Positions 1 through 55,296 of a DNA stretch of 55,296 nucleotides are shown here, one piece after another. The position numbers and the translations under genes were made by a program. The notes beneath the pieces were generated by a model, which worked only from the letters and a program-made list of their open reading frames with translations, was not told where the DNA came from and did not search any database. Source of the DNA: an uncultured Fidelibacterota bacterium (GTDB taxonomy: Bacteria > Fidelibacterota > UBA8477 > JABMPR01); the NCBI GenBank assembly GCA_937888365.1, contig CALBFA010000048.1:1-55296 (forward strand). The letters are read 5' to 3'. The first letter of the stretch is position 1, and the number at the start of each line of letters is the position of its first letter.

Positions 1-55
1 GATTTAGAACCAAAGGCAGGGAGAGCGTCCCGACACGTGTGTCGGGAAGGTCAGC
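1..55. repeat. 55-bp exact direct repeat, copy 1
   Basis: Identical over all 55 bases to 185-239, and overlapping the tRNA-like sequence. Identity stops at the contig start on the left and at the T-arm on the right. It contains a strong hairpin, CCCGAC/GTCGGG. The exact length of 55 equals a common assembler k-mer size, so an assembly-graph origin is plausible. Confidence 0.9.
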
Positions 56-77
56 GGTTCGATCCCGCTAGGCTCCA
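1..77 (+). tRNA. tRNA 3' half at contig edge (partial or aberrant)
   Basis: The right part matches the 3' half of a tRNA. GAGCG reads as the 3' strand of a D-stem, TCCCG/CGGGA as the anticodon stem and AGGTC as the variable loop. AGCGG-TTCGATC-CCGCT is a perfect T-arm, AGGCTCC is the acceptor strand and A77 the discriminator; CCA is not encoded (CGA follows). The anticodon loop would be 10 nt instead of 7 and lacks U33, so no anticodon can be assigned. The bases before about 18 do not form the expected 5' half. A rho-independent terminator follows directly. It may be a decayed tRNA, an att-type fragment or an assembly chimera. Confidence 0.5.
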
Positions 78-81
78 CGAC

Positions 82-120
82 CCCCTGGCCCTTGTGACGT
101 TATGTTGCAGGGGCTTTTTT
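82..120 (+). terminator. Rho-independent terminator after tRNA fragment
   Basis: CCCCTG pairs with CAGGGG across a 19-nt loop and is followed by a run of T residues. Its position 5 bases after the tRNA acceptor strand supports the tRNA end being a genuine transcript end. Confidence 0.6.
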
Positions 121-184
121 CTAATCAGAAGTTTAACAATGAGAATGCTTAGAAGCGAAAATGTATAGATTTCTGTCGTCTCAG

Positions 185-239
185 GATTTAGAACCAAAGG
201 CAGGGAGAGCGTCCCGACACGTGTGTCGGGAAGGTCAGC
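185..239. repeat. 55-bp exact direct repeat, copy 2
   Basis: Second exact copy of positions 1-55. Here the sequence after the repeat does not continue into a T-arm but into the AT-rich 3' flank of the metalloprotease gene. This copy is therefore not a tRNA gene on its own. Confidence 0.9.
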
Positions 240-288
240 AATGAAATCTTGTCAGACTTAAAATTCTTGTGTTTATTTATAACAAGCG

Positions 289-1506
289 CTAGTACGTATA
301 TTTTGAAAATCGTTGCTCGTTTTTAAATAATTTTTTGTGCCATTTTTCGGCTTTTATGGCTTTTTCCCAACGCTCGACGCGTTCTTTATTCGCTTTAGCT
401 GTATAATGTTTATTGTTTGAGAATGCATTATTTCTTGTCATACGATTTAAGAAGTCAATCATGGCTGTTGGATCATACCCAGCTCTAGCTCCGAAAAGTA
501 GTGCGTAAGCATCAGATTCAGCTTCGTATTTTTCGAGTCTGCCGTGATTAATATTATCATAAGATGACAATGCAATGTCATCTAAATCGTTGATAAGTTT
601 AAGTTCTTTGTCTTTTGTATCGGTTACTTTATTGAGTTGGTCAAAAGCATTGTCAGCATGTATCATATCTTTACGCTTTTCCATTTCTTTCATACCGTGA
701 CGACGGGAAACATGAGCCACTTCATGGGCTAGGAAAAAAGCCAATTCAGCTTCGTTTTCCATTAAATCAATGGCCCCTTTTGAAACAAACACAATACCAC
801 CTGGACATGAAAACGCATTGACATCCGATGTGTTTAAAATGAAGAACTTGAAGGGTATATCATAAGCATTGCCTGCTTCGGCAATTTGCAAACCGACATA
901 GTTGACATAATCTTGAAGCGCCTTGTTGTTATAAAGACCTAATTCAGAAAGCTTGCTAGCGATGGCAAGACCCACACCTTCTTCGGAAAATGAAAATTCA
1001 CCTTTTGATGGGAATTTATCTTTCGGTAAATCAACTTTCTTGACAAATGCTTTATTTCCTTTTTTCCCATAGGTATCGAAACGAAATGCTTCGAATTTCT
1101 TTGGGTCGATTCTGTATTTGAGAATCAATGATAAGGCATCAGGTGAAGCTTCTAAGCGCGAATTGAATTTCTCGGCAAAGCCTTTGACGGCAGCGGAAAC
1201 ACCTGACTGAGGAACAGCCGTTGGTCTCTTTTTATTCGCCATGGCCATAAATGGGTCATTCACAACTGCCTTTTTTTCGATGAAGGATTGAGCCGAAATA
1301 AAGCCTTTCGTTTTACCCACTTGTACTTCAGTCCAAGAGTCAGAAGGTGTTAAAACGGTCACGCTTTGACCTTTTTCCAGCTCTAATAGGGCAGGGTAGT
1401 AGGAGCCGGGACCTTCGCGTAATGAAGTTCTTGTACGTTCAATTGTCGCCGTTTCTCCAAATAAGTTTGTAGCGATTAATGCTAGTAAAATGATGAATCT
1501 TTTCAT
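289..1506 (-). CDS. M48-family zinc metalloprotease with N-terminal SH3 domain
   Basis: The 405-residue product starts with a signal peptide (about residues 1-17, ending LFGETA). A bacterial SH3-like domain follows (about 20-75, with the typical LREGPGSYYP stretch). The C-terminal half is an M48 peptidase with the zinc motif HEVAH at 261-265 and the third ligand in EAESD (E328, D332). M48 proteins with this layout (BepA/LoiP type) act in the periplasm on misassembled outer-membrane proteins; that role is inferred here. The start has a good GGAG ribosome site. The upstream cyclase gene on the same strand ends 12 bp away, so the two are probably co-transcribed. Confidence 0.9.
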   Translation of the reverse strand: MKRFIILLALIATNLFGETATIERTRTSLREGPGSYYPALLELEKGQSVTVLTPSDSWTEVQVGKTKGFISAQSFIEKKAVVNDPFMAMANKKRPTAVPQSGVSAAVKGFAEKFNSRLEASPDALSLILKYRIDPKKFEAFRFDTYGKKGNKAFVKKVDLPKDKFPSKGEFSFSEEGVGLAIASKLSELGLYNNKALQDYVNYVGLQIAEAGNAYDIPFKFFILNTSDVNAFSCPGGIVFVSKGAIDLMENEAELAFFLAHEVAHVSRRHGMKEMEKRKDMIHADNAFDQLNKVTDTKDKELKLINDLDDIALSSYDNINHGRLEKYEAESDAYALLFGARAGYDPTAMIDFLNRMTRNNAFSNNKHYTAKANKERVERWEKAIKAEKWHKKLFKNEQRFSKYTY

Positions 1507-1518
1507 AATGTCTCCAAA

Positions 1519-3705
1519 TTATTTTGTCCTAAGTTCCCATACACAATCCCATTCAGGTGTTAATTCTTTAACCTCCCAAGCTGGAATACGCTCTTTTAAA
1601 TAGACTTCACTTGCAGTAAGGTATTGACCAAAAAATCGAGTCTCCAGTTCATTGGTTTGCTCAAATATTGATATTGCTGTATTCCAATCTTGTTTTTTTA
1701 CAGCCGATAAACCATTGTTCCATAGAGCAAGAAATGATTCAATTTCATCAGACGTATCTTTTTTAAATCCAATAACTTCGTAAGTGGTTAATGCTTCCGA
1801 TTTGCCCATAACGCGTGTGGTACCAAGCTCACGAAGCGTAAAAATATCGGGTGAAATAGCTGCTGCAGTATGATGGCTTATATGGATAAGAACGCCGTAT
1901 TGCTTTGCTGATGACTCGAGGCGAGCCGCTGTATTTACTGCATCACCCATCATCGTATAATTCATGCGACCTTTACTGCCCATATTTCCTGTTACAATAT
2001 CACCCGTACTAATGCCGATTCTCATTTGCATATTAAGAACTTGTTCAGGCCAAACTTTTTCATCATTTCCCCATTTAAGTCTCAATATATTAAGACCTTC
2101 TTGCATTCTGATGGCTGTTGTCACGGCTCTATCGGCATGGTCATCAAAACGGATTGGAGCACCAAAAAATGCGATAATTGCATCGCCTTCATATTTATCC
2201 AAAGTTCCTTTTTCTTCGATGAGGATGTCTGTCATAACCGTTAAATATTCGTTTAAAAGTGTCACCAATTCCTTAGATGACACAAGCTCTGAAAAGGTAC
2301 TAAAACTTTGAATATCCGTGAAATAGGGTGTACAAATATTCGCTTCGCCACCAAGCTCGGGATGCTGCTGGCTTTTAACCATACGCGTGATGAGCTCAGG
2401 TGCGATATATGCACCAAATGCCGATGTTATAAACGAGCGATCCTTTTGCTCTAAATAAAAAATACTTAAATAAGCCAATGCGACGGAGAAAAGGGCCGGG
2501 GAAACTGCCACCCAATATCCAAAGTTGGACCATAAATAGGATGTCAATAAACCGAACAATATTATTTCTAAAATGATTAAAGGATACGCTTTAATGGGCG
2601 ATAAATAAGTGAAGGCTAAAAGTAAGGACAACACAAAAAGTAAATTAATGCATAATAAAAAGAGGTGTGAGGCTTCATAAATATGGTCACCTTGGAGAAG
2701 ATTGCTAATGAGCGTTGCCCAGATTTCGAACCCTGGATATAGATTGTCGCCTACGACTGGCGTTGTTTTTAAATCGTTGAGTCCTGACGCTTCAGCACCA
2801 ATAATAATGGTTTTATCTTTAAACAAATATTCTGGAAGGGGGTTGTCCTTTCCTGTTGCCACGGCACTGGCTGCCATAATGACATCATAAAATGAAATAT
2901 AGGGAAACGTAACATTTCTACCGCCTAGACCATACCAATTTAACAGTAAGTTACCGTCGTTATCTAAAGGGATAATTGAAAGTACATCACGAGCTTTTTC
3001 ACTGTCTCTATTGATACGATTGAACCATGCAAGTAAGCCCAAAGAAGGCAAATTAATGTTATCCAGCTGACTTGAAAGTTGAATGCGTCGTAGAACGCCA
3101 TCATTGTCCGAATAAATATTAGTGACACCTAGTCCGATATTGGCATGTAAAAATTCTTCGATAGGATAGGTGATGGATCGATTGATTTTATGAGATTGAT
3201 GAGGCTCTATAAATGTTTGATTAAATGTTGAAATGAATTCAGGATAAGGGACTGAATTGTCCGCTAGCTCGGTTCCTAAGATGACACGACCGCTTTCATA
3301 CATGGCTAGTGCAAATTGCGAATCTGTCGATAGAGCATCGGTTTCACAGCGATCAATATCCGGCTCATAGAACAAGACATCATACACAATTGAATTGGCG
3401 CCTACTTGCGAAAGATATTGTGTGATATGACCATAAAAACTGCGGGGCCAAGGCCAAGAAATGCCATTTTCTCGAAAGAATTCCAAGCTTTCGTTATCAA
3501 TAGATACCATGATGATAGACGAGTCAGGTTCGATATCCATCGGTGTATAACGAAAACGATAGTCAAGGATATGTTCGTCCCAGGCTTGAAAAAAGGAAAG
3601 TTCGCCGAAAAATAAAGCAGGGATTGCGACGAATATTGTAAGTACTAAAATTCCAGATTTATTGCGACGATTTTTACCGATCCAATTGAGAAAGCGAGAT
3701 ATCAT
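1519..3705 (-). CDS. CHASE2-domain adenylate/guanylate cyclase
   Basis: A class III nucleotide cyclase with an extracytoplasmic CHASE2 sensor. The N-terminal membrane helix is followed by the CHASE2 domain (about residues 35-345), two or three further membrane helices (about 350-420) and the catalytic domain (about 450-640). The two metal-binding aspartates lie in YFTDIQ and KYEGDAI, and the C-terminal catalytic motif is MGDAVNTAARLE, so the active site looks intact. A tail of about 70 residues resembles a TPR. The lysine and aspartate context favours cAMP over cGMP, but this is an inference. The frame opens at a TTG at 3723; the ATG at 3705 is the preferred start, although neither has a strong ribosome site. 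Confidence 0.88.
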   Translation of the reverse strand: MISRFLNWIGKNRRNKSGILVLTIFVAIPALFFGELSFFQAWDEHILDYRFRYTPMDIEPDSSIIMVSIDNESLEFFRENGISWPWPRSFYGHITQYLSQVGANSIVYDVLFYEPDIDRCETDALSTDSQFALAMYESGRVILGTELADNSVPYPEFISTFNQTFIEPHQSHKINRSITYPIEEFLHANIGLGVTNIYSDNDGVLRRIQLSSQLDNINLPSLGLLAWFNRINRDSEKARDVLSIIPLDNDGNLLLNWYGLGGRNVTFPYISFYDVIMAASAVATGKDNPLPEYLFKDKTIIIGAEASGLNDLKTTPVVGDNLYPGFEIWATLISNLLQGDHIYEASHLFLLCINLLFVLSLLLAFTYLSPIKAYPLIILEIILFGLLTSYLWSNFGYWVAVSPALFSVALAYLSIFYLEQKDRSFITSAFGAYIAPELITRMVKSQQHPELGGEANICTPYFTDIQSFSTFSELVSSKELVTLLNEYLTVMTDILIEEKGTLDKYEGDAIIAFFGAPIRFDDHADRAVTTAIRMQEGLNILRLKWGNDEKVWPEQVLNMQMRIGISTGDIVTGNMGSKGRMNYTMMGDAVNTAARLESSAKQYGVLIHISHHTAAAISPDIFTLRELGTTRVMGKSEALTTYEVIGFKKDTSDEIESFLALWNNGLSAVKKQDWNTAISIFEQTNELETRFFGQYLTASEVYLKERIPAWEVKELTPEWDCVWELRTK

Positions 3706-3759
3706 TGAAAAAAATAAAACCAAATATGCATATGAATATTGTTTCCAAATTTAAAAAAA

Positions 3760-3932
3760 TCCTGTGGCGAAAGAGCATTTTATGGAACCGTGTTTGTATC
3801 ACGGTGGGTGCGCTCCAGGTAGGTCAGGCTTCCTTGATTTCAACGAATTGAAAAAGGCCTGTCTTTGCTATCTGAAAGAAAGCTCCCTAGGTTTAGGTGT
3901 TAGTTCCAAAAATACTAACAATCACCACAGGA
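3760..3932 (+). ncRNA. ssrS: 6S RNA (SsrS-like), putative
   Basis: An approximately 173-nt non-coding stretch closed by a perfect 8-bp stem (TCCTGTGG at 3760 with CCACAGGA at 3925). Both strands of the central region carry local hairpins (3787-3805 and 3899-3919). An inner stem pairs CAGGTAG (3816) and CAGGC (3825) with GCCTG (3857) and CTATCTG (3868). The segment GTGCGCTCCAGGTAGGTCAG closely resembles the conserved 5' side of proteobacterial 6S RNA (GCGCTCC.CGGTTGGTGAG). The long hairpin with an open central bubble is the 6S fold that binds sigma70 RNA polymerase. No covariance search was run. Confidence 0.65.
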
Positions 3933-3993
3933 CATATTAAAAAGCGTTGCGTGATAAAATAACTAATAATGCCTCCTATAAAAAGACATATGT

Positions 3994-5241
3994 CTAATCG
4001 GACAAAGGATTTTCACCTTCGGATTTTGCAATGATAACGGAGCCTACGCTGTCACTGAAAACATTCACAACGGTGCGATACATATCTAAGGGTCGGTCAA
4101 CGGCTAGCATCGTTCCGACAATGAGTGCCGTAGATGGATGATTCGCTAAACCGACGGCGTCTAAAACGATAAATATCATAACCAGTCCGGCTGATGGAAT
4201 TGCCGCCGCGCCGACAGACGCTAAAAAGGCCGTGATGACAATGGTGAATTGTTGAGCGAAGCTCAAATCGAAGCCTAAAATTTGCGAAATAAATAGTACG
4301 CCAGCGCATTCATATAGCGCCGTACCATCCATATTAATAGTGGCGCCAAGTGGGAGAACGAAGCTGGATATCTTATTCGAGACTTTTGCATTGTTTTCGA
4401 CACAATCGATTGTCACGGGTAATGTCGCACCTGAACTGGATGACGAAAACGCCATCCCCATAGCGGCAGCCATTGCTTTAAAATGTTTTCGTGGATCAAT
4501 TCTTGTGAAAAAGTAGAGAACGAGAGGGAGGATGATAAATAGATGAATCGTAAGCCCTATTGCGATAGTTGCCATATACATGCCGACGGCTTTAAACAGG
4601 TCAAGGCCTTGCGTCGCCACAACTTTGCTAATAAGCCCAAAGACACCGATAGGCGCGAGTTTTATTATGCTGCTGGTGAGTTTCATCATGGCAGCGAATC
4701 CGCTATTAACAAGGTCTTCGAGAAAGGTTTTTGGTTTTCCTTTGAGTTTTGTAATTGAAAATCCAAAGACAATGCTAAAGAAAATAACGCCTAAGACATC
4801 ACCATTTGCCATGGATTTGATGGGATTTGTCGGAATCATACGGATGATAATATTGCCAATGGAACCAGGTTGTTGAAGTTTAGAGGCATCAAACTCAGTT
4901 ATATTCCCTGGGACTGTAACACCCACACCGGGTTGTATTAGATTTGCTAATGTGAGTCCAATAAAAATGGCAAGAATGGATGTTAAAAAATAATAGCCGA
5001 GTGTCTTTGCGCCGAGTCGTCCCAGTTGTTTGCTGTCGCCGACACCGGCAACGCCACTGGAGATTGACATGAAGACAAGGGGCACAATAACCATTTTTAA
5101 TAAACGGATGAAGATGTCGCCGAGAGGTGCAACGACTAAGACATCCTCTTTAAAAATGAGTGCAGCAATGATTCCTAGAAACATCGATATGAAAATCTGC
5201 CAATGAAGTTTTAAATTTGTAATATATCGCAAATAAGACAT
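3994..5241 (-). CDS. Dicarboxylate/amino acid:cation symporter (DAACS, SLC1/GltP family)
   Basis: A 415-residue integral membrane protein with the family hallmarks: the serine-rich re-entrant loop SSSSGATLPVTIDC (about 270-285) and the NMDGTALYE cation/substrate motif (about 306-314). Several hydrophobic helices precede these. Members import glutamate, aspartate or C4-dicarboxylates with Na+ or H+; the substrate cannot be told from sequence. The start has a strong ribosome site (GAGGAGAG, 3 nt before ATG). It converges with the 6S RNA locus and stands next to citrate synthase and on the same contig as glutamate dehydrogenase, consistent with organic or amino acid use. Confidence 0.93.
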   Translation of the reverse strand: MSYLRYITNLKLHWQIFISMFLGIIAALIFKEDVLVVAPLGDIFIRLLKMVIVPLVFMSISSGVAGVGDSKQLGRLGAKTLGYYFLTSILAIFIGLTLANLIQPGVGVTVPGNITEFDASKLQQPGSIGNIIIRMIPTNPIKSMANGDVLGVIFFSIVFGFSITKLKGKPKTFLEDLVNSGFAAMMKLTSSIIKLAPIGVFGLISKVVATQGLDLFKAVGMYMATIAIGLTIHLFIILPLVLYFFTRIDPRKHFKAMAAAMGMAFSSSSSGATLPVTIDCVENNAKVSNKISSFVLPLGATINMDGTALYECAGVLFISQILGFDLSFAQQFTIVITAFLASVGAAAIPSAGLVMIFIVLDAVGLANHPSTALIVGTMLAVDRPLDMYRTVVNVFSDSVGSVIIAKSEGENPLSD

Positions 5242-5514
5242 CTACTCTCCTCGTTTTTTGAGTGGGTGAATATAGAAATAGATGATGGAATCGAAACAAC
5301 TAAGGGTCGTTTAGGGCATCACTTGAGTGATTGAATTGAAACGCTGGTAAATTTATAAACGAACTCAATAAAAAATTATATCCCCGTTTGAAAATGGCAT
5401 CCATAAAAAAGAGGGAAGGCATGCGTAAAATGATTGTCTTGATTGTTACATAATTTAAACGAAATAAGTAGGAACAGGTATTTACGAAAGTAAACCTTGC
5501 TAATTGACAGGCAC
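5242..5514. other. Divergent intergenic region
   Basis: This AT-rich stretch lies between the divergent symporter and citrate synthase genes. No conserved RNA fold or protein was recognised in it. A minus-strand open frame (5300-5521) has no ribosome site and reads as non-protein sequence. Promoters for the minus-strand symporter presumably lie here but are not clear. Confidence 0.5.
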
Positions 5515-5543
5515 TTGGCACAGAATTTGGACTATATTAAAAT
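5515..5543 (+). promoter_or_regulatory. Predicted sigma70-type promoter of citrate synthase
   Basis: TTGGCA (5515-5520) and TAAAAT (5538-5543) are separated by 17 bp, about 75 bp before the citrate synthase start. An overlapping GACTATATTAA element (5530-5540) also occurs upstream of the glycoside hydrolase gene at 42521. Confidence 0.5.
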
Positions 5544-5619
5544 GTACTTATAAAGGTACGGTTTTTTGATTGAGTATTGATTGATTTAATATATAAAAAT
5601 CTTTTTTAAAGGAGGATAT

Positions 5620-6921
5620 ATGGCTGGTTTAAAAGAAGTATTAGCATCCAAAATTCCTGATTTCAGGGACGAAGTAAAAGACATTCGGAAAAATCATGGT
5701 GACATTGTTCTCGGACAAGTTACTGTAGGTCAGGCTTATGGCGGAATGCGTGGCATTAAAGGCATGATTACAGAAACGTCTGCATTAGATCCAGAAGAAG
5801 GCATTCGCTTTCGTGGATTTACAATTCCAGATTTGCAAGTTAAGCTTCCAAATCATCCAGAAGGCGAAGAACCAATGCCAGAGGGTTTGTTTTATTTGTT
5901 ATTGACAGGCGATCTTCCAAACAAAGCCGATGTCGATGCAATTACAGCAGAGTGGCATAAACGAGGTCATTTACCTGAGCACGTATTCGCTGTATTAGAT
6001 GCCTTGCCAAAAACGACTCATCCAATGACGCAATTTTCAATCGGGATTAATGCCTTGCAAACGGATTCTATTTTTGCAGCGAAATATCGCGAAGGTATGC
6101 CTAAACAAGATTATTGGGATGCCACCTATGAAGATTCCATGAATCTAATTGCAAAACTACCTGCACTTGCTGCATATATTTATCGTCGTACCTATAAAGA
6201 TGGTAAACGTATTGATGCAGATCCAACATTGGATTGGTCAGGAAATTTTGCTCACATGATGGGATTCGAAGATAAGAAATTCCGCGAATTAATGCGTTTG
6301 TATCTCACAATCCATTCAGATCACGAAGGTGGAAACGTTTCTGCTCACACAACTCACCTTGTCGGTACAGCATTATCTGATGCCTATTTATCTCTAGCCG
6401 CAGGTATGAACGGTTTAGCGGGTCCATTGCATGGTCTCGCCAACCAAGAAGTGCTTCGTTGGATTATGGATGTTAAAAAACAATTCGGTGATGGTGTCCT
6501 AACAAAAGAAACCATGTCAAAATTTGTATGGGATACATTGAATAGTGGACAAGTTATCCCGGGTTATGGTCACGCAGTTCTTAGAAAAACAGATCCACGT
6601 TATTCTGCTCAACGGGAATTTGCATTAAAGCACATGCCAGATGATGAACTGTTTAAAGTCGTCAGCTTGTTGTATGAAGTCGTTCCAGCAATTCTTAACG
6701 AACATGGGAAAGCGGCAAATCCATGGCCAAACGTTGATGCACATTCTGGTGTTTTACTCGTAAACAACGGTATGCATGAATACGATTTTTACACGGTACT
6801 TTTTGGAGTCTCTCGTGCTCTTGGTGTTCTTGCTTCATTGGTTTGGGATAGAGCCATTGGTTTTCCTTTGGAAAGACCTAAATCACTCACGACTGAGTTT
6901 ATTAAAACACTGATTAAATAG
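5620..6921 (+). CDS. gltA: Citrate synthase (mitochondrial-like type)
   Basis: Condenses acetyl-CoA and oxaloacetate to citrate, the entry step of the TCA cycle. The 433-residue protein keeps the catalytic triad: His271 in GPLHGLANQ, His318 in [10 protein letters not shown] and Asp373 in NVDAHSG. The N-terminus ([15 protein letters not shown]) and the helical insertions resemble the dimeric eukaryotic/mitochondrial type rather than the allosteric hexameric enterobacterial type. Translation starts after a near-perfect AAGGAGG site. It is monocistronic, with its own promoter and a strong terminator, and borders the integron-like cassette array. Confidence 0.96.
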
Positions 6922-6939
6922 TCGATCATAAAATAATCT

Positions 6940-6978
6940 AAAAGGGTCATTCACTGAGAAGTGAGTGACCCTTTTTTA
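6940..6978 (+). terminator. Rho-independent terminator of citrate synthase
   Basis: AAGGGTCA..TCACT pairs with AGTGAG.TGACCCTT around a GAGA loop, followed by a T-run. It lies about 20 bp after the stop codon and marks the chromosomal side of the cassette array. Confidence 0.85.
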
Positions 6979-6994
6979 TTATCCAGTTTGGTTG

Positions 6995-7118
6995 ATCTAA
7001 CGGAGTTTCAATTCACCCGCACGGAGCTGTTTATTTTTTTCACTCCCTTTGTGTCGAAGATTCCGACTGAAGTGAATACGGAATGTCGGAGTGGGTCAGC
7101 TTGAAGCTTTTGTTAGGC
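6995..7118 (-). other. attC recombination site 1 (complete)
   Basis: Read on the minus strand it begins with R'' GCCTAAC and ends with R' GTTAGAT. Both match the RYYYAAC and GTTRRRY consensus exactly. Inner arms AGCTTCAAGCTGA and GGTGAATTGAAACT pair imperfectly, and the middle holds a further imperfect TTCCGAC-type inverted repeat, giving a 124-bp foldable site. The stop codon of the upstream gene is the TAA inside R'', a classic cassette arrangement. Confidence 0.85.
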
Positions 7119-7658
7119 ATTTTTCTTTGAGCCGAGGAAATTTCTTTCATCAGCCATCAGTATTGGAGTTATCTTTATAAATGAGGCCCTAATTTCATGG
7201 AACATTGAGACGATCGCCTGCAGGTTTACTTCAAAATTATGTTCCATTGATGGCATATTATTTTTCGTAAGTGGATACCTAAAGGTGAAAGAATTGACAT
7301 CTATCTCGATAAAGAAATTCGCGTGTTTATCTATGAGAGCCCATGACGATTTCCAAGGTGATCCTGAAAGCGGCTCATAACTTTGTAAGAATTTGTGGGT
7401 TGTATTCATAAGTTGTTTCAGGTCGTGGTTAAAAATTAACAGATCATTGTTTTGAATCTCACCTAATTGTGCAAGGATATCTTTCAATCCAAGCTCAATC
7501 ACATGTCTAACGTTAAATAGCAGTGCATACATGGAAGCACTGTGCAGGCGTTCTTGCTTGTTGATTAAAGTATTTAAAGAGGCTTCAATAAATTCACAAT
7601 AGCCTTCGTAATAATACCCCCAGGGATCTAGCATCGATTTATTCGTTAAATTAATCAT
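7113..7658 (-). CDS. Cassette gene: HEPN-like helical protein of unknown function
   Basis: A 181-residue, mostly helical soluble protein without a signal peptide. The stretch RHVIELGLKDIL (about 51-62), followed by a HDLKQLM segment (about 78-84), resembles HEPN-like proteins in which a helix with R/E/K is followed by an H-D/N-L helix. Many of these accompany nucleotidyltransferases or defence functions. No partner is present and the catalytic RNase motif is not clear, so the function is open. The ATG lies 10 bp after the R' core of the upstream attC and has no obvious ribosome site. The stop codon is inside the downstream attC. Both are typical of integron cassettes. Confidence 0.7.
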   Translation of the reverse strand: MINLTNKSMLDPWGYYYEGYCEFIEASLNTLINKQERLHSASMYALLFNVRHVIELGLKDILAQLGEIQNNDLLIFNHDLKQLMNTTHKFLQSYEPLSGSPWKSSWALIDKHANFFIEIDVNSFTFRYPLTKNNMPSMEHNFEVNLQAIVSMFHEIRASFIKITPILMADERNFLGSKKNA

Positions 7659-7668
7659 TCACTAATAT

Positions 7669-7790
7669 GCCTAACGCCTTAGGCTTGAGCGGCTTCCCGA
7701 GAAAGCATCGCTTTGTATGATTATTGTATCCATCCACATCATTTTCGTTTTGCACACCTTTTGTGTGAGTCCGCTCTAAGCCGTTGTCAG
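7669..7790 (-). other. attC recombination site 2
   Basis: On the minus strand the site ends with R' GTTAGGC, an exact GTTRRRY match. Inner arms GGCTTAGAGCGG and CCGCTCAAGCC pair well. The R'' side (TGACAAC) departs from RYYYAAC. The site is about 122 bp, and its middle sequence is unlike that of the other three sites. The next gene starts about 10 bp beyond the core. Confidence 0.7.
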
Positions 7791-7877
7791 TTGGCTCAGA
7801 CACAATTCATCATGTCCATTACTCTAAATTACATGCTCCAATTTGGACACAAGACTTTTTCGCTATTTATTACCGAT

Positions 7878-9068
7878 TTAGAATTCAACAAGATTTATGG
7901 TTGTCTGAAAGGAATAGTGACCGACATAATTCCACTCATATTTTGTTAATCCGATATTTGGGCTAAAATACAAAGTCTCATCATTGTAAAGAAATATAAC
8001 CAGAGTTGAATAGGACTGTCCCTCAATGGATACGTTTGGACCTGGCGTGACTGAATAATCACTACTATTGTCAAGGATGAAGTGAAATGCAATTGGCATT
8101 CTACCACCACCGAATTCATCAGACTCAAAGACTCCATTAGTTTCAGTGATCAATATAATACTTTGCGTGGTAGTGACCGTACTGTCTACAATTATTGAGT
8201 CCGGGCGAGTTGAGGAAAAATAGTTATATGTGGTTGTTTTATAATATTGTGTTGTTGTTTCATTCAAATGATAAACTGTGACATCTGAAACTACCTTATC
8301 AATCACGGAATAGTCGATATTTGAATAGATAGAACGATAGATATATCCTTCGTCTTCCATGGTTTGAGCGGGTATGTCCCTGGCATCAACAAAATGCTTA
8401 TTGTATTTGTAGTGATCGCCTACTGATATAGGAAAATAGTCCTGCCTAATGCTATCCAAATAGACCTGTCCAAGATTAGTGTTGTTGGCATTAATCTGTA
8501 CTAATCGGGACGTTGACGCTTCATTTCCATAATAACTTTTATACCCATGAATTTCATAGTTTCCACTTTTAATATTTTCAAACCGATATGCTCCAGATGT
8601 GTTGATCACTGTTTCGTACGCTACTGTTCCTTCATGAACCAATTCAACGTGAGCTGGATAAACGTCGTACGGTACAAGTACTCCATCTCCATATAGATTA
8701 CCCGACACTGTACAGCTTTTCTCCAAAAGGAAATTTGCATTTGCCGTATTACCTTTGACTACCTCAATATTTATGCTGTCCAGAAAATACCCATCCATCC
8801 TGGCAATCGCTGTGTAAACTCCTGGTTCTACATCGAGAATTGTGTAAGCCCCCAGTGAATTTGACTGCACGACATGCGTTTCATCGATGCTAATATTAGC
8901 TTCCGCAATATGTGTACTATCATATTTGTCCAAAACTGTACCGGAAATATTCCCATTATCCGTTTGAGTGGTTTCGCTACAAGCTCCAACGAACATTAGA
9001 ACAACAATTACGAGACAAAAGAGTAGTCCAAGATTTAATTTTCGCAATGACTTATGCATTTCACTCAT
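7878..9068 (-). CDS. Cassette gene: lipoprotein with carboxypeptidase-regulatory-like domains
   Basis: A surface lipoprotein of about 396 residues. The hydrophobic signal ends in a lipobox (FVGAC, cysteine near residue 30). One carboxypeptidase-regulatory-like beta-sandwich follows (NISGTVLDKY to about residue 115), and a second similar segment runs about 118-205 (GNLYGDGVL onward, with SGAYRFENIKSGNYEIHGYKS). The C-terminal half, about 190 residues, is not recognised. The ATG at 9068 is preferred over the one at 9074 because GGAG lies 7 nt before it. It is the middle cassette, with its stop about 90 bp before the attC. Such domains often occur in surface proteins of the Bacteroidota side of the tree. 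Confidence 0.8.
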   Translation of the reverse strand: MSEMHKSLRKLNLGLLFCLVIVVLMFVGACSETTQTDNGNISGTVLDKYDSTHIAEANISIDETHVVQSNSLGAYTILDVEPGVYTAIARMDGYFLDSINIEVVKGNTANANFLLEKSCTVSGNLYGDGVLVPYDVYPAHVELVHEGTVAYETVINTSGAYRFENIKSGNYEIHGYKSYYGNEASTSRLVQINANNTNLGQVYLDSIRQDYFPISVGDHYKYNKHFVDARDIPAQTMEDEGYIYRSIYSNIDYSVIDKVVSDVTVYHLNETTTQYYKTTTYNYFSSTRPDSIIVDSTVTTTQSIILITETNGVFESDEFGGGRMPIAFHFILDNSSDYSVTPGPNVSIEGQSYSTLVIFLYNDETLYFSPNIGLTKYEWNYVGHYSFQTTINLVEF

Positions 9069-9107
9069 CCTCATTCTCCAATAATTGTTTAGTTACTAGC
9101 ATAGTCC

Positions 9108-9239
9108 AACTAACAAAGCTTCGATTCACCTGCACCGAGCTGTGTTTTTTTCATTTTCGTTGTACGCCCTTGCATGTCTTTGATTCCGACTGAAGTAACA
9201 CGAAACGTCGGAATGAGTCAGCTCTAAGCCGTTGTTATA
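9108..9239 (-). other. attC recombination site 3
   Basis: On the minus strand the site runs from R'' ATATAAC to R' GTTAGTT, with arms CGGCTTAGAGCTGACTC and GGTGAATCGAAGC. It shares GATTCCGACTGAAGT and TTCNATTCACC blocks with site 1, and TTCGATTCACCTGCACCGAG with the half site at 10019. This shows one attC family. The R'/R'' cores deviate by one base each from consensus. Length is 132 bp. Confidence 0.75.
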
Positions 9240-9253
9240 TGGTGCTTCTGCAT

Positions 9254-9919
9254 TCATTTTCCAATTGCAAGCCGGACATCTATCGTAAAACTAGGAAACC
9301 AACCGGACCCCATATCCAGCTTCTTGTCGAAGATTCCATCTCCGCTTGTATACCCAAGATGATATTCGGCGTTGTTTGAGCTAGTGATATATCTGTATCC
9401 AAGTCCAATCGAGTAGTCAAGTCGTTGATTATGTGGTGTGGGACTTTGTATTCCAAATACAACATGCGCAGCAACTTCGCTTCTGTAAATGGAATAAAAT
9501 TCTGTGAAATATGTTCTCCCGGATATTGTACCGCCACTTAGAGCACTGGCAGTATGCGAATCAGAAATATCCATGTATTTTGCAAACATCTGAAATCCTG
9601 AATAGAAATCTTTGCTACGAAAAGGTAGGTATCTTCTCAATTCAAGCTCTATTTTCGCTCCCTGGATACTATGAACATTTCTTGTAATCATTGACCCCTT
9701 TGTGTTGAAATGAGTAACATATCCATACTCGTGATTAACTGAAAAAACATCAGTAATTGGAGTTTCTCGCCCCAGCATAATTGTCATTCCCTCGAAATCA
9801 ACATTGCTCCAAAAATCACTTAAACTCAATTTAAGTAGTCTGTGATCCTCAAGATTGCCTGCAAGTACCGAACTCAGAATTCCAGTACAGATCACGACCA
9901 ACTTAAGTATTTTCTTCAT
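9254..9919 (-). CDS. Cassette gene: predicted small outer-membrane beta-barrel protein
   Basis: A 221-residue exported protein with a cleavable signal peptide (MKKILKLVV to about residue 20, ending VLAG). The rest is alternating polar/hydrophobic strands rich in Gly, Tyr and Phe (for example LDYSIGLGYRYIT and FTIDVRLAIGK), typical of 8- to 10-stranded barrels. It is not assigned to a family. The frame extends to 9946, but the ATG at 9919 follows GAGGAAATA and begins the signal peptide. It is the first cassette on the upstream side of the array, with its stop 15 bp before attC site 3. Confidence 0.75.
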   Translation of the reverse strand: MKKILKLVVICTGILSSVLAGNLEDHRLLKLSLSDFWSNVDFEGMTIMLGRETPITDVFSVNHEYGYVTHFNTKGSMITRNVHSIQGAKIELELRRYLPFRSKDFYSGFQMFAKYMDISDSHTASALSGGTISGRTYFTEFYSIYRSEVAAHVVFGIQSPTPHNQRLDYSIGLGYRYITSSNNAEYHLGYTSGDGIFDKKLDMGSGWFPSFTIDVRLAIGK

Positions 9920-10018
9920 TATTTCCTCATTCTGTGCTACAAACAATTGATAAGTTCAAGGATTCAGACAATTAGACGATTTCCTCTATACCCCATTAGA
10001 AGCCCATCATCTCTATCC

Positions 10019-10055
10019 ATATAACGGAGCTTCGATTCACCTGCACCGAGGTGTG
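10019..10055 (-). other. Truncated attC half site
   Basis: This carries R' GTTATAT and the adjoining arm seen in site 3 (TTCGATTCACCTGCACCGAG, plus strand). The matching R''/L'' half is missing over the next 170 bp, where an unrelated inverted repeat lies instead. It marks the upstream edge of the array, either a deleted attC or a former junction. Confidence 0.65.
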
Positions 10056-10063
10056 TTTTTCCC

Positions 10064-10170
10064 ATAATCCTGAATTATTTAAATAAATTCTTGTTTCAAA
10101 ATAAATCCTGTATTTTTGCAATTTTCGCTGCGGATAACTTCGCTTGAATTTATTTCAAAACAAGGATTAT
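10064..10170. repeat. Imperfect inverted repeat at the cassette-array edge
   Basis: ATAATCC and AAATAAATTC (10064-10090) recur in reverse complement as GAATTTATTT and GGATTAT (10146-10170), so the region can fold into an approximately 105-nt hairpin. It replaces the missing half of the attC site. It may be a small MITE-like insertion or the terminator region of the upstream large gene; no target duplication was identified. Confidence 0.5.
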
Positions 10171-10223
10171 TCACGAAGTGGGGGTTTCTATCCTGAGGAT
10201 TGACGATTTAGCATAAAAAAATC

Positions 10224-13200
10224 CTACAAATGCTTCACCAAACCCTCATGATCTTGGTCGAGGTGAAATCCTAATTTATAGAAAAAACCCGGATGTAAGA
10301 AACCTGTAATAATCGTGCGATGCCCTTCTTGTTTTAGACGCGCTAACCAGTCTTCCATAAGTCCGCGACTGAGTCCACGACCGCGATAATGCCGACTGAC
10401 GACAATTTTATCCATATAAATATGGCCTTTTTGGTTTTTCTCGTAAAATAAGCCTGCAATGACGCGATTGTGTTCGTTTAAAGCAATCAAGAATTTATGC
10501 TGTGCCGTGAACTGGACTTCAAGATTCGCCGTATCAAATAAATGATGCAACGCGACTAACTCTTTAGGATTAATCGGTCCGCGGATTCTATAATTTTCGC
10601 CCGATGAATCCGTCCGCGTCACCATCATTTCGACTGAATTTCCGTCGGTGGAGCGTGTTGCCAAAAGGTCAATATTGTCGTTTTCTTTTAAGTGTGGAAA
10701 GGGGAGTCGTTTTAGAAAAAATTGGATGTCTTCACTCAAGTCATTTTCTTGTACTAGCGTTGATAGCTCGAGCTGAAAGCTTGATTCATTGAAACCATTT
10801 TGGCGAATATTTCGCATTAATTGGTGAATCATTATTTTAAATTGATCATCTTCGTTCATAAAAGCCGTCGTTAAAAATAGCCGTAAACGCACATCAGGAT
10901 ACGCCGATTCGATACGACTGATAGCATAATCTTGATACAAACTCTGAATATACCGTCCTCGCGCCGCAACACTGGCGACTTCATTTAATTTTAGCCAGCG
11001 GGCATAGCGTCGTTTCGCAAAAAATATTGCTTTCGGCTCAAAACCAAATTCTTCCACATCCTCTAAAAATTTTTTAACTAAAATGGTTTCAAGTGCGTTT
11101 GCTCCACTCGTCTCCAAAACCACTTTGAAAAAATCCAAGGCTCCTGTACCTAAAGCTTGATAAATGGCTTTTATAATAATGATATAGTCACTTTCGATCT
11201 CGGCTTCAGAGCTTGCCAAAGAGCCATCAAATATAAAATGCTTTTTAACAAGTTTTAATAAGGTGAGGGGAGATGCTTGACTAATACGATGCGAAATTGA
11301 AATAATGCGACCTCCCATTTTATAATCATGCTCAGGTATTATGATGTTTTTGGGGGAGGGTTTGGCGTTAAAAGTTTGGTAGCCTGTCTGTTTCCAAAAT
11401 GCGAAATATGCACTGGTGCCAGTCCATAAAAAATGTTGCCATAAATGATGCCTTGTTGGCACGGCCTCAGAAACATTATTACGTGCTTCTTTCTCTAAAA
11501 AATTGTGGACCGTGTCGCCAAATATATACTCTTCAGACCATAGATTAAGTTCTGGATAATAAGAGCCGATTTCCTCCACAATTGAAAGCGCCCTATCGTA
11601 TTTCGACGATACAATTAACCAACGAATTTCTTCCAAAATTTCCGTTTCAGTGAGGCCCTCATTGTAATTTAAAGCGAAGTTATAGGTTTTTGCGGTTTTT
11701 GTCGTGATGGATACACGATAAACCGTTTTTTGCGTACTCGTTCCGAGAAATGAAATCCAAATACCTTCTGGCGGGATGTCTTGAAGATCCAGTAGAATGC
11801 CATTATAAAGAAGAAAAATAGACTCTCGCAAAAAGGGCGTTTCCGTCAGAGCATGGAATATTTCTTTTTGACGATCGATTGAGATTTCTTCACTAAATTT
11901 TATGGCATCGTACCAATCATAAGGCCAGTCAACTTCCGAAAGTACGGCCTGATTCTCCGGAACACCGATGGCGTTTCTGAATACTTGTATATTGAGGCGC
12001 AATAATGTTTCCAGCACATCATAGCGTGGATCTGTTTTATCGAGATTCACAAGACATCGGACAAGACGCACCCGATAGGCATGATAAAACTTGGGATACT
12101 GCTTTATAATGGATAAAAATGATGACAAAATATTTTTGAAAATTGTAAATTCACTTTTGTTCGTTATTGCCTTAAGATAGGCTTCATCAAAACGCTCAAG
12201 AATAAGCTCAATCTTCGTATTATTTAGGCGCAACCACGTCGTTTTAACCGTCGTTTTGGATGTAAAGAAACTAGGCGTTTTTAAAACCAACTCCAATGTG
12301 TTTACGACTTCTTCGCTTTGACTTATTCCCAATGCATGTTGAAAAGCAAAATGGGCGATGTCGATATTGGGCGATTTGGAAAGTCTCAGAAATGCGTAAC
12401 GTAAAGCTGTGCGTTGCGGTTCTAGGCTAAGCCGCCCCGCCATTGAAACCATACGATAGGCAGGATGATCTAAGCTGATGGCATCCGAAAACAATAATTT
12501 AAAGACAGGGTGTAAGGCATTAATAGACAAATCTCTCGATTTAAGAGCATGCTCAATATGAAGCTTAATATCCAATTTTTCTTCTAAGGGAAGTTTCTTC
12601 AGGGGAATCCCTACGGGTCCCAATTCAGGTAAATCTCGACTCGCTTTTACTTGAAACTTTTCATATTCTAAAAAATTGACGAGAGCCTCATTGCCTAACG
12701 CATAAGCGGGATGTTTAATAATATGCTCAAAATCTAAATAACTCTTAGAAAAGGAATATTCTAAATCTCCAAGTTGCAAAATGTTTTTATCTAACTCAAA
12801 GCTAAGTCTATTCTTTGTTTGGCGATTGACGAGCTCATGACCTTCAACGAAAATAATATCCCGCGTCCATCCACGTTGCATATAAAACCAGTTCGGGAAG
12901 CGTATTTCCAAGTTATTGATCGTAAATTTTACGTAGAGCGATTCGTAAAGCGGCTTTATGATGCCTGCATAATTCTCTAGTATTTTTTGACGCTTAAATG
13001 TCCCTTTTTCAGTGAGTTCATCCTTTTCCTTGGTGAAATCTTCATCAATGACGGTAAAGTTAATGACACGTTCAAAGGCTGCTAAAAAGGCATTCACCGA
13101 GTGAACAATTGAGGCGACATATTGCTGTAATTGCACAGGATCTGATATTTTTTCTTTGATGGATTCGGCGTCTTTGTTTAAAACAATCAACGCCGTATTA

Positions 13201-14843
13201 TAAGGGAGGTGATCGCCTACAATAAAAGCGTTTTGAATGGATTCAAAATCTTTGAAAAGGTTTTCGATGCGCTGCGGTGCAATAGTTTGACCGCGCGAAT
13301 TCTTGTAGATTTCTTTCTTTCTGTCAATGATTTGGAGATGTCCCCGAGGTAAATATTTAAAAATATCTTCTGTCGGGAACCAATTGTCCTCGCGAATATC
13401 CTCGAAATCGGGTTTCCAATACGATGTGGAAACATAAGGTCCGCGTAGCAATAATTCGCCGTCATCGGCTAATTTTATTTCGATACCTGGCAAGGCTTTT
13501 CCGACTGAATCTTCGACATAATTATGGATGGGTGTCATTAAAATGCCGCCGGTTGCTTCCGTCATGCCGTATCCAGACATCAACTTTACGCCATGCAATT
13601 GAAAGAATTGAAAAACTTCGGGTGCGAGATAACCTGCCGCAGACAATCCCCACTTTAAATTAGGTCCAGTAATATTTTGCAATACGGCTTTTTGCGCATC
13701 GAGGTCGCTATTTTTTAAGTCGATGGTTTGGTTCACACGTTCGTAGATTTCTTGCCATCGTTTCGGAATACTAATCATTACTGTTGGTTGAATAGCTTTA
13801 AAATCATCAATGAGATTATGAAAACCTGAACCGCTAACAAAGGTGTAAGTGGCTCCCCAAAAAATCGTACCCCAAAGCTCTAAAAATCGACCAAAGGTGT
13901 GATACATAGGTAAGAATGAGAGGAAAGAGTCTTGGTCGCCTATAGGAAGCGCTAATGTGCGGGCAAATCGCTTCGAAATGATATTTTCGTATGTAAAAAC
14001 GATGCCTTTCGGATAACCAGTCGTTCCCGATGTGTACATTACGGTGGCAATATCATCAAGCTTTACATCGTTTATACGTTGATTTAAATCGACATTGGTT
14101 TTTGGTTTACTCATGAATTGTTGCCAGCCAATAACATTGCCATCTGCAGAGTAAGGATATTCATCCAAAACAATGATATGTTTCAATTTTTTCAGATTCA
14201 TAAGAATAGGTTCGAGGCGTTTGAGAAAAAAACGTGTCCCAACAAACAAGTATTCGACATCAGAGTGATTTAAAATGTATTCGAGCTGGGCAACGGGTGC
14301 GTTTGTCTGGAGGGGAATATTGCGGAATCCGTAACTTAAACAAGCCACATCCTCAATGACGACTTCGATTCGATTTTCCGAAAGTATGGCAATTGGGCCT
14401 GGTTTATTATGGCTGAGTTGCAAAAGGGAATGAGCGAATTGCTCCACATTTTTGGATAATTTATCCCACGTAATTTTTGTATAGGTGTTACCCTCTTTAA
14501 ATTGAAAAAGGGCTTTTTTTAAATATTTCGATTTCCGTGAATGAAATAAGACCCCAGGTGTATAGTTTGCTGAGCGTATTAATTGCATCTCGAATTGAAA
14601 GAAATCGTTTTTTTCTTCAATGGAAGTCAGAGCTTCTGCTAAGGTGGGCATGGCACCGATTTCTAAAAAAAGCATTTTTTGTTCTAGTGAACCCTCAGAC
14701 AGGATATGATTTCCTAATTTCATTATTTTTTTAATATTCATAGGCGAGGTGAGCAATGAAGCCTTATAAACATCCCAAGAATTAGCCCAAGTATTTGATT
14801 TTAAATTGTTTATCGGTTTAGTAATATTGTTAGAGCCCATCAT
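10224..14843 (-). CDS. Giant AMP-dependent ligase / GNAT acetyltransferase fusion
   Basis: A product of about 1,539 residues. An AMP-binding acyl-CoA-synthetase-like domain spans about 100-650, with the ATP loop YTSGTTGYPKG (about 274-284), GYGMTEATGG (about 428-437), a DRKK.IYKNSRG hinge and a C-terminal EKGTFKR loop. About 750 residues of mostly helical, unrecognised sequence follow (650-1390). A GNAT domain ends the protein (about 1395-1540), with the acetyl-CoA motif RHYRGRGLSRGLM. It probably activates a fatty or other carboxylic acid; the acetyltransferase may modify it or another ligase. The frame opens at a TTG at 14855; the ATG at 14843 sits 6 nt after GAGG and is preferred. It is monocistronic. 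Confidence 0.85.
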   Translation of the reverse strand: MMGSNNITKPINNLKSNTWANSWDVYKASLLTSPMNIKKIMKLGNHILSEGSLEQKMLFLEIGAMPTLAEALTSIEEKNDFFQFEMQLIRSANYTPGVLFHSRKSKYLKKALFQFKEGNTYTKITWDKLSKNVEQFAHSLLQLSHNKPGPIAILSENRIEVVIEDVACLSYGFRNIPLQTNAPVAQLEYILNHSDVEYLFVGTRFFLKRLEPILMNLKKLKHIIVLDEYPYSADGNVIGWQQFMSKPKTNVDLNQRINDVKLDDIATVMYTSGTTGYPKGIVFTYENIISKRFARTLALPIGDQDSFLSFLPMYHTFGRFLELWGTIFWGATYTFVSGSGFHNLIDDFKAIQPTVMISIPKRWQEIYERVNQTIDLKNSDLDAQKAVLQNITGPNLKWGLSAAGYLAPEVFQFFQLHGVKLMSGYGMTEATGGILMTPIHNYVEDSVGKALPGIEIKLADDGELLLRGPYVSTSYWKPDFEDIREDNWFPTEDIFKYLPRGHLQIIDRKKEIYKNSRGQTIAPQRIENLFKDFESIQNAFIVGDHLPYNTALIVLNKDAESIKEKISDPVQLQQYVASIVHSVNAFLAAFERVINFTVIDEDFTKEKDELTEKGTFKRQKILENYAGIIKPLYESLYVKFTINNLEIRFPNWFYMQRGWTRDIIFVEGHELVNRQTKNRLSFELDKNILQLGDLEYSFSKSYLDFEHIIKHPAYALGNEALVNFLEYEKFQVKASRDLPELGPVGIPLKKLPLEEKLDIKLHIEHALKSRDLSINALHPVFKLLFSDAISLDHPAYRMVSMAGRLSLEPQRTALRYAFLRLSKSPNIDIAHFAFQHALGISQSEEVVNTLELVLKTPSFFTSKTTVKTTWLRLNNTKIELILERFDEAYLKAITNKSEFTIFKNILSSFLSIIKQYPKFYHAYRVRLVRCLVNLDKTDPRYDVLETLLRLNIQVFRNAIGVPENQAVLSEVDWPYDWYDAIKFSEEISIDRQKEIFHALTETPFLRESIFLLYNGILLDLQDIPPEGIWISFLGTSTQKTVYRVSITTKTAKTYNFALNYNEGLTETEILEEIRWLIVSSKYDRALSIVEEIGSYYPELNLWSEEYIFGDTVHNFLEKEARNNVSEAVPTRHHLWQHFLWTGTSAYFAFWKQTGYQTFNAKPSPKNIIIPEHDYKMGGRIISISHRISQASPLTLLKLVKKHFIFDGSLASSEAEIESDYIIIIKAIYQALGTGALDFFKVVLETSGANALETILVKKFLEDVEEFGFEPKAIFFAKRRYARWLKLNEVASVAARGRYIQSLYQDYAISRIESAYPDVRLRLFLTTAFMNEDDQFKIMIHQLMRNIRQNGFNESSFQLELSTLVQENDLSEDIQFFLKRLPFPHLKENDNIDLLATRSTDGNSVEMMVTRTDSSGENYRIRGPINPKELVALHHLFDTANLEVQFTAQHKFLIALNEHNRVIAGLFYEKNQKGHIYMDKIVVSRHYRGRGLSRGLMEDWLARLKQEGHRTIITGFLHPGFFYKLGFHLDQDHEGLVKHL

Positions 14844-15034
14844 TCTCATCCTCAATCATATTACGAATAGTATAGTTAGTCCGATGCCGAGAGCAATCAT
14901 GGATAAAATAGATGTGTATGAAAAAGATTGAAAACTATCTTTGTAATCCTATCTTTTGCCGAACAAAAAAAATGGTTTTAGATTGAAATTTATTTAAAAC
15001 TTTAGCATAAGATAAAAGAAAGAAGCATTCTTAA

Positions 15035-16840
15035 ATGGAAACAGTATTTGCACAAGATATACGAGTTTTGATTGTCGAAGACGAACACATCGTTTCTCAT
15101 CATTTAAAAATGACTCTATTGGCCTTTGGTTACCAGGTTGTTGCATGTGTATCTACCGCCTTTGAAGCCATTGAAGCGGCAAAATCATCTGCTCCAGATA
15201 TCATTTTAATGGACGTCTTTCTTAAAGGTAAAATGGATGGAATTGAAGCGGCGAATCAAATCCGTCAAAACAAAGACATCCCCATTATTTTCATTACCGC
15301 CTCCGCTCATGATGAGATATTAGAGCGAATTCGAGCCTCAAGGCCATACGGTTATTTATCAAAACCGTTTGAAGATAGAGAACTTAAAACAAATATTGAT
15401 ATGGCCATGTTTCGATGGAAACTTGAAAATGAGATCAATAAAGAACGTTCGTTAGCGAAACACTATTTGGACATGGCGGCTGTTATTATGCTTGCGTTGG
15501 ACAGAGAGGGCAATATTACTATGATTAACAAACTCGGCGCTAAACTCTTAGGCTATCATAGTAAAGAACTTATTGGTAAAAACTGGTTTAAACTTTATGT
15601 CCCGCCATCTGAATATGAGTTTGTTTATAATAATTTTAAAGACGTAATAACCTCGAAAAGAGAAACGTCGCATCATTTTGAAAATAACATTCAAACACGT
15701 TTTGGCGTTAATCGAACGATTTCATGGAATTCAACTCTTTTAAAAGATAACGATAGTAGAATAATCGGTATATTGAGTGCTGGTGAGGATATTACGGAGA
15801 AAAAAATTGCGCAGCAAAAAATTATAGCGAGTGAAAAAAATCTTTTACAAGCTCAGAAATTAGCAAAAATATTTACATGGGAAGTTGATGTCTTAAATCG
15901 CACGCTTTATCCTGATATATCATCACAATTCATTTTTAGTGATGATTCAGCTAATATTTCTTCCAGGGACGGAATCAGTTTGGATGAATTTATTGCGCTG
16001 ATTCACCCTGATGATCAAGATTCTTTAGAAAAATTATATATTAATTGTGTTAAAACACAAAAACCCTACGATACGATTTATCGACTCAATACAAATGATG
16101 GGACAGAAAAATTTATTGCAGATCACATCTATGGTGTAAAAGTAGAAAATGGCTACACAACCAGAATTCAAGGGCTTTCGCAAGATATAACCAAGCGAAA
16201 AAAAGTTGAAGATGCACTGATGCAAAATGATTCATCCCTATTGGTCATCAATAAATTACTTTCATTAACACTGAGTAGCGAACCGCCGCCTCAATTTATT
16301 GAGAAATGTTTAAAAATAATTGTTGAAGAGCCCTTATTAAAACTCAAACGTCATGCACTCCCTTTTCTATTTGAGGAAAAAAAGAGTGACGCATTAAAAT
16401 TACGCGGTTCCTATGGTGATATTCGTAAGCTGAAAGGTGATATTGCATCAATTGAAGCGGGGAATTGTGTCTCGAAAGATTCAAATCTAATGAATCAAAT
16501 TATTACTAAAAAAAGTTTTAAAAAGAGTGATGTCAAATCCTTTCAACATTGCAAAGAGCATTTGCATCTTTTTCTCATAAAGAATAATAGCGTTTTTGGA
16601 ATGATTGTTGTTTATCCTGAAATTATTCCCAATGATAGTACACCGAGGTGCGCATTCTTTGACAGTATTTCAAATACTGTTTCTAATGTTATCGATAATG
16701 CACTCATCGAAACAGTTGCGAATCGAAAACTCGAAGAACTGAAGCAATTTCAAAGTCTCTCCATTGATCGAGAAGTTAAAATGCGAGAACTTAAGGAAAG
16801 AATCACGTACTTAGAAAATCAATTAAAACAGAAAAAATAG
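15035..16840 (+). CDS. Response regulator with REC, two PAS and a GAF-like domain, no kinase
   Basis: A 601-residue cytoplasmic signalling protein. The receiver domain (about 8-128) has an intact acidic pair E15/D16, phosphoacceptor D60, the ITAS switch and the LSKPFED lysine. PAS domains follow at about 140-262 and 275-395, the second of PAS_3 type with the usual GI..DIT/K tail. A GAF-like segment (about 400-560) and a short C-terminal coiled coil complete it. There is no histidine kinase, HD-GYP, GGDEF or DNA-binding domain, so the output is probably protein-protein contact. It is divergent from the ligase/GNAT gene and followed by gdhA. Confidence 0.82.
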   Translation: METVFAQDIRVLIVEDEHIVSHHLKMTLLAFGYQVVACVSTAFEAIEAAKSSAPDIILMDVFLKGKMDGIEAANQIRQNKDIPIIFITASAHDEILERIRASRPYGYLSKPFEDRELKTNIDMAMFRWKLENEINKERSLAKHYLDMAAVIMLALDREGNITMINKLGAKLLGYHSKELIGKNWFKLYVPPSEYEFVYNNFKDVITSKRETSHHFENNIQTRFGVNRTISWNSTLLKDNDSRIIGILSAGEDITEKKIAQQKIIASEKNLLQAQKLAKIFTWEVDVLNRTLYPDISSQFIFSDDSANISSRDGISLDEFIALIHPDDQDSLEKLYINCVKTQKPYDTIYRLNTNDGTEKFIADHIYGVKVENGYTTRIQGLSQDITKRKKVEDALMQNDSSLLVINKLLSLTLSSEPPPQFIEKCLKIIVEEPLLKLKRHALPFLFEEKKSDALKLRGSYGDIRKLKGDIASIEAGNCVSKDSNLMNQIITKKSFKKSDVKSFQHCKEHLHLFLIKNNSVFGMIVVYPEIIPNDSTPRCAFFDSISNTVSNVIDNALIETVANRKLEELKQFQSLSIDREVKMRELKERITYLENQLKQKK

Positions 16841-16979
16841 TTACTTAATCATACAAAAGGGTGATAAGACTAAACAAAAATATTGTAAGAAATTATGACT
16901 TTTGTGGCATGTAATTTGAATCTTTTGCCAATTGGAAATGAAATCATTTAAAAAATATATTTAGACTTAGGAGATAAAA

Positions 16980-18320
16980 ATGTCGAGTTTCGTAAATGAG
17001 TTTATGGGAAGTATAAAGGCGAAAGATCCTAATCAACCTGAATTTTTACAAGCTGTTGAAGAAGTGATGATTAGTCTTGCTCCCATTGTTGAGAAATATC
17101 CTATGTATCTGGAGAGTAAGGTACTGCAACGAATAGTTGAACCAGAACGTGTTATCCAATTTCGTATCCCTTGGATTGATGATGGCGGAAATATACAAGT
17201 TAATCGAGGTTTTCGTGTTCAATTCAATAGCGCTATTGGTCCGTATAAAGGTGGTTTAAGATTTCACCCAAGTGTTAACTTGAGCATTTTGAAATTTTTA
17301 GGCTTTGAGCAAACCTTTAAAAATTCTCTTACGACACTACCAATGGGTGGCGGAAAAGGGGGAGCCGATTTTGATCCAAAGGGCAAAAGTGATAATGAAA
17401 TCATGAAATTCTGTCAATCCTTTATGACGGAATTATTTCGTCATATTGGACCTGAGACCGACGTCCCTGCAGGTGATATTGGTGTTGGAGGCCGTGAGAT
17501 TGGCTACTTATTTGGACAATATAAACGTCTTAGCAATTCTTTTGTGGGTGTATTAACAGGTAAAGGTCTCGGATGGGGTGGGAGTCTTATTCGTCCAGAA
17601 GCAACGGGTTATGGCGTTATTTATTTTGCAGAAGAAGTTCTCAAAGCACATCAAAGTACAATCGCGGGTAAAACAATTGCGATTTCAGGATTTGGCAATG
17701 TAGCTTGGGGAGCTGTTTCAAAAGCGACGGAACTAGGTGCTAAAGTCGTCACAATTTCAGGCCCTGATGGCTACATCTATGATCCAGACGGTATTAATGG
17801 CGAGAAAATTGAATACATGTTAGAATTAAGAAACAGCAATCGTGACATTGTAGCGCCTTATGCTCAGCAATTTGGTGTTGAATTCTTTGCAAATAAGCGA
17901 CCTTGGGAAGTGAAATGTGATATCGCGATTCCATGTGCAACACAAAATGAACTTAATCTTGATGACGCAAAAACACTTTTGAAAAACGGTGTAACCGCAG
18001 TGATTGAGGCGGCAAATATGCCATGTACGGCAGAAGCGATGGACTTATTTGTTGACAATAAAATTATTTTTGCTCCTGGGAAAGCAGCTAATGCCGGTGG
18101 TGTTGCCGTCTCGGGTCTCGAGATGTCTCAGAACAGTATGAAACTCCATTGGTCAATGGATGAATTAGACACAAAATTGCATGAAATTATGAAAAATATT
18201 CATGTACAATGCGTTATGCACGGAACGCAACGAAGTGGCTATATTAATTATATAAATGGAGCTAATATCGCTGGTTTTATTAGAGTTGCAGATGCCATGC
18301 TTGATCAAGGTGTTGTATAA
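16980..18320 (+). CDS. gdhA: NADP-type glutamate dehydrogenase
   Basis: Interconverts glutamate and 2-oxoglutarate plus ammonia. The 446-residue length fits the hexameric GdhA family. Substrate and catalytic motifs are clear: GPYKGGLRFHPSVN (about 82-95), LPMGGGKGGADFDPKGKS (about 120-137) and the catalytic aspartate in PAGDIGVGGREIG. The Rossmann glycine pattern SGFGNVAWG follows near 238. The start has a good TTAGGAG site. A strong terminator follows, so it is a single-gene unit. Together with P5C dehydrogenase it links amino acids to the TCA cycle. Coenzyme preference is inferred from family resemblance. Confidence 0.95.
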   Translation: MSSFVNEFMGSIKAKDPNQPEFLQAVEEVMISLAPIVEKYPMYLESKVLQRIVEPERVIQFRIPWIDDGGNIQVNRGFRVQFNSAIGPYKGGLRFHPSVNLSILKFLGFEQTFKNSLTTLPMGGGKGGADFDPKGKSDNEIMKFCQSFMTELFRHIGPETDVPAGDIGVGGREIGYLFGQYKRLSNSFVGVLTGKGLGWGGSLIRPEATGYGVIYFAEEVLKAHQSTIAGKTIAISGFGNVAWGAVSKATELGAKVVTISGPDGYIYDPDGINGEKIEYMLELRNSNRDIVAPYAQQFGVEFFANKRPWEVKCDIAIPCATQNELNLDDAKTLLKNGVTAVIEAANMPCTAEAMDLFVDNKIIFAPGKAANAGGVAVSGLEMSQNSMKLHWSMDELDTKLHEIMKNIHVQCVMHGTQRSGYINYINGANIAGFIRVADAMLDQGVV

Positions 18321-18353
18321 GCGTTTTTTTAATTCTTTTTTAAATAGATATTT

Positions 18354-18388
18354 AAAAGCATCGTTTCATTTGCAACGATGCTTTTTTT
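18354..18388 (+). terminator. Rho-independent terminator of gdhA
   Basis: AAAGCATCGTT pairs with AACGATGCTTT around a short loop, followed by a run of T, about 35 bp after the stop codon. Confidence 0.85.
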
Positions 18389-18552
18389 AACCATAAAAAA
18401 CTCATGTTCATCTAAAAGTATAGCTTTTAAATCTATTCCAGTTGTTTTCATTTTTTTTCGTGTTAGAATGGGTCTTATGACGCAACATATTACTAAAAAT
18501 GCACGCCCATTATTTTCAAATAGATCGATTATTTAATAAAGGAAATCCAGAA

Positions 18553-20985
18553 ATGATATCACCCTCGAAGACAATTATTTTACTCATATTTTTATCACAA
18601 TCTGTTTTGTTTTCCCAAGGGATGAATCCAAACATAATGCCAAAAATTGGAATTATTAAAGGAACGGTCGTGGATTCTATCAATAATACGCCTATCCAAT
18701 ATGCGTCTCTTTCCCTCGTAAATCCACGATCAAAAGAAGTTATCGCTGGCGGCATTACGAATGAAAATGGCAAGTTTAACATCATTGAAATTCCTGCGGG
18801 AAAAGCGCAACTTATCGTTGAATATATTGGATATAAGCCCGTTATTATGGCGTTAAAATTTTCTCCTAGAGACGAACATGAATTTGATTTAGGCGTCATT
18901 AAGCTTCATGGCAAAGCGATTGAAATGAATGAGGTCGCTGTCGAAGGTGAACGACCCTTATTTGTACAAACGATGGAAAAACGGACATTTAATGTTGCTC
19001 AAAATACGATGTCTTCAGGTGGCAGCGCATTAGAAGCGTTACGGCAAGTGCCGGGTGTTGATGTCGATCTGGACGGCAATGTAAGTCTTAGAGGCTCTGC
19101 GAATGTTAATATTCTCATTGACGGTAAGCCATCAAATATGGCAGGCGCAGATACAGGAACACTATTGGAAAATATTTCGGCAGATAATGTTGAAGACATA
19201 GAAGTCGTGACGAATCCATCTGCAAAGTATGACCCTGAAGGCATGGCTGGAATTATAAATATTGTACTTAAAGAGAACAAATTGGCGGGATTAAATGGGA
19301 ATGTTAAGAGTGGTAAAAGTTCTAATAAAGGTATCAATGCATCGGGGCAGATAAATTATAAACAAGAGAAATTGAATGTTTTTCTAAATACCGGTTTTCG
19401 GGACGGCGTACGTGGTGGGAGTGGGCAGAACTATCGTGAAACTTATTATAATTTAGATACGACTTATTTAGATCAAAAAATAGACGATGAACATGGTGGA
19501 AAAAGTATCTCACTTAAATCAGGTGCTGATTATGCATTAAATTCTAAAAATAATATTGGAATGGCGCTGTCATGGAATTCTGGAAGCAATGGTAATAATA
19601 GGGATATTTTTACCGATGAAATGAATGGTCTTCCTATTTACAATCTTGATTCAAAAGGGGAAAGAACGCGGGATAATATTGATGTTGGGTTTAGCTATGA
19701 TAAAAAATTTAACAAGCCAAAACAGATGCTAAATGTGCTTTATGATCAATCATATAGAGAGTACAATAGTGTGAATCAATCAGGTTCACGTGATCAAATC
19801 AATTACCCTGATTCAACGAACTCTAATACAAAAAGTAATGACCAAAAATTTCAGATCGATTATATTCATCCCTTTAGCAAAGCATTAAAGCTTGAGGCAG
19901 GATTAAAAAGCTCTATAAGAGAAATTGATAATGAATATAATACCTACATATTTGACGATGATAATGTCTATATTTTAGACGCGATTGTGAGCGATCGATT
20001 TATTTATAATGAAGCTATCCATGCAGGATATGCGATTATTGGATTGGTTCGAGAGAATATTTCGGGGCAATTAGGTGTTCGAGGCGAATTCGCCGAAATT
20101 ATTTCAAAATTGACAGATACGGGTGAGGAATATAAAAATCCTTATACAAGCATTTATCCTTCAGCCTCTTTTTCTGTGGGTCCGGCGAGTGTGGCGCAGT
20201 TAATCGCTAGTTATAGCCATCGTGTTAATAGACCGAATACGCGTCATTTAAATCCATCGATTCGACAAATTGATCCAAGCAATATTCGTTTTGGTAATCC
20301 CTTTTTAAAGCCAGAATATATTGATGTCTATGAACTGACGGTTTCTCGTTTTGTCAAAGGTAAATCAGTTTCATTGGGAGGGTATTACCGCCATGTTACG
20401 GATATGATTGAACATTATAAATATATCGAGGATGGCATTACTAAAGTAACGTATGAAAACTTTGATGAAAAATCGTCTTATGGTGCTGAATTTATTTTAT
20501 CTGGGAAATTAAGTCCAAAACTTCGTATTATGATGAACGCAAATCTCTATTATGATGAGGTCAATGCGAACAATATTGTTGATAATTATAGTTATATCTC
20601 AAAAGGAATTAATGGTCGATTGACAGCAACTTACCTCGTGCAACCAACGATGGAGATGATGTTTACCGGATTTTATAGGGCTCCTCGAACAATTCCATTT
20701 GGGACAATTGAATCCATGTCAACCACCAGTTTGTCCATTAAAAAACGACTTATGGATGATAAATTTGCCGTGTCGATGCAATTCCGAGATTTGTTTAATA
20801 CCTTGAAATTTGTCTATGATACAGGGAATGATTTATATATCCAACACAGCGAACGCCAATGGGAAAGTCAGGTTGCTTCCATTTCACTCGAATATCGATT
20901 TGGAAAAATTGAAGACAGGAGTAAATATGGTAAACGCAATAGAAATGGCAACGATATGGAAGAAACTGACTTTGAAATCGAATAG
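18553..20985 (+). CDS. TonB-dependent receptor-like outer-membrane barrel protein
   Basis: An outer-membrane receptor of about 810 residues. A signal peptide (MISPSKT to about residue 23, ending LFSQG) is followed by a carboxypeptidase-regulatory-like domain (about 38-115, GIIKGTVVDSINNTPIQYASL). Next come a plug domain (about 135-240, with ALRQVPGVDVDLDGNVSLRG and NPSAKYDPEGMAGIINI) and a large beta-barrel of the OMP_b-brl_3 type. The frame opens at 18499, but the ATG at 18553, preceded by AAAGGAAA, begins the signal peptide. The C-terminal acidic tail after the last strand (GKIEDRSKYGK onward) is unusual because most such barrels end on an aromatic residue. The substrate is unknown. Confidence 0.88.
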   Translation: MISPSKTIILLIFLSQSVLFSQGMNPNIMPKIGIIKGTVVDSINNTPIQYASLSLVNPRSKEVIAGGITNENGKFNIIEIPAGKAQLIVEYIGYKPVIMALKFSPRDEHEFDLGVIKLHGKAIEMNEVAVEGERPLFVQTMEKRTFNVAQNTMSSGGSALEALRQVPGVDVDLDGNVSLRGSANVNILIDGKPSNMAGADTGTLLENISADNVEDIEVVTNPSAKYDPEGMAGIINIVLKENKLAGLNGNVKSGKSSNKGINASGQINYKQEKLNVFLNTGFRDGVRGGSGQNYRETYYNLDTTYLDQKIDDEHGGKSISLKSGADYALNSKNNIGMALSWNSGSNGNNRDIFTDEMNGLPIYNLDSKGERTRDNIDVGFSYDKKFNKPKQMLNVLYDQSYREYNSVNQSGSRDQINYPDSTNSNTKSNDQKFQIDYIHPFSKALKLEAGLKSSIREIDNEYNTYIFDDDNVYILDAIVSDRFIYNEAIHAGYAIIGLVRENISGQLGVRGEFAEIISKLTDTGEEYKNPYTSIYPSASFSVGPASVAQLIASYSHRVNRPNTRHLNPSIRQIDPSNIRFGNPFLKPEYIDVYELTVSRFVKGKSVSLGGYYRHVTDMIEHYKYIEDGITKVTYENFDEKSSYGAEFILSGKLSPKLRIMMNANLYYDEVNANNIVDNYSYISKGINGRLTATYLVQPTMEMMFTGFYRAPRTIPFGTIESMSTTSLSIKKRLMDDKFAVSMQFRDLFNTLKFVYDTGNDLYIQHSERQWESQVASISLEYRFGKIEDRSKYGKRNRNGNDMEETDFEIE

Positions 20986-21185
20986 TAAAGTAACTATTTA
21001 AATATATACCAATAAGATTCTGAATATCAGTGACTTATTAGCATTATATTCCAGGATGGTTAGGAAGTTCAATTGATAAATAATGATCCTCTTCGTGTTT
21101 TAAAAAATATTCGCTGATTAATGAAAATATTTAATCTAAGGAACCCTAGGATGGCTAATGAGGTCAGCTAAATAATTTGAAACCA

Positions 21186-21242
21186 CCTCATGAAGTGAGG
21201 ATAATTTCTACTGGTGTTGAAGGACTCGAAATAATCGTCCTT
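21186..21242. other. Two adjacent hairpins between convergent genes
   Basis: CCTCA-tgaag-TGAGG (21186-21200) and AAGGAC..GTCCTT with an 11-nt loop (21220-21242) lie in the 270-bp gap between two convergent genes. Neither is followed by a clear T-run on either strand, so they may be weak terminators or part of a small RNA. Confidence 0.35.
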
Positions 21243-21257
21243 GCTACGAGGATAAAA

Positions 21258-24242
21258 TTACCGAAGCTTCTCTTCTTTGCGAAAGATTAAGTTTTCTATA
21301 ACTCCCGGTAAAATAGCAATACCATTCCCAGATATGCCATCGACTTGTAGTGTAATTGACTCTTTTAATTGAATATGTACCAAATATTTTGACTCGTACT
21401 TAACTTTAGCTGTTTTAAGCCATTTCCAATTGATGTCATCATTTTGTTTATGTGGAGGAATGGTAATATAGGATAATCCAAGACTTGAGATGTTTTGGAA
21501 AAAGTGACTACCGAATGAAGGTTCGACATAAAAATCGGGCAAACCAATTTCAACAATGACAGCGACATTTGAAATATCACTCCAAATAACGGGAATACCC
21601 AGTGATGGATCCGAGCTCCCCCAACGACCTGGCCCCATTAATAGAAAGGGTTGTGTGGCGCTAAACATTTTATTAAGCTTATTAATCTCTGGTACAATTT
21701 CTCTTGTTTTGAGTGGCTCAAAATTATCAGTTTTAACCAAAATAATATCACAAATATTTTCTTTAATGCCGTTACCTAAACTAATTGTGCTTTCAAATAA
21801 TAAATCGTCACGTGTAAAGTCTTCTCGATTGAAGTTAGTACCCTGATCATAGGTAATCATGGGTCTTATCTGCAGAATAAAGAAATCCCGAATACCTTCC
21901 AACGGATCTACATTCGCCGTAAATTCGATTTCAACGTCACAACCCATCCCAATTTTCCCTGATTTGGCCAATTGATTTAAAATGTCTGCTAGGGGGAAGG
22001 CATTCCATTTAAGAATATTATTGAATGAAACGACTCTCGGACCTTTTTTCATGAGCATTTCTTTTAATACGCCGTGATCGTCCATAACCGAACCCACTAA
22101 ATCGAGAGCCCCATCTTTTTCAGCAACTTTGAGTCCAAGTTTAGACAAGTTTGATTCCTCACCATGTTCGAGATCGGAATGACAATTATTCTTCATTGAT
22201 AATGCATAGAAACTTTCCTGAGAGTTATTCAGAATTGATTTTTCACTAAAAAATTGTGGCAATACTTTAGGATGCTTTGGCGAAAATTTGAGGCTTCGTC
22301 CGCCTTCTACTACAATTTTTCCTAGACCAAGTGCGACGGTGGCAACGCCGTCCTCGCGTTTCATGGGCCCTTGTGGATAATAATTATAACTTTGCAGCAC
22401 ACCTGAAAAACTAGGATAATAATTCTCGCCATATTTCAACCCGATAAGATGTTGAATAATAACCGCCATCTTTTCATCTTCGGTCCGATTTCCAGTAGCT
22501 TTCATATAAGCAATCGTATTCTTGAGATAAACAGATGCAAAAACCATTTTGATGGCTTTGAAAAGTTGATCAAGTCTTTCGTCAAAAGATTCAGCGCAGT
22601 TTGGAATCATATACGTTGTGTAAATTCCCGCAAAGGGTTGAAAAAGGCTATCCTCCATTAAACTTGAAGATCGAATTGCTAATGGGACGCGGTGGTAATT
22701 TATATACGTAATGAGCTGATTAGTAAAATCGTCCCCAAAATTTCCATTTATAAAAAGTTTTATGACATCGTCATCTGTTTGGGTCTTTTCAAGTTTTTCA
22801 AGAATATGGTTTCTCTCTAAAAAATTGTCGTATATCTCTGTCGTTACAACTGCAAAGGGGGGAATATCAATTGTAACATCTTTAAACTTGTGTTTAAGTT
22901 TGTTTTCATGCATATAATTGGCAAGAAAGGCGAGACCCCGTGCTTTCCCTCCCAATGAACCGTTCCCAAATCTTAAAAAATGGTATGCAGGATCGTAGTT
23001 TTCACTATCGAAATAGACAATCGTATCTTTAAACCGACGATTCCTTTCATTTGAGACGAGAGAAATTACGATTTCACGAAGTTCTTCCATATCTTCAAAA
23101 GCGTCGATGCTAATGGGCTTTAAAATATCGGCTAACTCGAAATATCCGCGGATAGAAAGCCAATTAGAAAAATGGTCTCGACGAGCATGATACGCAATAC
23201 TCTGAGCTGGAACCTCGGACAAAGCCTCCTCAAATTCTCTTAGATTTGTTACACGTCTAATTTCTTCTTTTTCGACGGTACTGAAAATTAAATCACCAAA
23301 ACCACAGTGGTTTTGGATGAATTCTTTTAAATCTTTAATAAGACGAGACGAAGATTTATGTAAATAATACGCATTAATGGAGTAAGCGACTTCTTCGTTT
23401 TCTGCCTCCATTGATTGAAGCATCACTGGCATACTTGGATTTTGCTTTAACACATGTTTTAACAATTTTACGCCAGCGTGTTTATCCACAACACCTCCTT
23501 TTGGGAAGCGAACATCTGAAATAACCGTCAGGATATTGTTTTGGTACCGATCGATATATTCTATGGCTTCTTCATAAGTCGATGCTAATAATATTTTAGG
23601 ACGCGATCGAATACGATACTGGCGAGATGACTCTGTATATTCTTTTTCGAGAAGTGAAAGCGTGCTTCGAATGATGACTTTGTATATCGTTGGCAAAAAT
23701 GTTGAATAAAAGTGAGGTGAATCTTCCACAACTATGATAGCGCGTGAGCCTCCATCAATGATGTCTCGCTCGGCATTTTTAATATCTTCGAGCCATTTAA
23801 TAATTGCCGTAAAAATAGCCGATTCGCCCATCCAGTAAAATATCCGATCAATTCCAGACGTGTCAGGATTCGATTTGAGAAGCCATTGATGTTCTTTTTT
23901 GCTTGACGCTAACAATACGACGGAAAGTTTCTCGTAAATCTCTTTCGCCTTTAAAGCGAATGTAAAAGGCGTCATATCAGAGATGCGTGACATGGTAATG
24001 ACAAGGCTAAAATATTTTTTATTAAGCAATTCAAGGGCTTCTTTCGCCGTAGAAACCCGCGTAACGCGAGGTGGACTCGTTAAATGCATGTGCTTATATT
24101 CGAAAAAAATAAGTTCGCCAAGTTGGCCATCTTCTTCAACTTTAAAGGCATCATAAAGACTTGAAACAACAAGAATTTCGTGTATGCGCCATTGCATTAA
24201 GTCGTGGTGTGTAAGTTTGATTTTACTTTCAATCTTCTGCAT
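21258..24242 (-). CDS. REC-like, REC and PEP/pyruvate-binding (PPDK_N-like ATP-grasp) fusion
   Basis: A 994-residue cytoplasmic protein. Residues 20-155 fold like a receiver but lack the acceptor Asp (TMSR in its place). Residues 166-310 form a second receiver with acidic VVED and probable acceptor D243 in SDVRFPKGG. The PPDK N-terminal ATP-grasp follows, with GSLGGKARGLAFL (about 429-441) and the RSSSLMEDS loop (about 524-532), as in PEP synthases. There is no GG.T.HAAI phosphohistidine segment and no PEP/pyruvate barrel, so it cannot be an ordinary PEP synthase. A C-terminal region with GPGRWGSSDPSLG is conserved-looking but unassigned. A signalling phosphotransfer role is inferred. Confidence 0.82.
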   Translation of the reverse strand: MQKIESKIKLTHHDLMQWRIHEILVVSSLYDAFKVEEDGQLGELIFFEYKHMHLTSPPRVTRVSTAKEALELLNKKYFSLVITMSRISDMTPFTFALKAKEIYEKLSVVLLASSKKEHQWLLKSNPDTSGIDRIFYWMGESAIFTAIIKWLEDIKNAERDIIDGGSRAIIVVEDSPHFYSTFLPTIYKVIIRSTLSLLEKEYTESSRQYRIRSRPKILLASTYEEAIEYIDRYQNNILTVISDVRFPKGGVVDKHAGVKLLKHVLKQNPSMPVMLQSMEAENEEVAYSINAYYLHKSSSRLIKDLKEFIQNHCGFGDLIFSTVEKEEIRRVTNLREFEEALSEVPAQSIAYHARRDHFSNWLSIRGYFELADILKPISIDAFEDMEELREIVISLVSNERNRRFKDTIVYFDSENYDPAYHFLRFGNGSLGGKARGLAFLANYMHENKLKHKFKDVTIDIPPFAVVTTEIYDNFLERNHILEKLEKTQTDDDVIKLFINGNFGDDFTNQLITYINYHRVPLAIRSSSLMEDSLFQPFAGIYTTYMIPNCAESFDERLDQLFKAIKMVFASVYLKNTIAYMKATGNRTEDEKMAVIIQHLIGLKYGENYYPSFSGVLQSYNYYPQGPMKREDGVATVALGLGKIVVEGGRSLKFSPKHPKVLPQFFSEKSILNNSQESFYALSMKNNCHSDLEHGEESNLSKLGLKVAEKDGALDLVGSVMDDHGVLKEMLMKKGPRVVSFNNILKWNAFPLADILNQLAKSGKIGMGCDVEIEFTANVDPLEGIRDFFILQIRPMITYDQGTNFNREDFTRDDLLFESTISLGNGIKENICDIILVKTDNFEPLKTREIVPEINKLNKMFSATQPFLLMGPGRWGSSDPSLGIPVIWSDISNVAVIVEIGLPDFYVEPSFGSHFFQNISSLGLSYITIPPHKQNDDINWKWLKTAKVKYESKYLVHIQLKESITLQVDGISGNGIAILPGVIENLIFRKEEKLR

Positions 24243-24443
24243 GGAATCCAGCCTCTATTTTCATTCTGACTAAAATGCTTCGAGAATCACGAATATCAAA
24301 CGATTAAATTGGTGTAGAATAAGTCTTTCCATCCTTTTATTCAAAAAAATGACATGAGGTGCAGTGAAACATATTTTTTCAATACATTGTGATATTCGAA
24401 ATTCTTCTTAACTTTTTTTCATGTGGATGTATCTAAGGTAGCG

Positions 24444-24989
24444 ATGACAAAAGACGACATCAAAATGATTTTTGAAAACGTGCAGGCAAAAGACAAAAAA
24501 GCCTTTAATAAATTGGTTCAGCTGGAATCAGATTACTTAAACGCCTTGATATTCAAATTAGTGCAAAATAAGACAGAAGCGCAAGATATACTTCAAGACT
24601 GCTTTGTCCGTATCTGGGAGAAGTCATATCAATTTAAAGGAAACGCTTCTCCTCGTACATGGATGTCTCGCATTGCATTGAACTTGACATATCGGTATCT
24701 CAAACGAAAAAGTAGCCGATTAACGATATGGATTGACGAAATGAAACATCTCAGAGTCGAGTCTGAATCGGAGCACCACGCCGAAGATGAATATCGGAAG
24801 CGTTGGCTGACCAAAGGACTTAAGAAACTGACATCACGGCAACGAGACGTTTTTATGCTGCGTGTCTATCAAGATTTGGCTTTCGCCGATATCGGTTTTG
24901 AGCTTGGCTGCAGCGAGAATGCTGCAAAAGTCCATTTCCATGAAGCACAAAAAAAAATTAAACAATTCTTTAAGGAATATGTTTTATGA
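24444..24989 (+). CDS. ECF-family RNA polymerase sigma factor
   Basis: A sigma factor of about 181 residues with the two ECF domains. Region 2 (about 20-90) contains DILQDCFVRIWE and SPRTWMSRIALNLTYRYLKR. Region 4 (about 125-180) contains LTSRQRDVFMLRVYQDLAFADIG and a recognition helix CSENAAKVHFHEA. No region 3 is present. A GTG at 24423 is possible, but the ATG at 24444 follows AAGGTAGC and removes a non-conserved tail. Its stop overlaps the next start by 4 bp (ATGA), so the sigma factor and the downstream membrane protein are translationally coupled, as usual for a sigma/anti-sigma pair. Confidence 0.92.
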   Translation: MTKDDIKMIFENVQAKDKKAFNKLVQLESDYLNALIFKLVQNKTEAQDILQDCFVRIWEKSYQFKGNASPRTWMSRIALNLTYRYLKRKSSRLTIWIDEMKHLRVESESEHHAEDEYRKRWLTKGLKKLTSRQRDVFMLRVYQDLAFADIGFELGCSENAAKVHFHEAQKKIKQFFKEYVL

Positions 24990-25405
24990 CAAACCAAAAT
25001 TATCACGACATCATGGCTCCTGGCAAAATTATGCCTAAGAATATCAATCAAGATATGTTGATGACAGCAATCGATAGTAAGATTGAAAAAAGAGACTTTA
25101 GACGTCGTCTGGGAAAACAATTAGGAACCCTATCAATTATGCTAGCACTGGGTGTAGGATACATTTTTATACCCATGTCAAAGACATCCATCTCAGAAAA
25201 TAAAATGAACTATTCTGATGCTGTTAGCACCTGGGACGATGTTTTGCTCATTGATAAATCGGATGATGATCTCATCTCTCCCTTCACTTGGCTAGAATAT
25301 ATTTCAGAGCAAGATGGGGAAGTGAATACAGAATTAATTCATGAATATTTGACAGAAAACGAAATTAAAGCGTTAACTAACTATTTAGAAAAGGAGTTAA
25401 TATGA
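24986..25405 (+). CDS. Putative membrane-anchored anti-sigma factor
   Basis: A 139-residue bitopic protein. A basic cytosolic part (about 1-47) is followed by one membrane helix (about 48-66, LGTLSIMLALGVGYIFIP) and an acidic periplasmic domain of about 70 residues. No zinc (ZAS) motif is seen and no family was recognised by eye. The anti-sigma role is inferred from size, topology and coupling: it overlaps the sigma gene and the next gene by 4 bp each. The periplasmic part would sense a signal or bind the Spy-like product downstream. Confidence 0.65.
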   Translation: MTNQNYHDIMAPGKIMPKNINQDMLMTAIDSKIEKRDFRRRLGKQLGTLSIMLALGVGYIFIPMSKTSISENKMNYSDAVSTWDDVLLIDKSDDDLISPFTWLEYISEQDGEVNTELIHEYLTENEIKALTNYLEKELI

Positions 25406-25887
25406 AAAAAATCATCATCGTTCTCTTAGGGATGTCGGTTATGCTGATGGCTCAGCGCCCCGATATGTTTGAAGAAAAACGAAATATCGAAGCAATGCGA
25501 ATTTATAGACTTATCGATGTATTGGATTTATCCGATAGCCAAGTCGATGCATTTATACCCGCTTTGAAAAAACATGATAAGAAAATAAAAGAGCTGAGAG
25601 ATTCAAAGGCAGACGCCATAAGAGACGGGCGGAAACTATATGATGAGGAAAGTCTTAGTCAAAAGCAGGTTGATAAATTGTTTCAGACCCTCAATAAAAT
25701 TGATTCAGATATTAATCAAGAAAGACAGAAATTCATCGCGTCGCTTTCAAAATATCTCGATCCTAAACAGCAACTCAAATATATTGGTTTTGATCAACGA
25801 TTCCGAAATGAAGTCGGTAAATTTTTGAGAGGTCGCGAAGATTTTAACCAACAACGTGATGATTTTAATCGTAAAAAAAGGAAATAG
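25402..25887 (+). CDS. Spy/CpxP-like periplasmic protein
   Basis: A 161-residue exported protein: signal peptide (about 1-17, ending LMAQ) and an all-helical, highly charged mature part. The pattern LDLSDSQVDAFIPALKKHDKKIKEL (in two pieces around residues 33-57) and DPKQQLKYIGFDQRF near the end resemble the LTxxQ helical hairpins of Spy, CpxP and CnrX/ZraP. Those act as periplasmic chaperones or metal sensors. The start overlaps the anti-sigma-like gene (ATGA) after AAAAGGAG, so it belongs to the same transcript. An envelope-stress or metal-sensing role is inferred. Confidence 0.7.
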   Translation: MKKIIIVLLGMSVMLMAQRPDMFEEKRNIEAMRIYRLIDVLDLSDSQVDAFIPALKKHDKKIKELRDSKADAIRDGRKLYDEESLSQKQVDKLFQTLNKIDSDINQERQKFIASLSKYLDPKQQLKYIGFDQRFRNEVGKFLRGREDFNQQRDDFNRKKRK

Positions 25888-25892
25888 GTAAA

Positions 25893-26867
25893 ATGATGAA
25901 ATTTAAAAAAAGTTTATGGAGTGTATTGGCTTTAAGTTTTATAAGCATTCTCTTTTTACAATGCGAAAATGTAGCACCCGATCAAAACACAAATGAGGCA
26001 GACATCCTCGCTGTATTGATGGCGGATGATTCGACCTTTACCCTTGATGGGTTTGACAATGAAGATTTACAGCTCTTGAAAAACACATTGAGCTCTGATT
26101 CGAATCCTGTTGAAGTGAATGCTTTTGTTGACTCAAATTATGTGTGGGCTTTTGGACGTAGCGATATGAATGTCGAACGTACAAATGATATTACCGAACT
26201 CGATGACTCAACGGCAACGGCTGTCGTATCGCATCATGTAACAGGGATTTTTCATGCGAGACAATTTGAGCGTATCATCGTGAATGATTCAACATGGACC
26301 CGAGGTGATTCAATTCGCTTTTCTGAAAAGGCATTGGATATGACATTTAATCGGAATGTGTTGCTTCATAAACGAACGAATCCTGATGGCGATGATGTTT
26401 GGGTTATTATGGGGGTTACAGCCACTTACGGTGCGTCTCCTAATACAACACTTGGCATTGAAGCAATTTCAATTCAATTTGGTGACTCGACACTCGTGTT
26501 GGATGATTTTGCCAACTATTATTTCAATAGAGAAAACGCGATTCGTTTCCATTTCAATCGTTTCGGAAGAATTGAAGCGATGATTTCGAATGACGTTTCG
26601 GATGAGGCGGAATCGGTTAATGGTATTTGGGGCGGTCATCCTCGACTACCCAATTTACGCCATGTAGGGTTTAGATATATGGAAACTAATGGTGATGGAT
26701 ATAAAGTTTATGCACAGTTAATTCGTCCCGAATTTCATCCCAATCGCCATAAACGTGGACAAGTACAAGTTATTGATTTCAGAACTTTATTTGACCATGA
26801 TTACCTTGCGTTTAACAGTGTAGCTGTCGGAATGATGTATCATATTATCAGGCCACCGCAACCCTAA
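25893..26867 (+). CDS. Lipoprotein of unknown function in the sigma-factor operon
   Basis: A 324-residue lipoprotein. A hydrophobic signal with lipobox LFLQC (cysteine near residue 24) is followed by an acidic mature part rich in Asp and Asn and beta-strand-like segments. No family was recognised. It starts 5 bp after the Spy-like gene and is the last gene of the sigma/anti-sigma operon, ended by a terminator. It could be a sensor or the main target of the sigma factor. Confidence 0.7.
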   Translation: MMKFKKSLWSVLALSFISILFLQCENVAPDQNTNEADILAVLMADDSTFTLDGFDNEDLQLLKNTLSSDSNPVEVNAFVDSNYVWAFGRSDMNVERTNDITELDDSTATAVVSHHVTGIFHARQFERIIVNDSTWTRGDSIRFSEKALDMTFNRNVLLHKRTNPDGDDVWVIMGVTATYGASPNTTLGIEAISIQFGDSTLVLDDFANYYFNRENAIRFHFNRFGRIEAMISNDVSDEAESVNGIWGGHPRLPNLRHVGFRYMETNGDGYKVYAQLIRPEFHPNRHKRGQVQVIDFRTLFDHDYLAFNSVAVGMMYHIIRPPQP

Positions 26868-26891
26868 ATTATTAGAACACTCGTATTCAAC

Positions 26892-26924
26892 AAAAAGAGC
26901 TCGGAATTACCGGGCTCTTTTTTA
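26892..26924 (+). terminator. Rho-independent terminator of the sigma-factor operon
   Basis: AAAAAGAGCTCGG pairs with CCGGGCTCTTTTT (one wobble pair) around AATTA, followed by more T residues. Confidence 0.85.
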
Positions 26925-27226
26925 TGACAGAGATTTGGCATATTTTTGATAGTGAAAATTAATATCCATGCAAATATTTGATTACGAATAAGAATCAAAA
27001 TCGTTTACTAATTGCATAGACCTTGTTCAAAACTATATTGAGGGTACAAAGAAGAATGATATTTGGAAACTGAAGTTGAATATTAAATTACGTAAATTCG
27101 CTGTCTTAATAGTACAAAAATTAGGAAATCTAGTATCATTAATAAAAAGAACATAAATAGTCTCAAAAATAAAAATGCTAACAGGTGTGTTATGCGACAT
27201 CATCTACAAGATTTTAAAGAATAAGA
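26925..27226. other. Leader region of the receptor/exoprotein locus
   Basis: Roughly 300 bp with no gene. It contains a probable promoter (27012-27039), which leaves an untranslated leader of about 190 nt. No known riboswitch or terminator-like attenuator was recognised in that leader. Confidence 0.5.
27012..27039 (+). promoter_or_regulatory. Predicted promoter of the TonB-receptor locus
   Basis: TTGCAT (27012-27017) and TATATT (27034-27039) are separated by 16 bp. The ACTATATT core is shared with the citrate synthase and glycoside hydrolase upstream regions. Confidence 0.4.
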
Positions 27227-27238
27227 GTGAGTATGCTA

Positions 27239-30200
27239 ATGAAACGTTTATTTCAAATTATTTTTTTGTTTGCCATGACATCATGGGCTTTTGCAGGTAC
27301 GACAGGTAAAATTTCGGGTAAAGTCACTGATTTAGAAACAGGTGAACCCCTAATTGGTGTTAATATTATCCTTGAAGGTACAAATATTGGTTCGACGACG
27401 GATGCTGATGGCTACTATGCAATACTCAATATCTCTCCAGGTATTCATTCAATTTCCGCGAGTATGATTGGCTATGGCCGGCAATCTGTAACGAGAATAC
27501 GTGTTGAGATCGACCGCACAAGCACGACGGATATGACATTATCGTCTGTTGTGATTGAAGGGAAAAGTGTCGTCGTAACGGCGCAACGAGAAGTTATTAA
27601 AATGGATGTGGCAGCAAGCCAACGATCTATCTCTGCTGAATCGATAGAAGGATTACCCGTTTCGGATGTTGCGCAAGTAATAACACTGCAAGCAGGTGTA
27701 TCTGGATTTTCTGTACGCGGTGGTTCAAGTTCCGAAACGACATTTATAGTTGATGGCATCGCCATGAAAGATGAACGGAATAACGCCCCTATAACGGGGA
27801 TTCCATTAAGTGCTATCAATGAAATCTCAGTGCAAACCGGCGGATTTAACGCTGAGTATTCAAACGTTCGTTCAGGTATTGTAAATGTGGTCACAAAAGA
27901 AGGTTCAAAAACTAAGTACTCAGGTACATTTTCCATCAAACATAGCCCCGCAGCCCAAAAGCATTTTGGCGACTCGCCGTATAATGGAAATGCCTATTAC
28001 TTGCGACCTTATTTGGATCCCGCCGTCGCTTTTACGGGCACAACCGTCGGAGAGCCTTATACCGACGCGAATGGAAACGGATATTGGGACGAAGGTGAAT
28101 CTTTTGTTGACTATAACAATGACGGAAATAGAACGTATTGGGACAAATATGAACAACGTCAGTATTTTAAATTTAATGGATGGAATTATATCGCCGAAGA
28201 ATCGCTGAAAAATGAAAATACGGATGATGATATCTCGCCAAGTGGAGCACAGGATGTGTTTAAATGGGAGCATCGTAAACCGGGTGAAATTGTAAATCCT
28301 GATTATGTTATTGATTTAGGCTTTGGTGGTCCCGTTCCCCTTAGCCAAAATTTTGGCAATTTAAGGTTTTATGTGTCCTACATGCAAGATCAAGACATGT
28401 ATCTATATCCTGTCTCGACACATGGCGTTAATCGCAAAACATTTATGCTTAAGATGACATCTGACTTGTCACCAACTATGAAACTCGTATTCACATCCAT
28501 TAACAGTAATTTTACGGCTACGACCTCTTCGAGTGGCGGCGGAACAAGCTATATGAGTAGTGTTTGGAATCTTGGATCCGCTGTTAATAGCGCTGGTTTT
28601 ACAACGCCTTGGCGACTTTATACAAACGATTATTGGGCACCGACTGATGTAAGTAATGGTACATTTGCCCTCAAATTAACGTCTCAAACGACGTCAGAAT
28701 CCTATTATGAAATTGGGATTTCCCATATAACATCCGACTATTTGACAGAAGCGGGTCCGATTCGCGATACGAGTGCTATAAATGAAATATATGACGGGAA
28801 ATTTTTAGATGAAGCCCCATACGGTTTTTGGGGCGAGCCTATTGCATCCATAGAAGGCACGCTGAACATGGGAGGAGCCGTTAGTACCTCTCGTGACTAT
28901 TCCAAAATTGCCTCAACCGTTATTGAAGCTGATTATGTCAATCAAATACATAAAAATAATGAAATTAAGCTTGGTGGCGAAATAGCCTTTACGAACCTTC
29001 GTCTTGAGTTTGGTTCGATTAATTATTTTCTACCTGAAGGAAATTATTATACCGTAACAGACAAAAATCCCTGGCGAATGAATTTATATGCTCAAGATAA
29101 ATTGGAGTATGAAGGATTTATAGCCATCATGGGATTAACATTTGATTATACCGACGCCAACACACAATGGTATGATTTAGACGTCTATGATGAGAGCTTT
29201 TTTTCGGATAAATATGATCCTGATACAGAATATAATATGAAGGATATTAAGCCCGTTTTAAATATTAATCCTCGTTTAGCTTTATCACATCCCATTACGA
29301 CGACTTCGAAGCTTTATTTTAATTACGGCCATTTCCGTCAAAGTCCAACAATGGAAAATCTATATCGCATTCGACGAAAAGTGACGATAAACTCGGATCA
29401 CGAAATTGACGGCTATGGTGATTTACAATTCATCGGTGACCCTTCACTTAAACAACCCAAAACTATATCCTATGAACTGGGATATGATCATGCGTTATTT
29501 GAGAAATATTTAATCCATATTTCGGCCTATTATAAAGATATCTCGGATCAAGAAAATTGGACGAGCTATCAAAATATTGCTGGAAACATTAGCTATTCTC
29601 AACTTACCGCTAAAAATTATGAGGATATTCGTGGTTTTGAAATTGAAGTTGGCAAAAATTATGGTGAGTGGATGACAGGACTCGTCAATTATGAATATCG
29701 CGTCAGTACAAGTGGATATTTTGGAACGAATCAGTATTTCGAAAGCCCCAGTGATCAACGTGATTATAATGACCGAGTCTTAAAACAAAGTAAACCAAGA
29801 CCACAACCACGTATGAAATCAGTTTTAAATATTCATACTCCAAAGACATTCGGACCTAAAATTTTGGGTGAAAATCTTTTAGGTGGTTGGAATTCTAGCT
29901 TTGTGGGTACCTGGACTGCTGGAAGTTATTTCACTTATAGTAATTATACACCTGGAGTCCTTTATAACCTGCGATACAAAGATAGTTATAATGTTGATTT
30001 ACAGATGGCGAAAACGTTCGTCTTTGGAGACATGAAATTGAAAGTCTTCGCGGATATTAAAAATCTCTTTAATCAAAAGAATTTTTCAGGCTATGGTTTT
30101 TCGGATGGCTTTGATTATGACTATTATATGCAGTCACTTTTATTATCGGACAACATACGAGAAGAAATTAATCTCCCGATTTTTCCAGGACTCAAAAAAA

Positions 30201-30490
30201 ACGATATACCTGGAGACATGCGTGATTCAGATGTTGAGTTTGTTCCTTTTGAATGGCGTTCTGATATTACGAACGAAAATAATCCAGAAGAAAGACCCAT
30301 TTATTATGATGCAACAAGCGATCGGTATATGCAATATGACCATATTTTGGGATGGGCGGAAGTCTCAAATGATCAACTAAATGAGGTCGTTTCGAGCAAA
30401 GCCTATATTGATAATCCAAATCACGGAAGTTTCATCTTTTTGAATCCTAGAGACATCTTTTTTGGCATAAACCTTAGTTACGATTTTTAA
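27239..30490 (+). CDS. TonB-dependent receptor 1 (carboxypeptidase-regulatory domain, plug, barrel)
   Basis: A large outer-membrane receptor of about 1,083 residues. A signal peptide (MKRLFQ to about 20, ending AFAG) is followed by a carboxypeptidase-regulatory-like domain (about 24-105), with the typical GVNIILEGTNIGSTTDADGYY segment. The plug (about 120-215) has SVRGGSSSETTFIVDG and RSGIVNVVTKEG. The barrel ends on LSYDF, with the terminal Phe needed for barrel assembly. SusC-like import of a polymer or complex substrate is the family role. The frame opens at a GTG at 27227; the ATG at 27239 fits the signal peptide. It is followed at 2-30 bp by its exoprotein partner and has a close paralog at 34684. 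Confidence 0.9.
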   Translation: MKRLFQIIFLFAMTSWAFAGTTGKISGKVTDLETGEPLIGVNIILEGTNIGSTTDADGYYAILNISPGIHSISASMIGYGRQSVTRIRVEIDRTSTTDMTLSSVVIEGKSVVVTAQREVIKMDVAASQRSISAESIEGLPVSDVAQVITLQAGVSGFSVRGGSSSETTFIVDGIAMKDERNNAPITGIPLSAINEISVQTGGFNAEYSNVRSGIVNVVTKEGSKTKYSGTFSIKHSPAAQKHFGDSPYNGNAYYLRPYLDPAVAFTGTTVGEPYTDANGNGYWDEGESFVDYNNDGNRTYWDKYEQRQYFKFNGWNYIAEESLKNENTDDDISPSGAQDVFKWEHRKPGEIVNPDYVIDLGFGGPVPLSQNFGNLRFYVSYMQDQDMYLYPVSTHGVNRKTFMLKMTSDLSPTMKLVFTSINSNFTATTSSSGGGTSYMSSVWNLGSAVNSAGFTTPWRLYTNDYWAPTDVSNGTFALKLTSQTTSESYYEIGISHITSDYLTEAGPIRDTSAINEIYDGKFLDEAPYGFWGEPIASIEGTLNMGGAVSTSRDYSKIASTVIEADYVNQIHKNNEIKLGGEIAFTNLRLEFGSINYFLPEGNYYTVTDKNPWRMNLYAQDKLEYEGFIAIMGLTFDYTDANTQWYDLDVYDESFFSDKYDPDTEYNMKDIKPVLNINPRLALSHPITTTSKLYFNYGHFRQSPTMENLYRIRRKVTINSDHEIDGYGDLQFIGDPSLKQPKTISYELGYDHALFEKYLIHISAYYKDISDQENWTSYQNIAGNISYSQLTAKNYEDIRGFEIEVGKNYGEWMTGLVNYEYRVSTSGYFGTNQYFESPSDQRDYNDRVLKQSKPRPQPRMKSVLNIHTPKTFGPKILGENLLGGWNSSFVGTWTAGSYFTYSNYTPGVLYNLRYKDSYNVDLQMAKTFVFGDMKLKVFADIKNLFNQKNFSGYGFSDGFDYDYYMQSLLLSDNIREEINLPIFPGLKKNDIPGDMRDSDVEFVPFEWRSDITNENNPEERPIYYDATSDRYMQYDHILGWAEVSNDQLNEVVSSKAYIDNPNHGSFIFLNPRDIFFGINLSYDF

Positions 30491-30516
30491 GATTGAAAAA
30501 TATGGAAAATACAACT

Positions 30517-32583
30517 ATGAAAAAACTTTTGAATCACACATTAAATACTCTCATATTTTCAATTCTATTGATGTCTTCAATGACTGTTTTCGGTGGAGAA
30601 ATCAAATGGATGGCTGTAGGCTCACTTCAGAATTGGTATTCGGATAATGGATGCGAAGTCGAGTTGGGTCGAACAGGGAATATTCCTGACCAACAAGACG
30701 GTATGAGATATCCTGCACTATATAAAATGCAAGATAGCCAAGCTGCGAAAGGACTCTGGGTTGGTGCCAAAAATTATAGTAACCCCATAACCAATACAAC
30801 TTACGATTACAAAGTCATCCACATGGGCACAAGAGGTCCCATCAATAACAAGTTGGAAATTTTTCCTCAAACACTCAAGATGTGGGCGAGAGAAGCACAT
30901 CCCGAAGTATTTGTGGATGGCGATCCAGCCAGCGATTTGGTCTATCTTGATAAAATTGATGAAGTTGACCCGAATTTACCATCGGATCGAATGATTGAAA
31001 ATATTGTTAATACATCCATTGGTGTGACGATAACACGAAAAGTGTATGCTTTCACGAATCAATATCATGAAAATTATTTTATCCATGACTACGTGTTTGA
31101 GAATACAGGTATCTATGATTTAGAGGGGAATGTCAATCAGCAAGATTTGGAAGATGTCATGTTCTTTTATCAATATCGCTACGCTATTTCTAGAGAAGGC
31201 GGCCCTTATGGCGAGGCAGGATATTGGCTTCCACAAAATTCGAGCTGGGGTCGAAATACTGTGAATGAAGCCATCGGTGAAAATCCTACTGACAATGATC
31301 CATTTCGGGCTGTTTACGCGTGGCATGGATTACATAGTCAGGCAGCGTATGACAATATAGGTGCTCCATATTTTGGTGGTGATGGTCACCTCGGAGCATC
31401 GCAATTTGTCGGTGTTGCAACATTGCATGCAGACACAGACGCTGGAAATGAATCAGATGATGTCTATCAACCTATGACAACGCAATTTACGGGATCTGAC
31501 AATAATATTAACCAAAATAATGACCAATTTAATGCGTCTAAAATGCAAGATCAATATAATGCAATGGTGGCGGGACATCCTGCAGGAGGTACCCACGCCG
31601 AGCAAATTGGTTCTGGTTTTGCCGACGCATTTGGCGATGACGCAGGGGGCATTTCATCAGCTCTTGGATATGGGCCCTACAGCCTGGCATTTGGCGAAAG
31701 TATCCATATTGTGCAGGTGGAAGCCGCTGCTGGTTTATCAAGAGCGCAATGCTATGTAATTGGTGCAAATTGGATTGACGAAGCGATAGCGACAGGCGAC
31801 TTAAGGTTGCCAGACGGGACGGTTCCTGCAAGCAAAGACGAATATAAAGATACCTGGGTTTTTACGGGAGAAGATTCGTTGATGCAGACTTTCCAACGTG
31901 CGACAGATAATTATGATTTTGATTTTTCTGCTTCAATTCCACCACCTGCACCAGATAATTTTACGGTGACATCAGGTGGAGACAGAATAACATTGAGTTG
32001 GACGAATAATGCGGAATCTTGGTCTAATTTTGCGGGTTACGAAGTATATAGAGCCATCCATAAAACAGATACGACTTTTACGAAAATTTTTACGTGTGAT
32101 TTAAATACTATAACAAATGAATTTGTAGACAAATCAGCGAAGCGGGGATTTGATTATTATTACTACATCCAAAGTTATGATGACGGAACTAGCAATACGG
32201 ATGACCCTGGAGTTGCGTTAAAATCGAATCTGTTTTTAACATTAACCAATAAAGCTGCAAATTTAAAACGTCCACCTTCAGACGGACTTGATGACATTAG
32301 AATTGTACCGAATCCCTATATTATTTCAGGACAGAAATATCAATTTGGCGAAAGTGGACCTGATAAATTAATGTTTTATAATTTACCACCTGCATGTAAG
32401 ATTCGAATATTTACAGAGCGTGGTGACCTGATTGAGACAATTGATCATACGGATGGAAGTGGGGACGAAAAATGGAATTCAATTACGCAATATAAGCAAT
32501 TAATCGTAAGTGGAATTTATATTGCCCATTTTGAACTGCCTGATGGTAAGTCAACTTTTAAAAAATTTATTATTATTCGCTAA
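30517..32583 (+). CDS. Exported exoprotein 1 with FN3-like and type IX-like C-terminal domains
   Basis: A protein of about 688 residues paired with receptor 1. A signal peptide (MKKLLNH to about 24) precedes a large unrecognised body (to about residue 480). A fibronectin type III-like domain (about 485-580, with RITLSWTNN and DYYYYIQSYDDG) follows. The C-terminal domain has IRIVPNPY, IRIFTERGDLI and SGIYIAHF, and ends KKFIIIR, like type IX sorting domains that direct secretion to the cell surface. Starts at TTG 30493 and ATG 30502 are also possible; none has a good ribosome site. The paralog at 37578 has the same architecture. The function is unknown; a surface-exposed substrate binder is inferred. 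Confidence 0.8.
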   Translation: MKKLLNHTLNTLIFSILLMSSMTVFGGEIKWMAVGSLQNWYSDNGCEVELGRTGNIPDQQDGMRYPALYKMQDSQAAKGLWVGAKNYSNPITNTTYDYKVIHMGTRGPINNKLEIFPQTLKMWAREAHPEVFVDGDPASDLVYLDKIDEVDPNLPSDRMIENIVNTSIGVTITRKVYAFTNQYHENYFIHDYVFENTGIYDLEGNVNQQDLEDVMFFYQYRYAISREGGPYGEAGYWLPQNSSWGRNTVNEAIGENPTDNDPFRAVYAWHGLHSQAAYDNIGAPYFGGDGHLGASQFVGVATLHADTDAGNESDDVYQPMTTQFTGSDNNINQNNDQFNASKMQDQYNAMVAGHPAGGTHAEQIGSGFADAFGDDAGGISSALGYGPYSLAFGESIHIVQVEAAAGLSRAQCYVIGANWIDEAIATGDLRLPDGTVPASKDEYKDTWVFTGEDSLMQTFQRATDNYDFDFSASIPPPAPDNFTVTSGGDRITLSWTNNAESWSNFAGYEVYRAIHKTDTTFTKIFTCDLNTITNEFVDKSAKRGFDYYYYIQSYDDGTSNTDDPGVALKSNLFLTLTNKAANLKRPPSDGLDDIRIVPNPYIISGQKYQFGESGPDKLMFYNLPPACKIRIFTERGDLIETIDHTDGSGDEKWNSITQYKQLIVSGIYIAHFELPDGKSTFKKFIIIR

Positions 32584-32594
32584 GGGTTAAAAAC

Positions 32595-33650
32595 ATGATA
32601 AAATTAAAGAATGAAACAAAATGGACTCAGTTATTCAGTTTGATTTTGATAAGCATCGGTTTGCTTTTAGGATGTGAACAAATAATGACTGCTGAAAGTG
32701 ACTATCAAAAAACAGACTATACGATGTCGGGTAATGATTTAGAGGCTTGTGATCAGTTGAGTCAAGTCTCGGTTCAGATTGACACCGCAAATGGTTTAAG
32801 AAAATTTGGCCCTCAATGGAATGTCAATAATATTGAAACAAAAGCGCTTCTAAGGTCTGAAAGAATCGGGAATTCCTGGATTAATGAAGATGTTGAAGTC
32901 GCGGCAGACCTATTTGTAGTAGTCGATGCTGACACAAATTATGGAGCATTTGCAATTTTAAGCGCACGGGTTTCACAGGTTGAAGGTAGCGGCGAATTAG
33001 TTGCGGATAGCATTATTATCATATACAAATATCTCGCAAAACCAGCTGTCAATTTTGATACAGTTACGGCAGATACCGTGTTAATTGAATATGCAAGTGA
33101 ATCTATATTTTATCTTGATTTGGAGAATGGTTTAGTCAGTGCGTCAGGAAATTGGACCCTTCGTTTTAATGCATCCAATATTGCTTTAAATACTGATATT
33201 CGAGTGGCTCGTATAGAAAAGAAAGCTTTTGCGGATTTACATGCGGTTCCGAACAAAGTATTTATTGGAGACGGTTTGGGGATTGATGCAGCGATTGCTT
33301 ATTTAGAGACCTATAATAATTATTATTTAGATACGGACTCTACTTATCAAGTGAAAATTGTCTCGAGTGAGGCAACAGGATATATGCTTTTTGATTGCAC
33401 TGATTTAGGTGAGAATTCCTATTCGATTTATACGACGGATTATATGGATATAAAGTTATTCGATACGGATGGCATTGGTGTGAATGCATCAAGCGAGGCC
33501 ATTAGTACTGTTACCATCGCGAATTGCGCCGACATCAAAACGAAGGAAATATACAAATTAGCTGCGCAAAAATATTTAGTTCAATTTCGCCCAAGTCAAC
33601 AAATGGTGACGAATATTTTTAACGTCGCTATTCTACTAGGAGGCGAATAA
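32595..33650 (+). CDS. Lipoprotein of unknown function in the receptor locus
   Basis: A 351-residue lipoprotein: signal peptide with lipobox LLLGC (cysteine near residue 27) and an acidic, strand-rich mature part without a recognised domain. It begins 11 bp after the exoprotein gene and its stop overlaps the next start by one base (TAATG), so it belongs to the same operon. By position it matches the lipoprotein at 39739 in the second unit, though the two are not obviously similar. SusD-like binding is possible but no SusD signature is visible. Confidence 0.7.
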   Translation: MIKLKNETKWTQLFSLILISIGLLLGCEQIMTAESDYQKTDYTMSGNDLEACDQLSQVSVQIDTANGLRKFGPQWNVNNIETKALLRSERIGNSWINEDVEVAADLFVVVDADTNYGAFAILSARVSQVEGSGELVADSIIIIYKYLAKPAVNFDTVTADTVLIEYASESIFYLDLENGLVSASGNWTLRFNASNIALNTDIRVARIEKKAFADLHAVPNKVFIGDGLGIDAAIAYLETYNNYYLDTDSTYQVKIVSSEATGYMLFDCTDLGENSYSIYTTDYMDIKLFDTDGIGVNASSEAISTVTIANCADIKTKEIYKLAAQKYLVQFRPSQQMVTNIFNVAILLGGE

Positions 33651-34669
33651 TGAAAACGCCAGAATCCCAAGGATTAAAAATGTATAAATCGATTCTAATA
33701 ATCGGACTCTTTGTATTTTCAGCGACTTCTACATTTGCACAAATCAAACTTGCCCAAACAGGTGCACAATTTTTAAGCGTCGGTTCCGATGCGCGCGCTG
33801 CGGGAATAGGCGAATCAATGACGGCAAATGCCCTTGGATCAGCTTCATTATTTTATAATCCAGCCGGCATGGCAAGTTTATCAAATGAATTTGAGTTTTC
33901 AGCCAGTCAAAACAGATGGATTGCAGACATTTTGCATAATTCATTTTCCATTGCTTTAAAAATCAATAATGATGATCGGTATGGCGTATTTGGAGCTTCA
34001 ATGATGAGCGTGGATTATGGCGATATTCAAGGAACAGTCGTTTGGCCAAATGACCCAGGATTTATCGATACAGACATCTTAACTCCTACGGCTAAAATGA
34101 TTGGTTTTGGCTATGCAATCGCACTGAATGACAAATTTTCAGTCGGAGGACAAGCAAAATATATTGGACTAAATTTCGGCTATTCTCTTTATCCTGATGC
34201 GGAAGGAAATCCTACACTCACCAAAAAGAATTTGCTCTTTGCCAATGGATTCGACTTTGGAACCCTCTATCGAACAGGGTGGAAAACCCTCGCATTTGGT
34301 ATGTCTGTTCGAAATTTTTCCAATGAAGTAAAGTTTGAAGAAGAAGGATTTCAACTCCCTCTGACTTTTTCGATGGGCTTATCCATGGATGTATTTGATT
34401 TAATATCAGAAACTCATAAAGGTCATAATTTGCTCGTTTCTATTGATGCATTGCATTATCGCGCTCGACCTGAACAAGTTCGCATTGGTGCGGAATATAC
34501 GCTATCAAATTCCTTTTCGCTCCGCAGTGGGTATCAATCGAATACTGACGAAACAAGCATGTCTTATGGCTTTGGATTGAATTTATTTGGTATCAATTTA
34601 GATTACGCCTATACACCTTTTGGTATTTGGAATGAAGTGCAACGATTCACGATTCGATTTGGGATTTAG
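33650..34669 (+). CDS. PorV/PorQ-like outer-membrane protein (UPF0164 family)
   Basis: A 339-residue barrel of the PorV/UPF0164 family. After a signal peptide (about 11-30, ending TFAQ) comes the family N-terminus GAQFLSVGSDARAAGIGES with SASLFYNPAGMA (about 44-78). FadL-like strands follow, and the barrel ends RFTIRFGI. PorV is the shuttle of the type IX secretion system that carries cargo with C-terminal sorting domains to the attachment complex. The ATG at 33650 has an excellent AGGAGG site 6 nt before it. Its position between two receptor/exoprotein units suggests it serves these exoproteins; that is inference. Confidence 0.85.
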   Translation: MKTPESQGLKMYKSILIIGLFVFSATSTFAQIKLAQTGAQFLSVGSDARAAGIGESMTANALGSASLFYNPAGMASLSNEFEFSASQNRWIADILHNSFSIALKINNDDRYGVFGASMMSVDYGDIQGTVVWPNDPGFIDTDILTPTAKMIGFGYAIALNDKFSVGGQAKYIGLNFGYSLYPDAEGNPTLTKKNLLFANGFDFGTLYRTGWKTLAFGMSVRNFSNEVKFEEEGFQLPLTFSMGLSMDVFDLISETHKGHNLLVSIDALHYRARPEQVRIGAEYTLSNSFSLRSGYQSNTDETSMSYGFGLNLFGINLDYAYTPFGIWNEVQRFTIRFGI

Positions 34670-34683
34670 TTAAACACAATTAC

Positions 34684-37581
34684 ATGTCAAACGCCTTCAA
34701 AGATAGCATTATAATTCTTCTTTTTTTGACGTCGCTAATAGGCGGCCAGACGGGGAAAATATCAGGGATTGTGCTTGATAAGGAGACTCAAGAACCTCTC
34801 ATTGGTGTGAATGTCATTATTAAAGAATTGTTATTGGGTGCTTCAACCGATGAACGAGGATATTATTCCATTCTCAATGTGCAACCAGGCGTCTATTCTA
34901 TAGAAATTGCCATGATGGGATATACTAAAATTATCCAAGAAAATGTCGAAGTGACGATGAATATTACGACGGTTATTGATGCAAAATTATCACCGAGTAT
35001 TGTGGGCATGCAGACGATTCATGTTATTGCTGAAAGACCTGAAATTGTCAGAGATATTTCTGGATCTCAACTCACTATCAAGTCAGGCAAAGTTCGAACC
35101 TTGCCCATAAAAGATATCACTGAAGCAATTGGTTTGCAGGCAGGTATCGAGGATTTTGTTATTCGCGGAGGAAGTAGTCGTCAAACAGCTTTTATGCTTG
35201 ATGGCTTTCAAATGGCAGATGAACGTTCAAATCTCCCCATTACGACTTTAAGTTTAAACTCGGTGCAAGAGATTCAAATACAAACTGGCGGATTTAGTGT
35301 TGAATATGGTAACCTTCGTTCTGGTGTCGTAAATATTGTAACAAAAGAGGGCGCTAGAGACCACTATTCTGGTGATGCAACAATACAATATAAAGCGCCT
35401 CAAGCAAAAAATTACGATCGATCGATCTATGGAAACGAATCCTATTATCTCCGGTCATATCTGGATGATGACGTTGCATTTGTTGGTACTACAAATGGTG
35501 GATGGAGCGACAGTTTACAAGCGCAATATCCTTACTTTGAGGGATGGAACGCCGTTTCATTATCAACATTAGCGGACACCGACCCAAGCAATGATTTATC
35601 GCCAAATGGTGCGAAGCAGCAATTTCTATGGGAACACCGCAGAAATGGTTCTATTACACAACCGGATTATTCAATGGATTTATCTATAAATGGTCCATTT
35701 CCTGCATTCTCAAAAAACATGGGAAATTTGAGGTTTTCCTTGAGCCATTATAGAGAAAAACAGATGTTTGTCATTCCCTTATCTCGCGATGCTTATGAGC
35801 AAAATACGACTCAATTAAAACTGACAACGAGTTTTAAAACATCCATTAAATTGACATTGATGTGGCAATATGGTACGGAATATTCCGTTTCTCCTTATAA
35901 CTGGGATTTGCCAACAGGCACTGTTTTAAAATCCACAAATTCGATTGCTAGTCTTGTAAGCGGTGGAAATAATGTTGTCTTTATGCCGGGATATTTTAGC
36001 CCTACGACATTGACACGGGCTATGTTTGGTATAAAAATGAATCACATGTTGAGCTCGAATTCTTTCTATGAAGTACTTTTTCAACAGACAAATAATAAAA
36101 CAAATACTTTTCAACTCCCTGAACGCGATTTCACAAAGAATATCGAATTATTTGATGGATTTTACGTTAACGAAGCACCTTATGGATATGATTCGGAAGA
36201 GTGGATGAATCTTGGCAGAGATACAACTAAAAATTCGACATCCATATTTAAAATAGACTTTACGCGACAATTGAATCAAAGAAATCAAATCAAAACAGGA
36301 CTCTCAATCGTTAACAATGATTTTCGAATCGCATCCTACACCGAAAGTGATAAAGCAACTTGGACGCGTGATATGCATTATCAAGTCACACCGTTTCGAT
36401 TTGCGGCATATTTCCAAGACAAATTAGAGTTCGAAGGATTTATTGCGAATATTGGTTTACGCGGTGAATATAGCAATCCACAAACTTCCATTTATGATTT
36501 AACAGATTACGACCCATTTTATACAAAAGGGACGGGCTTTGAAATTGAGAAAGAGGCTCCTGTCTTAGATTCTAAACCCGTTTTTATCTTAAGCCCGAGA
36601 CTAGGTATATCGCATCCATTAAGTGATAAGGCTAAACTCTATTTCAATTATGGTCATATGAACTCTGAAGCATCATCAATTTATCGATTTACATTGCAAC
36701 GTGAAGCAAACGGCATGGTGACAAATATGGGGAATCCAAATTTATCCCTCGAACGAACCATTGCCTATGAGTTAGGATATTCGCAATCGATTTATGATGA
36801 CTATTTAATAAATGTTGCAGCTTATTATAAAGATGTTACCAATCAACCAGGATGGATTTCTTACCGAAGCGTTGACAATACCATCAATTACCTGAAAGCT
36901 GAAAACAATAATTATGCTGATATTCGTGGATTTGAAATGACCCTTGATAAAACAAGAGGAAAATGGATAAAAGGCTTTGTAAACTATACCTACATGATAG
37001 AAACATCTGGATATTTTGGTATAACGCAAAATTATCAAGATCCAGCGAAACAATTGGAATATATAAAGAGCGATCCTTTAACGTCCAAACCAGCTCCACA
37101 GCCCTTCTTTAGAGCCAATCTTGAGCTTTTAACGCCAGAGAACTTTGGACCCCATGTTGGCGATACCTATTTACTAGGGAGTTGGAATGCTTCTTTCATA
37201 TATACTTACAAAACTGGTTCATATTTTACGTATAATCCATCGAATATTCCTGATCTTTATAATAATGTGCAATGGAGAGATTACACGAACGTAGATATGA
37301 GAGTACAAAAGCATTTCAAATATGAAAACTATGTTTTAGATTTATTCGTTGATGTTTCAAACGTTTTAAACTCAAAATATTTAAGCTATTCAGGATTCTC
37401 TGATAATAGAGACTATAATTCATATATGAAATCATTGAAATTTGATTGGGAAGAGGGCGATGATAAAGGAAATGATCGAGTTGGGGACTATGAAGGTAAC
37501 TATATCAATATGCCCAATATTTCTTCCATGACATTTTTGAATCCTCGTTCATTGACATCAGGCATAAGGTTTTCATTTTGA
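34684..37581 (+). CDS. TonB-dependent receptor 2 (paralog of receptor 1)
   Basis: A 965-residue outer-membrane receptor. Signal peptide to about residue 21, carboxypeptidase-regulatory-like domain (about 24-105, GVNVIIKELLLGASTDERGYY), plug (about 120-220, VIRGGSSRQTAFMLDG and RSGVVNIVTKEG) and a barrel ending GIRFSF. Clear collinear similarity to the 27239 gene runs along the whole length (for example NMGNLRFSLS against NFGNLRFYVS and SYELGY-type strand motifs), so one arose by duplication. It lacks an insertion of about 50 residues after the plug that receptor 1 has. Its stop overlaps the TTG start of the next gene. Confidence 0.9.
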   Translation: MSNAFKDSIIILLFLTSLIGGQTGKISGIVLDKETQEPLIGVNVIIKELLLGASTDERGYYSILNVQPGVYSIEIAMMGYTKIIQENVEVTMNITTVIDAKLSPSIVGMQTIHVIAERPEIVRDISGSQLTIKSGKVRTLPIKDITEAIGLQAGIEDFVIRGGSSRQTAFMLDGFQMADERSNLPITTLSLNSVQEIQIQTGGFSVEYGNLRSGVVNIVTKEGARDHYSGDATIQYKAPQAKNYDRSIYGNESYYLRSYLDDDVAFVGTTNGGWSDSLQAQYPYFEGWNAVSLSTLADTDPSNDLSPNGAKQQFLWEHRRNGSITQPDYSMDLSINGPFPAFSKNMGNLRFSLSHYREKQMFVIPLSRDAYEQNTTQLKLTTSFKTSIKLTLMWQYGTEYSVSPYNWDLPTGTVLKSTNSIASLVSGGNNVVFMPGYFSPTTLTRAMFGIKMNHMLSSNSFYEVLFQQTNNKTNTFQLPERDFTKNIELFDGFYVNEAPYGYDSEEWMNLGRDTTKNSTSIFKIDFTRQLNQRNQIKTGLSIVNNDFRIASYTESDKATWTRDMHYQVTPFRFAAYFQDKLEFEGFIANIGLRGEYSNPQTSIYDLTDYDPFYTKGTGFEIEKEAPVLDSKPVFILSPRLGISHPLSDKAKLYFNYGHMNSEASSIYRFTLQREANGMVTNMGNPNLSLERTIAYELGYSQSIYDDYLINVAAYYKDVTNQPGWISYRSVDNTINYLKAENNNYADIRGFEMTLDKTRGKWIKGFVNYTYMIETSGYFGITQNYQDPAKQLEYIKSDPLTSKPAPQPFFRANLELLTPENFGPHVGDTYLLGSWNASFIYTYKTGSYFTYNPSNIPDLYNNVQWRDYTNVDMRVQKHFKYENYVLDLFVDVSNVLNSKYLSYSGFSDNRDYNSYMKSLKFDWEEGDDKGNDRVGDYEGNYINMPNISSMTFLNPRSLTSGIRFSF

Positions 37582-39704
37582 AAATATCGAGAATATACAA
37601 ACGATCATTTATTATCGTGCTTGTTTTAATGACTCATTCGTTGTTGATGGCTCAAGTCGATGAAAATTTGAAACGTTATATCCGAATCGGAAATTTGCAG
37701 AGTCATTTTTCGGCTTATGGATCTGAAAGAGCTTGGAATAATGACTATTACGAAGGCCTTCAATGGCCCGCTCTTTATCCACAACAAGACAACGCTGTTA
37801 TAAAAAGGGCTTGGATGGGTGTAGAAGATTTTACAGATGAATCGGGCTATAATTGGGGACATTATAGTTTGTATGTCGCTCAAGATGCAACAGGCATAGC
37901 GGTTTTTCCAATGGAATTGACACAATCTGCGAAATTTGAAAACCCCATCGTTTATGTCGATGGAACAGACATCAATGCCGTTTTTGCCAATCAAATTGAT
38001 TATATAGACGAAGCTCAAGTAGCCGATAGGATTGTTTCAAATGTTATTAATACTTCAATGGGATTGACCCAGAAGAGAGATATATACGCATTTAGTCAAG
38101 AATATCATGACGACTATTTTATTAAAGTCTATACCTTCACAAATACAGGGAATACAGACTGGGACGACGATATTGAACTAAACGCACCTTTGAAAGGTGT
38201 CCGAGTAGGATGGGGAACACGATATTCCTTGGGACGAGAAGCAGCCTATATTATTGGATACGAGCAATCATATGGTGCTCATTCTTGGGTCTCTCGCCGG
38301 GGTGAGGATTATATCGACCATCAAAATGATTTAATAACAGAAGCGAACTCCGTGGCGGATTGGCTGAGAGCTGGTTTTTCTTGGATGGGACAATCCGAAA
38401 CAAATGATTATAACAATATTGGGGCGCCTGACGTCAAACGAGACGGAAGATTGACTTCGCCAAACCATGCTGGCTCTGTCGTTTTACATGTTGACAAATC
38501 AAGTACCGATGCAGCCGATGATGCCTTTCAACCGACGTTTCTTGGTTGGCATGCAGGTGATCGCTATCCTAAGGTTGAAGATTTACGCTCATACAATGAA
38601 CCAGAAATGTTTCAGGTTTACGAAATGTTACGCGGAATTCCTTTTGGTGATGGTAGCGGCGGACAGACTCGAATGGAAACCCTCGCAGCTGATCCAGATA
38701 GTTACGATCCTTGGCACTTGCACAATGATGGTGGCGGTACAAATGTTATGATAACCTACGGCCCTTTTGATCTCGCACCGGGTGAAAGTATTGTAATCGT
38801 TGAGGCTGAAGGTATCAACGGATTAGATCGAGACATGTGCGAATTAATTGGTCAACGTTGGAAGAAAGCCTACGATAACAGTAGCGATAGTGGACCATTT
38901 GATCTGCCCGACGCCTCAACTACGACGGATAAAGATATTTATAAAAATCAATGGGTTTATACAGGACGCGATTCTATTTTAAAAACATTCGGTCGTGCTA
39001 AACGAAACTATGAAAGTGGATTTGGGATATCGAGCCCACCTCAACCACCCCCCTTATTTAATGTTAAATCTGGCGGTGATCGTATCACTCTTGAATGGAA
39101 TGCAAGTCCATCTGAATCAGATCCAAATTTTGGGGGATATCGAATTTTTAGAGCCATCGGGAAAAAAGATACGACTTATAAAGAAATATTTGCATGCGGC
39201 TTTGGAGCAGAGAATGACATCCGATATAGTTTCAGTGATATTTCCGCTGTTAGAGGGCAAGCTTACTACTATTACATATCATCATTTACCGATGGTTCTG
39301 GGAATCAAAATGATTTAAATCCTACTGGGATATTACAGAGTGGAAGATTTTATACACTCACAACGAAACCTGCCTACTTGCAACGCGAGGCAGTTAATAT
39401 TTATACGAAGGGTGATTTCCCTCGTATTCGTATTGTGCCAAATCCATATAATATCAGAGGGAATGGATTTACGGGGGAAAAGAATAAAATCATGTTTTAT
39501 GATATTCCTGGCAAATGTACAATTCGCATCTTTTCAGAACGCGGAGATCTCATTAAGACAATAGAGCATGATGATGGAAGTGGCGATCAGGAATGGTATC
39601 TAACCACAGATACACGGCAAACAATCGTTAGTGGGGTTTATGTCGCACACTTTACAGATGATAAAGGTCAAATGGCCTACGAAAAGTTTATAGTAATTCG
39701 TTAA
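37578..39704 (+). CDS. Exported exoprotein 2 (paralog of exoprotein 1)
   Basis: A 708-residue paralog of the 30517 product. Signal peptide (to about residue 26, ending LLMAQ), N-terminal block with RIGNLQSHFS and QWPALYPQQDN, a long body, FN3-like domain (about 490-595, SGGDRITLEWN and QAYYYYISSF), and a type IX-like C-terminus (IRIVPNPYNI, IRIFSERGDLI, SGVYVAHF, ending EKFIVIR). No ATG lies near the start; a TTG at 37578 overlaps the receptor 2 stop codon and is preceded by AAGG, so coupled translation is likely. It presumably works with receptor 2 at the surface. Confidence 0.82.
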   Translation: MKISRIYKRSFIIVLVLMTHSLLMAQVDENLKRYIRIGNLQSHFSAYGSERAWNNDYYEGLQWPALYPQQDNAVIKRAWMGVEDFTDESGYNWGHYSLYVAQDATGIAVFPMELTQSAKFENPIVYVDGTDINAVFANQIDYIDEAQVADRIVSNVINTSMGLTQKRDIYAFSQEYHDDYFIKVYTFTNTGNTDWDDDIELNAPLKGVRVGWGTRYSLGREAAYIIGYEQSYGAHSWVSRRGEDYIDHQNDLITEANSVADWLRAGFSWMGQSETNDYNNIGAPDVKRDGRLTSPNHAGSVVLHVDKSSTDAADDAFQPTFLGWHAGDRYPKVEDLRSYNEPEMFQVYEMLRGIPFGDGSGGQTRMETLAADPDSYDPWHLHNDGGGTNVMITYGPFDLAPGESIVIVEAEGINGLDRDMCELIGQRWKKAYDNSSDSGPFDLPDASTTTDKDIYKNQWVYTGRDSILKTFGRAKRNYESGFGISSPPQPPPLFNVKSGGDRITLEWNASPSESDPNFGGYRIFRAIGKKDTTYKEIFACGFGAENDIRYSFSDISAVRGQAYYYYISSFTDGSGNQNDLNPTGILQSGRFYTLTTKPAYLQREAVNIYTKGDFPRIRIVPNPYNIRGNGFTGEKNKIMFYDIPGKCTIRIFSERGDLIKTIEHDDGSGDQEWYLTTDTRQTIVSGVYVAHFTDDKGQMAYEKFIVIR

Positions 39705-39738
39705 CACAAGCATTAGATGATTAAAAAGGAAAAGTTGT

Positions 39739-40986
39739 ATGAATAGTAAATGGAAAATAATGACAGGGGTATCAATTCTGATAGCTCTAATGATTTCAGG
39801 TTGTGACTATAAAGCGGAGCCAAATTTATATGACCCGAATGAAAAAGGAGCAACGACTCCGGACATTGTATCGATAACACCTGATAGCAATTTTAGCGCT
39901 GAGGATATTACATTTGCGGGAGAAGGGGTTGTGAAGATTGACGGCCATTATTTTTCCAACGAGAAAAGCTTTAATATTGCATATTTTGACGGAGTGACGG
40001 GAAAAGTATTGGATGCGACTGAGACATCACTTCGCGTAAAAGTACCCTATGTCATTGGCGATTCTGTCAATGTAAAAGTGTCTGTTCAGGATGCCTTTAA
40101 TTTCGGGCAATATGGTAGCCCGCTTCCAATTATGGCGGCGGATGTAGAAATTGGAGGCTTTGACGAATATACACTCAGCATGTTTTCCGTTACAGCAGAC
40201 AATGACGAAAATATTTTTGTTTCGACGGGTACGGAAGTTCGTATGATTGCTCCAGACAGCATAACAACAAATTCTTTGCATAATTCGACCATATTTTCTG
40301 GCATTAGTAGCATGAAAATGGGTCCCGATGGATATATCTATTTTATTCAAGCGACGGCACTTTCTCGATTTACACCATTGGGAGTCAGTGAGAGTCTTTG
40401 GTTTAAAATTTTGGCTAAAGGAGCAACCGATCTAGATTTTGCGTCTGCTAATGAGCTATATATTTCCACTCGATCAAGTGGGTCTCCTTCTTTTGCAGAT
40501 ATTTATCTGTTTAAAATGGATACAGGGACCTATACGGCATTCCCACTTTTTGAAAATATGCATACGACGTCTATCCGAGTCTATGATGGTGCTTTATATG
40601 TTGCAACAAATTATATCGGAACCGATTCTTTAGCGTATAAAAATGCCGTATGGAAATGTACGATTCTCGGCGATAGTCTTTCAAGTCCAGAGCTATATGC
40701 TAATTTTGATGACTACGATGCGAGTGGAGATACAAAAATATCCGCTATTACTTTTTCAGAAATTGGTGTATTGTATATTGGGACAACTTCGGGTCCAGCA
40801 TTATTGAAATATGAAAACGGTAACTATATAACAGTTTATAACGACATTCTTACGGGGCCAACGAAGTCCTTTGTTTGGGGGAATGGGACCTATTTATACA
40901 TGGTACGTTTGGCTTCTGCGAATGGAACGCAAAGGGTCGTGAGAGTCGATTTAAGAGAAGAAGGTGCACTTTACTTCGGGCGTTAG
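39739..40986 (+). CDS. Lipoprotein with IPT/TIG-like and beta-propeller-like regions
   Basis: A 415-residue lipoprotein: lipobox MISGC (cysteine near residue 22), then an IPT/TIG-like immunoglobulin fold (about 40-130, with ITFAGEGVVKIDGHYFSN and TETSLRVKVP). Repeated segments of NHL/SMP-30 type follow (DENIFVSTGTEVRMIAPD, GPDGYIYFIQ, ANELYISTRS), suggesting a propeller. A clear AAAAGGAAAAG site precedes the ATG. It is the last close-set gene of the second receptor unit and may be the surface binding lipoprotein. The propeller resembles that of the neighbouring type IX cargo at 41084. Confidence 0.75.
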   Translation: MNSKWKIMTGVSILIALMISGCDYKAEPNLYDPNEKGATTPDIVSITPDSNFSAEDITFAGEGVVKIDGHYFSNEKSFNIAYFDGVTGKVLDATETSLRVKVPYVIGDSVNVKVSVQDAFNFGQYGSPLPIMAADVEIGGFDEYTLSMFSVTADNDENIFVSTGTEVRMIAPDSITTNSLHNSTIFSGISSMKMGPDGYIYFIQATALSRFTPLGVSESLWFKILAKGATDLDFASANELYISTRSSGSPSFADIYLFKMDTGTYTAFPLFENMHTTSIRVYDGALYVATNYIGTDSLAYKNAVWKCTILGDSLSSPELYANFDDYDASGDTKISAITFSEIGVLYIGTTSGPALLKYENGNYITVYNDILTGPTKSFVWGNGTYLYMVRLASANGTQRVVRVDLREEGALYFGR

Positions 40987-41083
40987 GGAAAATAATGTAA
41001 TGAATAATAGGTGCATTTTACATAAAAATATTTAAAATGAATGGTCTCAGAAATAAATCTGGAGATTAATAAGGAGAAGTCAA

Positions 41084-42391
41084 ATGAAAAAAATGTTACT
41101 CGTAGTCCTAGCATTGGTTCTTTCAGTAAGTATGACCTTTGCTGGATGGGAATTTGATCACGTTTTTGCAGCATATGATCTACCTGTAAGTGATAGTTAT
41201 GGTATGCATGGTGTTGCAGTTGATGGTGCCGGAAATGTATGGTATTCCATGTACAATTATTCAACGGCTGATTTATACGCAGCCAATGGTGATACTATTG
41301 CTGTGTACGAAGTTTTTGCTACGCAACCTGATGGAACACCTTTATCGTTTTCACCTATTAACGTCTTAGATTTCAATGGTACACTTGATACTTTAGTGAG
41401 TTCATGTCGCGGTATGGAAACAGCTGATGACGGTAATATCCTTTACTCTGTTGGTGGAAAAATGTATAAAATTAATGCAACAACGGGTGCAGGAATAGCT
41501 ATGTATGATTTTCCTGGCGTTACTGGTTCATTAACATGTCCAGCAGTTGCTGCCAATGGTGACATCTATTTAGGTACCGTTGGACAAGGTAATCCTGTTA
41601 AAATCTTGAACTCGGATTTAACCGAAAAAGCTGACGCAATCGCATCATTTTCGGGTGCTTACACGAGATCGGTTGCTGTGAGTGCTGACGGAACAGATCT
41701 ATATTTTGGTTCAACATGGAACGGTATTGGTATTCGTCATTTTCATAGTGACATACCAGGCGTTTTACCATATGATTCTGCTAGCACCATAGGTGGATGG
41801 CAAGTTGATGACACAACTTTTCAATCATTGTGGCCAGAAGCCGTTGATCTAGGACCTGACGGCAATTTGTATGCTGCCAATACACAAATTGCTTTTACAA
41901 ATGATGTTGATCATGGTTCACTCTATTGGGTATATGGTACGGACGGTACTGAAAAATACTCTTTTGGTACTGCAGAAGGTGATTCAACTGCAGGTGGTAT
42001 GTACAATGGACGTGGTTGTGCTTGGTCTGCAGATGGAAACACAATGTATGTAGCAGATTTTGGCTACAATTGTCTTACGGTTTGGACATCAACTCCTGAC
42101 GCTATCGATAGTCCTGTTTCAATTCCTAGTGCTTTTGAATTAAATCAAAACTATCCAAACCCATTCAACCCAAATACAAACATTCCTTTTACGCTTGAAG
42201 AAGAAGGAATGGTTAAGTTGATAGTTTATGACGTAGTTGGACGTGAAGTAGCAACTCTAGTTAATGAAAATATGACTTCAGGTACGCATGTTGTTTCTTT
42301 TAGTGGTGCTGATTTAAGCGCCGGTATGTATATTTACAAAATTTCATTTAATGGTGAAGTTTCTGCAAAGAACATGCTTCTTATTAAATAA
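41084..42391 (+). CDS. Type IX secretion cargo with beta-propeller-like domain
   Basis: A 435-residue secreted protein. Signal peptide (about 1-19, ending TFAG), then NHL/SMP-30-like propeller repeats (about 25-340, such as GVAVDGAGNVWYSM, PAVAANGDIYLG and AVDLGPDGNLYAAN). The C-terminal sorting domain (about 350-435) has NYPNPFNPNT, VYDVVGREVATL, LSAGMYIYKI and KNMLLIK, the standard type A form for secretion and surface attachment. The start has AAGGAGAAG. It lies about 100 bp after the second receptor unit and ends at a strong terminator. A binding or enzymatic role for the propeller cannot be decided. Confidence 0.85.
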   Translation: MKKMLLVVLALVLSVSMTFAGWEFDHVFAAYDLPVSDSYGMHGVAVDGAGNVWYSMYNYSTADLYAANGDTIAVYEVFATQPDGTPLSFSPINVLDFNGTLDTLVSSCRGMETADDGNILYSVGGKMYKINATTGAGIAMYDFPGVTGSLTCPAVAANGDIYLGTVGQGNPVKILNSDLTEKADAIASFSGAYTRSVAVSADGTDLYFGSTWNGIGIRHFHSDIPGVLPYDSASTIGGWQVDDTTFQSLWPEAVDLGPDGNLYAANTQIAFTNDVDHGSLYWVYGTDGTEKYSFGTAEGDSTAGGMYNGRGCAWSADGNTMYVADFGYNCLTVWTSTPDAIDSPVSIPSAFELNQNYPNPFNPNTNIPFTLEEEGMVKLIVYDVVGREVATLVNENMTSGTHVVSFSGADLSAGMYIYKISFNGEVSAKNMLLIK

Positions 42392-42413
42392 TACTTTTCT
42401 TCAGTATTGTTTG

Positions 42414-42444
42414 AAAAAAGTCCTGCTGTCGCAGGACTTTTTTT
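42414..42444 (+). terminator. Rho-independent terminator of the receptor locus
   Basis: AGTCCTGC pairs with GCAGGACT around TGTC, flanked by A- and T-runs. It closes the transcription unit that begins near 27 kb. Confidence 0.9.
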
Positions 42445-42488
42445 GTTTTTAGCAAGGTGATATACCCACTTTTGAACACATCCGTTTC

Positions 42489-42499
42489 GACTATATTAA
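42489..42499 (+). promoter_or_regulatory. Putative -10 region of the glycoside hydrolase gene
   Basis: GACTATATTAA, identical to the element at 5530-5540 upstream of citrate synthase, sits 22 bp before the ATG. A TTTTGA lies 16 bp before its TATATT. The leader would be very short. Confidence 0.35.
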
Positions 42500-42520
42500 G
42501 CTGAAAAAAACGAGGAAAAC

Positions 42521-45500
42521 ATGCATCGCTTAATTTTAATATTCATCACAATTACTATGCTAATAAGCACCGTCGTAGGGCAAACGAACAATACGGAATT
42601 TCGTGCTACGTGGGTTATAACGTGGGAACACATAAATAGATATGATAGCGTTGAAGAAAACATGGCTCGCATTCGTCAAATTATGGATAATCACGTGGCA
42701 GCAAATATGAACGCTGTTTTATGGCAAGCCAGGCAAAGTGGTACGGCTTACTATTCATCCAGTTATGAACCTTGGGGATATTACGCTGGCGAAGTATATC
42801 CTGGTTATGATCCACTCGAATATGCGATTGGACAAGCGCACTTGAGAGGTTTAGAATTACATGCTTGGGTCAATGCGTTTCAAGCCGCATCAACTTCTGT
42901 TGGTACACCCTCTTATGAGCACCCAGAATGGGTGTGTCGCGACCAATCAGGGATAGCAATGCCATCCTATAGAGCTCTTTCACCCGGGTTGCCTGAAGTC
43001 AGGAATTATCTTAAGAATGTCGTTATGGAAATTGTAAATAATTACGATGTGGATGGTATTCATTTGGACTATGTTCGATGGAACGAATATGACAATTTAC
43101 TTTCAAGTCGCGAAGAAATATCAGAAGTAGAACAAATTAGGAAGCTCGATGGTGATATTTCCCAAGATGATCTCGATGCATTATTAAACCCTCAAAGTGG
43201 GCGTTATTTATACGATGTAAACCATCCATATAACAGTGGAGTGCCATCAGGTTTTTCGAGCTGGGAAGATTGGTGGAGAAGCTCTGTAACGTCATTTGTC
43301 GAATCCGTCCACGACTCAATTCAAGTTGTAAAACCTCATGTTAGATTATCAGCTGCTGCTTTAGGAAAATACAATTGGAGTGGTTGGAACGGCTATAATG
43401 TCGTTTATCAGGACGCCGCGCTTTGGTTTAATGAGGGATATATTGACCAACTTACACCCATGCATTATCATTGGACAACGTCGAGTGGTTTTTATGGAAT
43501 GTTGGAGGGAGATTGTCCGAATTGCTGGAGTCAATTTATTCAACCCGGTATTGCTGCTGGACGACTTTTTTCCGTTGGACCCGGTTCTTACATATTGGCT
43601 GAGAATAATGTTTGGAGCCGACATTCTTCCATTGTTAATAGTTCTCGTACTGTTTCTTGGGTCGATGGTTTTCAGTTCTTTTCGTATGGAAGTTGGCAGG
43701 ATTATCAATATTGGCCCATTGCAGGAGAATCATTTTTTGATCAAAAAACTAAAATTCGTCCAATAAATAATAACTCAACACCTCCGATGCAACCCGCTCT
43801 AAGTATTAATCAAATTAATAGTTTAGAATATTTTATTACACTTACACCGAACGATACCGAGATGGCAAATATGTGGAACATTTTGTATCGATCCACTGAT
43901 GCCAATGGGACAACCGAAAATTCGGAAGTTTATGGCGTTTATTTTGGATATGAGCCAATTGTTGTAAATGAATCGTTTGACGGCACTCAAGATCATAATG
44001 ATAGTTACTACTATTTTGCATCAACAGCGAATCGATATTGGAATGAATCAATTGTATCAAATACGAGTGCATCAGCGCCTCTCATTTCGTATCCACCTGT
44101 TGTTACGAGTACTTTGCCTCAAAATGATGCAATTGTGAGTGTTAATTCACCTATCGAAATTCAATTTTCTAAAACGATGAGTACGGTAATTCCTGATGGA
44201 GCCATCACAATTACACCACTCATTACAGACCAATCTTACACGTGGAACGCCACTCAAAAAATACTCCAAATTCATCATTCACAACATCTTAACTTCAATG
44301 AAATATATACAATTCTCATAAATGAAAGTTTGGCCGATATTAATGGTCGAAGTTTTGATGGAGATGGTGATGGTTTGGAAGGTGGTAGCTATAGCTTTAG
44401 TTTTTCAACGATGAGTGAGGATATTAGCGGCCCAATCATTATCCAATCCGTACCACCTTTAGATGGTAGCGAAGAATCATTTTTTAACGATGGCGTTTTT
44501 ACGCTTGTTTTTGATGAACTTGTTGATCACGCTTCGATTAATTTAGATAATATTTCCGTTGATAACAATCAAATGACAAATTTTCAATTACTCAAAGTTG
44601 ACATGAATAATCAAACTATCGTGTCATTTAAGCAGTATGATCCAATTAACCCAGGCAATTCATATCTGTCAATTTATCCTGCCATTGCGGACACGCTAGG
44701 CAACGTAATGACAGAAACTCTCTTAATACCCTTTACGGTTTCAGAATATGGCCTTGGAACGACAACATTAATTGATGCATTTTTATCGTCGGGGAACTGG
44801 TGGGATCCCGAGGGGAGTGGATCTACTATTGGAACCATCGGAGGCGAAACAGTTTTTGGATATTCCAATAGTATTTATATCCCTGCATCTTCACCTTATC
44901 CATCGGGTTTAAAATCATCCTATATCAATTATTCATGGGATACTTCAGCATCGACTCATTTATTACGTGAGTACCTTTCAGGCGGTGCTCCAAGAAATAT
45001 CCTTTTTAATGCAACCCAAACGCTTCAATGTTATGTATTTGGCGATGGTTCGAACAATAAATTTAGATTCGCCATTGATGAAGGTGATGGATTTAGCTGG
45101 CCTGGTCATGAAGTGTCCACTTGGTTTGATATTAATTGGGTCGGATGGAAATTGATTGAGTGGGATTTATCTGATCCGACCCAAGTTGGTAATTGGATTG
45201 GAAACGGTATTTTGGATGCCACCGACTACCGTTTTGATAGTTTTCAAATGACGTGGAATGGTGAAACAAATGCGACCTCAGGTCGAATATATTTAGATGA
45301 ACTAAGAGTTGTTTCAAAAGTTTCGCTATTGAATGTCGGTGACAAAGAACCCATTGCCATAGAGGCATTTTCCCTCGGCAACCCCTATCCGAATCCCTTT
45401 AATGCAAGCATTCGCATCCCTTTCTACTTGCCTTCAAATGGCCCTGTCAGTCTTCGGATAATTGATCCAATCGGTCGAGAAATTGATGACATACAAAATG

Positions 45501-45625
45501 GATATCAAAATGCTGGAGATCATGAAGTAGTATGGAATGCTGCCAATCTATCATCTGGCGTTTACTTTGTGGTTGCGCAATACGGAAATGTGACTTCGAC
45601 CAAACGCATCTTAATGATAAAATAA
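42521..45625 (+). CDS. GHL10-type glycoside hydrolase with Ig-like domains and type IX sorting domain
   Basis: A 1,034-residue secreted enzyme. Signal peptide (about 1-20), then a GHL10/DUF187-type TIM barrel (about 24-410), with FRATWVITWEHINRYDS, AYYSSSYEPWG and DGIHLDYVRWNEYD; the last motif carries likely catalytic acids. Two SbsA/Big_5-like Ig domains (about 528-640 and 645-740, with PLDGSEESFFNDGVFTLVFDE) follow, then a jelly-roll-like segment (about 745-940) and a sorting domain (NPYPNPFNAS to RILMIK). The family acts on polysaccharides or peptidoglycan-related glycans; the substrate here is unknown. Start context is CGAGGAAAAC-ATG. It is separated from the receptor locus by a terminator. 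Confidence 0.85.
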   Translation: MHRLILIFITITMLISTVVGQTNNTEFRATWVITWEHINRYDSVEENMARIRQIMDNHVAANMNAVLWQARQSGTAYYSSSYEPWGYYAGEVYPGYDPLEYAIGQAHLRGLELHAWVNAFQAASTSVGTPSYEHPEWVCRDQSGIAMPSYRALSPGLPEVRNYLKNVVMEIVNNYDVDGIHLDYVRWNEYDNLLSSREEISEVEQIRKLDGDISQDDLDALLNPQSGRYLYDVNHPYNSGVPSGFSSWEDWWRSSVTSFVESVHDSIQVVKPHVRLSAAALGKYNWSGWNGYNVVYQDAALWFNEGYIDQLTPMHYHWTTSSGFYGMLEGDCPNCWSQFIQPGIAAGRLFSVGPGSYILAENNVWSRHSSIVNSSRTVSWVDGFQFFSYGSWQDYQYWPIAGESFFDQKTKIRPINNNSTPPMQPALSINQINSLEYFITLTPNDTEMANMWNILYRSTDANGTTENSEVYGVYFGYEPIVVNESFDGTQDHNDSYYYFASTANRYWNESIVSNTSASAPLISYPPVVTSTLPQNDAIVSVNSPIEIQFSKTMSTVIPDGAITITPLITDQSYTWNATQKILQIHHSQHLNFNEIYTILINESLADINGRSFDGDGDGLEGGSYSFSFSTMSEDISGPIIIQSVPPLDGSEESFFNDGVFTLVFDELVDHASINLDNISVDNNQMTNFQLLKVDMNNQTIVSFKQYDPINPGNSYLSIYPAIADTLGNVMTETLLIPFTVSEYGLGTTTLIDAFLSSGNWWDPEGSGSTIGTIGGETVFGYSNSIYIPASSPYPSGLKSSYINYSWDTSASTHLLREYLSGGAPRNILFNATQTLQCYVFGDGSNNKFRFAIDEGDGFSWPGHEVSTWFDINWVGWKLIEWDLSDPTQVGNWIGNGILDATDYRFDSFQMTWNGETNATSGRIYLDELRVVSKVSLLNVGDKEPIAIEAFSLGNPYPNPFNASIRIPFYLPSNGPVSLRIIDPIGREIDDIQNGYQNAGDHEVVWNAANLSSGVYFVVAQYGNVTSTKRILMIK

Positions 45626-45714
45626 AAGAATTGATAATCGTGCAAAATATTTGATATTGAATGCAATGAGTTATCAAGTAATCATACTTAAATAGAAAAA
45701 AAAGGAGTCTATTT

Positions 45715-47373
45715 ATGAAGAAAATGTTACCCTTATTACTAGTTTTGGCCACAGTTGTAACGGCACAAAACTTAGGGACAATTGGTTATGTTCACTATGA
45801 TATTGGTGATACAACCTCAGCTTTCTTTGGTGAAAGTGGTTCCAGAGGATTAACGGCTGGATCTGACTTAGACAATGATGGAAAGCAAGAAGTCTTTATG
45901 GCTAGCTATACACATGGTGGAATGGTTTCAGCTTTTGAAATGACCAGTGAAGGTATGATGGAATTAGTGTGGTTTTCAGATACGACAGCCGCAAGCGCTA
46001 CTACATATTCTTCGGGTACGAGAATGGTTCAAACCGGCGATTTAGACGGTGATGGCAATGGCGAAATTATCTTTTTCCGTGGTCGTTATTCATCTGACCC
46101 AAATCGTGGTTTGTGGATTTACGAAGCTAACGGTTCTGACAATGGTTACGATTTAGCCTACCATAATGATTTATATACACTGAGTGGTGATACCATTTCT
46201 CAAGTACTCGTAGAGTATTTTGAAGTTGCTGACATTGATGGCGACGGTACTCAAGAGTTAGTATTCGCTAGCAACGGTCCTTCATGGGGCGCAAACAGAT
46301 CTGAAGATATGTTTGTAGTCCTTTCATTTGATGGTCCATTTGACGATCCCTTCACTTCTTTAGTGGAAGAATATCATGTTTCTGCTCGCGAAGCTTCAGG
46401 CTTAGGTGGCGGATCTGCTATCAATGTTGCCGTTTGTGATATTGATGGAGACGGATTTAAAGAAGTTTATTGCCATGCTTGGAATAGTCACAACAACTTC
46501 TTTTTTGAAGCTACTGGACCAGATAGCTACACATTAGGCGACACGACATCTGTACAAATTTCCGCTGGTGTTGGTGACCATGTTAGTTTGATGAATGCAG
46601 CTGTTGCTGATTTAGATGCTAACGGTCAAGACGAAATTTATTTGACAAATTATTATACTGGTGATATCTACAGAATCGCTGATCTCGATGGTGAAGCGAC
46701 GACGTTTACTAATGACGAAGTCGATACACTCGCTTTAGCCGTTGGTGCAGCATTTGGTGCTGTAGCAGGTGATATCAACAACGACGGTACCGATGAAGTT
46801 TATTTTGGCGGTAGCGTTGGTTCTAATGGTGACCTTATTCAATGGGATGGCTTTTCAACATCACATTGGAATACGGATACTTTAGCACGCGGTTTTGTTT
46901 CTAAAATGGCAGTTGCTGATATTAATGGCAATGGTCTTTTAGAAATAGTATCAGCACATCAAAGTGTGCCTGATAGTATGGAAGTTATTAATGGTACAGA
47001 TACAACAACTGTTGCTAATCCTAACCATTGGATCGTCCGTATATCAGAAGATTTAGATGGTGTTGATACAGAATATCGCGTTGTAATGCCAGATGATTAC
47101 AAATTGGCAAATGCTTATCCAAACCCATTTAACCCAACAACAACGATCGAATTTAGCTTACCAATAGCTAAAACAATTTCACTAACTGTTTACAATATGC
47201 TAGGACAAGAAGTAGTTCGCTTAATTGATAACTCAAGCTACACAGCTGGTTCTTATAAAGCTAATTGGAACGGTTTAGATGCAAATGGTCGTATGGTTGC
47301 GAGCGGTACTTATTTCTATACTTTACAGTATGGAAACTTTAACCAAAGCAAACAAGTTACTTTCTTGAAGTAA
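45715..47373 (+). CDS. FG-GAP/VCBS-like repeat protein, type IX secretion cargo
   Basis: A 552-residue secreted protein. A short signal peptide (about 1-17, ending VTAQ) precedes seven-bladed FG-GAP/VCBS-like repeats containing Asp/Asn-rich loops that look like calcium sites (DLDNDGKQEV, DLDGDGNGEI, DIDGDGTQEL, DIDGDGFKEV, DLDANGQDEI, DINNDGTDEV, DINGNGLLEI). The C-terminal sorting domain (about 465-552) has AYPNPFNPTTT, VYNMLGQEVVRL and SGTYFYTLQYG. The start has AAAAGGAG. It is preceded by an AT-rich region and followed by a terminator, so it is transcribed alone. An adhesive or structural calcium-dependent role is inferred. Confidence 0.88.
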   Translation: MKKMLPLLLVLATVVTAQNLGTIGYVHYDIGDTTSAFFGESGSRGLTAGSDLDNDGKQEVFMASYTHGGMVSAFEMTSEGMMELVWFSDTTAASATTYSSGTRMVQTGDLDGDGNGEIIFFRGRYSSDPNRGLWIYEANGSDNGYDLAYHNDLYTLSGDTISQVLVEYFEVADIDGDGTQELVFASNGPSWGANRSEDMFVVLSFDGPFDDPFTSLVEEYHVSAREASGLGGGSAINVAVCDIDGDGFKEVYCHAWNSHNNFFFEATGPDSYTLGDTTSVQISAGVGDHVSLMNAAVADLDANGQDEIYLTNYYTGDIYRIADLDGEATTFTNDEVDTLALAVGAAFGAVAGDINNDGTDEVYFGGSVGSNGDLIQWDGFSTSHWNTDTLARGFVSKMAVADINGNGLLEIVSAHQSVPDSMEVINGTDTTTVANPNHWIVRISEDLDGVDTEYRVVMPDDYKLANAYPNPFNPTTTIEFSLPIAKTISLTVYNMLGQEVVRLIDNSSYTAGSYKANWNGLDANGRMVASGTYFYTLQYGNFNQSKQVTFLK

Positions 47374-47391
47374 TTTCGATTCATTTATAAT

Positions 47392-47431
47392 TAAAGGGTC
47401 GTTCATTTGATTATGAAGGGCCCTTTTTTTT
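47392..47431 (+). terminator. Rho-independent terminator after the FG-GAP protein gene
   Basis: AAAGGG..TTCAT pairs with ATGAA..CCCTTT with a small internal bulge, followed by a long T-run. Confidence 0.75.
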
Positions 47432-47533
47432 TCTTAAAATAATTTGAATTAGATGCTGACTTAATTTGCCGAATTATGAATAATTCTTATTTTCTCCCTA
47501 CATGGGATGTCAATTTAAAAATGGGTGGGGCTT

Positions 47534-48811
47534 ATGAAATCAAGATATGCTAAATGGTTCATTATATTTCTTTCAGTTATTTCACTTTTTGATTGTGCAG
47601 TATTTACAAAATATGGACAGCTTGGCTCACAAGGTGAAAAAGCCTACAAAAGTGGAAGCTACGATTCTGCTGTTCAATTTGCGGTTCAATCATTAATCAT
47701 TAAACCCGATTATGTAAAAAGCCAAATATTGATTCAAAATGCATTCACAATGTCCATTAAAACACATAATAAAAATATCAAAGTAGCTTTGGAAAAAGAA
47801 GAAAAGTTTTATTGGGATACCGTCGTGCAAGAATATTCAGAAATTCATCAACTCAATGAATCTGTTGCCATGCTTCCTGTACTAAGACATCCTAAAACAG
47901 GTAAAGAAATCAAACTAAAAATTGTAAGTATTACCGATAAATTAGATATTGCCAAGAAAAACGCAGCAGAAGTGCACTATTTTGAGGGCAAAACGCTTAG
48001 TATTAATAATGCTAATCCAGACGTCGCTAAGCAAGCGGCCAAGCAGTTTACGTCGGCTATGTCCTATGTACCTGATTATAAAGATTCACAAAAACTTTAT
48101 GATGAAAATCGTAAGGCTGGCATTAAGCGCATTGCAGTCATTCCCTTCGAAAACAAGAGTGGTATCTCCAAGTTTGGTGCCATCTCTGAGAGTATAGCGG
48201 ATGATGTCATTGCAAAAGTGATGAGTGATGAAAGCGCAACCGAATTTCTAGAGATTATTTCGAGAGACGAAATCGATGCAATATTACAGGAACAAGAATT
48301 TGCATTAACGGGACTTGTCAATGAGGAATCAGCCGTAGAATTAGGGCAATTACTGGGCGTTCATGAAATATTGACGGGGAAAATTACTCAAATTATTATT
48401 ACACCAGAGCGAACGACGGATAAAACTATGGAAGAAAAAGACAAAATAGTTGTGAGTACCAAAACTGTCACAAACAAGGATGGCAAAAAGAAAAAAGAAA
48501 AAGTTTATAAAGACGTAAAAGCCTATATAAAAGTATTTAAACGTACGAGTAGTGCATCAATCAGAGGTTCCTATAAAGTTATTTCAGTTAAAACTGGAAA
48601 ATTAATTCGTACAGAATCGTTTCAAGGTGATGCTGAATTTTCTCACTCATGGGCGACATACAAAGGTGATGTCGAAGCCTTAAGCTATAGTTCGAAAAAG
48701 CTCGTTCGAGAAGAAGAAAAATTTGCGCCTGTTGCCGGAGAGCTTGTTAATGAGGCATCAAAAGACCTTGCTGGAAAACTTGCAGCTGAAGTCATAAGAT
48801 ACGCCCGATAA
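47534..48811 (+). CDS. TPR/CsgG-like outer-membrane lipoprotein
   Basis: A lipoprotein of about 425 residues: lipobox LFDC (cysteine near residue 22), a TPR-like helical part (about 30-190, with GEKAYKSGSYDSAVQFA and YVPDYKDSQKLYDENR) and a CsgG/curli-assembly-like alpha/beta domain (about 195-310). The latter has KRIAVIPFENKSG, EIISRDEIDAILQEQ and LGQLLGVHEILTGKI, followed by a Lys-rich insertion. CsgG-like proteins form secretion pores or assembly factors in the outer membrane. A GTG at 47525 is possible but the ATG at 47534 starts the signal peptide. It heads a run of seven tightly spaced genes. Confidence 0.78.
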   Translation: MKSRYAKWFIIFLSVISLFDCAVFTKYGQLGSQGEKAYKSGSYDSAVQFAVQSLIIKPDYVKSQILIQNAFTMSIKTHNKNIKVALEKEEKFYWDTVVQEYSEIHQLNESVAMLPVLRHPKTGKEIKLKIVSITDKLDIAKKNAAEVHYFEGKTLSINNANPDVAKQAAKQFTSAMSYVPDYKDSQKLYDENRKAGIKRIAVIPFENKSGISKFGAISESIADDVIAKVMSDESATEFLEIISRDEIDAILQEQEFALTGLVNEESAVELGQLLGVHEILTGKITQIIITPERTTDKTMEEKDKIVVSTKTVTNKDGKKKKEKVYKDVKAYIKVFKRTSSASIRGSYKVISVKTGKLIRTESFQGDAEFSHSWATYKGDVEALSYSSKKLVREEEKFAPVAGELVNEASKDLAGKLAAEVIRYAR

Positions 48812-48820
48812 AAATTTAGG

Positions 48821-50395
48821 ATGCAATTGGAAAAAAATCAACAATCGATAGAAGAAGTTCAACGTCTGGTAATGAAAGCCAAGCTTGCGCAAGAAATATA
48901 CACAAAATTTAGTCAGCAAAAAATTGATGAGATTGTTTTCGCTGCTGCAGAAGCTGGGTATAAAGCGAGTGAACAACTTGCGCGACTCGCTGTTGATGAC
49001 ACGGGTATGGGGCGATTCGAGGATAAAATAACCAAGAATCAATTTGGGACGCGTTCCGTATGGGAATCCATCCGCGACATAAAAACTATCGGCATTATTG
49101 AGCGAAATAGACGAAATCGTACCATATTTATTGCGGAGTCGATGGGCATAGTTGCATCAATTATACCAACGACAAATCCTACATCAACGGCGTTGTACAA
49201 TATATTAATAGCGATTAAAGGTGGAAATGCTGTTGTCATATCACCCCATCCAAATGCATCGGCTTGCACACAAAAAGCAACTGACATTCTAAGAATTGCA
49301 GCTGAAAATGCAGGTGCTCCCGCTGGATTGATTTCTTGCATGACAGTACCTACAATAAAGGGTGCTCAAGCTCTCATGAACCATAAGGACGTAAACGTTA
49401 TCGTTGCAACCGGCGGCAGCAGTATCGTAAAAGCTGCATATTCTTCTGGTACTCCAGCCTATGGAGTCGGCGCTGGAAACGTCCCATCAATCATTGAAAA
49501 AAGTGCCAATGTGGATAAAGCTGTTCGTGATATTATAGCCGGTAAAACCTTTGATAATGGCGTTATTTGCTCCTCTGAGCAAGCCATGATTTATGAATAT
49601 TCTGTTGAAAAACAGATTCTCCGTACTTTAGAGAAATTACCCGTTTATATCGTCAATGAAGTCGAGAAAAAATTATTAAAAGCCTATATGTTTCATGATG
49701 GAAAACTTAATACAAAAGTAGTTGGTCAAGATGCATGGAAAATTGCGAAGGAAGCGGGTTTCAAGGTACCTCATACTATTCGAGCGCTCCTCGTTCCGAT
49801 TTCAGGAGTAGGACCAAACGAATATTTTTCAAAAGAAAAACTCTCACCAGTTTTAGCAATGATTCGTGCAAATTCCATTGAGCATGCTCTTGAGATGGGA
49901 AGAACGATGGTAGAGATGGCCGGTCTGGGTCATACAGCAGCGATTCACACACGAAACGAAGATATCGTTAATCAATTCGCACTAACATTCTCAGCGGGTC
50001 GTTTAATTGTCAACTCTTCGTCAGTTCACGGTTCTGTTGGATATACAACAGAGCTTGTACCCGCTTTCACGCTCGGAAGTGGTGCACGATCCGGTTCAAT
50101 AACGATGGACAATATTTCAGCCAATCATCTCATAAACATTAAAAAGCTTGCCTATGAAACCCATCCTCTTGATAAAACCGGCGACAGACGAAACGCTATC
50201 GATAGACCTTTTGAAAGCCGAAAAGGAAATATTTCCCGTATTTTAAATGAAGATTATAAAACTCAGCCCATGTCGTTAAGTATTGATAAAATGGATGAAG
50301 TACCTGACGTTAAACCAGAAATCAACGAAATAAAATACGGAAAAAGTGGTTTGAGCGATAGCGATATTCAACGCATCATAAGTGATTTGAATTAG
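48821..50395 (+). CDS. Acylating aldehyde dehydrogenase (EutE/PduP/AdhE-N type)
   Basis: A 524-residue CoA-acylating aldehyde dehydrogenase, converting an aldehyde plus CoA and NAD+ to acyl-CoA. The catalytic cysteine is C250 in FDNGVICSSEQ, and the cofactor-site motif TTNPTSTALYN (about 117-127) and YGVGAGNVP (about 214-222) are family-specific. No iron alcohol-dehydrogenase half is fused, unlike AdhE. The last 60 residues form a linker plus a short amphipathic helix (SDSDIQRIISDL). Such tails target enzymes to bacterial microcompartments in other systems. It starts 9 bp after the CsgG-like gene. Acetaldehyde is the likely substrate but propionaldehyde or sulfoacetaldehyde cannot be excluded. 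Confidence 0.88.
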   Translation: MQLEKNQQSIEEVQRLVMKAKLAQEIYTKFSQQKIDEIVFAAAEAGYKASEQLARLAVDDTGMGRFEDKITKNQFGTRSVWESIRDIKTIGIIERNRRNRTIFIAESMGIVASIIPTTNPTSTALYNILIAIKGGNAVVISPHPNASACTQKATDILRIAAENAGAPAGLISCMTVPTIKGAQALMNHKDVNVIVATGGSSIVKAAYSSGTPAYGVGAGNVPSIIEKSANVDKAVRDIIAGKTFDNGVICSSEQAMIYEYSVEKQILRTLEKLPVYIVNEVEKKLLKAYMFHDGKLNTKVVGQDAWKIAKEAGFKVPHTIRALLVPISGVGPNEYFSKEKLSPVLAMIRANSIEHALEMGRTMVEMAGLGHTAAIHTRNEDIVNQFALTFSAGRLIVNSSSVHGSVGYTTELVPAFTLGSGARSGSITMDNISANHLINIKKLAYETHPLDKTGDRRNAIDRPFESRKGNISRILNEDYKTQPMSLSIDKMDEVPDVKPEINEIKYGKSGLSDSDIQRIISDLN

Positions 50396-50402
50396 GAAGA
50401 CC

Positions 50403-50975
50403 TTGAGTAATTTATTAAACAGATGTTCGATAGGCATCATAGCATTATTTGTTATAATGCCGTCTCTTTTTGGTCAAAAAGTTAACGAAACATCTCTCTT
50501 AGATCGAAATGTTTATAGTGAATATACACGACTAAAACTAAGTATTTTGGCTACACCCGATAGCGTATGGCAGGTATGGCGTGGTCAAAAAATGTTAAGT
50601 GATGAAGAGGTATTTGCTATTTTAAATATGGGCCAGGACCTTCATAATTTCAATGGTTACAAACAGAATATCAAGGATATCGAATTTAAATCACGCGCGT
50701 ATAATATAGCAAGTGTCGTTGGTTTTGGCCTCGGAATATTGCTGTATGTATCAAATGATAGTAAAGATTTTATAGGGAAGATTCCTTCTTTGGCTATCAT
50801 TGCATTGGGAAGCGTCACTTTATTTGAAGGCTTTAAAATACAAAATGATGCAAATAAACAGGCTTATTATTTATATCGCGAGTATGGATATTCGAAAATG
50901 AAACGACTTATTGATGCCTATAACGAAGAGATTTATAATCGACTCGCAAAATCAGGTTTACATTTTGATGAATAA
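50403..50975 (+). CDS. Exported membrane-associated protein of unknown function
   Basis: A 190-residue protein with an N-terminal signal peptide (about 1-25, ending LFGQK) and two hydrophobic stretches in the middle (IASVVGFGLGILLYV about 102-116 and IPSLAIIALGSVTLFEG about 128-144). The start is a TTG at 50403 preceded by AGGAAG; no in-frame ATG serves better. No family was recognised. It starts 7 bp after the aldehyde dehydrogenase and overlaps the next gene by 8 bp, so it belongs to the same operon. Confidence 0.65.
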   Translation: MSNLLNRCSIGIIALFVIMPSLFGQKVNETSLLDRNVYSEYTRLKLSILATPDSVWQVWRGQKMLSDEEVFAILNMGQDLHNFNGYKQNIKDIEFKSRAYNIASVVGFGLGILLYVSNDSKDFIGKIPSLAIIALGSVTLFEGFKIQNDANKQAYYLYREYGYSKMKRLIDAYNEEIYNRLAKSGLHFDE

Positions 50976-51672
50976 ACACCTTCTTGTAATATTATTTACT
51001 TTTCAAATTGGATTATGTCAGGATCTTATCCATGTTCCGCCAGAATCCTTTATCAAAGAGGTTCCGTATATTTTGGAAGTTATTCCCTATGCTTATGAGA
51101 ATGAGTTAACGGGAATGGCACTATTTGTTCGTAATAATCATCAAAATTTGTTTCAAGAAATCCCTTTTTTACAAACAGACTACCGATGGACTGCTATACT
51201 AGATGCCAGCTTTTTTAGGGGTGACACTTTACAATATTACATTGCAGGACTTTTTGAGAACGGTGAAATAGTTGGAATCCCAGGTAAACAACCTCATTTG
51301 ACGCCTTATAATATCCCTATAAAATATGCTAAAAATATAAAAGCTAAACCTTTAGATTATTACGAAAATCGAATATTGCGAACGATTGTTACACCGTGGA
51401 AAAAAAGTAATCTTCGACCCAATTCATCAAAACATTTAAAAGTCTTTGGCATTCGTGATGCTGAAAGATTTGATGCAATGGGGTATTTGAAAATTGAGGC
51501 GAATTATTTGACATCTGTTTCGGATATTTTAGCTTACGCAAATTATGTGGTTCGAAAACAGGGGGGAGATTCTATAAGAATACCTGTAATCGATACTTAT
51601 ACACGAGGGTGGGCTGACCAAAACCCGACTTCGATTATTCGAATTGAAACAGAATACGGAATAGCAAAATAG
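50968..51672 (+). CDS. Exported protein of unknown function
   Basis: A protein of about 234 residues with a signal peptide (MNKHLLVILF to about 17, ending GLCQ) and a strand-rich mature part with an Ig-like feel, but no family recognised. The ATG at 50968 lies within the end of the previous gene; a longer frame to 50911 is unlikely because it lacks the signal peptide start. The cysteine at about residue 17 is in a weak lipobox (IGLC), so a lipoprotein is possible. Confidence 0.65.
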   Translation: MNKHLLVILFTFQIGLCQDLIHVPPESFIKEVPYILEVIPYAYENELTGMALFVRNNHQNLFQEIPFLQTDYRWTAILDASFFRGDTLQYYIAGLFENGEIVGIPGKQPHLTPYNIPIKYAKNIKAKPLDYYENRILRTIVTPWKKSNLRPNSSKHLKVFGIRDAERFDAMGYLKIEANYLTSVSDILAYANYVVRKQGGDSIRIPVIDTYTRGWADQNPTSIIRIETEYGIAK

Positions 51673-51702
51673 AATGAAAATAAATAAAGTTGGAGATAAA
51701 AT

Positions 51703-52101
51703 ATGCCATTAGCGAGTAGAGGCGGACGTTCTCGAGGAGGACGTCAAGAGAATAACGAAATAGTTGAACCCGTTATTGAATCCATAAATTTTGAAGATGA
51801 AAATAGCAGATTATCTTATCTTCAACGTCATTTTGATGAACTTCTGTCTGGAATAAATGATAATTATGGTAAAGAACTCATGGAAGAACTCATGAGCCGA
51901 TTGGAAAAAACAGTTGAAGAATACCATCATCAAATGACGGTTCTCCTTAAAGAACTAAAAACGGGCGAAATTCGTAATTTTTATGAAGAGGAAGAAGAAA
52001 CGGTACAAAACTCTGATGTTGAAACGGAAACAGATCAGGATCTCACAGCTGAAATGGAAGAACAGATTATTAAGCGAATGCAACAAAGGTCTAAAAAATA
52101 A
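51703..52101 (+). CDS. Small acidic coiled-coil protein of unknown function
   Basis: A 132-residue soluble protein. The N-terminus is Arg/Gly-rich (SRGGRSRGGRQ); the rest is highly charged and helical with heptad-like leucines (ELMEELMSRLEKTVEEY) and a run of glutamates (about 88-94). No signal peptide or membrane segment. It starts after GGAG, 30 bp beyond the previous gene, and its TAA overlaps the next ATG by one base. Function unknown. Confidence 0.7.
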   Translation: MPLASRGGRSRGGRQENNEIVEPVIESINFEDENSRLSYLQRHFDELLSGINDNYGKELMEELMSRLEKTVEEYHHQMTVLLKELKTGEIRNFYEEEEETVQNSDVETETDQDLTAEMEEQIIKRMQQRSKK

Positions 52102-52370
52102 TGAAAGGCGCAAAGAAATCAGCTTCTATTCGAGTGGATGAGATGCAACGAAATAATGAAGTATTGGAACGAATTGAAAAAAACTTTAAGCGCTATGAAG
52201 ACATCATTAATACATTATCTGAAGAATTAAAATCTAAAGACAAGATGTCGCCGACTTCTGATACCGTCCAATGGGAAGAGGCACTTAAAGCGATTACGGA
52301 TCGTGTAGGCGATTTGGAAAAGTCCGTTATAAAACTTATTAAATACGCGCATCATCACGACGAAAAGTAA
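52101..52370 (+). CDS. Small coiled-coil protein of unknown function
   Basis: An 89-residue soluble, helical protein with heptad-like pattern (LERIEKNFKRYEDIINTLSEEL, and AITDRVGDLEKSVIKLI). It ends in a His-rich tail (YAHHHD). It overlaps the preceding stop codon (TAATG) and ends 3 bp before the next gene, so the three small genes are probably translated together. Confidence 0.65.
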   Translation: MKGAKKSASIRVDEMQRNNEVLERIEKNFKRYEDIINTLSEELKSKDKMSPTSDTVQWEEALKAITDRVGDLEKSVIKLIKYAHHHDEK

Positions 52371-52373
52371 TTT

Positions 52374-52598
52374 ATGAGCAAAATGAAAGATATTGCATTA
52401 ATTGTTAAACGTTTTGAAGATGAATTACGACGCCAATTAAAGCATTCTCGTTCAGGCCTTTTTAAAGATAGTTCTGAGCACTTTTACGTAAAAGGAAATG
52501 TGCAATTAGGTATGAAATATAATGAAGATGTCATTGGGACTTTTGCAGACGAAAAAGATTTAGATCTTTATTTCAAACTCTACTTAGGTGAATCATAA
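52374..52598 (+). CDS. Small protein of unknown function
   Basis: A 74-residue soluble protein (MSKMKDIALIVKRFEDELRR at the N-terminus), basic at the start and acidic at the end. It is the last of the tight run; 160 bp of AT-rich DNA without a recognised gene separates it from the P5C dehydrogenase. Its family is not recognised; it may bind the two preceding coiled-coil proteins. Confidence 0.6.
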   Translation: MSKMKDIALIVKRFEDELRRQLKHSRSGLFKDSSEHFYVKGNVQLGMKYNEDVIGTFADEKDLDLYFKLYLGES

Positions 52599-52759
52599 TA
52601 GTATTGATTGATTTTAAATTATTCTATTAACAACTATTATTTATTAATTCATAACAACATTAATATTTCTATAAATAATAAATTAACAATAAATGGTGAG
52701 ATATTTGCATTGTTGTCAAACATGAAAAATTTGCAAAACCAATTTAAAGGAGACTATCG

Positions 52760-54397
52760 ATGAATCTTTCTAATAGTAGAGTAAAAGTTCCCCAAGCGGT
52801 GAATGAACGCATATTAAACTACAAACCAGGTTCGCCTGAAAGATTTGAACTACAAGCAAAAATAATTGAATTAAAAAATAAAATGATTGAAATTCCCTTA
52901 ATAATTGGTGGTGAAGAGATTAAAACAGGAGACTTGGGTTCTTGCGTAATGCCGAGCAATCACAAGCATGTTTTGGCGAAATACCACCAGGCGGGCGCTA
53001 AAGAAATTCAAATGGCTATTGATGCCTCTCAAGTAGCATGGGTGAAATGGTCAAAAATGCCGTGGGAATCTCGAGGAGCGATTTTTAAAAAAATGGCCGA
53101 ATTATTAAGTGGAAAATGGAGAGCTTGCTTAAACGCAGCTACGATGCTTGGACAAGGTAAAAATGCGTATCAAGCCGAAATTGATGCAGCTTGTGAACTC
53201 ATCGATTTTTATAATTTTAATGTTCAGTTTATGGCAGAACTCTATGATCAACAGCCTTTACATTCACCAAAAGGGATGTGGAATGTTTCGACTCATCGTC
53301 CTCTAGAAGGATTTATTTTTGCAGTAACGCCATTTAATTTTACTTCCATAGCTGGAAATTTACCCACATCTCCTGCATTGATGGGGAATACTGTTTTATG
53401 GAAACCTGCCTCATCGTCCGTTTATGCAGGATATTTTCTTATGGAATTATTCAAAGAAGCCGGGCTCCCTGACGGCGTCATTAATTTTATACCGGGTCGC
53501 GGTTCAGTTGTTGGCCCAATGGTTATGGATAATGAGAATTTCGCTGGTGTACATTTTACAGGGTCGACACCTGTTTTTCAGTCTATGTGGAAAACCATTG
53601 GTAATAATATTGGTAAGTACAAAACATATCCTCGTATCGTGGGAGAAACGGGTGGCAAAGATTTTATTTTTGTACATGAATCAGCTGATGTAGAGGCTGT
53701 ATCGACGGCAATGGTTCGTGGAGCTTTTGAGTTCCAGGGTCAAAAGTGTTCCGCTGCTAGTCGTGTATATATTCCTCAGTCTATGTGGTCCGAGTTAAAA
53801 GAAATATATGTTGCGACGGTTAAGACGATTAAAGTAGGGGACGTTGACAATTTCGAAAATTTTATGGGTCCAGTGATTGATAGAGCTGCATTCAATGATA
53901 TTACTGGATATATCGATTATGCTAAAAATGCGACGGATGCCGAAATCATTACGGGTGGGAACTATGACGATTCGGTGGGTTATTTTATTGAGCCCACAAC
54001 AATTGTCACAACGAATCCTAAATTTAAAACGATGGAAGAAGAAATATTTGGACCCGTGTTAACAATTTATGTTTACGATTCAAGCTATGAGGATGCTTTA
54101 AAACTTTGTAACGAAACCGGAATCTATGCATTAACAGGCGCTGTTTTTGCGAAAGATAGAGACGCCATAAATACAGCCATGGACATTTTGGAACACGCGG
54201 CGGGAAATTTCTATATTAATGACAAACCTACGGGTGCAGTCGTTGGACTACAACCTTTTGGGGGAAGTCGTGCTTCGGGAACAAATGATAAAGCTGGCTC
54301 AATCTTTAACCTTATACGATGGGTGAGTCAACGTACTGTTAAAGAAACATTCGTGCCACCGACTGACTATCGATATCCTTTTATGGAAAAAGATTAA
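52760..54397 (+). CDS. pruA: 1-pyrroline-5-carboxylate dehydrogenase (L-glutamate gamma-semialdehyde dehydrogenase)
   Basis: Oxidises glutamate semialdehyde, the second step of proline breakdown, to glutamate with NAD+. The 545-residue protein matches the ALDH4A1-like P5CDH group. The substrate-site segment is TPFNFTSIAGNLP (about 190-202), the general base is Glu296 in GETGGKDF and the nucleophile is Cys330 in QGQKCSAASR. The N-terminal extension (about 45 residues) is typical of the group. The start has AAAGGAG. No proline dehydrogenase gene is in the window. Its product feeds glutamate dehydrogenase. Confidence 0.93.
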   Translation: MNLSNSRVKVPQAVNERILNYKPGSPERFELQAKIIELKNKMIEIPLIIGGEEIKTGDLGSCVMPSNHKHVLAKYHQAGAKEIQMAIDASQVAWVKWSKMPWESRGAIFKKMAELLSGKWRACLNAATMLGQGKNAYQAEIDAACELIDFYNFNVQFMAELYDQQPLHSPKGMWNVSTHRPLEGFIFAVTPFNFTSIAGNLPTSPALMGNTVLWKPASSSVYAGYFLMELFKEAGLPDGVINFIPGRGSVVGPMVMDNENFAGVHFTGSTPVFQSMWKTIGNNIGKYKTYPRIVGETGGKDFIFVHESADVEAVSTAMVRGAFEFQGQKCSAASRVYIPQSMWSELKEIYVATVKTIKVGDVDNFENFMGPVIDRAAFNDITGYIDYAKNATDAEIITGGNYDDSVGYFIEPTTIVTTNPKFKTMEEEIFGPVLTIYVYDSSYEDALKLCNETGIYALTGAVFAKDRDAINTAMDILEHAAGNFYINDKPTGAVVGLQPFGGSRASGTNDKAGSIFNLIRWVSQRTVKETFVPPTDYRYPFMEKD

Positions 54398-54432
54398 TTG
54401 GCAATAGGTAGCCCATCCATAGGAAAACAGTT

Positions 54433-55083
54433 ATGATAGAGCATCAACAGTTTGGTTTACTAAACGCAATTACATTTACGTGTGATGTTCCAGAACGGAC
54501 GATTATTCTTTTTCACGGCTATGGTAGCAACGAAAAAGATTTATTCTCTTTAAGATCAGATTTATTAAAGAATGCCAATTATATTTGTTTTAGAGCGCCT
54601 ATTGCACTGCCATGGGGAGGATATGCTTGGTTTTCATTAGAACAACATGGGAATGGTGAAATTAGTTTTAATGATGACGAAATGAGGGCAAGTGTTGTGA
54701 AAGTAAGTAATGCAATGCTGGCAGTATCGCAATCGCATTTACTAAAAGGTGATGTCATAATCGGAGGCTTCAGTCAAGGTGTAACAATGGCTCAAATTGA
54801 AGCTGTTTTGACTCCATCTAAATATAGAGGTCTATTGTTTTTAAGTGGTCGATATCCTGATAAATTAAACGAACTAAATGCCGACCTTTCTAAAATGAAC
54901 CATTGGAAAATATTCATTGGTCATGGAATAAACGATACTGTATTGCCGATCGGAAACGGTCGTAAACTCAATACAGAATGGCAAAAGACGCCTGCCGAAG
55001 TGGAATATCATGAATATGAAATGGAACATTCGATACATCCAATTGAAATTCGGCATATCAATGAATGGATGGATAAACTGTAA
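54433..55083 (+). CDS. Alpha/beta-hydrolase, phospholipase/carboxylesterase family
   Basis: A 216-residue cytosolic serine hydrolase of the small carboxylesterase (YpfH/LYPLA-like) family. The catalytic triad is visible: Ser114 in GGFSQG, Asp168 in GINDTVLP and His199 in EMEHSIHP; the oxyanion motif LFHGYGSNEKD lies at 27-37. The 216-residue length is normal. The ATG lies 36 bp after pruA, so the two may be co-transcribed. A palindromic terminator follows. The natural substrate is unknown (short-chain ester or acyl thioester). Confidence 0.87.
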   Translation: MIEHQQFGLLNAITFTCDVPERTIILFHGYGSNEKDLFSLRSDLLKNANYICFRAPIALPWGGYAWFSLEQHGNGEISFNDDEMRASVVKVSNAMLAVSQSHLLKGDVIIGGFSQGVTMAQIEAVLTPSKYRGLLFLSGRYPDKLNELNADLSKMNHWKIFIGHGINDTVLPIGNGRKLNTEWQKTPAEVEYHEYEMEHSIHPIEIRHINEWMDKL

Positions 55084-55100
55084 TTCCAAATACAAATGAT

Positions 55101-55132
55101 AATTAAAAAGCCCCTAGCGGGGCTTTTTAATT
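55101..55132. terminator. Bidirectional rho-independent terminator
   Basis: A perfect 14-bp palindrome (AATTAAAAAGCCCC with its complement, loop TAGC) with A-run and T-run flanks. It ends the esterase gene from one side and the tRNA-Ser from the other. Confidence 0.9.
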
Positions 55133-55136
55133 ATGA

Positions 55137-55224
55137 GGAGAGAAAGGGATTCGAACCCCCGATACCCGCGAAGGTATGCCGCATTTCGAATGCGGTGCAT
55201 TCAACCGAACTCTGCCATCTCTCC
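55137..55224 (-). tRNA. tRNA-Ser (anticodon CGA)
   Basis: Folds as a class II tRNA on the minus strand. The acceptor is GGAGAGA/TCTCTCC, the anticodon stem CCGCA/TGCGG has loop TTCGAAA (anticodon CGA, UCG codons), and the long variable arm is ACC..GGGT. The T-loop is TTCGAAT. Two G-T pairs weaken the T-stem (GGGGG/CCCTT). The base after the acceptor is U rather than the usual G for serine tRNAs, and CCA is not encoded. Confidence 0.9.
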
Positions 55225-55296
55225 ATCAAAAATCACTGAACAATATATGTGGAATGAATCCGTCAGCAATACTATTAGCTCTAAGATTGCTTTCTT

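Follow-up and report, generated by a model that had tools for sequence, protein, structure and literature searches.

Lying between a citrate synthase gene and a gene for an AMP-binding/GNAT enzyme, an array of three cassettes in the window (the whole stretch of 55,296 nucleotides analysed here, which is contig C48 of its genome) is very likely a CALIN: a cluster of attC sites without an integrase of its own, inserted between these two genes, with a truncated upstream edge and attC sites of a resident VCR-like family. CALINs are an already known kind of structure; what is of interest here is the host lineage and a possibly swapped integrase.

Anatomy of the array and its attC sites

Across positions 6995–10064, three minus-strand genes alternate with attC-like elements, one attC lying 3′ of each gene, and both the ORFs and the elements were located where the original prediction had put them. 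Three attC sites (6995–7118, 7669–7792 and 9108–9240) are accompanied by a truncated fourth (10019–10064), and in cassette orientation the order is half attC, gene 3, attC 3, gene 2, attC 2, gene 1, attC 1 and the citrate synthase terminator. Measured core to core, the cassettes of genes 3, 2 and 1 are 911, 1439 and 674 bp long, in agreement with the predicted range of 0.67–1.44 kb. The four predicted cores are all present as R′ sequences in cassette orientation, but the fourth belongs to an element that is only the L′–R′ half of an attC. The features of the locus are as follows:

5620–6921, plus strand: citrate synthase, chromosomal flank (PF00285, E = 6.7e-96); adjoins the AMP-binding gene in relatives
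6933–6982: citrate synthase terminator, with a terminator-like stem at 6940–6975
6995–7118, minus strand: attC site 1, 3′ end of the array; R′ GTTAGAT (6995–7001), R″ GCCTAAC (7112–7118)
7113–7658, minus strand: cassette gene 1, 181 aa, without a family match
7669–7792, minus strand: attC site 2; R′ GTTAGGC (7669–7675), R″ TGACAAC
7878–9074, minus strand: cassette gene 2, 398 aa, lipoprotein-like, with a carboxypeptidase-regulatory-like domain (PF13620, E = 1.8e-16)
9108–9240, minus strand: attC site 3, of a second type; R′ GTTAGTT (9108–9114), R″ ATATAAC
9254–9916/9946, minus strand: cassette gene 3, 220–230 aa, exported (signal-peptide-like start), with a weak DUF3575 match below the cut-off
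10019–10064, minus strand: truncated attC, L′–R′ half only, upstream (right) edge of the array; R′ GTTATAT (10019–10025); 89% identity to the corresponding half of site 3
10064–10080, minus strand: AAATAATTCAGGATNAT, common only to this place and the putative attI flank beside intI (C21:11–27)
10224–14855, minus strand: AMP-binding enzyme fused to a GNAT acetyltransferase domain, 1543 aa, chromosomal flank (PF00501, E = 3.7e-64; PF00583); adjoins citrate synthase in relatives

The two flanks bear out the predicted setting of the array between ordinary housekeeping genes. An imperfect inverted repeat, AAATAAATTCTTGTTT / GAATTTATTTCAAAACAAGGATTATT, lies at the right edge of the array (10064–10223). 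Neighbouring attC sites are 0.67 and 1.44 kb apart, which places at least two of them within 4 kb, and no intI adjoins the array, which is internal to C48; the only IntI of the genome above the curated cut-off is on another contig, C21. The absence of an integrase, as predicted, therefore holds for the window contig and fails for the genome, where C21 encodes a full-length IntI.

A structure-only scan of the whole 55-kb contig, in which palindromes with RYYYAAC/GTTRRRY-like ends were collected de novo, ranked 7669–7796 first (−28.4) and 6995–7118 second (−27.0); 60 dinucleotide-shuffled versions of the contig gave just two hits in all that reached −26.9. We also built a covariance model (R1) from 18 attC sites of related genomes, holding out the window's genome entirely, with the pairings TAAC/GTTA, GGCTT/AAGCC and GAGCTG/CAGCTC around one extrahelical base. 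The attC family has a conserved architecture, TAAC..GGCTT-A-GAGCTG...CAGCTC-AAGCC..GTTA, with a one-base bulge; its pair cells are 94.8% paired, as against at most 47% in slid controls, and compensatory changes occur at two pairs in the family alignment. R1 matches site 2 (7669–7792) with 132.4 bits (E = 1.4e-34) and site 3 (9108–9240) weakly but in register (15 bits, E = 0.085); it gave no match at site 1 (6995–7118).

Site 1, site 3, the half site of the window and a 95% identical half site on contig C62 (C62:11898–11936) constitute a second, chimeric attC type, in which the R″–L″ half is as in the attC family and the L′–R′ half is divergent (CAGCTCGGTGCAGGTGAATCGAAGC). Homology connects site 3 with an attC of the array contig C1 (972–1065; E = 1e-19), with site 1 (E = 5e-14) and with the half site (E = 3e-10), and C1:903–1066 combines one half of each attC type. 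Site 2 and its family have both the R″/R′ boxes (RYYYAAC, GTTRRRY) and the L″/L′ pairing with its extrahelical base; in sites 1 and 3 the R boxes are retained but deviate (GTTAGTT, ATATAAC), and the L′ half is the divergent one.

As isolated DNA, site 3 folds about as well as its shuffles (z −0.34) and site 1 only slightly better than its own (z −1.38), and an Rfam search of the window returned no attC family match. Because isolated folding did not set sites 1 and 3 apart from shuffles, homology and the covariance model were used instead; and since these two sites are of the second type, to which R1 is weak or blind, they are supported by homology, position and boxes more than by the model. 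The predicted attC positions are thus borne out by the covariance model at site 2 and, weakly, at site 3, and by homology and folding at site 1. The further claim that the sites are those of a resident chromosomal integron also found support, with the same attC family present on C1, C28 and C40 and in most genomes of the host family.

The locus in relatives and the integron of the genome

The relatives compared here are of the host's family and order, none being from its genus. In same-family and same-order genomes whose contig reaches far enough, citrate synthase lies next to the AMP-binding gene, the two in convergent orientation. The gap between them is 102–108 bp in three same-order genomes and 611–818 bp in 17 same-family genomes (L021–L046), where it is occupied by a response-regulator gene; this response-regulator gene is conserved in the sister genus. 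No cassettes were found in the gap of the same-family and same-order genomes examined. A search of 59 related genomes found neither cassette gene 1 nor cassette gene 3, and gene 2, which was looked for at the locus only, is absent from it in relatives. The relatives' gap without cassettes, together with the missing genes 1 and 3, points to the array as an insertion of variable content. Conservation of the three genes in order across relatives, which was to count against a cassette array, is not what we observed, the short gap or the response-regulator gene standing there instead. For cassette genes 1 and 3 no function emerged from PADLOC and NCBIfam, nor for gene 1 from the PDB; an AlphaFold model of gene 1, made from the single sequence, was set aside (pLDDT 46).

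The window's genome (G000) comprises 2.53 Mb in 110 contigs and is 95% complete. The original prediction named an intI elsewhere in the genome as support, and one is indeed present on C21 beside an attI-like core. It is the single IntI over the curated cut-off (C21:211–1152, ORF 193–1176; TIGR02249, 355.9 bits against a cut-off of 265), and among solved structures it is closest to the Vibrio cholerae integron integrase (2A3V), to which it aligns over the whole length (E = 1.7e-66) and through the IntI-specific insertion. R137, K162, H267, R270, H293 and Y302 all occupy invariant columns of the IntI alignment, in which the KYPNA insertion motif is largely conserved. With its catalytic residues and IntI-specific insertion, the protein is a tyrosine recombinase of the integron type. 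An XerC-like integrase on C25 was considered as a second IntI and rejected, being 279 aa long, without the IntI insertion and below the cut-off; this XerC/D-type recombinase (C25:27138–27977; L019:9138–9977) lies next to a dnaA-like gene, some 100 bp short of the contig end.

C21 starts 193 bp upstream of intI with CTAAC, and its opposite strand ends ...CATAGTTAG, with a GTTAG attI-like core. C1, which is 6.3 kb long and in which minus-strand genes alternate with attC, ends exactly in ...GGGCCTAAC; its other end is the 19-bp inverted end of an insertion sequence (IS), the opposite end of which abuts the attC of C40. GTT flanks the IS on both sides, as a target duplication would. From contig ends meeting at the CTAAC core and via the IS, it is probable that C40, the IS, C1 and C21 are one complete chromosomal integron broken at repeats, each joint falling between separate contigs. 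The IS itself (C40:22201 [L180:10201]; C1:30–48 [L017]) has 19-bp inverted ends, GAGGCTGTCGAAAAAGGTC, and a transposase-like ORF; it sits in the R″ core of an attC and is reminiscent of attC-targeting insertion sequences. Several contigs end exactly at GTTA/GTTAG cores, namely C21 (L016:1) and C1 (L017:6288) of this genome, and G012:C73 (L139 end), G010:C51 (L182 end) and G046:C86 (L145 end) among its relatives. On C21 and G046:C86 the sequence before the core, beside intI, is unique, which suggests that the sampled population is mixed in the cassettes it carries at attI. A lone attC with degenerate cores lies outside any array at C28:490–613 (L179).

With the C1 attC as query, the attC family is present in 18 of 22 family and order relatives, at up to about 20 copies per genome, and many of the relatives that bear it also have IntI. 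Across the phylum set, 42 of 245 genomes have an IntI over the cut-off. In G010 (C51; L182/L140), of the same family, intI is transcribed toward attI and the cassettes. Two near-identical 110-bp attC-like palindromes (−45 kcal/mol) lie 1.45 kb apart just after intI in G020:C115, of the same order (L136:15287–15396 and 16735–16844). The IntI of C21 falls outside the clade formed by the IntI of the family that its genome resembles in attC (AU p = 0.0003, for a long branch and a test devised after the tree had been seen), so that its fit to the resident attC sites is putative. On a tentative and somewhat doubtful reading, the host family would carry sedentary chromosomal integrons with a lineage-wide attC, and in this genus an unrelated IntI, still active on the resident attC, would have taken the place of the original integrase and would seed cassettes, e.g. 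those of the window array, at secondary sites on the chromosome in wild populations.

Origin of the array

With an attC cluster at the predicted places, an intI elsewhere in the genome and cassette genes that are not conserved at the locus in relatives, the CALIN-like reading stands. In established integron biology, IntI engages attC as a folded bottom strand, cleaves it at G|TT and mobilises the cassettes in circular form, and the same mechanism is presumed here. The origins proposed for CALINs are off-target insertion, loss of intI and rearrangement (PMC8618304). Two routes may have brought the window array to its place, an off-target insertion by IntI or a rearrangement separating it from the main array. 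Part of the upstream attC would have been lost afterwards; the half site at the upstream edge speaks for a truncation that followed arrival. The IntI of C21 might conceivably move the window cassettes in trans.

A different history, which we consider unlikely, would place an integron platform, with an attI and intI of its own, at this locus in the past and make the array what remains of it: a later deletion of attI and intI, ending inside an attC, would have left the half site beside a remnant of the attI flank. The upstream edge of the array is indeed half an attC, and the adjoining AAATAATTCAGGATNAT, a possible attI relic, has only two exact matches in the genome, this one and one in the putative attI flank on C21. 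The shared stretch is, however, only 14–17 bp long and was noticed post hoc, and when two mismatches are allowed there are 20 similar places in the genome, as against two for the reversed pattern. Moreover, no intI remnant was seen, and the relatives have no integron at the citrate synthase/AMP-binding locus.

That the array was wrongly joined between two unrelated chromosomal pieces, by an artefact of assembly or binning, is very improbable: such arrays are rich in repeats, and many contigs here are broken within one, but both flank genes are neighbours in relatives and the GC content of the array (0.38–0.39) is that of its contig. Most improbable of all is that the elements are palindromic repeats of a different kind (REP-like or MITE-like), dispersed and lying between genes by chance, rather than a functional integron structure. 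The similar single elements at C28 and C40 would fit such repeats, as would the poor folding of sites 1 and 3 alone. They are strongly disfavoured by the linkage of attC and intI in relatives, and the GTTRRRY/RYYYAAC-like ends, the one-base bulge with compensatory pairs, the strict alternation with same-strand genes in C1 and beside intI in G010:C51, and the contigs that terminate exactly at the GTTA core all speak against them.

Phylum and comparison with known integrons

An exact match to the SAR406-97 probe target, which we take to be a mark of Marinimicrobia/SAR406 16S, is found in 70 of 244 genomes of the phylum set, the one phylum searched; the one match that was checked lies in 16S. A literature check of the probe found nothing. 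Resting on this 16S probe match, the phylum is probably Marinimicrobia. The prediction of a Marinimicrobia-like genome fits the matches in the phylum set, but no copy of the probe target was found in the window's genome itself. Integrons have been listed for about fourteen bacterial phyla, Marinimicrobia not among them (PMC8618304), and our literature searches found no paper on integrons in Marinimicrobia. If the phylum is right, one family with a VCR-like attC set in most of its genomes would be a natural system in which to watch cassette shuffling in uncultured populations, and the window array an example of cassettes that have moved off the platform to a position between housekeeping genes.

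Like known CALINs, the window array has at least two attC sites less than 4 kb apart, co-oriented cassette genes and no nearby intI, and its three sites are within the usual range (known CALINs average almost six). It differs in that its host lineage is not listed for integrons in the literature searched, and its attC sites were assigned by model R1, built from relatives, rather than by the reference covariance model. In Treponema integrons intI points toward attI (PMC3607928), as in the same-family G010, and unlike the IntI of the window's genome, which appears to have the usual divergent layout. The sedentary chromosomal integrons of Vibrio, with their VCR-type sites, are alike in having a lineage-wide attC family (here about 75–87% identical) with many copies per genome and, in the relatives, intI nearby; unlike them, the genome studied here has resident-type sites scattered over several contigs and an IntI from another IntI lineage.

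Follow-up and report, generated by a model that had tools for sequence, protein, structure and literature searches.

The window analyzed here is the whole stretch of 55,296 nt (contig CALBFA010000048.1, positions 1 to 55,296, forward strand). Positions 27227-42391 hold eight genes, all on the + strand, in the order R1, E1, Lp1, V, R2, E2, Lp2 and P8. The features of the locus, with the evidence for each assignment, are as follows (T9SS, type IX secretion system; CTD, C-terminal domain):

26892..26922 (+), terminator-like hairpin forming the 5' border of the operon and ending the upstream ECF-sigma/lipoprotein unit (13-bp stem, U tract, −18.4 kcal/mol, z −7.2)
27227..30490 (+), R1, TonB-dependent receptor of 1087 aa with an N-terminal CarboxypepD_reg domain, likely start ATG 27239 (PF13715 3.8e-17, PF07715 Plug 2.2e-08)
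30493..32583 (+), E1, exoprotein of 696 aa: signal peptide, super-beta-sandwich body (about 33-480), FN3 (about 485-590) and variant T9SS CTD (about 595-696) (AlphaFold model with pLDDT 88, fold matches, CTD model)
32595..33650 (+), Lp1, lipoprotein of no recognised family (lipobox LLLGC, no Pfam match, synteny)
33650..34669 (+), V, outer-membrane barrel of the PorV/PorQ family, which would shuttle and anchor both E1 and E2 (NF033709 1.6e-51, synteny)
34684..37581 (+), R2, second TonB-dependent receptor, 965 aa (PF13715 7.1e-17, Plug 4.2e-07)
37578..39704 (+), E2, second exoprotein, 708 aa, with an E1-like architecture and a start 4 bp inside R2 (36% to E1; CTD 135 bits to the variant-CTD model)
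39739..40986 (+), Lp2, lipoprotein with an IPT/TIG domain followed by a repeat region (lipobox; PF01833 4.2e-07, weak DUF5008)
41084..42391 (+), P8, secreted protein similar to SMP-30 and ending in an ordinary type A CTD, final gene ahead of the terminator (PF18962 6.2e-08, PF08450 1e-05, synteny)
42413..42444 (+), terminator-like hairpin forming the 3' border of the operon (U tract, −19.5 kcal/mol, z −6.1)
42521..45625 (+), protein resembling GHL10 glycosyl hydrolases, with a type A CTD, a separate unit that is syntenic in close relatives (PF02638 6.3e-37)

The intergenic gaps between R1 and P8 range from −4 to 97 bp, and since strong U-tract hairpins lie on both sides, the eight genes most likely form one transcription unit, while synteny in relatives rules out that their arrangement arose by chance. 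Directly upstream (24423-26867, + strand) lie an ECF-type sigma factor with a GTG start, a small membrane protein where an anti-sigma factor would be expected, a Spy-like protein and a lipoprotein; a terminator separates this unit from the operon, and the relatives that were read have another gene there. Elsewhere in the window, a 1543-aa protein (10224-14855, − strand) was judged by eye to begin like an AMP-binding acyl-CoA ligase and to end like a GNAT acetyltransferase, an unusual fusion.

A first-pass annotation had described two rounds of receptor, FN3-like exoprotein and lipoprotein running in one direction, with the receptors and the exoproteins each forming a pair of clear paralogs. 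This description is borne out: the genes all lie on the + strand at coordinates that hold, R1 and R2 share 37% identity over 974 columns, E1 and E2 share 36% over their full length, and profile comparison backs the FN3 part of the exoproteins with FN3 chains from the PDB, the only kind of match that a PDB sequence search with E returned. Lp1 and Lp2 were also considered as paralogs, a candidate rejected on direct comparison, which shows no relation between them. Lp1 has counterparts in the same place in close relatives (27-33% identity). Orthologs of Lp2 occur in several phyla (79 relatives labelled in loci) within clusters of the type we call R-E-V, that is, a TonB-dependent receptor, an exoprotein with a distinct CTD and a PorV/PorQ-family barrel. 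IPT/TIG domains such as that of Lp2 occur in some surface lipoproteins of Bacteroides uptake loci.

Both receptors carry CarboxypepD_reg and Plug domains above the Pfam cut-offs. R scores far under the SusC/RagA cut-off, with R1 reaching 58 bits in TIGR04056 against 368. The window's genome encodes 18 plug-bearing receptors, 7 of which sit in R-E-V modules, and TonB is present as two TonB_C matches.

The exoproteins E1 and E2 each have a signal peptide and no lipobox. In the AlphaFold model of E1, a super-beta-sandwich with a long helix is followed by the FN3 domain and the CTD. This sandwich has the fold of the N-terminal domains of GH94, GH15 and GH116 enzymes (Z of about 18-19), which in glycoside hydrolases and phosphorylases forms the non-catalytic sandwich, and the catalytic (alpha/alpha)6 domain of these enzymes is absent from the model. 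The modelled fold suggests that the E body binds a carbohydrate ligand; YidC, which is no sugar binder, also has a super-beta-sandwich.

The model of E1 is mainly beta with few helices, as read from its own secondary structure, and thus does not have the helical (TPR) form of a SusD partner. Neither E1 nor E2 matches a SusD family in Pfam or NCBIfam, and the fold matches of E do not include SusD, which by itself proves nothing. Given its beta body and the lack of a SusD family match, E is not a SusD relative. With the two SusD models used, PF07980 and PF14322, neither the window's genome nor any of the 19 members of its family gives a match. The earlier proposal of a Sus-like system with a T9SS protein in the role of SusD therefore stands in part: a conserved R-E adjacency, a T9SS-type CTD and the lack of SusD by these two Pfam models agree with it, but E is unrelated to SusD and R scores far below the SusC/RagA cut-off.

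The C-termini of E1 and E2, previously called type IX-like, score 13.4 and 15.6 bits with the type A model TIGR04183, below its cut-off of 23, but are homologous to the type A CTD by profile comparison (hhalign 95.7%) and share the T9SS CTD fold, so that E is putative T9SS cargo in the wide sense of ending in an Ig-like beta-sandwich homologous to known CTDs. The variant CTDs make up a clade of their own, separate from the type A CTDs sampled in the window's genome, and differ from these in motif, with PNPY where type A has PNPFNP, an insert after PNPY, and an end such as KFxIIR where type A has KMLLLK; this final motif has been linked to PorV binding (PMC10202324). A PDB sequence search with the E CTD gave nothing useful. 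When the CTD is modelled alone (pLDDT 82), the PorZ CTD clearly leads its PDB matches (Z 11.8 over 89 residues, 2.5 Å, 25% identity, E 1.9e-6), and later matches include PorU, mirolase and the translocon-bound CTDs of RemA, RemZ and NucA. PorZ forms a subcomplex with PorQ and requires it for association with the outer membrane (PMC5562754), and the PorZ CTD is retained and binds PorQ (review PMC10202324). A translocon and a sortase are encoded in the window's genome (SprA, 611 bits; PorU, 670 bits).

A single-sequence scan of GTDB contigs with E2 returned no match, while a search with the family alignment succeeded. Relatives of E occur in 59 of the 60 genomes in the phylum sample, and in records named Neomarinimicrobiota, Calditrichota, KSB1, Ignavibacteria/Melioribacteraceae and Bacteroidetes. 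Counting the E genes that are complete and distinct, R lies directly upstream in 116 of 125 with a median gap of 15 bp; the remainder mostly have one small gene between or a contig end, and one, the orphan L066, has a type A CTD. V is found nearby in 64 of the 69 E loci with room to look, and R-E-V loci are seen in Neomarinimicrobiota, Calditrichota, KSB1 and Ignavibacteria records. The first-pass annotation had made its reading depend on receptor and exoprotein being adjacent in relatives, which they are, and had supposed that the arrangement would be uncommon, when in these phyla it is instead common. Members of the E family that end in a type A CTD (L066 and L146-L149) have neither R nor V alongside, in natural contrast to those with the variant CTD.

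E-like N-terminal parts are also found in proteins of about 1460-1550 aa (L146 154-4809, L147 4538-9070, L148 3127-7743 and L149 3438-7814), which have long extra regions, end in an ordinary type A CTD and lack a receptor or PorV-family neighbor. The long frames L146-L150 were considered as fusions of E with R or V and rejected, as the complete ones consist of an E-like N-terminal part, a long extension and a type A CTD.

The module extends beyond recognizable E bodies. The window's genome has six R-E-V loci plus one canonical PorV: the E profile leads, mainly through the CTD, to five further contigs (C9, C41, C106, C101 and C74), on which R is directly upstream, V is directly downstream and the E bodies are quite different. 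In the module on C106 (L177) the receptor is split in two frames (6469-8100 and 8325-9329), by assembly error or because the gene is decaying. Four of the other modules (L176 11390, L177 1727, L178 8658 and L179 4502) have a protein with an ordinary type A CTD immediately after V, which indicates that the module often has a fourth, secreted member. In other genomes, all 20 regions picked from CTD matches whose frames resemble no E read R-E-V in order, two of them with one extra gene between E and V. Among the 150 CTD matches listed from 20 genomes, at least 68 have a V no more than 500 bp downstream on the same strand, where 0.11 would be expected, and at least 88 have one within 3 kb.

With respect to its family, V scores 175.8 bits against the NCBIfam PorV/PorQ-family cut-off of 90, and under the strict equivalog models is neither PorV nor PorQ proper (76 bits against a cut-off of 250 with the PorV model, 66 against 220 with the PorQ model). 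These equivalog cut-offs are tight for this phylum, since the canonical-looking and likely true PorV of the same genome (C104) also falls under the PorV cut-off at 182 bits, as compared to 34-76 bits for the Vs. V does not belong to PorP/SprF, its best family being PorV_fam with no PorP match listed; the V of one other module has a weak PorP match of 23 bits against 90. Seven PorV-family genes of the window's genome pass the cut-off, namely the C104 PorV, V and five that lie directly downstream of CTD proteins, and relatives have up to 26 matches. The PorV-like shuttle gene earlier noted as embedded between the two rounds is thus of the PorV/PorQ family, and its presence is not incidental, V being a fixed third member of the module. 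It is highly improbable that V simply conducts a hydrophobic solute, as ordinary FadL-like channels do, and is unrelated to E export: its weak Toluene_X/FadL match would fit such a role, but its best family is PorV/PorQ and Vs follow variant-CTD proteins far beyond chance, as counted above.

The tandem in the window is old. E1-like proteins fall in one old clade and E2-like proteins in another (SH 0.998 and 1.0), and both occur together in 35 loci of several phyla including Calditrichota and Melioribacteraceae, in the order E1-E2 in 26 and E2-E1 in 9. The separate clades and the 35 shared loci mean that the tandem is an old pairing of distinct units and not a recent local duplication. As the window's two Es have one V, the pairing of E with V is not strictly one to one.

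To compare how the members have diverged, tree distances were correlated over 54 R-E-V triads. The E body and R are the closest pair (Mantel 0.957), and the CTD correlates with V more strongly (0.872) than the body does (0.829). Along E, in segments of 102 columns from the core set, the correlation with V is 0.30-0.49 over most of the body, 0.58-0.62 in FN3 and 0.62 in the CTD, while that with R is 0.79-0.88 along the body and 0.72 in the CTD. This gradient would fit contact of the body with R and of the CTD with V; it is suggestive only, as V lies next to the 3' end of E and R next to its 5' end, and recombination could yield the same pattern. In locus L042 the two Vs are nearly identical although its E genes (4077-6257 and 10962-13106) are not, suggesting gene conversion of V, a process that could also account for the gradient.

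The co-divergence bears on two alternatives to the module reading. E could be a surface enzyme or adhesin held by V, with R importing its products or merely co-regulated and no direct R-E complex. The non-catalytic glycosidase sandwich of the body, the wide variation of E bodies between modules (656-1607 aa) and the occurrence of E bodies with a type A CTD without R would suit this, but we regard it as unlikely, as R is the immediate neighbor in essentially every module, E body and R co-diverge more closely than any other pair, and the catalytic (alpha/alpha)6 part of those glycosidases is absent. Somewhat less likely still is a strict analogue of Sus, in which E is a lid hinged on R as SusD is on SusC and V is a mere transient shuttle. 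The E body is beta-rich and no helical SusD, R is under the SusC cut-off, and a shared shuttle would not need to be fixed in the module as V is, even though E follows R directly as SusD follows SusC, body and R distances correlate so strongly, neither SusD model finds a match in the window's genome, and Lp2 has an IPT/TIG domain.

We favor, at slightly better than an even chance, the reading of R-E-V as a receptor module that makes use of the type IX secretion system, in which E is exported, held by V and serves as capture partner for R. From the presence of SprA, PorU and TonB in the genome we infer that E would be exported by the T9SS, carried and kept by V, and would work with R. E would cross the inner membrane by its Sec signal and exit through SprA by means of its CTD, and the variant CTD, as a distinct branch of the type A fold, would be read by the co-encoded V and not by the canonical PorV of the genome. 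E would then remain bound to V on the cell surface, which would place its body beside the adjacent R, where it may capture a ligand, probably a glycan or a glycan-containing polymer, and hand it over to R for TonB-driven import. In the window's operon, one V would serve two old and distinct R-E pairs, and the two lipoproteins and the secreted protein would be accessories. Established are the order of the genes, the borders of the operon, its conservation, the families to which R and V belong, the fold and clade of the CTD and the presence of SprA, PorU and TonB; the recognition and anchoring by V, the R-E contact, the import function and the glycan ligand are predictions.

The E1/E2 tandem is kept across phyla, which is unusual if a locus serves a single dietary substrate and is compatible with a general ligand or with a role in the envelope. 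It is improbable, however, that R and V form a surface-assembly machine for E, with R aiding insertion, signalling or energising and importing no nutrient. The 35 tandem loci across phyla would suit such an envelope function, and a FadL-type barrel holding a surface protein is known in BamG-BamH (PMC12578637), but the plug domain of R is intact, TonB is encoded in the genome, and R is not found beside the other T9SS cargo that the genome exports.

More broadly, it is conceivable, if a little short of an even chance, that R-E-V represents an additional sorting route of the type IX system, with a CTD class of its own and multiplied PorV/PorQ-type carriers, which across FCB phyla delivers and holds surface partners of TonB-dependent receptors and acts as a T9SS-made counterpart of SusCD where SusCD is missing. 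No published description of the module was found in the open-access journal papers searched on the T9SS, the PorV family, TonB-dependent receptors and these phyla. Term searches of the Caldithrix abyssi and Melioribacter roseus genome papers found no mention of it; the latter reports a separate SusCDE in M. roseus. If the reading is true, there would be receptor-plus-surface-protein complexes built otherwise than the classic SusC/SusD pair, and a second known way to place receptor partners on the cell surface. It would also explain the abundance of PorV-family genes in these phyla (7 in the window's genome, up to 26 in relatives). The order receptor, variant CTD, barrel gives a simple genomic rule for assigning T9SS cargo to a carrier, and bears on how carriers discriminate among cargo and why some CTDs are kept.

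Among known systems, the type B CTD proteins of Flavobacterium johnsoniae depend on SprF/PorP, and there the cargo gene is followed by that of its own PorP/SprF shuttle, with the class of CTD matching the class of barrel (PMC12618676, PMC9143113). R-E-V is similar in that the gene of a putative dedicated shuttle barrel comes directly after the cargo gene, but V is of the PorV/PorQ family, E has a CTD that branches off within the type A fold, and a receptor gene precedes E. The PorZ-PorQ attachment complex of the Porphyromonas gingivalis T9SS is alike in having a surface protein that depends on a PorV-family barrel for association with the outer membrane and keeps its CTD bound, as is predicted for E and V, and the E CTD is structurally nearest to that of PorZ; PorZ-PorQ, however, serves the sortase complex, whereas the E-V pair occurs in several copies linked to TonB-dependent receptors, and E and PorZ have unrelated bodies. 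With SusC/SusD (RagA/RagB) the module shares a TonB-dependent receptor with an N-terminal CarboxypepD_reg domain and the gene of a surface partner right after it, but E is a T9SS-type beta protein with its own barrel, while SusD is a helical lipoprotein, and R is below the SusC cut-off. BtuB-BtuG of Bacteroides illustrates that the surface partner of a receptor need not be SusD-like. It resembles R-E-V in exactly this respect and differs from it in that BtuG is a lipoprotein and no PorV-family barrel is involved. R-E-V is thus comparable to the receptor and surface partner systems SusCD and BtuBG, yet it is no member of SusCD.
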